A stretch of DNA of 64,000 bases from Turritopsis dohrnii (lineage: Eukaryota; Cnidaria; Hydrozoa; Anthoathecata; Oceaniidae): positions 1,550,001-1,614,000 of the forward strand of contig BQMF02000008.1 of the NCBI GenBank assembly GCA_027922465.2, read 5' to 3'. The stretch's first letter is position 1. Each line of letters starts with the position of its first letter. A model generated the notes under the pieces. The model saw only the letters and a list, made by a program, of their open reading frames with translations, did no database searches and had not been told where the DNA came from. Shown here piece after piece: positions 1 through 64,000 of this stretch. The position numbers and the translations under genes were made by a program.

Positions 1-3000
1 ATAACCATCGCAGCATTCACTAAAATTGGGTCAGGTCCGCTTGCAGACACTGTGACTTTTACGACACCACAAAATGGTATGTCAGTTATAAAGAAATAAA
101 AATCATCTATTTACATTCTATGTGAATTTCTCTTGACAATACTATTTTAGTGTTAAGATTCAAATTGTTGACTGCTGAAATAGATATGAAATACTTAAAA
201 TGCTTATAAATGCGTAGAAATGTTACATTCTATGTTAGCCTGAAAGGGTCATGTGCAATATTTTAGTTCCCAAAACAGCACCATCATCTGTCAATGGAGT
301 AGCAGGGAGCAGCTCCATGATATATTTGGAATGGCTTCCAATCCCCCCAGAAAGCTGTGAAGGAATCCTTCTCTTCTATAATGTTTCATACCAAGGCTTT
401 GATGAAGATGATTATCGTTATGGTAGTATGTACGGATACATGCTTACTGATCATGCAGAGATTGTTTCTGTCAATCTCACAAATCTATCACTGAGCACAG
501 ATTTTTCTATCATCGTTGCTGGTTGTACAGAAGCAGGATGTGGTCCAAAGACTTTACCTCTTCATATCAAAACATTGGATTTCGGTATGTCATTCTTACT
601 TATTCGTTAGTACGCAGATGTTAAGTAAAGCATTTTTACTGTTGTTTTGAATTGCAGTGGATGGTGCTTGGACTGATTGGACTCCATGGGGAGAATGCGA
701 CAAAAGTTGTGCCTTGGGGACTGAAATTCGTCAGAGATGGTGTACTAATCCTCGAGAAGATGCCGGTGGAAGACCTTGCGCTGGCGCCTCCGTTGATACC
801 AGAGACTGTAATGATTTCCCATGTCCTGGTTAGTAAAATACACAGTTGTTGATTCAAAAGTTTTAAATGAATGTTTTAAAATCCTGACAATATGATCCAT
901 ATGGAAAAACCCGGTAATTCAATAGCCGTTGTAAAATAAAGTATCGGAATTCAAATCAGTGTATATTAAAATATAAATTAAGTGAATTGTTTAAGTGAGT
1001 ATATAACGAGTGATCCAGAAAAAATTTATTATGGAGAAACCTGTTTGTTCAATAGCACTTTAAAATAAATTACGAGAATTCAAGACAAAATTATGTATAT
1101 GATCATTTTTCCTGGCTTTCATGATCTAGTTTTGGAAGATGATTTAATTTGCCATTTTAATCATTTTTTTAAAAGGATTTCTTTTCATTATGGTGAAAAT
1201 CAATTTGCCTTCCTTTTGGTTTAAAGCTTAAATCAATATTAAGATTATTTTACATGATTCCCTTGTGTATTGATATTTCAGGCTTCTATCTTTCAATACC
1301 ATCTGTCAGCTGCTCTAAAACTTGCACAGATCTTGGTGACGAATTTGATTGCATGAAAGTTGTGGAAACATTTAATGACGTCAATGTGTTCCATGGACTT
1401 ATTGACGGTGGCGACTATCGTCGTTCTCTAAACATCTCCTGCTTGACAAATCCAAGCACTGACAAGTACCAAGAAAAATTCGACCCAAGTTTTCTTGTTG
1501 ATACTGGTACTTGTAGAGGATACAAGTCTTTACCGAATATAACGAATTGTGAAATGGCAGCTGGACCTAATGTCAGAAGATTATGTTACTGTGTAGACAA
1601 AGGTATTAAGTTTAGAGACAGCGTTATAAAGTTCTTCATTGTACATTTTTTCTTATTTGCGTTGTTCCTTTTAGAAACTGCACAATATACCGAATGGGGT
1701 AATTGGGGCTTATGTACTAAAGATTGTGGAGTGGGTTATTATCGAAGGTATCGGGAATGTTTACTTGGAAGTGGCTGTAGCGGAACTTCTGAAGACAAAT
1801 CAGATTGCAATATCCACCCATGTCCAAGTAAGACAAACAATTTCACTTTCTATTTTTGTGTGGTTAAGGAGAGATATGGTGTCATTATTGCTAAGCTATG
1901 CACTTGATTTCTCCATGTTTCATTATTGAATATCACTGAACTAATTTTGTTTATTCACATCTGTCGATTAGTTCATGGGCAGTGGGGACAATGGACACCA
2001 TTCTCCAACTGTTCCATGTCATGTGGATTTGGTTCAAGAGTTCGAAGACGATTTTGTGATTCTCCAGCACCAGAATATAATGGGAGATATTGCGAAGGCG
2101 ATCAGCATACTGAAGTGATTGCTGGTTGTAATCCACAACCATGCCCAAGTAAAGTTTTCTTTAATGTTTTTGTTTTACTTTTACATTGAATTGTGAAGCG
2201 TCTGTGTGTGACATGAGAAACTTAAAGGTTTTGAACATGAAGAAGTGAGTCTATGACGTAATCATTATCTTTTCCCTTTTGTACAAAAAGCGTTTTGTAT
2301 TTAGTCCACGGTGGTTGGAGTGAATGGGGCGCACTGTCAAAGTGTAAACATTCTTGTGGTTCGAACGGTTACCGAGAAAGAAAGCGCTCTTGCACCAACC
2401 CTGTTCCAGATTTCGATGGAGATGACTGTGATGGAGATGATGTTGAACATTTGGAATGTGTACACATGCACGATTGTACGCGTAAGGGATACGTTTCTCT
2501 TTTATAAAACTACACTGCAACAAGTCGTATTCACAGCTGTTTTCTCTTTTACTGTTGTTTTATAATTTGTAATTAGCTGTCCTTATGAACTACTTGGTCC
2601 GCTTCACGAATGAGACCTGGCATTACTCCATGTACGCCATCAACAGTCACACAGCAACAGTAGCAACTGCCAAAATGAAAGACAGAGTAAGTGGAAAGAT
2701 TTTTTGTATGGTAGCATGTGGCTCACTTCATTCCTTCTAGTATAAAGATCTGCTAATAGAAAATCTCTCTCACATGTCTTATTACTTTCATTGCACTTTT
2801 GTGTTTTAGATTCATTCATTTTATAGCGATGATGTTCACCTTAATGTTAGTTTTGAAATTGAATTTCACGAGCTTCAGTAAGTGTGATACCATGCCTATT
2901 TAAAAACGTGATTTTTTGAAATGCCATTAACCACCTTTCCTTTACTGTTCATTCAATACAGCAATGTAAGCAGATTTGTACGTTCATGGAATAACACTTA

Positions 3001-6000
3001 CTTTTTAGGAAAGGGAGTATAATTGCCAACTTCACCATTCTATATGATTCGAATCCTTATACTGAAGCTTTGTACTTTCAAGACGCCATTGATAACGCTC
3101 ACTATATTGGCGATATGCCTGTTACAATGCTGTCTCTTACATCACCGCATGGTAAGTATAATCATCACCTTTTCTCTTTGAATCTCGATGAGCTCATTCT
3201 AAATCACTGACTTTTAATTCGAATGGTTTTATATTTGAGTAAGAAAGTAGCTTTTCTAAGTTTTAAGTCAAAGCAACGTTTTGATTAGTTGTTTTTTAAT
3301 TTGTTAATCATAATGTGTTAATGCTGTTTTTACATATTTTTTTATGTTATGGCAAACTACCTAGAATATACTTTTTTCATATAGTTCCCACAATCGCTCC
3401 TCCGAACGTGAAAGCTGAAACGGTCGATGAAACCTCGATCAACGTTGCATGGGATGGCGTCGATGCAATTTACTGGAATGGCGTTTCCAATGATTATTAT
3501 GTATTTTTTAGGCGTCTTGAGGATAGCTTGCCAGTTAATAGAGATTGGGATGATTTTGCCACTAGTAATACTTTTTATACTCTTTCCAACTTGAACCCTG
3601 GCACTCAGTATGGAATTCGAGTTTTGGCTGCTGTGAAAGGTGGGAATGGTATAGCATCAGAAGAGATCAAGGTTTCTACAAAAGATGGTGGTAAGTTGTA
3701 GATCGCTTATGATAAGGAACCTCTGATGCGGTGGATATCTGAAATTGTGCTGACCAAGCGTTCATCCATAGCCTTATTTTAACGAGTCCACAAACCATTT
3801 GTTGAGGTTTGGAAGATACTTCACTTGATGTTTTGTTATTGATATGTACTTATTCTATTCACGCTTAGTTCCGTTCATAAAACCTCCGAATTGTATGTAT
3901 CAAGTATTGACCTCAACCAAAATCTTTTTACAATGGGATCCCATTCCCAAATCTGAAGTTCCTGGTACGTTCGTTGGTTATGAGATAAGATACACCACAC
4001 TTTTCACAAGAATATCTCACGTCCTAACGAATGCGCCTACTTTGATGCAAAGAACTCTGTATAATTTGCGGGCAAACACGTGGTATGAAATAGAAGTGTA
4101 CGGATTTACCAATGCAGGAATTGGACCAAAACAAACATATAACATCCAAACACCAGAAGGAGGTATGACTACTTCTATATTCGCCAAGCTAGCCTTTTTC
4201 CGCCCGTTTTTTTTCAGAAAAGAAAACTTTTCGTTAGTTTTTCTCCCACAGTTTCATGATATTTTCATTGCGTTGTTTTTCTTGTGTCTGCTTTGTAGCA
4301 CCTGGTGCTCCACCGGCTAATGTGATCATGGAGGAACACATTTCGTCAACGAAACTGAAACTGAGATGGGATGCTGTGCCAGCAGAGTTCACGAACGGGG
4401 AAATAAAAGGATACATAATCACTTGCCAAAAATATCAGGAAAGCGGTCAAGATGTACCAGCTAAACAGCTTCTACATACTGTCCAACTTGACGCCTATAC
4501 TTTTAGCTACGTAATTACAGGGCTTTCTAGCTATACAACATATGAAGTGAAAATCTTGGCTTTTACAATGTACGGAAACGGGCCTTCTGTTGTCCTATAC
4601 GGAAGTAGGTGTCTGGTTTACTAATTATTCAAGAGATTTTGTTGGTGACTTGGAAAACTGAAAAATCCTTACCGTATTTCCTCTGATAAACACCGTTCTC
4701 TATTAAACGCTGCACTTATAACCAAACATTCGTAATAAACGCCGCCCTCTTACAAAAGATAGGCTAAACAAGAATAGTTTTATTTGTTTTTCCATCAACA
4801 ACTTCTTCTACCTTTGACTCAATTATAATTGATGTGTAATTATCTGCGCGGGAACATTCAAACCAAAATATAAATATCCCACTAAAATTTCCAGTCTGAC
4901 ATCTTATAAATTCCAGGCTCATAAACAGGCAACAGAAGCACTGGTCTGAGATCATTCTTCTGAAAATTCTTTTCAAATTTCCGAGTCCCACATCAGCGAA
5001 AGCAACGAAAGTTTTCATATCGTAGAAGAGAACGGTGAAATGATATTGATATTCTTTTGTAAAACATTTTTAAACGAACAATCTTCTTCTAACGTTTTTT
5101 AGGAAAAGAAAACGTTTAAATTCTTTTTGTATCTCATTTTTTCTTTTGTAATTAACGGCGTTCTCTGATGAGCGCCGCCCTCTATTAGAGGAAATACGGT
5201 ATTCATTATGTTTCAAGTCTATAGCAGAAGAGGGTTATATCACTTTTCCGTATTAATTCTTCAAGTTGTTGTTATTATTTAGGTACGTGTAAATGTCCGA
5301 TGGAGTTTTTCACGAATTGGTACAACTATCCTCCCTTTATCTCGCAAGATAAAACAACGAAAAACAACTTCACCGGATTGTTTATAGAGCTTCTCAATTC
5401 AATCGCTGTAGAGATCTGCACACCGTGTAAAACACATAATACTTCCACGGTCTTCTATAACCGAACCAAGGACGGACAACCGTCAATCAAAATTAACTTG
5501 AATAACGTGATGAACGGCATCGGTGAGAGTGTCCACTTCACTTTCCCGATCTTTAAGAAGTTTACCGAAACTCGTGTTTCCGGAAAATATCCATTTATAC
5601 CGATAATTCAATCTCAAGGCACGGCAATGATAGTTTACACAGCGCCGTTACAAACAGTTGGTTTTATCCAAATGTTGAAGGCTGTTGTTTCTGCCTGGAC
5701 TGTCATTTGTATTGCTGTGTTGATGGTGATTTTGACCGGATGGCTTCTGTTTTTTGCAGTAAGTTTTCGTTAATGATAAATGAAATGTTATATGTAGAGC
5801 TGAAGATTGGCTTATGCCGACGTAAGCAGAAACACGACAATTCGGAAATGGCCTGCCAACGAACAGCTGTTTTATCAACAATGTGCTCAAACAAAGTAAA
5901 AACAAAAACAGTTTAATTGATCGTGATTTTCTCTTCTTCTACTTTTCTATTTCCTACAAAAGATATATCATGACAAAGACCAAAGAAACGGATTCCGTCG

Positions 6001-8170
6001 ATATAAAATTTTTAAAAATTAATTGGATATTTCCATCAAAAACTGCGATGATATTTTTTGATTCCAATTTTTTGAAACACACTGTACAATGTTATCGATC
6101 AATATTTTCCTATGGATTCATTTGAAGTTTGTATTTCAAAGTTCAATTGATCATAAGAAATTACTGCATAATTTCGTTCCTTTCTTCATTTCAGCAAAAT
6201 CTTCATGATGTAATTTATATATACACAGTTCACCTAATTCACACTTTCTCTCTAAGTCAGTCACTGCTTATGCTGCAACACCACTCTCGAAAAATAATAA
6301 AAGCAAAATCTTCATGATGTTTAATATGATGAATTTGATTGTGGTCCATATCTGCTACATCAAATAAAACGTTTTCCAATCGCTTTTCTACTTCTTCGTT
6401 TGCTTTCTCCCATAGGAGCAAGGTTCGAATGTTAGCGATCTGACTCTAGATCGAAGCATATGTGGGGCTGCCGAGGGAGCCTGGACAGCATATGTTACTA
6501 TGACAACAGTAGGGTAAAGGAATTTCAACCGTGTAATGAAACATGTTAGGGGATGACAGTTTTCGTAGATATTTGTTTATGTTCTTGTTATGCATTAGGT
6601 ACGGCGATTTTGTTCCTACCACATTTTTGGCGAAATTGATCATGATTATTTGGGTGTTTTCTGGTTTTGTTATCGTCAGCATATTTAGTGGCATAGTGGC
6701 TTCAGGAATGACAATTAGCCGCATGAAAACAGAATATAAGTTGTACGGATCGACTGTAAGACTTTTTTGCTTTTTTTTGTTAAAGCTAGATCGTGAAGAT
6801 TAAGTAGATCTGTGGAATATGTGAATAGTTTTTGACTATAACATTTGATGTTGTTTAGCTAACTCACATTGGTAATGCGTGTGGTAAGCAAGTAAATTCT
6901 TTCTTACGAACAGGTTGCAGCCGTCAAGAACTCTTTCGAGTATCGTCTAGCCATTCAAAGGAATGCTAAGGTTGTCAACTACACAACTATACCAGAAGTG
7001 ATTGAGGCCGTGGGAAAAGGTGAAGCAGAGATTGGGTTGATAGATGCACTCTCAACGAAAGGCTATGAGAAGAGAATGAAGGGGTTGAATGTCCGAGTTG
7101 ACAAGATGTTGGAAGTTGTTGCTGGACATGGTGTAGTGTTATCTGGAGATGCTATTCGATTAGAAAATGATTTCAGAAGTTACGTAACAGGTCAACAGGC
7201 AGAAATCTTTGAGTTTGTTGTGGAGACATTAGGAGTTTTGCAGGTATGGGAACATCTATATTCAGAACAATTGTGGTTGTAATGTTTTCTCGTTAAATCT
7301 CTTTTATGTGCTTATATAGATGCATTTAGATTTTAAGTAGATTGCTGTGCACTGTAACCATGTTTTTTTGTTTTGCCAGCCCGAACCTGTGACGGTGGAA
7401 TCTGCTTTGTTCACAGAAGAAGAAACCACTGTAGCGATTATAGATCTGGTGATTGTGTTAGCTGGTTTATCGTTGTTTGGCATCATGTTCTGGTTGTGCT
7501 GTCGAAGGGGAAAAGACATGAAAAAGAAAGTAAAGCCGACTGGTAAGTGTGAACAATTTTCCGAGTTCCTATTATTTTTATGATTGTATTCACTAACTTG
7601 GTATGAATCTCCGTCTTTTGTGTTTGACTTAAGTATTTGTCAGAATCTTTAGTAAGTGTGAACTTAGCCACACCAGTTTTTTGCTTTTGTGCAGAATAGT
7701 AAAAACCTTTTACTTGTTTTAATTTCGAAAATGATCTGCAAAATACCAAAACAAAGAGAACTTTTGTTTCGATGATTCAACCTGAGGACATGTATTTATT
7801 CCTTGCAAAACTGTAAATGTCTGTACGCAGGTCTATTAAGATAATGAAAAAGATAGATGTTGCTTTTAAGCTGGATGTTCATTGATACTTTTACTCCTTA
7901 GATAACCAACAAAGGATTTACCAAAAACTGACAGACTTAACTACAAATACCGGATTGCGATTCTCTGAAAATTTTTCAAAGAAAGTGAATACTCTAGTCT
8001 TCAAACATCAGGAGGAAAGGATTCTATTGGACGACATGAAGCGCAACTATGTGAGGTATGCAAAAAGGGCTGGTTTATACGACTCGTTGGTGAAATCGAA
8101 TGAACGAAAGAAGAAACGAAGGAATCGAAGGAACGCTTATATGCAGCGCGAATTAGCGGACGGCACCTAG
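1..8170 (+). CDS. FN3/TSP1/SEA-domain ionotropic glutamate receptor-like channel with K+ filter (5' partial)
   Basis: Nineteen exons read by eye: 1-76, 267-584, 658-828, 1282-1602, 1675-1827, 1972-2148, 2305-2481, 2577-2686, 2810-2877, 3009-3151, 3385-3690, 3869-4162, 4299-4604, 5283-5758, 6416-6513, 6599-6755, 6914-7243, 7380-7542, 7902-8170. All introns are GT-AG and the sum (4113 nt) is 1370 codons plus TAG. Domains in the visible protein: FN3 end (1-25), FN3 (26-131), TSP1 (132-188), unknown Cys-rich domain (189-295), three TSP1 (296-464), SEA-like (465-571), three FN3 (572-873), ligand-binding S1 (874-1004), M1 (1005-1032), pore loop with TVGYGD (1063-1068), M2 (1075-1102), S2 (about 1114-1227), last membrane span (about 1245-1268), then a basic tail. 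S1 keeps an Arg (codon 5573-5575) and S2 an Asp (7043-7045) where glutamate receptors hold the amino-acid ligand. Inferred: a ligand-gated, K+-selective surface channel whose usual amino-terminal domain is replaced by adhesion modules. The 5' end lies outside the window. Confidence 0.92.
4670..5201. mobile_element. Non-autonomous DNA element in intron 13 (TACCGTA termini)
   Basis: The ends are inverted copies: TACCGTATTTCCTCT at 4670 and AGAGGAAATACGGTA ending at 5201. Subterminal motifs of the type AATAAACGCCGC occur near both ends. No coding capacity is seen and no clear target duplication. It sits between the last FN3 exon and the ligand-binding exon of the channel gene. A second copy of the family is at 55780-56183. 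Confidence 0.8.
6193..6320. repeat. 19-bp direct repeat flanking a 90-bp insert in an intron
   Basis: The 19 bases starting AGCAAAATCTTCATG occur at 6193-6211 and again, exactly, at 6302-6320. The 90 bases between end in an A-rich stretch (AAAAATAATAAA). This is the look of a small retroposed fragment with its target-site duplication, inside the intron before the pore exon. Confidence 0.6.
6416..6755 (+). other. Pore exons: K+ selectivity filter TTVGYGD split by an intron
   Basis: Exon 6416-6513 ends within the second base of a Gly codon and exon 6599-6755 completes it. The joined reading is AWTAYVTMTTVGYGDFVP, a textbook K+-channel pore loop and filter. It lies between M1 (end of exon 5283-5758) and the following hydrophobic segment. 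Cation-permeable animal glutamate receptors lack this filter. It is known in bacterial GluR0 and in the rotifer AvGluR1. The SYTANLAAF motif of ordinary animal receptors is absent from the next helix, which reads SIFSGIVASG. Confidence 0.93.
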
Positions 8171-8717
8171 TCAGATCTGAATTAATATTGCTGATTTAAT
8201 ATTTAATGAACTGTTGAATTCACAAAAAATTGTAAATATTCTACGGAAGTACAGGTCAGTGAATGTGTAATTGTAAGAGTTCCTGAAAGTTGATTTTTCC
8301 GTTTTTTAACAACTTCGTGTAATACGAGAAATACAAAAGATGAAATTCACAGCCAATCAATCAATGATTTTGCTCTGCTATAGCCGTAAAACAGCTGTCT
8401 GGTGTTCGACTTGTTGAAAGATTTCGTCATCATGTCTTGGCAACAATATTCTTGAAAATGTTGTTTACTAACACTGAGATTGCTGGAAAACAATGAAAAC
8501 TATAGCCGCATAAAAACTTTGTCTGTCAGGGAGAAGATTTCTAGTTATGAATTATACACTTACTTATGCATCCATATACACCGAGAAATAAATTTGTAAC
8601 TATTCCAATTTACGGCTAATATACCTTTCCGTCCTCTAAAATTATTAGAAATTTTATTATGGAGAATATCTTTGCATGATTATGCTTACTGATTTTCATC
8701 TATAAACTTATAGTTAG
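8171..8717 (+). other. 3' flank / probable 3' UTR of the channel gene
   Basis: There is no coding signal after the TAG at 8168-8170. An AATAAA at 8587-8592 is a plausible polyadenylation signal; no other feature is seen. Confidence 0.45.
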
Positions 8718-9378
8718 TACCTTAAGGGAAGAAATTGTTTGCGGAAGAAATTTTTGCGGAATATATTTTTGCGGGTGAATGACTCAAAAATGCCATATTT
8801 TGCGGAATAAATTTTTGCGGATGAAGACCTCAAAAGAGATTTTGCGGAATTAATTTTTGCGGATGCAACAAATTTAATAAAATCGAAAGTCGGGAAACAC
8901 GTAGTTTAGGACCTGGGTATATAACCAAACTTTAGTTGGAATGGAAAAAGCAGATTTTCGGAATAACATCTATTTTTCATCAATTAAAATATCAAAAAAT
9001 AACACTAAGCTAAAACAAACAGATAATGTAGCTGGGTCTTATCTTTGATCAGGGAAGGTCAATGTAGCGCCAGCAACTGAGAATATGACTCAGTCAAAGG
9101 GTCGTTTCTCAAAGTAAAAGCAACAGTACATTCAATAACCAAGACTTCTTTCCTTTTTCAACCCCCTTTTTCATTTTCCAAACGTTTTGTAAAGATGAGA
9201 CTTGCAGTTTATACAAAGCAAAGTGAAAAATCAATTCTTTACGGGTAAAAAATTTCAAAAATTTTGCGGAGTAAATTTTTGTGGATGAAGAATTTCGAAA
9301 ACTTTGCGGAATTTATTTTTGCAGATGACCAATATTTATTCATTTTTGCGGAATTCATTTTTGCGGATTTATTCATTT
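8718..9378. mobile_element. Repeat element with clustered TTTTTGCGGA motifs
   Basis: Two clusters of the motif (A/T)TTTTTGCGGA(A/T), about 8733-8872 and 9258-9370, all in the same orientation, flank about 390 bp without such motifs. TACCTTAAGGG at 8718 resembles the TACC(G/T)TA start of other elements in this window, but no matching right end was found. It is probably a truncated non-autonomous element; no reading frame is seen. Confidence 0.5.
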
Positions 9379-10011
9379 GAGAGATACCTGCTCCTTTTGT
9401 ATTGATACTTAAATTGTAATAAACTGGAGATTCATCTTCTAAAAATAAAAGTCATGCTTTAACCTTTGTGAGTTTGAACTGCAAAATTGAAAGTTACCAA
9501 GGCTTGGCGATAAAGTGGGCGAAAGGAACTGCAACATTACACCCTGACAGACATGGGTAAATAAAAAAAATCAGCTACCTTATGTGACGCCGAGCAAAAA
9601 TTATGGACGGATGAAATACAATAGAATGCACAGCGGTTTAATTTTTTTTTTTTTTTTAATCGATATATTTCTTGCATCCATCAAATAGGTTCTTATTACA
9701 GAGAAAGCATATAGGATAAAATATATATACATGGTGTTACGTATAATGTATAAAAACGTATAATAATAAATATTACGGACATAACTTATACTAAATTAGA
9801 TTAAATTAAGAAATAGGCTAACAAGTGTGGTAGAAGGGTTGAGTGGGTGTCGCAGTAATTTGGATAATGAAGATTGTAATAGCAAATATTGTAACTTGGG
9901 TTACAAATGATACGCATCAATAGAATAGAGGAAGACTCGATAAAAAAAAGTAATGCTAACAGATAAAAATAATAGAGGTTAAGTAATAATATTATTAGAA
10001 TTAAAAATATG

Positions 10012-13000
10012 TTATTGATTTGAGTAAACCCGAGCTACGGCTTTATTAATACAATAGGAAAAACATTTTTCCGCGAACGTTTCAAACTTTTCAATGTTTT
10101 TCAAGTTGTTCGGAAGGTCATTAAAACAACCACCAGCTTGTTGGGCAAAGGAACCCTCAAAAGCGTCAGTCATGTCGATGTTATACTTGTGTTGAATTTC
10201 CGAGCGAAGTTTTCTTCCAGGTGGACGTGATTTTGTTAACTTAAGATAAGTTGGCCATGAAGGCTTGTTTAGGGCTTTGTGTGCCAATTTTACCAAGGAA
10301 AGTGAGATCATTTCTTTGACTGGTAGCCATTGCAACTTGGTAACGTCTATCTCACTGGCATGCCGTCCATACACAAAGCCAGCCGCAGCATTTTGGAGTT
10401 TCTGCAGTTTCCTTAGAAGGTACTGAGGGGCTCCAATGAACAATACGTTTCCGTAGTTAATTCTCGAAAGGATAAGAGCTTGAGCAAGTGACTTTCGAAG
10501 ACGAAAGTCGGCAGATCTTTTGAAGATTCTCAAAGACTTCAAAGTAAAGTAACAACATTGCGTTACTGAGTTGATATGACCTCTCCATGTCAGATGTTGA
10601 TGGAAACGCACTCCCAAGATTTTAATACGGTGATGTGATCAAGTTTTTGATTTTGGCTATTGATTTGCATCACTTCGTTTTGGAGATTGTGTCTTTTATA
10701 CATTTGTGAAGTCGAGAAAAGAATCACCTTCGTCTTGTTGCTATTTAAATAAAGGTTCTTATCTTCCGACCAGGTGTTCACCTCGTTCATCTCCTGTTGC
10801 ATTTTGTTGATGGTCTGGGGCAGGTCGACGACCTTCAAGCAGGGTCGTATCATCAGCGTAAACTAGATACCCAGCAGGCACCAAACGTTATACTAACGTT
10901 AGTGTTACGTTATTTCTTACGTTGTGGTAACGTTAGTGGTTGGTTAGAATGGAAGTCTTTTTTTAATTAGTATAACGTTAAATACTTACGTTAGTACAAC
11001 GTTAAATACTTACGTTAATATAACGTTCAATACTTACGTTAGTATAACGTTAAATACTTACGTTAGTCTAACGTTAGAAAGTAACATCAGGACAACGTTA
11101 AATTTCGTTAATCTACGTTGTATTAACAACATCAAAATGTTATAACATTGTAATGACTTTTGAAGTCATTATAAACAAATCCCGGTGTCCATCCCAACAA
11201 AGTAAGAAAAATGACGAAAACAGCGAATAGTCATAGAAGTTGATATTTACCTTTGATTGACAAGAAAAGCATATTTTTATGTCAATATTTACGCATGCCT
11301 AATAGAAGAAAAAGAAACAAATATAAGTGAAGGTGTTAAACGAATGCTTGTGGTTACGGCAAATTGCAATAAATGAAAATCAACGGAAATTCATGCCATC
11401 CATTCTAACCAACCACTAACGTTACCACAACGTAAAAACTAACTTAACACTAACGTTAGTATAACGTAAATTTACGAAATTTAACGTTGTCCTGATGTAA
11501 CTTTCTAACGTTGTACTAACGTAAGTAGTTAACGTTGGAGTAACGTTGGTTTTACGTTGGTAACGTTAAACCTAGAACCAACGTTAGACTAACGTTGAAT
11601 AAGCATTGGGTGCCTGCTGGGTAGGTGCTTCCACCAATGGATGAGATAGTGTTGACGTAAAGGTTAAAGAGAACTGGTCCTAAAATACTGCCTTGTGGAA
11701 CCCCAAATTCCACCCGATGAAGGTCCGATGACTTGTCGTCGATTTGTACAAATTGTAGCCGATTAGACAGATATTCTTTGAAAAGGAGCAATAGTTTCCG
11801 TGAAAAACCTAGATGATAATGCTTTCGAAAAGTCAGCTAAAATGGCAAGTTTGACCTCTCCTTTTCGCATTGCACTCAGGATGTCTTCTTTCAGTTTCAT
11901 AAGAATCGTCATCGTTGAGTGACCTCTTCTGAAACCAGATTGTTTTGGGTCGTAGAAAGATTCAGTTTCGATTAGATCGGTTAACTGTTGTAGGATTACG
12001 CGTTCAAACGCTTTAGATAATATTGGTAGAACATTGATGGGTCTGTATTCGGAGAGGGACCTTGGATTGTTGACTTTTGGAACAGGACAAATGCGACTAA
12101 TCTTCCACTCGATTGGCACTGATGAGGTGTTGATGCAGGTATTAATGATGTGTGTCAGAGGTGATGCCAGATGTTCAGCCACAGGTTTATTGAATCTTGA
12201 AGGGATGTTGTCGTAGCCAGTTGAGCAATCTGATCTCAGACCTTTTATCGCTTTTAGGACGTCGTCGTGGGTAACGTTTTGTAGGTTGTAGTTATTGGCT
12301 TTTTCAGGAAGATTGTAAATGAACTCATTTGTTAAATGTTCAGCTATTTTCCCAGTCGTGCAGGTTGCGGTATGGTTGAAGAAGTGATTAACTTTCTCAG
12401 GATCGACTTTCACGGACGTTGGATTTGGATGGAGAATTTTATTGATGACTTTCCATGTTTCGTTGCAGTTTTTGTTCAATAGCAGCTTTTTCATGAAAGT
12501 TCTTTTCGTTTTCTTAATGTTTTGTTTCAGTTTGTTTCTCACTAATTTCAGTTTCTCATGATTAGTTTCGGTTGGATTTTTTCTGTATTCAGTTCTCGCA
12601 CGATTTCGTTGACGTTGGAGATCAGTGATATTTAGATTTTTCATCCATGGAAATGGAGGTCATGTGATTTTCACTTTTCGTAGTGGTGAATGTCTTGAAA
12701 TGCACTCTGTTATTAGATTGTTAAGGATATTGACCTTGTCCGACACTTCTTCAAATACGTAAACAAGGTTGGTGGAAGTGAATTAAAATCTCTTTTATAT
12801 ACCCATGTCAAGATTTCGTTCATCTCTTATCAGTTTGTACCTTGCTTCGAACTTTGTTTTTGCTGCTTTAAAAATGCAGAAGGGCCGTCATGGTCTGAAA
12901 TCTCGTCGCAGAAAATCAAACCATGATCTATAAGCTTCATAGATTGGTTGGAGATGATATGATCAATGAGTGAGCTCGACTGTCTGGTGGGCTGAGTTCC

Positions 13001-13617
13001 GTGTTGTGTAAGATTGAAGGTGTTGAGGATGTCTTTGTATCTTGCTACTCCTGGAGATTCTTTCGTAAGGTCGATGTTGAAATCCCCAGTAATGATGATT
13101 GGTCCCTCGTGGAGCCGTGTCACTTGTGAAATAATAGTTTCGAACTTTTCAAGGAATTGGAATTTTTCTTGTTGCTTGCTGCTAGGTTGGTAAAAATTCC
13201 CGATGATAATATTCTTTGATCATTTTTGTTTGATTTCGATCCACTGGTGTTCGACGGAGACATCCAGGTCGACGAGATCTTTTCTTTCCTTCGCATTGAT
13301 GTTGTCTTTGATGTAGTAGCCGACCCCACCACCTTTCACGCGATCACGGTTACGAAAATTATTTGTGTAACCTGAAATTGCAACTGACTTCAACAGATTT
13401 GCATTGTCCTTGAGCCACGTCTCGGATAGATAATGTCAAATTGGTGGGTGTTTAGCATTGCTTCAAATTGTACGAACGTGGACGTAATGGATCGTGTGTT
13501 CAGGTGGGCAATGGAGAAGTGTTGACGATATTTATTGAGTGCTGAAACAGTTGGAAGTTCATAAGGTATATTCTCATCGAGGAGAGCGTTTCTTTCAAGA
13601 TTTACCTTATTATACAA
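10012..13617 (-). pseudogene. Broken LINE polyprotein: endonuclease and reverse transcriptase
   Basis: The reading frame is scattered over at least six pieces on the minus strand. At 13617-13390 is the start of an exonuclease-endonuclease-phosphatase type nuclease (FSIAHLNTRSI). At 13332-12830 come further nuclease parts, including TGDFNID and SLIDHI. At 12644-11763 is the start of the reverse transcriptase, with SEYRPINVLP and SGFRRGHST. At 11791-11640 is GVPQGSILGPVLFNLY. At 10868-10012 are the YADD catalytic motif and the C-terminal part. A DNA element (10870-11621) sits immediately before YADD. The D-F-S-K-A motif is followed by a short deletion that shifts the frame. It is not a host gene. 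Confidence 0.85.
10870..11621. mobile_element. CCCAGCAGGCACC-type non-autonomous element with TA target duplication
   Basis: The termini CCCAGCAGGCACC (10870) and GGTGCCTGCTGGG (ending 11621) are inverted repeats and are flanked by TA on both sides (10868-10869 and 11622-11623). The interior is rich in AACGTTA and TAACGTTAG words and has a second long inverted pair near 10925-10955 and 11398-11435, so it can fold back on itself. No reading frame. Removing it with one TA closes the LINE frame just before YADD, which confirms both boundaries. Confidence 0.9.
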
Positions 13618-14512
13618 AATTAACGAATGATGAAATTAACGCCAAAAAATTAACGCGAGAAAAAATTAACGCGATACAAAACCCATTTTCCTTTAAAACA
13701 GACAAAATTAACGCGGTTTCTTGAACTTGTACCTATCGGAGGAGAAAATTAACGCGGTTAAGGAATTTTTGTTGATTTTATATTTTTTCTTTAAAGCCTT
13801 TTAATAAAAATTAAAAAAATTACAAAGTTTCTGTCTCAAATAGTTTCAACGAACTCCTGATACTGTGATTTCTGGCATCTGCTACTGCTTCTGAAATACC
13901 AGCAGCAAATAAAATTGCTCCCATTACTGTGGGCCATATTCCTAGGGAAATAAGCAGGTATACATGGTATGCAATTTTGGAAGGTGCACGAATATCAGGC
14001 GAGGTGATAGATGAGAAGCATAAGCCTTCTCCCCTTGTACAAGGTGGGCTAGAGATCATGATGCATGTTAAAATTGAATGGAATTGTGAAAAGTACTTGG
14101 CAATATTTAAATCAAAGATTGAATCCGTACAGTATTCTATACACGACGATTACATGGACGATTCTAAGGAAATCAAGGATGAATTACTCAAAGAATTCAA
14201 AATCTTGGAAGTCGATAGCAGCGATGAAGATGTATCTGAAGAAGTTCAGGAAAGCGGGAATGATTGACTGTGACTCTTTTGCTAGTAAATACATTTTATC
14301 GCCTAAACAGTTTACATTTTTATCCCTTAGACGGTTTTTTGGGATTTTGGGGGTTTCTATCTGCAGAAAATTAAGGTTGTTAAAATTAGCGAACACAAAA
14401 ATGAAGGGGTGACTAAATTAACAAATATCAAAATTAACGCGGGTATAAAATTAATGCGGACAAAATAAAACCGCGTTAATTTTATCATTCGTTAATTTTG
14501 GATAATAAGGTA
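13603..14512. mobile_element. Element with AAAATTAACGCG motifs, TACCTTATTAT termini and ATT duplication
   Basis: The left end TACCTTATTATAC and right end ATAATAAGGTA are inverted, and each is flanked by ATT (13600-13602 and 14513-14515). AAAATTAACG/AAATTAACGCG words crowd both ends (13617-13760 and 14411-14495). It carries one internal plus-strand frame (13869-14267). It is inserted in the minus-strand LINE and so is younger than it. Confidence 0.82.
13869..14267 (+). CDS. HIRAN-like domain reading frame carried in a transposon
   Basis: The frame is open from just after a TGA at 13866-13868 to the TGA at 14265-14267 (132 codons). No ATG lies at its head, so it is probably a fragment or a spliced exon. 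The core reads VGHIPREISRYTWYAIL, followed by GARISGEV and a later GGLEIMMHVKIEW. This is the shape of HIRAN-like domains found in many uncharacterised cnidarian proteins. The C-terminal part is acidic (SSDEDVSEEVQE). The family call is from pattern memory and is tentative. The frame lies wholly inside the element 13603-14512, so it may be captured cargo or part of an old transposon gene. Confidence 0.45.
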   Translation, partial: FLASATASEIPAANKIAPITVGHIPREISRYTWYAILEGARISGEVIDEKHKPSPLVQGGLEIMMHVKIEWNCEKYLAIFKSKIESVQYSIHDDYMDDSKEIKDELLKEFKILEVDSSDEDVSEEVQESGND

Positions 14513-14832
14513 ATTGCTCCAGACCTGTCGGAAGGTTTGATTTTGAAAATGGAAGTTCAGTGTAGAGGCATTTTGCACAAGTATGGTATCGAGGTATTCT
14601 TGCTTGGATCGCTTTGAGTGTATGACCTCGACAAGGGTCAAATTCACTCCCAGTCTCAATTGAAATTTCAGCGATGTGTCGATTATAATTGATATATATA
14701 TATAACAATTGAATAGGTTTTAAACTAAAAATTTTGTATAGCTTCAGAAAAGCGTCCGTTGCGGGAAGCCACTCCACTGCATATACCTTTTAAAGTTGAT
14801 GTCAAGGTGTTTAGTATACTTAACCCAGAAAC

Positions 14833-15162
14833 TTGTTGACGCACATGGAGCAAATGAAAAGCAAAAGAAAAGAAATTATGCTAAGAGAGTATGTTGATCA
14901 AGGCAGCTTTACACCACTGGTATTTACATGCTTTGGAGGTATGGCAAAAGAATGCACTACATTTTACAACAGACTTGCTGAAATGGTAGCCGAGAAGAGA
15001 AGCAGTGACATCAACATCGTCAAAAGTTGGATACGTACCCCCCTAAACTTTAGTTTACTTCGAATTCAACTTCTGTGCATCAGAGGCCCTCGCAATTGGA
15101 GATCAATATTTGCAGAATCTGATGATCTAAATTTTATTGCAAACGAATGCAGAATCAAGTGA
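14833..15162 (+). pseudogene. C-terminal fragment of a retroelement-type protein
   Basis: The frame contains REYVDQGSFTPLVFTCFGG, then KECTTFYNRLAE, WIRTPLNFSLLRIQLL and CIRGPR. This arrangement (basic lead, SFTPLVF, a Cys with FY.RLAE, a W-I-R helix, C-I-R-G) resembles the C-terminal tail found after the reverse transcriptase of certain LINE-like elements in cnidarian and other animal genomes. Nothing upstream in frame supplies the reverse transcriptase, so it is a truncated remnant. I am fairly sure it is repeat-derived, less sure of the family. Confidence 0.45.
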
Positions 15163-15551
15163 ATCACTTCATATCCTGGTCTACTTGTTGAAAGTTTTTT
15201 TTTTTTATTGTGATTGGGAAGAAAATTTTGTATATTGATGCAACGCAGTGAACGGTGGCCTGCATAAAAATGAAATTTCCGTTTCCAAAAAAAAAATATA
15301 CCTTTTAAACTCGATTATTATCATGAAACCCATAATCAATTAAAAATCTAAATTTGTAAATTGAGTTAATGTAAACAGATATTTTGAACAAGAAAGCTTC
15401 GGAGTCAAATAAGCCTTGTTTTTATGAGAAACTGTTTTTTCATTGCCTTATTTAAATGCACTATGTTGAACTGAGAACTTATATATTTACTTTCTGGTGT
15501 TATAAAAATATGAAATAGGCTTTACTCTCTAACAGATGTTGATTTTTTCTT
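15163..15551. other. Non-coding, AT-rich; nothing recognised
   Basis: Homopolymer runs and AT-rich sequence lie between the retroelement fragment and the SINE. No reading frame, RNA gene or repeat was recognised. Confidence 0.5.
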
Positions 15552-15850
15552 ATTTATTTATTTTTTTTCATTTTACGAATGTTTACCCAGGATAGCCTCT
15601 TCAGTTCCTTAAGGTACTGTTATCAATGAGGGTCCTGCGAAGGAGGTCCTAGAGCATTTAAAGCCCCCATTTGACCTATGAAAGCTGCAATGATAGGAAC
15701 CGCTCAACTAGACAACCATCCTAGACATCATTCCTTCTCTCTTGCTGGGTGCTAAGCAGAGAGGAGTGATTCACACTGTTATAGTCGCTCGCATGACTCG
15801 GTCGGGGACGAGACCCGGGACCAACCGAACAGGAAGCGGCACTCTACCAC
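15552..15850 (-). mobile_element. tRNA-derived SINE, minus strand, head slightly truncated
   Basis: It is the reverse complement of the SINE at 29434-29743: same body (for example AGGACCCTCATTGATAACAG and GAAGAGGCTATCCTGGGTAA on the minus strand) and same tRNA-like head ending near CTCTACCAC. The first dozen bases of the head are missing. The A/T-rich tail faces left (TTATTTATTTATT near 15552-15564). Confidence 0.85.
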
Positions 15851-17001
15851 TCTATTCGGTAGCGAATAGTTGGATAGCAAAGATATTGATGAATGAACTA
15901 TTAGCAATTATAAAATTTGTTTACACTAGTTGTGGTTAAAGATGTTTTAGCAAAGTTTTTCGTTGTATTCGTTGTTTATAACTCTCCTATAATATAACAA
16001 GTATGAAAAAACATTAAATATTAAAAGTATGGAAATTTTTGAAGTAAAATTTTCAGTTCACAAGGAGTATATACACAAGAAAAAAGAAATTGGATTAGAA
16101 TGTACTGTTTTTCCTAATTAAGTAGTAGAATAGGATACCCTAACTAGTTGAGTCACATATCAATTTTCTATATTTTCATACAAACATTTTCAAATGCTAT
16201 ATTGTCATAAAAAGAAGAAGGTCAAATACTATTTCTTGATTTCCGTAAGTGCTGCATTGTGCACGTGTTTCACTTTTGGGAGCTTAAACTTCAATCAATA
16301 CAATCAAAGGTCCTTTAAATGTTCGTATGATTCATCAAACAATCCTATTTTCTTACGTCATCACTTAAATTTATGACACTCAGTACTTCACTTATGTGCC
16401 TGAAATGAATCCCTCACTTGTTTTCAGCCGAGATTCTTCTCACCAAGTAGTGGATTGTGATTAAAATGATGGGTTATTATTCAGATAGGAATACAATAAA
16501 ATTTTCAATAAAATTTTTTTCAATTAACAAAAATAGAAACACAATGGAAAGGAGGAACTAATGTGCTATTTGAAATTTTCGAAAAAACGCAACAAATAAC
16601 AACAATGAAAAAATCAATAGAAAATTTCCTGCAAAATCGCTTGTTTGTATCACATGTATCAGTAACAGCCCAAAAGAGCGTAATAACTGACTGATAAACC
16701 AAATAGGCGTATTAAAAAGGAACACATATTCACAGAAATTCAGTTTAAGAACTATAAAAACAATCCTAAAGAATAAAGTTTTATATCATAAAAATATATT
16801 TTTCAAAAATTCAAATAAAACTCGGAGAGATAAAACTGTCAGATAAAAACAAAACTATTTCTTTAGCAACTCCAGATTATCACATTTGCAACTCCTCGAG
16901 TCAATTTTTGCAGTAAAAGTTTAGTAACATATTACACTTTTGGAAGAAGAAAGAAAACTCAAAATTAACCAAACTGATCAAAAATAATAAATAACACCTT
17001 C
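15851..17001. other. Non-coding, downstream of the large mucin-like gene
   Basis: AT-rich, with no convincing reading frame. It probably includes the 3' UTR of the minus-strand gene that ends at 17002. No repeats were recognised. Confidence 0.4.
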
Positions 17002-20000
17002 TCAATTGTCATCAACCATATTATCATTTACATAAATTCCACGGTTATTTGTTGAATCCAATTCAAGTGAGCTTTCAGTGCCTGGCACCTCGTACATATT
17101 AATACCGCCTTCCTCACTATAACCTTTAAAATGACCAAGTTCATACTCTCGGACTTTGGTCAAAGAAAAATTACGGGATCTTCGCCTCCTCCGGTAAATA
17201 ATAAAGATCAAAATGATTACCAACAACATAACGCCTAAAACACTAAACACCACAACGTACACAATCACCTTCTTTTCTTCCGGAGTAACAGTAGTTGCAG
17301 TATTTCTGAAAGACACAGCACTGAAGGATTGATTACCAGCACTGATGTTCACCCCAGTCACCTTCAGCGCATCATCGAGTTTGCTTTGCACAGAATCTGC
17401 CGTATATGTCGACTCAATTGAATATTTTATAACAATGGAACCACACGATATGTGATCGCTTGGATAGCGGATCTGACTACTTGAAATATTTAAAATACCA
17501 GTCAAAAAGTTGCTGAAAGAATCCGTCAATTGTTGTCGTAAGACGGCATTTCCAATGATAGTTTGACAATCTCCCTCAAATGTGGCCTCACCAGCATACG
17601 TATACAAAGGCAAAACGGCTGTTGTAGAAGGAAGAAACGACATCGTTGAAGGTTGTATCAAAGATGAACTCAAGCCAGGGCTAATCGTAGTATTAGAACT
17701 TGACACAACTGCAGTAGCAAATCCAGTCGACATTGTAGGAACAGATATAAATGACAAAGTAGAAAGTCGGGAATTTGAATCAGTGAAACTTGAATGACCA
17801 GTTGTTACGGAAAGCATTAGACTGCTACCTACTTCAACAGACGTCTGAACAATCTCAGTAATATTTGTCAGTAAACGCACTGATGGAACAACCGAATTTG
17901 ATGCAGCCATTGTAGAATACACAAGAGATTGGTTAGATTCTCCATGTCGGGAGGTTGCTGATACCGCAATGTTCGAAATCGATGACACTGTTGGACTTGG
18001 TGGCACTGTTGAATCGGCGGATGACATATCGGCAGATGCGATGGTACTTGACAAATATGCGACTGAAGAAGTTATGGTATCTGGTAGTAGTAATCGGCTT
18101 GAACGATTAATTTCAATTGAAGTACTTAATACAGTCTCAGAAGTACCGTTTCCAATCGGCGAAAGTGATGTAGTAGCACTTCTTGTCGCTGTTAGAGATG
18201 GATGGACGAAGGAATGATTGACTTTTGAAGAGGAAAATCGAATAATATCACTTCCCTTTATGGAGATACCAGTGTGGATTGATTTGACTTCAGACTTTGT
18301 CAATGTATTCAGAACTGTCAATGACGTTTCATAAAATACAAAACTGCTCATTTCTGACGGAACCAATGCACGTGTTGAATTCACTACTGCGATTGGTGAT
18401 TGTAAGAGTGATTGGTTAAATCCTGGCTGAGTGGTAGTTGCTGATACTACAATGTCGGAAATCGATGCGGCCGTAGGACTTGGCTGCACGGTTGAAAGCC
18501 TGGATGACAAATTGACAGACGCAAGGTTGCTTGATAAATATGCGACTGAAGTTGTTATTGCATCTGACGGTACTAAACGGCTTGTCCGTATCGGAAAGAT
18601 GACTGAACTTGAACGATTAATTTTGATGGAAGTCCTCATTACAGTCTCAGAAGTACGGTTCCCAATTGCCGACAGTGACGTAGCCGCACTTCTCCTCACT
18701 GTTCCAGATGGATGGACGAAGGAATTGTTGGCTTTAGAAGAGGAACTTCCGATCAGAGCAGTTCTCTTGGTTGAGATGTCAATGGGAATTGTTATAGCTT
18801 CAGACTTCGTCGATGCATTCATAACTGTCAATGACGTTTCGTGAAGTACGACACTGCTCATTGCTGAAGGAACCAACGAATGTCTTGAGTTCACTGTGGC
18901 CGTTTCTGAGTACAAAAGTGATTGGCTAGTTCTTGGATACGCGGACGTTGTTGACATCGACTTGTTCGATATAGATGCCACAGTTGGACTTGGCTGCACC
19001 GTGGAATGGCTGGATGTAAAATTGAAAGATGCTATGTTACTTGATAAATATGCAACGGAAGATGTAATTGTATATGAAGGTAGCAATCGGCTCGACGGTA
19101 CTTCAGAGATGACTGATCTCGATTTTGATGTCGTCGATATGGTGGCAGAGGTATCCTTGCTATTTGGTGACATTGATGTAATATCACTTCCTCTCATTGT
19201 TTCAGAAGGATGGACAAAGGAATTGCCAGATGTGGAAGAAGAACTTCTTATCATATCACTTCTACTTGTAGAGATATCAGAGTGGATTGTTTTCACTTCA
19301 GACTTTGTCGTTGCATTCAAGACTGTTGAAGACGTTTTGTAAAGTACAACACTGCTCATTTCTGAAGGAACCAAATAACGTGTTGAGTTCAATATGGAAA
19401 TTGTTGAATACCAAAATGATTGGGTAGATTTTAGTTGCGTGGAAGTTGTTGATACTTTCATGTCCGAAATCGATACCACAGTCGCACTTGGTTGCACTTT
19501 TGTATTGGCCAACGAGAAAGTGACAGTAGTTGCAGTATTTCTGAAAGACACAGCACTGAAGGATTGATTACCAGCACTGATGTTCACCCCAGTCACCTTC
19601 AGCGCATCATCGAGTTCGCTTTGCACAGAATCTGCCGTATATGTCGACTCAATTGAATATTTTATAACAATGGAACCACAAGATATGTGATCGCTTGGAT
19701 AGCGGATCTGACTACTTGAGATATTTAAAATACCAGTCAAAAAGTTGCTGAAAGAATCCGTCAATTGTTGTCGTAAGACGGCATTTCCAATGATAGTTTG
19801 ACAATCTCCCTCAAATGTGGCCTCACCAGCATACGTATAAAAAGGCAAAACGGCTGTTGTAGATGGAAGAAACGACATCGTTGAAGGTTGTATCAAAGAT
19901 GAACTCAAGCCAGGGCTAATCGTAGTATTAGAACTTGACACAACTGCAGTAGCAAATCCAGTCGACATGGTAGGAACAGATATAAATGACAAAGTAGAAA

Positions 20001-23000
20001 GTCGGGAATTTGAATCAGTGAAACTTGAATGACCAGTTGTTACGGAAAGCATTACACTGCTACCTACTTCAACAGACGTCTGAACAATCTCAGTAATATT
20101 TGTCAGTAAACGCACTGATGGAACAATCGAATTTGATGCAGTCATTGTAGAATACACAAGAGATTGGTTAGATTCTCCATGTCGGGAGGTTGTTGATACC
20201 GCAATGTTCGAAATCGATGACACTGTTGGACTTGGTGGCACTGTTGAATCGGCGGATGACATATTGGCAGATGCGATGGTACTTGACAAATATGCGACTG
20301 AAGAAGTTATGGTATCTGGTAGTAGTAATCGGCTTGAACGATTAATTTCAATTGAAGTACTTAATACAGTCTCAGAAGTACCGTTTCCAATCGGCGACAG
20401 TGATGTAGTAGCACTTCTTGTCGCTGTTAGAGATGGATGGACGAAGGAATGATTGACTTTTGAAGAGGAAAATCGAATAATATCACTTCCCTTTATGGAG
20501 ATATCAGTGTGGATTGATTTGACTTCAGACTTTGTCAATGTATTCAGAACTGTCAATGACGTTTCATAAAATACAAAACTGCTCATTTCTGACGGAACCA
20601 ATGCACGTGTTGAATTCACTACTGCGATTGGTGATTGTAAGAGTGATTGGTTAAATCCTGGCTGAGTGGTAGTTGCTGATACTACAATGTCGGAAATCGA
20701 TGCGGCCGTAGGACTTGGCTGCACGGTTGAAAGCCTGGATGACAAATTGACAGACGCAAGGTTGCTTGATAAATATGCGACTGAAGTTGTTATTGCATCT
20801 GACGGTACTAAACGGCTTGTCCGTATCGGAAAGATGACTGAACTTGAACGATTAATTTTGATGGAAGTCCTCATTACAGTCTCAGAAGTACGGTTCCCAA
20901 TTGCCGACAGTGACGTAGCCGCACTTCTCCTCACTGTTCCAGATGGATGGACGAAGGAATTGTTGGCTTTAGAAGAGGAACTTCCGATCAGAGCAGTTCT
21001 CTTGGTTGAGATGTCAATGGGAATTGTTATAGCTTCAGACTTCGTCGATGCATTCATAACTGTCAATGACGTTTCGTGAAGTACGACACTGCTCATTGCT
21101 GAAGGAACCAACGAATGTCTTGAGTTCACTGTGGCCGTTTCTGAGTACAAAAGTGATTGGCTAGTTCTTGGATACGCGGACGTTGTTGACATCGACTTGT
21201 TCGATATAGATGCCACAGTTGGACTTGGCTGCACCGTGGAATGGCTGGATGTAAAATTGAAAGATGCTATGTTACTTGATAAATATGCAACGGAAGATGT
21301 AATTGTATATGAAGGTAGCAATCGGCTCGACGGTACTTCAGAGATGACTGATCTCGATTTTGATGTCGTCGATATGGTGGCAGAGGTATCCTTGCTATTT
21401 GGTGACATTGATGTAATATCACTTCCTCTCATTGTTTCAGAAGGATGGACAAAGGAATTGCCAGATGTGGAAGAAGAACTTCTTATCATATCACTTCTAC
21501 TTGTAGAGATATCAGAGTGGATTGTTTTCACTTCAGACTTTGTCGTTGCATTCAAGACTGTTGAAGACGTTTTGTAAAGTACAACACTGCTCATTTCTGA
21601 AGGAACCAAATAACGTGTTGAGTTCAATATGGAAATTGTTGAATACCAAAATGATTGGGTAGATTTTAGTTGCGTGGAAGTTGTTGATACTTTCATGTCC
21701 GAAATCGATACCACAGTCGCACTTGGTTGCACTTTTGTATTGGCCAACGAGAAAGTGACAGTAGTTGCAGTATTTCTGAAAGACACAGCACTGAAGGATT
21801 GATTACCAGCACTGATGTTCACCCCAGTCACCTTCAGCGCATCATCGAGTTCGCTTTGCACAGAATCTGCCGTATATGTCGACTCAATTGAATATTTTAT
21901 AACAATGGAACCACAAGATATGTGATCGCTTGGATAGCGGATCTGACTACTTGAGATATTTAAAATACCAGTCAAAAAGTTGCTGAAAGAATCCGTCAAT
22001 TGTTGTCGTAAGACGGCATTTCCAATGATAGTTTGACAATCTCCCTCAAATTTGGCCTCACCAGCATACGTATAAAAAGGCAAAACGGCTGTTGTAGATG
22101 GAAGAAACGACATCGTTGAAGGTTGTATCAAAGATGAACTCAAGCCAGGGCTAATCGTAGTATTAGAACTTGACACAACTGCAGTAGCAAATCCAGTCGA
22201 CATTGTAGGAACAGATATAAATGACAAAGTAGAAAGTCGGGAATTTGAATCAGTGAAACTTGAATGACCAGTTGTTACGGAAAGCATTACACTGCTACCT
22301 ACTTCAACAGACGTCTGAACAATCTCAGTAATATTTGTCAGTAAACGCACTGATGGAACAATCGAATTTGATGCAGTCATTGTAGAATACACAAGAGATT
22401 GGTTAGATTCTCCATGTCGGGAGGTTGTTGATACCGCAATGTTCGAAATCGATGACACTGTTGGACTTGGTGGCACTGTTGAATCGGCGGATGACATATT
22501 GGCAGATGCGATGGTACTTGACAAATATGCGACTGAAGAAGTTATGGTATCTGGTAGTAGTAATCGGCTTGAACGATTAATTTCAATTGAAGTACTTAAT
22601 ACAGTCTCAGAAGTACCGTTTCCAATCGGCGAAAGTGATGTAGTAGCACTTCTTGTCGCTGTTAGAGATGGATGGACGAAGGAATGATTGACTTTTGAAG
22701 AGGAAAATCGAATAATATCACTTCCCTTTATGGAGATATCAGTGTGGATTGATTTGACTTCAGACTTTGTCAATGTATTCAGAACTGTCAATGACGTTTC
22801 ATAAAATACAAAACTGCTCATTTCTGACGGAACCAATGCACGTGTTGAATTCACTACTGCGATTGGTGATTGTAAGAGTGATTGGTTAAATCCTGGCTGA
22901 GTGGTAGTTGCTGATACTACAATGTCGGAAATCGATGCGGCCGTAGGACTTGGCTGCACGGTTGAAAGCCTGGATGACAAATTGACAGACGCAAGGTTGC

Positions 23001-24060
23001 TTGATAAATATGCGACTGAAGTTGTTATTGCATCTGACGGTACTAAACGGCTTGTCCGTATCGGAAAGATGACTGAACTTGAACGATTAATTTTGATGGA
23101 AGTCCTCATTACAGTCTCAGAAGTACGGTTCCCAATTGCCGACAGTGACGTAGCCGCACTTCTCCTCACTGTTCCAGATGGATGGACGAAGGAATTGTTG
23201 GCTTTAGAAGAGGAACTTCCGATCAGAGCAGTTCTCTTGGTTGAGATGTCAATGGGAATTGTTATAGCTTCAGACTTCGTCGATGCATTCATAACTGTCA
23301 ATGACGTTTCGTGAAGTACGACACTGCTCATTGCTGAAGGAACCAACGAATGTCTTGAGTTCACTGTGGCCGTTTCTGAGTACAAAAGTGATTGGCTAGT
23401 TCTTGGATACGCGGACGTTGTTGACATCGACTTGTTCGATATAGATGCCACAGTTGGACTTGGCTGCACCGTGGAATGGCTGGATGTAAAATTGAAAGAT
23501 GCTATGTTACTTGATAAATATGCAACGGAAGATGTAATTGTATATGAAGGTAGCAATCGGCTCGACGGTACTTCAGAGATGACTGATCTCGATTTTGATG
23601 TCGTCGATATGGTGGCAGAGGTATCCTTGCTATTTGGTGACATTGATGTAATATCACTTCCTCTCATTGTTTCAGAAGGATGGACAAAGGAATTGCCAGA
23701 TGTGGAAGAAGAACTTCTTATCATATCACTTCTACTTGTAGAGATATCAGAGTGGATTGTCTTCATTTCAGACTTTGTCGTTGCATTCAAGACCGTCGAA
23801 GACGTTTCGTTAAGTACAACACTGCTCATTTCTGAAGGAACCAAATAACGTGTTGAGTTCAATATGGAAATTGTTGAATACCAAAATGATTGGCTAGATC
23901 TCGGTTGCGTGGAAGTTGGTGATGCTGGTAAGTCGGGTATTGATCTAATATTTGTGTTGATTGTCTTTCTTTGGGATATCCATGATGTATTTTGAGCACT
24001 TGGTAAATCTTCAATATTTCTTTTGATTATGTTGTGGTAGTTTCTTGAAGATTTTAAATC
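17002..24060 (-). CDS. Giant mucin-like single-pass membrane protein, main exon (5' exon not found)
   Basis: One uninterrupted frame of 2352 codons on the minus strand. It is extremely Ser/Thr-rich with many N-x-S/T sites, so a heavily glycosylated extracellular stalk is expected. Three copies of a 745-residue unit follow each other. Each ends in a SEA-like domain of about 100 residues with two cysteines (GDCQ and SCGSIVIKYSI), near residues 667, 1412 and 2157. After the last copy come a membrane span (about 2264-2290), five arginines and a tail with FSLTKVREYELGHF and NMYEVPG. The exon probably opens at 24060, because TTTTACATTTACAG just before it is a good splice acceptor and the ATG at 24084 lies in that intron. 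A later acceptor near 23925 is also possible, giving ASPTST, which matches ASPNST in the paralogue at 37400-39950. No signal-peptide exon was found upstream. Confidence 0.85.
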   Translation of the reverse strand, partial: DLKSSRNYHNIIKRNIEDLPSAQNTSWISQRKTINTNIRSIPDLPASPTSTQPRSSQSFWYSTISILNSTRYLVPSEMSSVVLNETSSTVLNATTKSEMKTIHSDISTSRSDMIRSSSSTSGNSFVHPSETMRGSDITSMSPNSKDTSATISTTSKSRSVISEVPSSRLLPSYTITSSVAYLSSNIASFNFTSSHSTVQPSPTVASISNKSMSTTSAYPRTSQSLLYSETATVNSRHSLVPSAMSSVVLHETSLTVMNASTKSEAITIPIDISTKRTALIGSSSSKANNSFVHPSGTVRRSAATSLSAIGNRTSETVMRTSIKINRSSSVIFPIRTSRLVPSDAITTSVAYLSSNLASVNLSSRLSTVQPSPTAASISDIVVSATTTQPGFNQSLLQSPIAVVNSTRALVPSEMSSFVFYETSLTVLNTLTKSEVKSIHTDISIKGSDIIRFSSSKVNHSFVHPSLTATRSATTSLSPIGNGTSETVLSTSIEINRSSRLLLPDTITSSVAYLSSTIASANMSSADSTVPPSPTVSSISNIAVSTTSRHGESNQSLVYSTMTASNSIVPSVRLLTNITEIVQTSVEVGSSVMLSVTTGHSSFTDSNSRLSTLSFISVPTMSTGFATAVVSSSNTTISPGLSSSLIQPSTMSFLPSTTAVLPFYTYAGEAKFEGDCQTIIGNAVLRQQLTDSFSNFLTGILNISSSQIRYPSDHISCGSIVIKYSIESTYTADSVQSELDDALKVTGVNISAGNQSFSAVSFRNTATTVTFSLANTKVQPSATVVSISDMKVSTTSTQLKSTQSFWYSTISILNSTRYLVPSEMSSVVLYKTSSTVLNATTKSEVKTIHSDISTSRSDMIRSSSSTSGNSFVHPSETMRGSDITSMSPNSKDTSATISTTSKSRSVISEVPSSRLLPSYTITSSVAYLSSNIASFNFTSSHSTVQPSPTVASISNKSMSTTSAYPRTSQSLLYSETATVNSRHSLVPSAMSSVVLHETSLTVMNASTKSEAITIPIDISTKRTALIGSSSSKANNSFVHPSGTVRRSAATSLSAIGNRTSETVMRTSIKINRSSSVIFPIRTSRLVPSDAITTSVAYLSSNLASVNLSSRLSTVQPSPTAASISDIVVSATTTQPGFNQSLLQSPIAVVNSTRALVPSEMSSFVFYETSLTVLNTLTKSEVKSIHTDISIKGSDIIRFSSSKVNHSFVHPSLTATRSATTSLSPIGNGTSETVLSTSIEINRSSRLLLPDTITSSVAYLSSTIASANMSSADSTVPPSPTVSSISNIAVSTTSRHGESNQSLVYSTMTASNSIVPSVRLLTNITEIVQTSVEVGSSVMLSVTTGHSSFTDSNSRLSTLSFISVPTMSTGFATAVVSSSNTTISPGLSSSLIQPSTMSFLPSTTAVLPFYTYAGEATFEGDCQTIIGNAVLRQQLTDSFSNFLTGILNISSSQIRYPSDHISCGSIVIKYSIESTYTADSVQSELDDALKVTGVNISAGNQSFSAVSFRNTATTVTFSLANTKVQPSATVVSISDMKVSTTSTQLKSTQSFWYSTISILNSTRYLVPSEMSSVVLYKTSSTVLNATTKSEVKTIHSDISTSRSDMIRSSSSTSGNSFVHPSETMRGSDITSMSPNSKDTSATISTTSKSRSVISEVPSSRLLPSYTITSSVAYLSSNIASFNFTSSHSTVQPSPTVASISNKSMSTTSAYPRTSQSLLYSETATVNSRHSLVPSAMSSVVLHETSLTVMNASTKSEAITIPIDISTKRTALIGSSSSKANNSFVHPSGTVRRSAATSLSAIGNRTSETVMRTSIKINRSSSVIFPIRTSRLVPSDAITTSVAYLSSNLASVNLSSRLSTVQPSPTAASISDIVVSATTTQPGFNQSLLQSPIAVVNSTRALVPSEMSSFVFYETSLTVLNTLTKSEVKSIHTGISIKGSDIIRFSSSKVNHSFVHPSLTATRSATTSLSPIGNGTSETVLSTSIEINRSSRLLLPDTITSSVAYLSSTIASADMSSADSTVPPSPTVSSISNIAVSATSRHGESNQSLVYSTMAASNSVVPSVRLLTNITEIVQTSVEVGSSLMLSVTTGHSSFTDSNSRLSTLSFISVPTMSTGFATAVVSSSNTTISPGLSSSLIQPSTMSFLPSTTAVLPLYTYAGEATFEGDCQTIIGNAVLRQQLTDSFSNFLTGILNISSSQIRYPSDHISCGSIVIKYSIESTYTADSVQSKLDDALKVTGVNISAGNQSFSAVSFRNTATTVTPEEKKVIVYVVVFSVLGVMLLVIILIFIIYRRRRRSRNFSLTKVREYELGHFKGYSEEGGINMYEVPGTESSLELDSTNNRGIYVNDNMVDDN
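17288..23920. repeat. Three near-identical 2235-bp tandem repeats inside the mucin-like exon
   Basis: The word ACAGTAGTTGCAGTATTTC starts at 17288, 19523 and 21758, exactly 2235 bp apart, and 2235 is 745 codons. Copies differ only at scattered bases (for example AATGTGGCC at 17579 against AATTTGGCC at 22049). The third copy fades at about 23920. Inside each copy are four weaker sub-repeats of about 483-510 bp (marked by ATGTTCGAAATCGATG-like words near 17969, 18452, 18962 and 19460), so the array is a higher-order repeat. Confidence 0.95.
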
Positions 24061-25326
24061 CTGTAAATGTAAAACGTATTTCATATGAGGTTTTCCTTAG
24101 TTGGCGTTTATTGTAGAATTAGTTAATAGAATCGAATATCGTATTTCTCGGAATTGGATTCTGCAGAATGCGTGAAATCTGTTGTTATGAAGATGTGAAT
24201 ATATAAAGATAAGTTAAGAAATTTTTAGGTATTTAGTGAAGATTGAAGTTGAAGATTTAAGACTGTCATCGTAGTTTAAATGAAATTATAGTATTGGAAA
24301 GGAATTTAAAGTTATTTCACTATTCATCTGTTTCTAAATCACCGTTTGCAAACTTATGTGGATTACATGTTCTATTGGAATATATTCTAATTTTCGTTAA
24401 GCGACTGTTACATCAGAAAAATTTAATTATGCTATATGAAATTAACGCAAAGTTTTTACACTTAAAATAGTCAAAATTGACTTTTTTGTTCCCCAGATAT
24501 TGCCATTTAAAATTTTTCCTCAAAGCTTGATCTCCATGACAACATGGCATCACAATATTCCAGAAGCAGTTGTTTACATACAAATATCCTAATTTATCCT
24601 TATTTAGACCCTTATATAGATGGAGATTATCTCCATCAGGGCAAACAAAATTTAGAAAACGGAACAGTTTTTACTGCATGTAATTTAAGATGAAATTTAC
24701 CATCGTAACAGTGTTAGATGCTGAGATATAATAGCAATGCGGATTACGGGCGTTATTCATTATGCATTATTTTGCAAACATAATAATGCCATACAATGCG
24801 CATTTTGTTTCTCGATAATGTACTATTAAAGGGGATTTTAAAAACAGACCTTTTAATAAATATCATGAAGTAGAAGACATTCTCTATTTGTTTACATTAA
24901 ATACATCAGGTGTGATTGTTTCTTTTTTTCACTTCACGCTATAGTCTAGACAGTTAAATAAAATGAAGTATCACGTCGCGACATGTTTCTTAGCAACCAT
25001 ATGTTGAAGATGATTATATTATTCTAAAATTTTAGTTACTACTTATCCTGATGATGTGTAGTTTTATAAATAAAAAGTATTTCTTCTTTGTAATAAGTTA
25101 TAGTGAGTTTGAATAAAAGAAGACATTCCATAGATTTTTTTCACGTAGAATACGGGATGCATATTTCATTTTAAAGGAGAACATAAAAAAATAGAAATAT
25201 AAAAGATACATTAACTTGAGCAACGAAGAAGAGCACTACAGAGATAAACATGATTAGACATGTATACTAAAACATCTTACAAAGCTTCGTTAACGAAAAT
25301 ATACGAGAAATAACTACCTTAATTAA
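24061..25326. other. Upstream region of the mucin-like gene; no exon identified
   Basis: AT-rich. An upstream exon with a signal peptide is expected on the minus strand here or further right, but no ATG plus hydrophobic run plus GTAAG could be picked out. TACCTTAATTAA at 25315 looks like the left end of an element that is interrupted by the one starting at 25327. Confidence 0.4.
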
Positions 25327-25877
25327 GGGGCTGTTCATATGGGAAAAAAATGTCTCGGTAAGCAGGGAAACTTTTTGACGCTCCACTTGCCGAGATCTCG
25401 CCTCTCTTAAGAATTGTTATGAACAATTATATTTCGTTCATATGATAAAAAAAACATCCCGGTAAGCGGGATCTCGCGTATTGATAAGCGAGATCTCGGT
25501 AGGCGGGGAAATAATTTCTCCATATGAACACAATTACCCCGGTGAGCGGGATCATTTTATGTCTAGTCAGCAAGATTGTAAGTTCATGCTTTCGTCAAAA
25601 TGGTAGAGAAATCATCATCAATGGCAGAGAAATCATCATCATTCCAACGAAAAAATTTCAGGTGGAACGATGCAATGATTGAGAATCTTATAAATAATCT
25701 TAATACATATAGAAGAAGAATGTATCGTTTATTGACTGCCGCCATATTTGTTTTTAAATTTTCCCCGCTACTTTACACGAGTCATATTATTTCCTCGCTT
25801 ACCGAGGTAATTTTTTTTGGTGTGTCGAAAAGTTTCCCCGCCTACCGGGATATTTTTTTCTCCATATGAACAGCCCC
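25327..25877. mobile_element. Harbinger-like element, GGGGCTGTTCATATG termini, TAA duplication
   Basis: The inverted ends GGGGCTGTTCATATGG and CCATATGAACAGCCCC extend about 55 bp inward with mismatches (GAAACTTTT / AAAAGTTTC). TAA flanks both sides (25324-25326 and 25878-25880). A 3-bp TAA/TTA duplication is typical of the PIF/Harbinger superfamily. The internal frame near 25600-25730 has FRWNDAMIENLINNL, which resembles the start of the Myb-like second protein of Harbinger elements. It is probably an internally deleted copy. Confidence 0.75.
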
Positions 25878-25885
25878 TAAGTGTA

Positions 25886-26890
25886 TTTAATTTCGCGGTG
25901 TATTAAATTTCGCGATTCGCGAAATTTTTTCAAAAAACCTTTTTTCGCGTGTATTAAATTTGTATATGTAATCGCACGTTGTCTCGTGCAATTAAGGATA
26001 AATTTGTATTCGTTATTTCTGGACAAAAAATTTCACGAGTCCGATTTGATGGTCTGTCCACGCCTAAATGCAACAATCGAGGGAGTTTTGAATATCTGTC
26101 ATAGATCTGGGTTATTTTCAATTACATGTCGACTTTTTCTCTGTTCTGAGAAGATCCAAAAGAGCAATCAAACCAACGAAACCATGCAACAAATGCAAGT
26201 TGTGTGGTAACATCAAAGAAGCAACCCAGATCAAGCATGGCGACGAGACAACGGTTCTTCACGACGGAGGCGGAAACTGCAAATCACGAAATGTTGTGTA
26301 CGCCGCCATCTGTAAAAGACATAACACCATCTATGTCGGTCATACTAGCGAAAGGTTGAGCGATAGATTTTCAAAACACCGGTATGACATCGAAAAAAGA
26401 CCGGGAAATTCAGAACTTGCCGAACATTTTCATACAGACCACGATCTCACAACAGATATGCAAGTTCTGATTTTGCAGAAGAATATTCAAACTCAAGCCA
26501 AACGAGAACGGCTTGAGGATCGGTGGATTTGTCGTCTACAAACTCTTCAACCGGCTGGGATGAACTTAGAACTCCACCAGTACGGAAAAGAAATGTACAG
26601 GCATTTCACAAAAACATTAACAATTACAAACTAAAACAAGAAAATTTGTAGTTCTTTGTATTTTACTGCTCGTTCATTTTGCATATTTTGTGCTATTATT
26701 GTTAATCATTTATTTTTATGACGTCAATTTTTTTATGCAATGTAATGTCTTCTGTTTAACTGTAAACATCATTCTTGAAAATGAACCGGAGGGGTTCGAA
26801 ACGTTGAAACCTGGCGTATTTATTAATTGAGTGTATTAAATTTCGCGATTTTTATTCTATGAGATTTTTTGCATGTATTAAATTTCGCAA
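25886..26890 (+). mobile_element. Penelope-like retroelement remnant between TGTATTAAATTTCGCG motifs
   Basis: The word TGTATTAAATTTCGC occurs near 25901 and again near 26831 and 26873, in the same orientation on both sides of a GIY-YIG frame. A stem-like stretch (ACCGGAGGGGTTCGAAACG near 26785-26803) follows the frame, as is usual after Penelope endonucleases. The reverse transcriptase part is missing. The limits are approximate. Confidence 0.5.
26092..26634 (+). pseudogene. GIY-YIG endonuclease domain of a Penelope-like element (5' truncated)
   Basis: Open from after a TGA at 26089-26091 to the TAA at 26632-26634. A Cys-rich knuckle PCNKCKLCGN comes first, then the nuclease core: NVVYAAICKRHNTIYVGHTS (the GIY...YIG pair appears here as VVY and YVG), then R-F-S-K-H-R, and a late ELAEHFHTDH. 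This order (CxxCxxC linker, GIY-YIG, HF...H) is that of the endonuclease which ends Penelope-like polyproteins. Here it nicks target DNA for reverse transcription; in this copy no reverse transcriptase remains, so it is a fragment. A free-standing host GIY-YIG gene is less likely because of the flanking repeats. Confidence 0.75.
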
Positions 26891-26970
26891 ATTTAACCAA
26901 AATCAACTTTTTTCAAAAGGCTTGAAACATGAAATAACACACTGTTTATGCTTGGTACACAACAAGTTCA

Positions 26971-27531
26971 TTAAAAGAAGTAAATCGTTGCAAATCGTTG
27001 GTTCCACATGAACTCCGATAAATAGTCGGGAACAGATTCGCGGTTACTAGGGCCATCAATTGCTTTAAACTTGGCCTTACTTCTTTGCCACATTGCTTCT
27101 ACACGATTTGTTGTGACAATAGTGTTCGGGTCAACGAAGTTGTATGTGTGGTTAACAGTTTGATTTTGATAACCGTGGGCTTTCAGATTGTTGTAAGCAG
27201 CCCACATATCACTCCATATCTCAGTTCCTGGAAGAATCCACTGCTGCATAAGGGTAGCAGCATTGCGGCGTTGTACAGGGATCAGAAAACCCTGCTTTGT
27301 TGCTGGCTCGGATCCCCAAAAAACCCATTGGTCTGGTATAATTCTGCCACGGTTATACTTCCGACGCGCAAATAGCGACTCGTCAATCTCAACGATGCAA
27401 CCGGGACCCCCAAGCTGTACGGGATTGTTGGCAAAATACGTCACGTTTACATTGCTGCAATATTGGTTCCAGTCAACAACTGTCTCGCAACTTCCAATTG
27501 TTAGCTCGTGTTGGACGTCTTTCACTGACAA
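26971..27531 (-). pseudogene. ISXO2-like (Merlin) transposase, C-terminal DDE domain
   Basis: The minus-strand frame shows the ISXO2-like catalytic domain of Merlin DNA transposons: GGPGCIVEIDESLFARRKYN with the first Asp, then GTEIWSDMWAAYNNL with the second, and later NRVEAMWQRSKAKFK and SEFMWNQRF. 186 codons are open. A splice-acceptor-like AATTGCAG lies directly upstream (about 27538-27545), so an N-terminal exon with the zinc ribbon may lie to the right, but I could not read it with confidence. Terminal inverted repeats were not found, so whether the element is complete is unknown. Confidence 0.8.
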
Positions 27532-27545
27532 ACCTCTGCAATTTC

Positions 27546-28429
27546 AGTTAAACATATACTATCAAAGACAGCCATGTCAGGTCTTCGAGCCATCGTGAAC
27601 AGGTTTTTCGAAGGCAAGAAGGACTTCTGTAAGCATTTTGTCCCTTTTATAGTGTCCAGTCCAGGGCAAAAAAGGCTATAGGCTTACACCTGCAGTGTGA
27701 GGAAATGGACAAAAAAGCAGAAAAAATAATGAAATAATTTGAAAAGAAGAAAAAATACGTTGAAAGAATAGACAGCATGGGTGCGAAAAGGAAATAGCGC
27801 CGTTCCTCTATATAAGTATTCCTTTAATTCTTTTAGTTTTAGTTTAGTTTTTTAAAGATACTTTGGGTTGTAAAAATAATGTATTTTAATGCGCATTATT
27901 TGTCCAAAAAATCATAATTCGCGGGCGGGTTACGCTGAACGAAGTATTAAACAAGAGCCAGATGGCACAAAACGGTAGCAGCAATTGTACTTAAAGTTAT
28001 GAAAAGTTACTGCAAAGTTCTTTGAGGGTTTTTTTTATATCTCACTGGTGGAAAACAGGCATAAAAGATACATATGTTGAAATGATTAGTTAGTGTAAAT
28101 AGGGTGTAATTTATTAAAGACAAAAGAGTTATACATGCGTGAGCCACATATTTTTGTAAAAAGAAAACTTTTTGTAAGAACATTTGTAGAAAAAACTAGA
28201 AGCCATTAGGCTTGAACAATTTCCGCATCAGCCCTTGAGAAAATTGCTTTAGGCTAATTTTCAAGAAATCTGAATGACTTGTACACTGATTCATAATTTG
28301 ATACGGTCTGGAATTCGACAAATTACTCCCTTCTTTAATTTAACTTAATCTTGACAGCTTTGCAATTCACTATGATGTTTCGGGGCCAGAAAAACAGTTC
28401 ACCAATATCTTGCGTATGATGTTTATTCA
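27546..28429. other. Non-coding; possible 5' part of the Merlin element
   Basis: A minus-strand stretch near 27546-27600 (MARRPDMAVFDS-like reading) could belong to the transposase N-terminus. The rest is AT-rich without a recognised feature. Confidence 0.3.
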
Positions 28430-28920
28430 TGAAAATTGAAGATTTTTCAAAATTTGGTCCAAATTTGGCCCAAATCGTCCAATTTAAGTCAAATCTGACA
28501 AAATGACTGTCAAATTCAAAATCAGCACCATTCAAATGTAATCCATGCAAAATTTCATGAAATTTGAAGAACTTTCGAAATTTGGTCCAAATTGTCCAAT
28601 TTTAGTCAAATCTGGCAAAATGATTGCCAGAATTGAAATCAGCACCTTGCAAATGTAATCCATGCAAAATTTCATGAAATTTGAAGAACTTTCGAAATTT
28701 GGTCCAAATTTGGCCCAAATTGCCAATTTTAGTCAATTCTGACAAAATTACTGTCAAATTTGAAATCCGCACTTTTCAATTTTAATACATGCAAAATTTC
28801 ATAAAATTTGAAGAACTTTGGCCCAAATTGTCCAATTTTAGTCAAGTCTGAAAAAATGACTGTCAACTTCGAAATCATCACCTTGTCTAAATTGCCCAAT
28901 TTTAGTCAAACCTGTCCTAA
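28430..28920. repeat. Tandem repeat, about four copies of a 116-126 bp unit
   Basis: The word ATGCAAAATTTCAT recurs at about 28545, 28661 and 28787. Each copy also carries AATTTGGTCCAAATT, CCAATTTTAGTCAA and TCTGACAAAATGACTGTCAA-like words. The copies have diverged, and the last is partial. Confidence 0.8.
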
Positions 28921-29433
28921 ATTCTTAGCATAGGTCAGTCATTAACTATTCTGAATAAACAAACAATCCGAAATCCAAACGGACTTTCCGAAAACGACGA
29001 AAAACTGTTACAGAGACAGATAGATAAATAGATAGAATGTGGAAACCAAACAATTTCCTACGCTTACGCGCGCGGAAATTGAAAAACACACGCGTTTTCA
29101 AACAAATAACTCTCTCTTGAACTAGCACACGAGGTAATAAGAAGTTTTGAACGAGAAAAAACAATATGTAACCAAATTTCAAGTATCAATGTATTTTCAG
29201 CTAAGCATAAGCATAAGTAACTAAAACTTTCATTTTTATGCAGACTTATTTGATTAATAATCATTCTTTCATGAATTATTTCATATAATATCAAAGAAAA
29301 CGTCAAGGCTGCGTTCCTTCATTAGAATTTACATTGCGTTATCAGCGCAGTCTCGCAGACTCTAAATCGCAGACTAATTGCCATTTCGGCCGAAGTAATA
29401 GTACTAGTAGGAGTCCACCAGTGTTTTAATACC
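28921..29433. other. Non-coding; nothing recognised
   Basis: AT-rich sequence between the tandem repeat and the SINE. Only chance frames are seen. Confidence 0.4.
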
Positions 29434-29743
29434 GACTGGTAGCCTTGTGGTAGAGTGCCCACTTCCTGTTCGGGAGGTCGTGGGTTCAATCCCCGACCGA
29501 GTCATGCCAGCGACTACAACAGTGTGAATCAATCCCCTCCGCTTACCACTCAGCAAGAGAGTAGGAATGATGTCCAGGATGGTTGTCTAGTTGAGCGGTT
29601 CCTGTCATTACAGCTTCCGTAGCCCAAATGGGGGCTTTAAATGCTCTAAGACCTCCTTCGCAGGACCCTCATTGATAACAGTACCTTAAGAAACTGAAGA
29701 GGCTATCCTGGGTAAACATTCGCAAATAAATAACAAATAAATA
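29434..29743 (+). mobile_element. tRNA-derived SINE, full length
   Basis: The head (GACTGGTAGCCTTGTGGTAG ... GTCGTGGGTTCAATCCCC ... GAGTCA) has an A box and a B box of polymerase III and tRNA-like spacing. About 235 bp of unrelated body follow, then a tail of CAAATAAATAACAAATAAAT. A second copy lies at 15552-15850 on the other strand, which proves that it is dispersed. It is not a functional tRNA. Confidence 0.88.
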
Positions 29744-32171
29744 TAAGGTATTCGCTTTCGCTGCTACCGTAATAACTATGGCCTAAAACTGTCTGAGTTA
29801 TTCACATAGCTTTATGTGAGCGAAATCACTTTCAACTACCTGATGTCACATTACCAAGGAGATCATGTTTTGAAGAAACACCTTTAAATACCTTACCAAC
29901 GAAAAATAATTTTTTGAAAATTCGGAAACTGACTTTCATCATTTTTAAAGCTGAAATAGATCAAGAAAACGAACTTGTGATTTTTTGAGCTTAGTTTCCC
30001 TTTAAATTCCCTTTAATATCTTGGAATGCACAGTAGATATTTTGTTTTAAATTTAATAAAAGGTACCCGAAAGCTATTTCACATGTTGTGTGATTTTCAT
30101 TTGAAGCTCAGGTGGCACACACATCCACGGTGTGTGGCTATCATTATAATATTCAAGGATGAGGGATATTAAAGGAATAATTTTATATAGCTCAGTTAAC
30201 AGGGTCATACCTTTTTCATTGCAACATAGTCTTTAAAATAGATTTTGTCTAAAATACAAGAGCATTTATATATCAAACAAGTGCCACAAGCGCAATGACG
30301 GTATGGCAAGTGTGAGCTCGTTTCTATAGCTTTTTATAGATTCTATAGCTCTGTTTTACTTTTTTTAAATTACCTTGTAAGTGGAATTACTTTCTTTAAT
30401 TCTACGAGATGGTTGTACTACTTCATGAATTTTCAAGAAATTTAATCCATTGTAAAATTTCAGGGAAACTGATATTTCCAACCAAGTTTTAGAAACTAGC
30501 TTATTGTTCAGTAGTATGTATTGAGAAGGATAGAAGGTAAACTGTTTTGTGATAATTTTAAAATATTATGAACCAGAATTTTTGAAATACTCCAACATCT
30601 TATCATGGCGTATGGCCACGATACAAAATCACGAAATTGTAAGTCTTTTTGTAACACAGATTATTAACAAAAGGAAGTCAAAATATCTATGATTTTTATC
30701 TAGCCAGTACAATACAATTGCATAAATGAAAAAGATAAAAACTTGTAACATATACCTATTTTGTTTGATAATATATACATGCGATGCCAGTTGTCAATTC
30801 TAGAGATTAGAATGAATTGCAGTTAATATTCAGTAACAAAAGTAGCTACACTCTTACACACAGTGCTCCCATTCGAAATTGATTTTAAGTACAGAGAAAC
30901 ACTAAAACGCAAAACGAAATCGATGATATTGCAAAAAAACACTGGGATTTCATAGACATTTTTCAGTTTGTCCGCTCGATGTATATCCGTCCATCCATTT
31001 TACACTGGAATGCAGGCGGTTTTATTTGTTTTGTGAGACTTTCAGTCACGAAATGAGTTTAAGTACAAAAAAACCTAAGATTGCTAATTCAATGAATCGT
31101 CACCCGTTACTTGGAAAAATGTCCGCAGAAATAGAACAATTGAGAAATGGTCTGGGAACGAGCAGCTGGTTATTATTAACAAAGCGCTCAAACAAAGTAA
31201 AAAAACATAGGCTGTCTCGTGGAGATTATCTCACAACAAAACTACTGACACTTTTTTGTCGATTTTATGACAATTCTAAGCTATTTCTTCCTCTGCCGTA
31301 GCCTGATTGCACAATGTATTGTAACAGGCTATTTCTCGGGCTTGATCTTTGAATGGTATTAGTTGAGCAAGTTTAGTTATTCATGAGAATACGTTTTAGA
31401 GGGTTATATCAACGGTTGCTTTGATCTCTAAAATTCGCATTAATTCATCCTTTGCTGCTTGGTCTGCGCGCTTATGTGATCAGGTGTTTTATTGACGTTG
31501 TGCCAGTCACATGGCCTCAGTTTTCTTACCAGCGACCACGAGGGCAGTCATTTTTTTCACCCGCCCTACCCGCCCTTTGTGGTGGATTTGGGTTTTCTGG
31601 ACTCTTTTATATTTTTCAGTTCTCCCGTTGATTGGTATTGAGTTTGTTGTGAGAATTGTGTTTGGGGATTTTACCCGCTGAGTGTTTCGCTTTAGTTTTT
31701 AGTTTAGCGTTTAGTTTTTACTGTGTATCTATTGTTTTATGATGGTATACTTGGTTTGCATTTATGTTTATAATTTAAGTCACCAGTTAGTCTGTCCTTG
31801 TTGACAGCAGTATAATTTACAGATTCTGTCCTAGCTGACAGTTCTTGGTGTGATAGTCCTTATTGACTTATCGTATACGTCCTGGTTGATATCTGTCCTT
31901 GACTTTTATTTATTTGTTTTGCGAATGCATCACCTGGATATTCCCCAGTTCGGCCAAATACGTGTTATTGTGTCTTAACCCATGCCAGTTAACTTTGATA
32001 AACGTCAATTATGTAGTTAGTTATATACAAATGATAAGTATTGTTGTTTTACTTGCTTGATCAACTAGGTTCTGGATTACTTCTACATACTACGCGTAGA
32101 TTGATAGTTTTTACAAGGACTTCATATTACAAATTAATATCATCTAGACACATATTTATCTGCTTTAAGAA
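29744..32171. other. Non-coding; nothing recognised
   Basis: AT-rich with a slightly GC-richer patch at about 31440-31980. The longest frame (31026-31301) has no recognisable domain or splice support. Confidence 0.4.
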
Positions 32172-32584
32172 TACCTTATCGGTAAAAAAATGTCGGCTTA
32201 AATGTTAGTCGGCAAAAAAAATTAATCACTTGGACAAAATTTAATCACTTTTTGCCGACAAATTTCCAAGATTAAAAATGACGAAGAAAGTTTGGATAAT
32301 TTCAAATCATTTGAAAGTTTTTTTTAATAAATAAAATACAACACCAAAAAGAAAGGCTAGGTAAATTAGGTTAATTAGCCAATTTCAAAATAGTTTTTTT
32401 CTTCATTTGTGTATTTTCATTATTTTGTTTATCTTGACCTTTCTTTTATTCTTGTTTGGTTTGCGTTTGTCAATCACATTTTCATACTACCGCAAAAAGC
32501 ACCTGAGAAGAATTGACAACACAGAGAAAAAATCGGCAAAAAGTAGTTTGGCAAAATAGGCAATTACATTTTTGCAAAAAGGTA
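32172..32584. mobile_element. Small element with TCGGCAAAAA motifs and TACCTT termini
   Basis: The left end TACCTTATCGGTAAAAAAAT and right end ATTTTTGCAAAAAGGTA are imperfect inverted repeats. Words such as GTCGGCAAAAAAA and TTTTGCCGACA recur near the left end and ATCGGCAAAAAG near the right end. No frame and no clear duplication. Confidence 0.6.
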
Positions 32585-35500
32585 ATGTGAACTATTACTT
32601 CGTAACTCATAATAGCACTAAATTTGAAACACAAAATCAATTTTTGTTCCAAATTTGCCTCTGTAGTGCCAAGCCATTGGTGGAGTGCACATGAATTTCA
32701 TTACAAAAATGTATTGTCTGGGTATATGGTTCTAACAACATGTAAAGTTCAATATATAAATATAACGGGCGTCACCAGATAAAATCGGGATTTGAAGGCA
32801 TGATACTTAGTAACCCCATAATAGATAAACTGATTTTGTTATATATTCTGGTTTTTATATATATTCTTGATTTTGAAGTAATGTTTATTGTAAAAACTTT
32901 GAGCATGTGTTTCGTTTCAAAGATAATGGCCTTCGAAAACTGCCCAAATTTGGTTTTCATGATTTACTGTTCCTATGGCTCCAATTTCGTGCAGCCATTA
33001 CTCAGAGCGAAGACGAATTTAGAGCAAATTATTTGGCACAGTTATTTATCGCAGCATAAGCAACAAAATATCTCAAAATAAGATAACTATCGCTATCACC
33101 GGTGCAGCCTTCTTACAAAACTTAAAATTCTTTTTTACATATAAACAACGCCCACGTAAATCATTCAATAGAATATTTTTTAAATCAACATCGTTTGCTT
33201 TTCAAAATAAACATTAGAGTATATCTCAAAAGAATTACAACTGTCTCGTGTATGACATATGATTAACATAATAAACAATTCCATTTCTAGGAAATTCTCT
33301 CAAATTACTTTGTACTAAACACCGCTTTATTCAAAAACTGCTATTCTACGCACATTTTTTCCTCCCATTTTGCACGTCCGTCGCAATTGGAAAACAAGAT
33401 ACAAGCGTTCTCGTGTTTTCAGGGAACGTCAATTACAATATTTCGCAGAGACGAAAGTCAGAGAGTGCACAAATAGAGCAAATGTTAATATTGTTCAAAT
33501 TCGAGCATTCCGAATTCGCTGAATTCCAATCTTCTTTCAAATGAAACCATAGCAACAAAATGGGAAGGAATGCTATTTGCAAGCCATTAACACTTTTTCA
33601 TTCATAAAAAACATAAAAGAAACTCACTCATTCCGCATTTTACTACAAACGCTCATCAACCAATCAGTGTATCGGCTGGGCAAAACATTTTCATTCATCA
33701 TGATACAAAGTATTCCTAAAATATAATGGCATTATTAAAGCCATTAAATTATCAATTTCATGAGCTACACGGATGAAAAAACTTTAAAAGGCAAAAGATC
33801 TTTTAGTAGCATTTTGGACGGCCCTAATTTTTGTGAAAGTTTTGTTATTGATTTCACCACCTGAACAGGTAAAACTTGTAAATATTCGAAAGATTTGAGA
33901 AATAGTCAGAATAATTTTCATAACTTTTCTCGTTTATCTATCCACCACATTTTAACAAGATGCAAATAAATGAAATATGGTAGTTAGCTTATCATGACGA
34001 AATTGCGGGGTTTTTTATCATTATCATCCTGGTAATAAGGGAATAGTAAAAAAAATGTTTTGCAAGTTTTTGAAACATTTTAAAAAAAAGCTGTTTATTT
34101 CTCTTTACAAATTAATGACCTGTATGAAACACATTTAAATTACACTTCAAAAAAACAACCTTGATGTACCTCCAGATATTTCTTTCTCTTTTGTATTAGA
34201 ATTGCCTCGTTAAATAAGAAGGATTTATTTACATTTAAAGTAAAGGATAGCTATTTACAAACAGCCTCGCAACGACAACAATATTTTTATTCCTGTAAAC
34301 AAATACTTGTTATATTATAAATATATGTCAAACAAAAATAAATAGAAAAGATAGAAAAACTCACCTAATATCGCTACGGGGATTAAAAAATATAACTTGC
34401 TGTTCATCTTTGTGAGTAATTTCTTTCTTGCCTTCTTTTCTTTTCGTTACTTCTTTAACAACAAAACGAATGAAAACACTGGCAAACAAATCTATAATTT
34501 GAAAAAGAACTTTATCTTCGTGTGTATACTTTACATTATATACTAACATTACGTTCTTAATTAAAAGAAGATTTTGTTTTTTTATATTTAATACTTTGCA
34601 TACAACCTTAATTTTATTCAAAGAGAAAAAATTAATCGATAAAACAATACAAGTTACACCTCTTACAACAAAATAACAAAGTAATGAAGGTAACAACTGG
34701 TGCGAAATTGATCCACAAATTTTGAACACGCTGTCGTTCTTTTGTTTTTTTACCTTTTATTGTTTTGCTTTTGTGCCTCTGGAGATCTTTTAGAAACAAT
34801 TTAACAATTATAAAAAACCGTGCATTAAAACTATTCGACCATGACCTTTGGAATAAAAGACTAGGCGAAGGAGTACACGTCCGTAGCTCTTTCAGTTTTA
34901 TTTATGTTATCTGCTAAAGTCCGTTTCCAACTGAATCAATGTGGATGCAAAAAATAAAACACACGGCACCCATGCATGCGTATTGCTCTTTGTAACTATT
35001 CATAGTGTATATTATCCAATTTAGTGCAACGATTACTATTTAGAATTCTTAAAAAGATTATGGGAGCTTTATAGACACCACAAATTTATTAACTAGTGAT
35101 TGGCGTATATCTTTATCTGTTTTGCGCCCCTGGGTATTTTGAAGATCGAGATCTTAAATTATCATCTAAGGGATGGAATGAAGAGCTCTCTTTAAAATTG
35201 AATTTGGCGGAGTGAGATGAGATTCGTATAGTTTTATTGTAAAACAGTTTTTTGTTTGCCGGTAACGTAACACCAGTCAGGATTATATAGCGTTTAAAAG
35301 TAATTTAATGACTTGATGAGTTGTCCATGTCACTTCAATCAACTTTTTTCGAATTCTTTTCAAACGTCGGAATTTCGCTAACCTACCCTACGTAGGCTCT
35401 TTTTATGTGATAATTTGATGGAAACTGAAATTCGGCAAATGTGTATTTGAATAGATTAGGCAATTTTCGCTATATAAACGAAGCAGTAAACAGAAACAGT

Positions 35501-36500
35501 TAATGACCTTTCGTAAGATGATATCTGGGCATAAAGAAGGTTTAAATAGAAATTTGCGAAAACGTTTGTGCCAGTTAGACTCAAAATAGACCTTCCCCGA
35601 ACACTGTTTAAACACTGAAAAATGATTTCAGTAAATTCTTGTTCTCGCTAGCCCGTTAATCGTTTTATTTCAGTTAATCTTTCCATGATCTGGGTTTGCT
35701 CCATTACAATACGCACATTGCAATTTCAGCAAAATCATCTGGATGAGTTTTCGACACCATGTAAGAATTATTAATTTGGGCATGTATTTAAAGATCTTTT
35801 TTCTTTTTCGTTAATTATCATTACTTGATGATTGGAGAAAACTGAACTCGGCAGTTTCCCACAATGGACTCTCCACAAGTAAACTATCATTTGTAAACCA
35901 TAAAATCTTACATAATGACAATAAATTTTAGTCAGGTTTAACCAGAAAAATTTGTTTTCGCAAATGTTATCAAATCTGTTTTTCAGCCGAAGTCAGAACA
36001 CTGCAACCTTCTTTTATTTTTATAGTTGAATATCTTTAAGATAACAATAGATTGACCTCTATGATTAAGAATTGTGTGGTTCAGATAAAAAACCGAAAGA
36101 TAATGATGTCAAAGCTCTCCAGCATCGTGTCTTTCAAGCTAGCTTTCAAGCGCTACCATCTTTCTTTCATGGTTTTAAATTTTCTTGAAGACTGCTATTA
36201 ACATCAATTTTCATGACGTGGAGTTAAAAAGGCCGTTGTTGTAGGTTTATTATCTGAGAGAGCTCAATCTTGTATTGTTGAAATTAAGGCCACAAAAGGC
36301 CGTAATTTAAAATCTTACATGATGACAATAAATTTTGCTTTCGCTAAATGTTCACTAAATGTTATCTAATCCGTTTTTCAGTCCAAGCACTCAGACTTTT
36401 CGTATTACAACCGTTCACTTCTGAAGTAGCTACAGATGTTCACGTGTTGCTCGACCTTCTGCTTGTGACGAAAACATTATTTTTCTGTTGTTTCCACTAA
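32585..36500. other. Long non-coding stretch
   Basis: About 3.9 kb of AT-rich sequence with no gene that I can support. The only structure seen is a diverged duplication at 35902-36415. Confidence 0.4.
35902..36415. repeat. Diverged direct duplication of about 110 bp
   Basis: 35902-36010 and 36307-36400 share AAAATCTTACATAATGACAA / AAAATCTTACATGATGACAA, then AATGTTATC(A)AATC and GTTTTTCAG(C/T)C words in the same order. Origin unknown. Confidence 0.5.
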
Positions 36501-36769
36501 GGGGCTGTTTACATGAGAGGCGGGACGGGACGTTTGCTGGGACGGGACGAAAAATGGGATGACTTTTTCCCGCCTTTACATGAGAAAACATTTAGCCGAA
36601 GCTTTGCCGGGACGAGACAGCAATTGCATTTAAAACATTATAAAACGTCCCGAGACACTGTGTTTTATATGATGAAAAACGTCCCGCTTCAAGCGCGATC
36701 CCGGTTTGACAAAGCGAGACCTCACCTAACCGGCAAACGTCCCGTCCCGCCTCTCATAAAAACAGCCCC
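36501..36769. mobile_element. Short GGGGCTGTT-type element with TAA duplication
   Basis: Inverted ends of about 40 bp (GGGGCTGTTTACATGAGAGG and its partner ending CAGCCCC at 36769) are flanked by TAA on both sides (36498-36500 and 36770-36772). It is related in its first nine bases to the element at 25327-25877, but the interior (GGGACGGGACG words) differs. Confidence 0.85.
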
Positions 36770-37399
36770 TAACAATAACATAACGAGGAAAAGACGAGAC
36801 ATGTAAGTTATGAGATGTCAGTCTATCAATTAGGTGAGATTCTGGCTTTTTTTTGAGGCCATCTAGCCTACGACAAATTGCATGGTGTATTTGTGCGCAG
36901 TATATTTTCAATTGTTATGGAAATGATTGCTAAAGCAATTTTTTTAACCGACAAATGATTTCATCTTAGGCTGGAAATGCTGTTTGGGAATTGATATTAT
37001 TATTAGAAAGTGATGATTTGATGACAATCCTGTCCATCTAAACACATGAATAGTTAAGTGGATAAACATTAATTCCGAAAGAGGTTGGAAATACACCTGT
37101 GAATGACATTTTCTTTTCTATATCTGCATTATAACAATAAAAAAAAACAACAACAACAACAACAGTAATAATGAAAATAACAATAAAATTAAAATTCTTT
37201 CTGATTGGGAAAATGTTATGTACGGTTGTCCAATTATTTAACGGAATCCCTTTTTGTTGTCGTTATCCGAAACGCCCACATCCGTTGGAAAAACAACAGG
37301 AAAACCAACCGCATCATCAATAACAACAGCAAATAATACAAAAGCTTGTAAAAACTACTCAGCTTTACATTCACTTGTTACATATAGGAAAATAAGATG
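36770..37399. other. Non-coding; 3' flank of the second mucin-like gene
   Basis: Contains a short (CAA)n run near 37147-37163 and A-rich tracts. Likely 3' UTR of the minus-strand gene ending at 37400. Confidence 0.4.
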
Positions 37400-39950
37400 T
37401 TAATCTCTATCAAGTCCTAAATTGTCTAAACCCTCGTTTTTCGAGTGTGTTACTTCTAAAGATGGCAGTTCCCATTTTGGTAGATTATCTCCAATTACGT
37501 AATCGTTTGTGTCATTACTTTCTGTTGTTTCACCATCGACTGCATCCTTCATCGTGGGTTCATCACCGTACATACTGACACCTGGTTGCGCTCTTGGTAT
37601 GGTTTGAAAACTTCCGAGCTCATGATCGCTCTTTTGTGTCAACTTGAACGAACCTCTTGTTGTACTTCTTCGACAGCCAATGATTAAAACCGCAGCAATG
37701 ACAATAAGAATTAAACCGACCACACTAAACACAGTCACATATAACACTAGTAAACTTTTTTCCTTCTTCATGGGCATTATTGTGCTTTGCATCGTTGGTG
37801 TGGGCGATGGTGATGATATCATCGATTGAGTAGACAGCGAAGATATCGGAGTTGGTGTAGATGGCGCCGGCACTTTAACGAATGACTTTGCAGGAAATGT
37901 TACACTGCCGATTGAGATGTTCATTTTAGGAACTTGAGAGTTAAGCTTATTTGTGATTTGAGGATGTGTCAACTTTGATTTAATAGTGTAGTGAACTAGG
38001 ATCGAGCCACAAGTAATTGGATTGTCAGAATATGTAACCTGTTGTTGTTCAATAGATAAAGTTGAAACAAGAATCTGCTTAAATTCACTCAAAAACATCG
38101 CCTGCATCGTCTCATTTTTTAGTAGAATGTTGCAATTGCCTTCATAAGTAGCTTTACCATGATATGATGTTTCTTGAAACGTGATTGATGCTGACGGTGT
38201 TGGATACAGAGTGCTCGTTCTGATCATTGAAGTGGGACTTATAAACATTGTTGATGACTCGATCTTTTTATCAACTACCGATGTTGGAACAGCTGTCATA
38301 CTTGATTGATGACCATAAATAGATACTGTGTATGAATTTATAAAGGTAGCTCTTGTCTTAACAGAGCTTTTCATTGCAGATCTTGAACTTGGAAAAAACA
38401 TCATTGTTCCATTTAATTCTTTTTTTGGCGATGCAGTGCTGAACGTCCATTTTGATGTATGAAAGCTAGTAACAACTACTGATGTTACATTATACCGTGA
38501 AGGGATCGATGTCATCAACTTTGTATTTGATCGATTAGCATATACAGTGGAAACCGAAATGTTTAGTTTTGCTGAAGTTACTGGGGAGAAGTTGTTGATT
38601 GTTTTGGTGACATTAAGTGTTGGTGAAATAGAAACTTCAGATGAAACATTTCTTGTGTAATTTACTGAAGTAGATCTAGTTGATAAAAGGATGGTTGTTA
38701 CTGGAACCAAAATGACTGTGTTGTTGACTTTTGTTGTTGGTAAAACAGCAATTGATGAATTTAAGGTGTAATTAGCAATAGGGAAACTTGTTGGCGGAAC
38801 AACATCTGTTGTTCTTGTGGCATTTGGCGAAATAGAGGTAGTTGATATTGTCGGAGAGATCGTGAAGCTTTTTGTCTTGTTTAGTGATGACGAAGTCCTT
38901 GTGCTATTTGACGAAACAGATGTAGTTGATGCTGTCGGAGAGATCGTGAAGCTTTTTGTCTTCTTTAGTGATGACGAAGTCCTTGTGCTATTTGACGAAA
39001 CAGAGGTAGTTGATGTTGTCGGAGAGATCGTGAGGCTTTTCGTCTTGTTTAGTGATGACGAAGTCCTTGTGCTATTTGACGAAACAGAGGTAATAAAATG
39101 ATAATAAAAGTAGAAAAACTGATAAAAACGAGACACGCGAGATTTAGTGGACTCCTTCAAAATAATTCATTTTGAAAGATGGGTGCTTCTTGACATAATC
39201 AGTAACAGGAAACAAAACACAAAATTAAAAATAAGCAAAAAAGTACCTATTCGGTGATGCAGCTGTGGATCCTAAAGTAATATAGGTAATATAAAATTAG
39301 TAGCTAATACTGTCCACTCCAAAGAGGATGGTTTCTATTTTGTATTGATCACAGCGAGAATATCTACGCCCTAATTTTCCACTGATATTAAATTGAGTGG
39401 AAATTGTTGTCCTACTTAGTCATTTATGTTTCATTATGGGAAAATGAATAAAATTGTTAAAAACTAAACTAAATAAAAACAAACGAAAATATGAAAAAAT
39501 TCAAGATATCTTTTGGTGATGAAATAAACACAAAAAATTGTCACTCGATGATAATAAACAAACACAATTTCTTTCTTATCTTATCTAAGAATGTCAAGAA
39601 AGAAAGTAAAAGCAAGCATAACATAACTTCCCAGTCATACCAAACTGTCAAGGAAACAAGGAAAGCTAGAAAAAGCATTGGGAATGATTTAAATAAAAAT
39701 CGAAAAACTTCTGCTACAAAAAACTTGTTGTATTGAATTTTGTTTTAAACACAAAAAGTGTTTGTTTAAAGGGAATGAAAAATCGGATAATATTGTTCTA
39801 TTAGGCTAACCCTTACGAGAAGGAAGAGAAACTCAGGTATTTTAAAGTTTTAACTCCATCACGGGTGTCCAAAAGTCATTAACAAGTGTGAAACTTACCA
39901 ATAAACAGTAAGCAAACAAAATACAATTTGAGATTGTAAGATCCATCCAT
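37400..39950 (-). CDS. Mucin-like single-pass membrane protein with SEA-like domain
   Basis: Three exons on the minus strand: 39950-39899 (start ATG, signal peptide ending LYFVCLLFIG), 39271-39247 (25 nt) and 39071-37400. The sum is 1749 nt, 582 codons plus stop, and the joins are in phase with GT-AG borders. After the signal peptide comes a Ser/Thr/Asn-rich stalk opening with a 28-residue repeat (SSNSTRTSSSLNKTK). Then follow a SEA-like domain at about 328-427 with two cysteines (GNCN and TCGSILVHYTI), a membrane span at about 464-490, and a tail with GSFKLTQKSDHELGSF. Domain order, Cys pattern and tail match the giant protein at 17002-24060, so the two are paralogues. Inferred role: a glycosylated surface coat or adhesion protein. 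The frame would also continue upstream of 39071 into the intron, but the joined exon gives the better N-terminus. Confidence 0.85.
38806..39091. repeat. 84-bp tandem repeat (28 residues) that runs across a splice acceptor
   Basis: AGATCGTGAAGC / AGATCGTGAGGC occurs at 38857, 38941 and 39025, exactly 84 bp apart. The array lies in the stalk of the mucin-like gene. The splice acceptor at 39072-39073 sits inside the outermost repeat. Confidence 0.93.
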
Positions 39951-40457
39951 TTTTGAAGAAATGTTGCTTTTCACTCCTAAAAAATAACAATCAAAATAAA
40001 TGAGGTATACAACTTGAAATCGAATATACTCAGTTGCTTTATGACAAAGAAAAACTTGATAGCATGTTGTCTCTTATGAGTACTTAATTGAAATTTATTT
40101 GAATTTGAAGGAATTTTATTCAAATGACGACGTTTGGCAAGGTCCATTTCTTTCTTCAGCGAAATATTATCATAAAATTTCCTGAACTTACCTAATACAT
40201 TCAGATAGTGACTTTTATGAAAATTTTTGAAGTGTCTTATGTTTAGTTAAGTTTAAATTCTTCATTTAAACAAAGCTGCGAGTCGATATAGGATGTTTTT
40301 AGAAATTTAAAAGAAAACGCGCGTCATGCACGGATGAAATCACAATTTGTGTAAACAGTTCAGCAGCAAATAAAACTTACCCAAATCAAAGCAAAAATAA
40401 TGCAATAACAACAAAACAAAACAAAAACACAACACAAGGTTGCGCTCCTTCATGGTA
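39951..40457. other. Upstream region of the second mucin-like gene
   Basis: Should hold the 5' UTR and promoter of the minus-strand gene starting at 39950. No individual element could be assigned. Confidence 0.35.
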
Positions 40458-40578
40458 TGAAAGGAAGGTAACAGCTCGTTGTGTTAGTTACACAGACCCA
40501 GTTCGAAGGACATGAAGGACATTGAAGGACATTGAAGGGTCTGTGTAACTAACACAACGAGCTGTTACCTTCCTTTCA
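40458..40578. repeat. Perfect hairpin: 42-bp arms, 37-base loop
   Basis: 40458-40499 (starting TGAAAGGAAGGTAACAGC) is the exact reverse complement of 40537-40578. The loop repeats the word GAAGGACATT. No flanking target duplication was noticed. Confidence 0.93.
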
Positions 40579-41615
40579 AAAACACAACAGTGTTACCAAC
40601 CATTCATCTCAAGAAATAGAAACATTTCTAAAATTTGTCTCAACAAAAAATTAATTACTTGCCATACACCAGTGAAAGTAACGCAAACATTAAGCGTCAT
40701 GAAAAAATATTTTACTAAAATAGAGAAAAAAACCAACGAAATTTAAGAAGATTTTTTTTTTACCGTATTTGAAAATTTCAACATAACTGGTGCACAACGG
40801 CATGTGTTATGTGAAACTTGATATAACGCAAATGATACAAATATTTTGTAGAGAATTAACATAACAACAATAAACGTAGTTCTCAATAACTATCACTTCA
40901 CAAAAGCAAAACTGTTTTATAAGATGCTCTTTGTCTCAGTAAGTAGCTTCGGTAACGAAACTCTATTACGTTTTGTTCATATCTGTTACATTAGTCAAAA
41001 TGAATAAGAAATTGGGAGAGAGTTAGCATATCTAGAGAGATTTATCACTGTTGCTTTGTATACTTTTTTAACAGAAATTACAGGAGTGTTTTTAAGCCCA
41101 CGTTCTTAAGTCTGTTTATTTCACAGATAATCAAAATATCAAATGCCATGTAAATTATGTAAATTTCTAAATATATGTTGTTCGTTGTTAAAAAACACTT
41201 CTGTTGAACTGTAGCTGCTGCTGCTTCAAAAATCTTTTCACACGAGATTCAAATCCTACCCAGCAACATTAAACAAACAAGAGATGGTAGAATTGTTGAC
41301 ATAGTTTATCAAATAATGTTTTCGTATATTGAACGTTTGATAAATTTTTGTTGATTCTGAACCGTTTCTGAGGAAAAACGTTATATTTGCATATTTGTAT
41401 TTTTTTACAGAGTTCATCATGAACCACTTTTGAGCGAGAAAAACTCTATTGTGTCATGTATATTTTGTTGGTTAAACTTAAAAAACTAATTTTCACTTTT
41501 TTTTCAAACGAAAAATTTATTGTCACAAACTCTTATTTTATAAATTTGCATTTCTTATGTCCTCTCATTGAACTTATAACATCGCAATTCTCAACGATTG
41601 CCTCGAAGATGATTG

Positions 41616-41676
<61 letters not shown>

Positions 41677-42313
41677 TAAAGATTTCCATTCTCATTGGAT
41701 AGACTTTTCGTGACTTCCGTCACAACAAGCAACCTTTCGTTTGCAAACTGAATATTAATGTCGTTTGCGCTGTTTACAAAAAGAAACAACACCTCAGGGA
41801 AAACGCTTTCACCAAATTCTTTTATTAAAGTTAAACACGTAATAATCCATAAGCTTATAAACGGGGCGATGTTTGAAATGAGGTAATTTATGAAAAGGTC
41901 TATTACTTTCGCTGTGGTTATTCAAAGTTCTTAATTGTGCAGAATAGAAAAACAAAAAAAGTAGGAAGGAATTTTTTTTTTTAATATAAACCTCACAAGT
42001 AATTTTCCGATTTTACCACATCACGTCAAACAATAAACCAACAAACGCCAACGATGTAAACATTCATGTGAGCGTCAGAAATTCGATGAATTATTGTGGT
42101 TTTAGTCATCCAGTTGTTTGTTTGTTGAAAATATTGTGATGTGAGAGTTTCGTTTTAAATTATTTTACGGCATTGCTATGATGTTTCCTTCTTATTGTTT
42201 GTGGTGGTGAGTAAAACAAGGCAACTATTGTTGCATACGAGAATTCTTTGCTAAGTCAACAAACACATGTGTATAGTAAACGCATCTTCTTTAGACTCTC
42301 TGTGATACAGAAT
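40579..42313. other. Non-coding, with one microsatellite
   Basis: AT-rich; the (ATCA)n run at about 41615-41677 is the only feature. Confidence 0.45.
41615..41677. repeat. (TCAA)n microsatellite, about 15 copies
   Basis: Uninterrupted TCAATCAATCAA run in a non-coding region. Confidence 0.95.
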
Positions 42314-42887
42314 TACCGTAATTCTTCGATTAAGCGCCCATCACTTATTAAGCGCCCTCCCTCGAATTAGCACCCGCCTCTTAAACGGGGGCGCTTAATC
42401 GAAAACTGCCTTGAGAAACTGGGTGCTTATTTGAAATTTTTACTTTCCTACATCGGGAATAAAAAACACCTTGTTTATGTTGTGAGCATCTTCTTTTCTA
42501 TAAAACATACGTAGGAAATTTTCTATAAAGTCCTTTTTTTTCTATGTTTCAACTTTTCAACTTCAAAAGGTTGAAAACTGTTCTTTGATCTTCAACAATT
42601 GTTCATCAAGCACTCTTACTGTTCGACAACATTTTGTGCGGGCACTACGAGTCCAACCTCCCATTTTCGTTTCGCAATGACTGTAACGTAATTGTAATTA
42701 TATCTGCCTTCAAAAACTGATGAAGTAGTTTTGATATCTGACGATCAGAAAGATGATGTCGATGTTGTTTAAATTAAAACTAAAAAAGCCTAAACAGTAG
42801 GAAGACGAAACATCACTTTTTGTTAAATCTGTTTTTTCAGTTTTACTTTTCAGGAAAAATAGGTCGCTTGTTCGGATAATTACGGTA
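42314..42887. mobile_element. Non-autonomous element with TACCGTAATT termini and TAAGCGCCC motifs
   Basis: The left end TACCGTAATTCTTCGATTAA and right end TTCGGATAATTACGGTA are inverted. Subterminal TTAAGCGCCC and GGGCGCTTAATCGA words appear in both orientations near the left end. No coding sequence. Confidence 0.75.
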
Positions 42888-43932
42888 AACATATTGTCTC
42901 TGTTATTCAAATCATAGCAAGTCTGCTGGATCAGGACTTTCTCTATCATACTGATGTTTCTTTTCAGTTCTGGAGTCTAAACTGTTTGTGTGTATTCAAG
43001 ATGTTACTTAGAACAAATGTGAAGAGTATCTTATAGGGAGTAACCTATTAGACGATTTAATTTAGAAACAAAATACCATTTGGATAAGTGAAGTGTTGTC
43101 AAAATCGTTGGTGTAAATAGAAAGTAAAATGAGTCACAGAACAGCACTTTGTCGGGGGTCTGTTACGAAAATACTTGTTTTATGTCGGACGGACAAATCG
43201 ATGCTTAGGGCTATATAAAAAACAGCACGTTTATGATACAATAGCAAGCAAACGTTTTTCGAAAGTATACTAGAATAGACTTTACAAAATTCCAAAACAT
43301 GATTTCTACAAGGATGATAGTTAAAAAATATTGAAATAAACATTTATCGTGTCGGATGGACAAAATGCTAATACTTTTGTAACAGACCCTCGGATAAATT
43401 TTAAGAAATGAAAAATTTATAAAAAGGATATACATTCGCCTTCGTTTGCTATAACAGTTAAAGGGATTTCGAAGTTTAACTTTTTTATAGATAATTAAAT
43501 AAATGTTAATTTCCCACTATCCTTTTTTTATGCTGAATTGACGCTGGTTGACAGGGGAGGGGGTAAGGGGTGAGACTACTGTTGACGTCAACCTTCACAA
43601 TTTTCAATATCTTGATTTTTCTTATTAAAGTTCGCTAAAAAATTAACATTTTATATTGTAGAAATATATTTCCACTGATTATGAATTTCTAGATCAAATT
43701 TCTTGAAAAGATTTTTTAACCACAATAATGCTCGTTTAAGAATTTTCTTTCGGCATGATCGTCTTCTTCGATCGCCATATTGTAAACATGCTTTCAAATT
43801 CAAAACGAGATTAATTTAATATGTCCATTGTGACGTAGAGACTTGGTTAGAGAAAAATTGAATAATTATATACGGGCGCCACGCGCCCGAAAGATAATTC
43901 CGATTTTATGAGATAAAATCAAAGTAGATTTA
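42888..43932. other. Non-coding; nothing recognised
   Basis: AT-rich. A short G-rich patch (GGGGAGGGGGTAAGGGG) lies at about 43553-43570. Confidence 0.4.
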
Positions 43933-44349
43933 ATGCTGAGTTTTCCCAACCCTACGACTAGGTTAAAGATGGTAAGCGAAATTGAAGAGACTGAATGAAC
44001 GGAAATAAAAACAACATTTTTATTAGTTTTTCCATAGCCTTTGAGCTATATATATCATTTCATGTTTTAATGCCATAAACTAAAGGTAACAAAATAAATA
44101 ACAAAAGGCGCTATATGATCATAAATCTTTCATTGAAACTTCCCTGCATTCGAACCTCCACGTCTGTTCCGATTGCCATGTTCTAAATAAAAACAACAAT
44201 TAACGATGTGTTAGGGAGGGTCGGAGGGCAGGGGCTTCGCGCCCTTATATAATTCTTCAATGTTATTTCAATAAAATCTCCGTGATCAAATGCTGAGTTC
44301 TCCCAACCCTACGACTAGGTTAAAGATGGTATCGTCGTTAGCGATCTCT

Positions 44350-55184: not shown

Positions 55185-55779
55185 TTGTTATTATGCTCTA
55201 TTTTTGAAGAAGTAAATGTGTGAATGTAATAAAAAACTTCGAACTACCATATTTCCCGACTGTAAACTTTAAAAGCACTCAGAATAATCAAACATTCTGT
55301 CAGTTTCGATGATACGAGCGTAAAAAGGATATCATCAGAAACATCGGTTAAAGATTTCATAATCCGAAATAAGATACAAAGAAATGAAAATTGAAAATTT
55401 ACCAAATCACATAGTTGAAAGTGGAAACAGAATTTAGTGTTGCACTGAATAGTTTCGAAAGTCATTCGAGAACCAACAAGGTAAAAATAATGTTTGTTAT
55501 TGTTAGTTCAATGATTTCATGTCGTAGTTGACAAGATGATCGATTCTCATCAAGATAACAAAGCTGGCTGTGAAGGAAATATTTCAACGAATGTCTTGAA
55601 AAGATATACCGTAAATTTTCGATTAAGTATCGCCTTCGAATAAACGCAGCGCATTCACAGTCAATTCTCAAATAAACACCGCCCAAACTCAGACTGAATT
55701 ACAGGGTTTATTCTGTTGAAAATATTTTAATTTCTTCTCCATATAAAACGAAATAAAAAACACTCTGTACATACATATA
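55185..55779. other. Non-coding; one-ended remnant of a TACCGTA element
   Basis: 55607-55690 begins TACCGTAAATTTTCGATTAA and has AATAAACGC / AATAAACACCGCCC words, like the left end of the element family at 42314 and 55780. No matching right end. Otherwise nothing. Confidence 0.45.
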
Positions 55780-56183
55780 TACCGTATTTCCTCTAATAAA
55801 CGCCGCGGCGTTTATTACAAATTCAAGGTTTTGGATGCGGCGTTTAATAGAGGGAGGCGTTCATTGAACAGAAGCAAACTTAAACAATAATGTTTCCTTA
55901 TCCTTAAAAAAGGTTACAAAAGATTGTGTGAGAATGTTTTACACAAAAGATATGTTCACGAAAATGTCAAAGAAGAGCAATATCACTGTCGCCGTTCTCT
56001 TGTATGTATAAGATGAAAACTTTTTTATAATTGTTGTTTAACCTGTTTTCTAATAAACACCGCTCTTCAAGATGCGGCGTTTAATAGAGGGCGGCGTTTA
56101 CTACAAACGTTCGGCTATAAATGCGGCGTTTAACAGAGGGCGGCGTTTATAAGAGGCCGGCGTTTATTAGAGGAAAAACGGTA
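55780..56183. mobile_element. hAT-like non-autonomous element, TACCGTATTTCC termini, 8-bp duplication
   Basis: The left end TACCGTATTTCCTCTAATAA and right end TTATTAGAGGAAAAACGGTA are inverted. TACATATA flanks both ends (55772-55779 and 56184-56191), an 8-bp duplication as hAT elements make, though the context is AT-rich. GGCGTTTA(A/T)(T/A)AGAGG words recur near the right end. It is the same family as 4670-5201. Confidence 0.82.
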
Positions 56184-56799
56184 TACATATATAATAAACA
56201 GAAATACGTCTAGAACATTCTATCATATTCTGGTTGTTGTAGTAGGTTCTGCTATATTCTTCATTATTCTACAGATTATGTTCTGGAATGTTCTTTATTA
56301 CTCTGGAATGTTCTTACAACAAGAGTGCCTAAGATTCAATGTATTTCTCTTATAACAAAAGCCATAAAATTCAAAACAGTTGTGCTCTCCTTTAACTAAA
56401 TCAAAAAGTAGAATATCAACAAGACAAACTTTGAGAGCAGCATACAGTGCTTTTAAATTTTCTAACATTGTCTTTTCAGTTTCCATAAATATCAAACAGG
56501 ATGATTTTGGTATTATTCCCCAAACCAAAATTTCGTGTGTTGAAGCAAAAATCATATTTTCCTGTTAAGGAAGTGGTAAAATGAAATGTTTTCGGTTTTA
56601 AGAAATTATGGGAGCACTTGAAGTTCTCAGTTATCAAAGAATTGTGCGGTTTTCTTATCAACTGAAATTTATTAGCAAAAGCCAATAAATTATAAAATGA
56701 TTAGTGAAATTTTGAATGACACAACAATAACAAAGCTGGAGTAGATTTTGGAAGGACATACGCCTGGGTTGTAGTACTTGGTTGCATACTACTATGCGG
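56184..56799. other. Non-coding; nothing recognised
   Basis: AT-rich left flank of the tRNA array; small overlapping frames only. Confidence 0.4.
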
Positions 56800-56936
56800 A
56801 TTCATTATGAAGAAAATAGACGTGTACAATCTAACAGTCTTTGGACGAAGAAGAATTTTTAATTCCATGGAAACAAAACGTTTCTTATTAAGCAAAAGTT
56901 AAGTATAATCTAATAAGCAACAGTGTCAACAACATC

Positions 56937-57008
56937 GGCCTGTTGATCTAGTGGTACGATTCTCGCTTAGGGTGCGAGAGGTCCCGGGTTCAACTCCGCG
57001 ACAGGCAC
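56937..57008 (+). tRNA. tRNA-Pro (AGG)-like, degenerate copy 2
   Basis: The anticodon arm is intact, but G10 is A, T22 is C, the T-arm 3' side reads CCGCG (two mismatches) and the acceptor ends GGCAC, leaving G1 unpaired. There is no T4 run close behind. Probably a tRNA pseudogene. Confidence 0.85.
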
Positions 57009-57850
57009 GGGTCACTGTCTTTCATTATGTTGGAAGCCATTTCTGCTGGTACGGCATCACTGAGACATTAACTAACCAGTCTCAAAAACATCAACTTTAA
57101 AAGAATAAGAAATACGAATGATAGCCTTCTTACAATCAGACTGAAAAACATCAACTATAAAAAAATAAGAAGTACGATTGAAAGCCTTCTTACAATCAGA
57201 AATGTTTAAGCCAAATAGTGGCATTGGCTTTATTGTTAATGTGAAACGTAAAACATCAATGTGTTGAGGGCTGGTTTCAAGCAAACCATTCACAAATGTC
57301 ATTAGGATGATCCATTAGATTTTCAATGCCCATTTATGACCTGTAACAAAAAAACTTCTAAAATGCTTTATTTGCGGAACGAGCATTCAATTAAAGCGAC
57401 TTCACATGTTCCCGTTAACTACGAACGGCAGTGTGTTACGAAACCGTTCGTGAAACTTTGAAGTACTGCAACACTAACGCAGCTGATGGAGATATTTGTT
57501 GTCGTTATAGTAAGGTTGCAGTACTAAGTTGCATGCTACGATTTGGATGTTTTGCGCGCTGTAATTGATATTTTCATTAAACAACTGAAACGTAGAAAAT
57601 ATTTTCAAAACATGAGATATACTTAACCAGTTTCTATTGCTACCTTGGAACAAATTCAGCAACTGTTCTACTAGAAATGGCCATTCACGAGGCGAAGTAA
57701 CTAATGCAACTTTGGTTGATTTTAGAAGCAACAAACATCTACTTGCAAAGAGTCTTTTGTCAAGGAAGAACTGTGAACGACAGGGAAAAAAAGGTTTCAT
57801 GCTCAGCGATCGTGAAGATTATCATAACGAGCAACAGCGTTGAAAACATC

Positions 57851-57922
57851 GGCCTGTTGGTCTAGTGGTATGATTCTCGCTTAGGGTGCGAGAGGTCCCG
57901 GGTTCACTTCCCGGACAGGCCC
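57851..57922 (+). tRNA. tRNA-Pro (AGG), copy 3, changed T loop
   Basis: All stems pair. The T loop is TTCACTT instead of TTCAACT, so the conserved A58 and the B box are altered. A T7 run at 57932-57938 can terminate transcription. Function uncertain. Confidence 0.9.
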
Positions 57923-58645
57923 TCTTCATTATTTTTTTCGTATGATGCAAGCCGTAACTGGTCGAACGACACCTCTTTATTAAAACACTACCTTGTAGAC
58001 TATGGAATTTAAATCTATAAGTAATGTGATCCTTAAAATATCAGAGTGATAACAAGTTGATAGACCTCTAATAAATAGAAATACTTCCACATTGTAGTAA
58101 TAATACTCCTGGTCGTCAAAATCATACAGGAAACATGAACGTTTTGAAGCGTGATTTCCAATAATCTATACGGGAATGTCATTTAATGGCTTTCAAGAAT
58201 TTAGTAAACCGAATCCTTGAGTTTTTCTACAATATCTTTTCGAACACCAAATATTTTGATAAACATTTAATATTAATAGAGAAGGCATGAAAATGTCTTT
58301 CTGGAGATAAAACATTTACATTATTTTATCAGACATGTAATGAAAAATAGGCCTTAAAAGTTGGTGGATAAGTCTTTTTGATACACACTGTACAACAAAT
58401 AAACTTCTAAACTGCCTTCATATGAAAAATGAGCATTCATTTAAAACTACTTATCACATACCGCCTAATTAGAAAAGCCAATAATTATGTTGCAATTGGG
58501 ATCTCCTAGACTTGATACTTGATACATTAATTGAACGGAGAAATGTTTCCGTGAACGGGAATATACATATTTTCTGTTGCCGTTTGCCAGCAAGTAAACG
58601 AACATTACTACTGAAAAAAATCACTCAGTGATGCCCTGAGACATC

Positions 58646-59056
58646 AGGGAACCTACGAAACAACGACGGAAACGTGGTTGACGACGTGAGGCAAACAAAA
58701 GATTCACTTTACTCCATAGATTTGCTTTAGAATGGAAGTTATTTCAAACTATACTATTAGGAAATATTTTTAATTTTATTACTATCATTATTATATTTGC
58801 ACGTTCTACACACAACGTGAAAAGTAATATTTTGAAGTCGTACTGAAAACGAAGACGGAAGAATAGCAGTTCATCGGATAAATTTTCCCTGGTTCCTTCA
58901 TTATTCTGTCTCTCAAAGTTCAAGAAACAAACTTCAAAGACATTATAAATAAACTTCTTAACCCAAGTGTATAGTTTCTGCTTTTTTGTGAGTCATTGAA
59001 GATGAATATCTTGTACGTCGTCGTCCACGTTGCCGTCGCACTTTCGTAAGGTCCCT
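58646..59056. mobile_element. 411-bp MITE in spacer B, copy 1
   Basis: The inverted ends begin AGGGAACCTACGAAAC and AGGGACCTTACGAAAG (complement of the right end) and stay similar for about 45 bp (ACGACGG, AACGTGG, GACGACGT). The right flank is ATTAACTACC. It has the same length and place as the copy at 62660. Confidence 0.9.
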
Positions 59057-59781
59057 ATTAACTACCCAGACTGAAAAACATCAACTATAAAAAAATAAGA
59101 AGTACGATTGAAAGCCTTCTTACAATCAGAAATGTTTAAGCCAAATAGTGGCATTGGCTTTACTGTTAATGTGAATCGTAAAACATCAATGTGTTGAGAG
59201 CTGGTTTCAAGCAAGCCATTCACAAATGTCATTAGGATGATCCATTAGTTTTTGAATGCCCATTCACGACCTGTAACAAACAAACTTCTAAAATGCCTTT
59301 ACTTGCGAAACGAGCATTCAACTAAAGCGACTTCACATGTTCCAGGTAACTACGAATGGCAGTGTGTTACGAAATCGTTCGTGAAACTTTGAAGTAATGC
59401 AACACTAACACAGCTGCAGGAGATATTTGTAGTCGTTACAGTAAGGTTGCAGTACTAAGTTGCATGCTACGATTTGGGTGTCTTGGACGCTGTAATTGAT
59501 ACTTTCATTAAACTAATGAAACGTAGAAAATATTTTCAAAACATGATATATATCTACACAGTTTTTATTGCTACCTTGGGATAAATTCAGCAACTGTTCT
59601 ACTAGAAATGGCCATTTATGAACCGAAGTAACCAATGCGACTTTGGTTGATTTTAAAAGCAACAAACATCAATTCGCAAAGAGTTTTTTGTCAAGGAAGA
59701 ACTGTGAATGACAGGGAAAAAAAGGTTTCATGTTCACCGATCGTGAAGATTATCCTAAAGGGCAACAGCGTTGAAAACTTC

Positions 59782-59853
59782 GGCCTGTTGGTCTAGTGGT
59801 ATGATTCTCGCTTAGGGTGCGAGAGGTCCCGGGTTCAACTCCCGGACAGGCCC
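59782..59853 (+). tRNA. tRNA-Pro (AGG), copy 4, intact
   Basis: Identical to copy 1 over all 72 bases as far as I can see. A T4 run follows at once (59854-59857). Confidence 0.97.
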
Positions 59854-60725
59854 TTTTCATTATTTTATTCGTATGATTCAAGCCGTAACTGGTCGAACGA
59901 CACCTCTTTATCAAAACACTACCTTGCAGACTATTGAATTTTATACTATAAGTAATGTGATCGTTAAGAAATCACAGTGATAACAAGTTGATAGACCTCA
60001 AATAAATAGAAATACTTCCACATTGTAGTAATACTACTCCTGGTCGTCAAAATCATACAGGAAACATGAACGTTTTGAAGCGTGATTTCCAATAATCTAT
60101 ACGGGAATGTCATTTAATGGCTTTCAAGAATTTTGTAAACCGAATCCTTGAGTTTTTCTCCAATATCTTTTCGAACACCAAATATTTTGGTAAACATTTA
60201 ATGTTAATAGAGAAGGCATGAAAAGATCTTTCTGGAGATAAAATATTTACATTATTTTATCAGACATGTATTGAAAAATAGGCCTTAAAAGTTGGTGGAT
60301 AAGTCTTTTTGATATACACTGTACAACAAGCAAACTTCTAAACTGCCTTCAAATGAAAAATGAGCATTCATTTAAAACTACTTATCACATGCCGCCTAAT
60401 TAGAAAAGCCAATAAGTTATGTTGCGATTGGGATCTCCTAGACTTGATACTCGATACATTAATTGAACGAAGAAATGTTTCCATGAACAGGAATATACAT
60501 ATTTTCTGTTGCCGTTTGCCAGCAAGTAAAGGAACATTACTACTGATAAAATCACATTTTTAAGGCAACCTTACTGAATTCTGTACTTGTTTCATTATGA
60601 AGAAAATAGACGTGTACATTCTAACAGTGTATGCACGAAGAAGAATTTTGAATTCTATGGAAATAAAGGTTTTTTATTAAGCAAAACTAAAGAATAATGT
60701 AAGAAGCAACAAGGACAACAACATC

Positions 60726-60797
60726 GGCCTGTTGGTCTAGTGGTATGATTCTCGCTTAGGGTGCGAGAGGTCCCGGGTTCAACTCCCGGACAGGCCC
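60726..60797 (+). tRNA. tRNA-Pro (AGG), copy 5, intact
   Basis: Same 72 bases as copy 1, followed by a T6 terminator at 60804-60809. Confidence 0.97.
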
Positions 60798-61580
60798 AGA
60801 TCATTTTTTGTCATTATGATGGGAGCCGTTTCTGATGGTGCGGCATCACTGACACATTAACTACCCAGACTGAAAAACATCAACTATAAAAAAATAAGAA
60901 GTACGATTGAAAGCCTTCTTACAATTAGAAATGTTTAAGCCAAATAGTGGCATTGGCTTTATAGTTAATGTGAATCGTAAAACATCAATGTGTTGAGAGC
61001 TGGTTTCAAGCAAGCCATTCACAAATGTCATTAGGATGATCCATTAGATTTTGAATGCCCATTCATGACCTGTAACAAACAAAGTTCTAAAATGCCTTTA
61101 TTTGCGGAACGAGCATTCAACTAAAGCGACTTCACATGTTCCAGTTAACTACGAACGGCAGTGTGTTACGAAACCGTTCGTGAAACTTTGAAGTAATGCA
61201 ACACTAACACAGCTGCAGGAAATATTTGTAGTCGTTATAGTGAGGTTGCAGTACTAAGTTGCATGCTACGATTTGGATGTCTTGGACGCTGTAATTGATA
61301 CTTTTATTAAACTAATGAAACGTAGAAAATATTTACAAAACATGATATACATCTACACAGTTTCTATTGCTACCTTGGGATAAATTCAGCAACTGTTCTA
61401 CTAGAAATGGCCATTTATGAACCGAAGTAACCAATGCGACTTTGGTTGATTTTAAAAGCAACAAACATCTATTTGCAAAGAGTCTTTTGTCAAGGAAGAA
61501 CTGTGAACGACAGGGAAAAAAAGGTTTCATGTTCAGCGATCGTGAAGATTATCCTAAAGAGCAACAGCGTTGAAAACATC

Positions 61581-61652
61581 GGCCTGTTGGTCTAGTGGTA
61601 TGATTCTCGCTTAGGGTGCGAGAGGTCCCGGGTTCAACTCCCGGACAGGCCC
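61581..61652 (+). tRNA. tRNA-Pro (AGG), copy 6, intact but without near T4
   Basis: Same 72 bases as copy 1. The downstream sequence (TCTTCATTATTTGTTTCG) has no run of four T within about 60 bases, unlike copies 1, 3, 4 and 5. Confidence 0.95.
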
Positions 61653-62526
61653 TCTTCATTATTTGTTTCGTATGATGCAAGCCGTAACTGGTCGAACGGC
61701 ACCTCTTTATTAAAACACTACCTTGCAGACTATTGAATTTTAAACTATAAGTAATGTGATCCTTAAGAACTCACAGTGATAACAAGTTGATAGACCTCAA
61801 ATAAATAGAAATACTTCCACATTGTAGTAATACTACTCCTGGTCGTCAAAATCATACAGGAAACATGAACGTTTTGAAGCGTGATTTCCAATAATCTATA
61901 CGGGAATGTCATTTAATGGCTTTCAAGAATTTAGTAAACCGAATCCTTGAGTTTTTCTCCAATATCTTTTCGAACACCAAATATTTTGGTAAACATTTAA
62001 TGTTAATAGAGAAGGCATGAAAAGATCTTTCTGGAGATAAAACATTTACATTATTTTATCAGACATGTATTGAAAAATAGGCCTTAAAAGTTGGTGGATA
62101 AGTCTTTTTGATACACACTGTACAACAAACAAACTTCTAAACTGCCTTCAAATGAAAAATGAGCATTCATTTGAAAACTACTTATCACATGCCGCCTAAT
62201 TAGAAAAGCCAATAAATTATGTTGCGATTGGGATCTCCTAGACTTGATACTTGATACATTAATTGAAAGAAGAAATGTTTCCATGAACAGGAATATACAT
62301 GTTTTCTGTTGCCGTTTGCCAGCAAGTAAAGGAACATTACTACCGAAAAAAATCACATTTTTAAAGCAACCTTACTGAATTCTGTACTTGTTTCATTATG
62401 AAGAAAATAGACGTGTACATTCTAACAGTGTATGCACGAAGAAGAATTTTGAATTCTATGGAAATAAAGGTTTCTTATTAAGCAAAACTAAAGAATAATG
62501 TAAGAAGCAACAAGGACAACAACATC

Positions 62527-62598
62527 GGCCTGTTGGTCTGGTGGTATGATTCTCGCTTAGGGTGCGAGAGGTCCCGGGTTCAACTCCCGGACAGGCCC
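62527..62598 (+). tRNA. tRNA-Pro (AGG), copy 7, A14 changed
   Basis: One change from the intact copies: A14 is G (TGGTCTGGTGG in the A box), which removes the usual U8-A14 contact. No T4 run close behind. Confidence 0.9.
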
Positions 62599-62659
62599 AG
62601 ATCATTGTTTATCATTATGATGGGAGCCGTTTCTGATGGTACGGCATCACTGAGACATT

Positions 62660-63070
62660 AGGGATCTTACGAAACTACGACGGCAACGTGGACGACGACG
62701 TGAGGCAAACAAAAGATTCACTTTACTCCATAGATTTGCTTTATAATGGAAGTCGTTTCACACTATACTATTGGGAAATGTTTTTAATTTTACTAATATC
62801 ATTACTAGATTTGCACGTTCTACACACATCGTGAAAAGTAATATTTTGAAGTCGTACTGAAAACGAAGACGTGAGAATAACAGTACATCCGATAAATTTT
62901 CCTTGGTTCCTTCATGATTCTGTCTCTCAAAGTTCAAAAAAAGAACTTCAAAGGCATTATAAATAAACTTCTTAACCCAAGTGTATAGTTTTTGCTCTTT
63001 TGAGATTCACTGAAGATGAATATCTTGTACGTCGTCGTCCACGTTGCCGTCGTACTTTCGTAAAGTCCCT
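62660..63070. mobile_element. 411-bp MITE in spacer B, copy 2
   Basis: Ends AGGGATCTTACGAAAC and its inverted partner ending AGTCCCT; ATT on both sides (62657-62659 and 63071-63073). The element-free unit at 60861 reads CATTAACTACC, which fixes the insertion point and the 3-bp duplication. Confidence 0.93.
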
Positions 63071-63795
63071 ATTAACTACCCAGACTGAAAAACATCAACT
63101 ATAAAAAAATAAGAAGTACGATTGAAAGCCTTCTTACAATTAGAAATGTTTAAGCCAAATAGTGGCATTGGCTTTATTGTTAATGTGAATCGTAAAACAT
63201 CAATGTGTTGAGAGCTGGTTTCAAGCAAGCCATTCACAAATGTCATTAGGATGATCCATTAGATTTTGAATGCCCATTCATGACCTGTAACAAACAAAGT
63301 TCTAAAATGCCTTTATTTGTGGAACGAGCATTCAACTAAAGCGACTTCACATGTTCCAGGTAACTACGAACGGCAGTGTGTTACGAAACTGTTCGTGAAA
63401 CTTTTAAGTAATGCAACACTAACACAGCTGCCGGAAATATTTGTAGTCGTTATAGTGAGGTTGCAGTACTAAGTTGCATGCTACGATTTGGATGTCTTGG
63501 ACGCTGTAATTGATACTTTCATTAAACTAATGAAACGTAGAAAATATTTACAAAACATGATATACAACTACACAGTTTCTATTGCTACCTTGGGATAAAT
63601 TCAGCAACTGTTCTACTAGAAATGGCCATTTATGAACCAAAGTAACCAATGCGACTTTGGTTGATTTTAAAAGCAACAAACATTAATTTGCAAAGAGTCT
63701 TTTGTGAAGGAAGAACTGTGAACGACAGGGAAAAAAAGGTTTCATGTTCAGCGATCGTGAAGATTATCCTAAAGAGCAACAGAGTTGAAAACTTC

Positions 63796-63867
63796 GCCCT
63801 GTTGGTATAGTGGTATGATTCTCGCTTAGGGTGCGAGAGGTCCCGGGTTCAACTCCCGGACAGGCCC
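63796..63867 (+). tRNA. tRNA-Pro (AGG), copy 8, changed acceptor and D arm, at a fused unit
   Basis: G2 is C, which breaks an acceptor pair, and C12 is A, which breaks a D-stem pair and alters the A box. The upstream flank is that of gene type b, while the downstream flank is that of type a, so this gene sits at a recombination junction. No T4 run nearby. Probably inactive. Confidence 0.88.
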
Positions 63868-64000
63868 AGATCATTGTTTATCATTATGATGGGAGCCGTT
63901 TCTGATGGTACGGCATCACTGACACATTAACTACCCAGACTGAAAAACATCAACTATAAAAAAATAAGAAGTACGATTGAAAGCCTTCTTACAATTAGAA

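What the first reader, a model, noticed from the sequence alone, without database searches (positions are those of the whole stretch)
5283..7542. A glutamate-receptor-type channel with a potassium filter in an intron-rich animal gene
Seen: a split ligand-binding domain (S1, S2) around M1, a pore loop reading TTVGYGD, M2, and a last membrane span after S2. Known: animal ionotropic glutamate receptors lack this filter; bacterial GluR0 and rotifer AvGluR1 have it. Inferred: an inhibitory, K+-selective, amino-acid-gated receptor. I know of no described animal receptor that pairs this pore with TSP1/FN3/SEA ectodomains.
Basis: partly seen in the sequence, partly recalled or inferred. Interest (0 to 1): 0.92.

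Follow-up and report, generated by a model that had tools for sequence, protein, structure and literature searches.

The report
Jellyfish-type glutamate-receptor-like potassium channel family
This animal gene joins a sticky, adhesion-type outer part to a glutamate-receptor-like clamshell and a potassium-channel pore, and it belongs to a large family in corals, anemones and hydroids that I could not find described; if it works as its parts suggest, a bound molecule would quieten the cell by letting potassium out.

Summary
Nineteen exons (18 GT-AG introns) on the + strand form one open frame. Exons 5283-5758, 6416-6513, 6599-6755, 6914-7243, 7380-7542 and 7902-8170 encode S1, M1, a TTVGYGD pore loop, M2, S2, a last membrane span and a basic tail, behind TSP1 and FN3 domains. 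Two Clytia proteins share the layout; 5 of 5 paralogs read have the same intron inside the filter. A model of one Clytia relative's channel part (pLDDT 89) has the clamshell fold; the GluR0 core has the highest Z (19.5), tied with other binding proteins.

The gene is not alone. The same genome holds at least 28 groups of single-open-frame relatives with GYGD, and relatives occur in Hydractinia, Clytia, Actinia, Porites and Oculina. They form one group apart from bacterial GluR0-type channels; a span after S2 is seen in 75 of 77 measured cnidarian-type rows, 0 of 54 bacterial ones.

Not supported: amino-acid gating (the S1 arginine is not conserved; no Pfam ligand-binding model matches). SEA is not confirmed. 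Ligand, K+ selectivity and inhibition are inferred. Ten open-literature searches listed no description.

The parts
1..76 (+). end of an FN3 exon (gene starts left of the window)
   Evidence: GT donor at 77, frame continues; rest of the exon in L065 matches fn3
267..584 (+). FN3 exon
658..828 (+). TSP1 repeat 1 exon
   Evidence: Pfam TSP_1
1282..1602 (+). cysteine-rich exon without Pfam match, conserved in the two Clytia proteins
1675..1827 (+). TSP1 repeat 2 exon
1972..2148 (+). TSP1 repeat 3 exon
2305..2481 (+). TSP1 repeat 4 exon; donor after 2481 keeps the last cysteine (my first model ended it at 2475, same frame)
2577..2686 (+). SEA-like stretch, exon 1 of 3 (no Pfam match)
2810..2877 (+). 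SEA-like stretch, exon 2 of 3
3009..3151 (+). SEA-like stretch, exon 3 of 3
3385..3690 (+). FN3 exon
3869..4162 (+). FN3 exon
4299..4604 (+). FN3 exon
5283..5758 (+). S1 half of the ligand-binding clamshell and M1
   Evidence: profile and fold comparisons
6416..6513 (+). pore helix, first part of the potassium filter (...MTTVG)
   Evidence: same intron in 5 of 5 paralogs read
6599..6755 (+). rest of the filter (YGDFVPTT) and M2
6914..7243 (+). S2 half of the clamshell, with the Asp of GLIDA
7380..7542 (+). last membrane span (M4-like)
   Evidence: hydropathy
7902..8170 (+). basic C-terminal tail and TAG stop

Best explanation
The gene encodes a single-chain receptor channel of a cnidarian family related to bacterial GluR0. 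Outside the cell, TSP1/FN3 domains bind partners or matrix. Next to the membrane, S1 and S2 form a two-lobed clamshell of the substrate-binding-protein fold. Between them sits an inverted potassium pore (M1, loop entering from the cytoplasm, M2) with a complete TTVGYGD filter; a third span after S2 puts the basic tail in the cytoplasm. Four subunits would assemble; a small molecule (or another input on the outer part) closes the clamshell, pulls M2 and lets K+ out, so the cell is silenced. Shown here: the gene structure, its conservation, the predicted fold of a close relative, the filter, the last span, the family and its tree. Inferred: tetramer, ligand gating, K+ selectivity, inhibition, membrane orientation and the adhesive role of the ectodomain.
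For: One open frame over 19 exons; whole-length relatives in Clytia; Ion_trans_2 above its Pfam cut-off (30.8 vs 22.5 bits), pore nearest to solved Kv4 channels. Profiles of the whole channel part align with the anthozoan group over 391 columns and the compact group over 376. With the pore removed, S2 still matches compact (E 1.2e-9, 161 columns), anthozoan (6.7e-6, 69 columns) and bacterial groups (2e-4, 46 columns); S1 matches anthozoan (2.2e-5, 42 columns) and, less, bacterial (1.7e-3, 26 columns); reversed controls 0.018 or worse, S1-against-S2 controls 0.006 or worse. The AlphaFold model of the Clytia relative (77-row alignment, pLDDT 89.3, pTM 0.78) has highest Z to the GluR0 core 1ii5 (19.5, 3.1 A, 210 residues), with AvGluR1 LBD 4io2 at 17.8 and an AMPA receptor LBD-TMD at 18.0 but 10.5 A. 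T[VL]GYGD in 31 of 31 family ORFs of 250 aa or more read, and the filter in 5 of 5 exon-split paralogs.
Against: The S1 arginine that binds amino-acid carboxylates is absent from both Clytia proteins and from 3 of 5 exon-split paralogs, and shifted in the window, so ligand gating could be lost or the ligand may be no amino acid. The S2 aspartate is Asn in paralog C64. S1 of the window family against the compact group alone (E 0.01) is no better than the best control (0.006). GluR0's lead in fold is a tie within 1 Z with a glutamine-binding protein (18.9) and a sensor-kinase clamshell (18.7), so the fold class is shown, not GluR0 kinship. No match to PF00497 or PF10613. 28 of the 77 model rows are bacterial GluR0-type, which may pull the model; with the two Clytia rows alone it failed (pLDDT 37). 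Lig_chan is below its cut-off (23.7 vs 30.8). One sequon lies in the M1-pore loop, which should be cytoplasmic. No recording, expression or RNA data.
Confidence: 0.68

Rival explanations
1. The clamshell no longer binds a small molecule. The protein is a K+ channel held or gated by its adhesive ectodomain (cell contact, matrix, stretch), the S1/S2 fold being a structural relic.
For: Loss of the S1 arginine; large TSP1/FN3 ectodomain conserved in Clytia and longer still upstream of the window (5 of 8 pieces match fn3).
Against: The compact relatives lack the ectodomain but keep S1, S2 and filter, so the core is kept without it; the S2 aspartate stays in the window, both Clytia proteins and 3 of the 4 paralogs whose S2 was read.
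Confidence: 0.22
2. Like arthropod ionotropic receptors in role: a chemoreceptor repertoire for food or conspecific cues, expanded in tandem and tuned to non-amino-acid ligands, acting by K+ efflux. (Compatible with the best explanation; it names the role.)
For: Many divergent members with conserved pore and variable S1/S2; cluster of 7 on contig C86; 28 groups at 80% identity among 30 ORFs.
Against: No expression or ligand data; the window gene's ectodomain suggests a different job from the compact ones.
Confidence: 0.4
3. An ordinary voltage-gated or leak K+ channel wrongly joined to neighbouring exons.
For: Best solved-structure sequence match of the pore is Kv4; some database names say 'Potassium channel domain-containing'.
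Against: No voltage-sensor segments in the frame; same joins in two Clytia proteins and same intron in 5 of 5 paralogs; S1/S2 similarity without the pore.
Confidence: 0.02

Closest known systems
GluR0 (Synechocystis) and bacterial GluR0-type channels
   Same: S1-M1-P-M2-S2 order, TVGYG filter, clamshell fold (1ii5 highest Z, tied within 1 with other binding proteins); GluR0's inverted pore topology is from PMC13099474 (passages)
   Different: A span after S2 was found in 0 of 54 measured bacterial rows (GluR0 lacks NTD, M4 and CTD: PMC6385376, passages); no ectodomain; the two bacterial rows scanned match PF00497, the cnidarian ones scanned do not.
AvGluR1 of the rotifer Adineta vaga
   Different: AvGluR1's LBD is solved with amino acids bound (entry titles); its full sequence was not compared here; no TSP1/FN3 part known to me (recalled).
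Animal iGluRs (AMPA, kainate, NMDA, delta, epsilon)
   Same: clamshell, three spans plus pore loop, span after S2
   Different: They lack GYG (recalled); own-genome iGluR L001 has the S1 arginine motif and SYTANLAAF and no GYG. The window gene has neither that motif nor an iGluR-type N-terminal domain in the part seen.
Voltage-gated K+ channels (Kv4, KCNQ)
   Same: pore loop and M2 sequence
   Different: no voltage sensor; pore lies inside a split extracellular domain.

Membership tests
GluR0-type (K+-filter) ionotropic glutamate receptors | S1 and S2 halves of a substrate-binding-protein clamshell flanking M1-P-M2 | tested here: met
GluR0-type (K+-filter) ionotropic glutamate receptors | TxVGYG potassium filter | tested here: met
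   TTVGYGD across exons 6416-6513 / 6599-6755
GluR0-type (K+-filter) ionotropic glutamate receptors | only two spans, no M4, no ectodomain | tested here: not met
   third span at 7380-7542; TSP1/FN3 part
GluR0-type (K+-filter) ionotropic glutamate receptors | amino-acid-binding arginine in S1 | tested here: not met
   not conserved in the family: an arginine nearby but shifted in window, C60, C18 and two C241 copies; none in P0009, P0010, C64, C115, C8:827k. By alignment only, no bound structure
Animal iGluRs (AKDF, NMDA, epsilon) | span after S2 (M4) | tested here: met
Animal iGluRs (AKDF, NMDA, epsilon) | non-GYG filter and SYTANLAAF after it | tested here: not met
   translation
Animal iGluRs (AKDF, NMDA, epsilon) | Pfam Lig_chan above its cut-off | tested here: not met
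   23.7 bits against 30.8
Animal iGluRs (AKDF, NMDA, epsilon) | leucine-binding-protein-like N-terminal domain | tested here: inconclusive
   FN3/TSP1 in the window and FN3 in 7 kb upstream; the N-terminus was not reached
Any ligand-gated K+ channel | ligand-evoked, K+-selective current | not testable with these tools
   needs recordings
Voltage-gated K+ channels | four-span voltage sensor before the pore | tested here: not met
   only three hydrophobic segments in the 496-aa part, S1 before the first

The most novel reading that the evidence does not exclude
Cnidarians keep an ancient branch of glutamate-receptor-like channels that never lost the bacterial potassium filter but gained the M4 span: a surviving intermediate between GluR0 and animal iGluRs. 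Hydrozoans expanded it into dozens of genes, an inhibitory (hyperpolarising) chemosensory repertoire, and fused one branch to an adhesive ectodomain so that contact and chemistry together silence a cell.
Probability: 0.3. Interest if true: 0.93.

Novelty: new variant of a known kind. Interest (0 to 1): 0.84.

Why it matters
K+-filter members of the glutamate-receptor superfamily are reported from bacteria and, in what I could find, one rotifer. A family found in hydrozoans and anthozoans with the filter of GluR0 and an M4-like span makes the proposed path from K+ channel plus binding protein to iGluR directly testable, and offers candidates for fast ligand-gated K+ inhibition, which animals are generally thought to achieve through chloride channels or G proteins (recalled). 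The fused TSP1/FN3 ectodomain turned up in my searches only in this genome and in Clytia.

Tried and rejected
First structure job with two rows (A3): pLDDT 37, discarded. First protein search with the 407-aa channel part (8 hits, bacterial-looking except one protist-like pore) missed the animal relatives, since only proteins of 0.55-1.75 times the query length are admitted; the full-length query with a region found the Clytia proteins. Sequence search of PDB by the two-row profile: the 60 of 265 rows shown are potassium-channel pores; NCBIfam gave only weak matches; PHROGs gave pore matches to phrog_7872 and a Kef-type family. A chance-splice reading was rejected. L057 (a voltage-gated-channel-like ORF) was dropped from the family, and L037 (an ORF starting inside the pore) from the 30-row set; that set was picked by the filter pattern, but one search shows that no family ORF of 300 aa or more in those loci lacks it. 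L006 was translated on the wrong strand and is not used. For the last-span count the bacterial set leaves out P0058, P0059 and P0065 (the last two counted as other cnidarian-type), P0068, P0079, P0085 and P0112. The tree used 51 chosen rows; its protist row P0112 has a long branch and six rows have an odd letter make-up. Horizontal transfer against ancient retention could not be decided: too few other eukaryotes. The species was not identified; it is probably a hydrozoan and, by 41% identity to P0009, probably not C. hemisphaerica.
Full report
WHAT IS THERE. The window is animal DNA: contig C8, positions 1550001-1614000, of an unnamed 435.9-Mb genome in 891 contigs. On the + strand, 19 exons make one frame with a single, terminal stop; the two other frames of the same join hold 78 and 96 stops. 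All 18 introns are GT-AG. My first model ended one exon at 2475; a donor six bases on, at 2481, keeps the last TSP1 cysteine and the same frame and is the better choice (1371 codons). The gene starts to the left of the window; in the 7.1 kb upstream (L065), 5 of 8 pieces tested match FN3 at E 1.6e-4 or better, 2 of them above Pfam's cut-off. The N-terminus was not reached. Inside the window Pfam finds four FN3 and four TSP1 stretches.

THE CHANNEL PART. The last 496 residues carry S1, M1, a pore helix and TTVGYGDFVPTT, M2, S2, a further span and a basic tail. The filter itself is split by the intron 6514-6598, with GG|G as the split codon. Pfam calls the pore Ion_trans_2 (30.8 bits, cut-off 22.5) and Ion_trans (27.2, cut-off 25); Lig_chan scores 23.7, under its cut-off of 30.8. 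By sequence the nearest solved pores are Kv4 channels (E 4.9e-8). No Pfam ligand-binding model (PF00497, PF10613) matched the window protein or the cnidarian relatives scanned (P0009, P0010, P0012, P0015, P0035, P0042, P0049, P0053, P0055), which may be why databases name them 'uncharacterized', 'Fibronectin type-III domain-containing', 'Ion channel' or 'Potassium channel domain-containing'.

IS THE JOIN REAL. Searching with the full protein and the channel part as region gave 3 hits at E 0.01 or better among 4007 candidates: P0009 and P0010, both Clytia hemisphaerica (a hydrozoan), and P0011, which shares only the pore. The two Clytia proteins align with the window protein from the TSP1/FN3 part to the tail (A1); TTVGYGDFVPTT, GLIDA and many cysteines are invariant. 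In the window's own genome the channel part gives 91 matches (86 of 177 candidates scored). In 5 of 5 exon-split paralogs that I read (C60, C18, C64, C115, C8:827k) an exon ends in ...TT[VL]G or STVG and the next starts YGD, with a GT donor inside the glycine codon and an AG acceptor one base before the tyrosine codon, as in the window. A near-copy of the gene's 3' half lies inverted about 107 kb away on C8, 94-99% identical in the stretches compared.

A LARGE FAMILY. Besides exon-split relatives, the genome holds relatives in single open frames. In the loci chosen, I found 32 ORFs of 250 aa or more: 31 are family members, all with T[VL]GYGD, and one (L057) is a voltage-gated-type channel. The loci were chosen by similarity to a query that includes the pore, so this is not an unbiased sample. 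Thirty ORFs of 300 aa or more fall into 28 groups at 80% identity; two pairs are near-identical. Seven sit in one cluster on C86. A profile of eight of them (A5) found 230 proteins at E 0.001 or better, 120 listed, among 7998 scored. The listed ones begin with compact proteins, most without a species name (named: Hydractinia symbiolongicarpus P0015, Clytia P0035), then anthozoan ones (Actinia tenebrosa P0049, Porites lobata P0052, Oculina patagonica P0053), a further Clytia protein P0055, and bacterial GluR0-type channels (PF00497 with a K+ pore). I call the unnamed ones cnidarian-type by similarity. The genome also holds classical iGluRs without GYG: seven of the eight loci fetched were read in the right frame and none shows GYG (L004 and L008 are exons).

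LIGAND RESIDUES. GLIDA's aspartate, at the place of the residue that holds the amino group in iGluRs (recalled), is invariant in A1, present in C60, C18 and C115 but Asn in C64, and lines up with D in anthozoan and bacterial rows; by a motif search the 30 compact ORFs have D in 14, N in 14, A in 1, not found in 1. The serine at the start of the S2 helix is invariant in A1. The S1 arginine is not conserved: both Clytia proteins, C64, C115 and C8:827k lack it; window, C60, C18 and two C241 copies have an arginine nearby. A crude pattern for the bacterial arginine motif fits 38 of 55 bacterial rows and 2 of 30 compact ones. An amino-acid ligand is thus not established.

TOPOLOGY AND LAST SPAN. 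Ectodomains and sequons in S1 and S2 suggest that both lie outside; three spans then put the basic tail inside and the loop on the cytoplasmic side, as reported for GluR0. Sequons also occur in the M1-pore loop and the tail, so they are weak evidence. A hydrophobic span after S2 is found in 3 of 3 split, 28 of 29 own compact (30 rows), 35 of 36 compact database (37 rows), 6 of 6 anthozoan and 3 of 3 other cnidarian-type rows: 75 of 77 measured of 79. In bacterial rows it is found in 0 of 54 measured of 55 (threshold 1.6 on the Kyte-Doolittle scale, 19 residues). So the family combines the filter of GluR0 with an M4-like span, as AvGluR1 is said to do.

TREE. In a 51-row tree (IQ-TREE), the 13 bacterial rows form one side (100/99), all 37 cnidarian-type rows one group (98/95), exon-split members one clade (100/100) with the window next to P0009 (97/96); split, anthozoan and other rows group together (99/95); the compact group is one clade (100/94). 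I chose the rows, and the root is set on bacteria.

WHAT IS KNOWN. From passages: GluR0 is K+-selective and lacks NTD, M4 and CTD (PMC6385376), with N- and C-terminus outside (PMC13099474); AvGluR1 has eukaryotic architecture with the K+ filter (PMC12332018; PMC3483616). Two surveys of animal iGluRs discuss cnidarian NMDA, AKDF and epsilon types. PMC6307864 has no occurrence of 'potassium' or 'GluR0' (passages); in what I saw of PMC12226733 (12 of 15 passages; part 1 of 2 of section 6) no cnidarian GYG group is mentioned. A survey of cnidarian voltage-gated K+ channels has no occurrence of glutamate, fibronectin or thrombospondin (PMC9989356). Ten searches of the open library listed no paper on such a family; rows seen of papers found: 5 of 5; 6 of 6; 20 of 65; 20 of 88; 20 of 140; 8 of 9; 5 of 5; 20 of 46; 15 of 234; 10 of 10. 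Subscription papers, Janovjak 2011 included, were not read.

VERDICT. Real, well supported as a gene and as a family, a new variant of the K+-filter glutamate-receptor kind.

Noticed in passing
C8:1445447-1449004 (L009, L012, L014, L022, L023) against window 3782-8417: Inverted near-copy of the gene's 3' half about 107 kb away, 94-99% identical: recent inverted duplication or an assembly artefact.
   Followed up: partly
window 17002-24096, minus strand: One 2364-codon open frame of Ser/Thr-rich mucin-like repeats in units of about 2.2 kb with a membrane span near the end.
   Followed up: no
window 37400-39166, minus strand: Second mucin-like, Ser/Thr-rich open frame with a membrane span near its end.
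   Followed up: no
window 10012-12659, 44572-47820, 50862-54106: Open frames that look like reverse transcriptases and other parts of mobile elements (impression, not searched).
   Followed up: no
window 26971-27543, minus strand: Open frame resembling a transposase of the ISXO2 kind (impression from sequence, not tested).
   Followed up: no
window 8740-9370: Repeats of TTTTTGCGGA type downstream of the gene, perhaps a small mobile element.
   Followed up: no
P0112 (687 aa, mmetsp/eukprot): A protist protein with a TTVGYGD pore set in a long extracellular-looking protein; a possible further eukaryotic branch, long branch in the tree.
   Followed up: partly
L039, L040, L041 (C120): Three compact members with a shortened pore helix and ITLGYGD in place of TTVGYGD.
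   Followed up: no
P0045: A compact member whose filter reads FTLGYND; perhaps a changed or dead pore.
   Followed up: no
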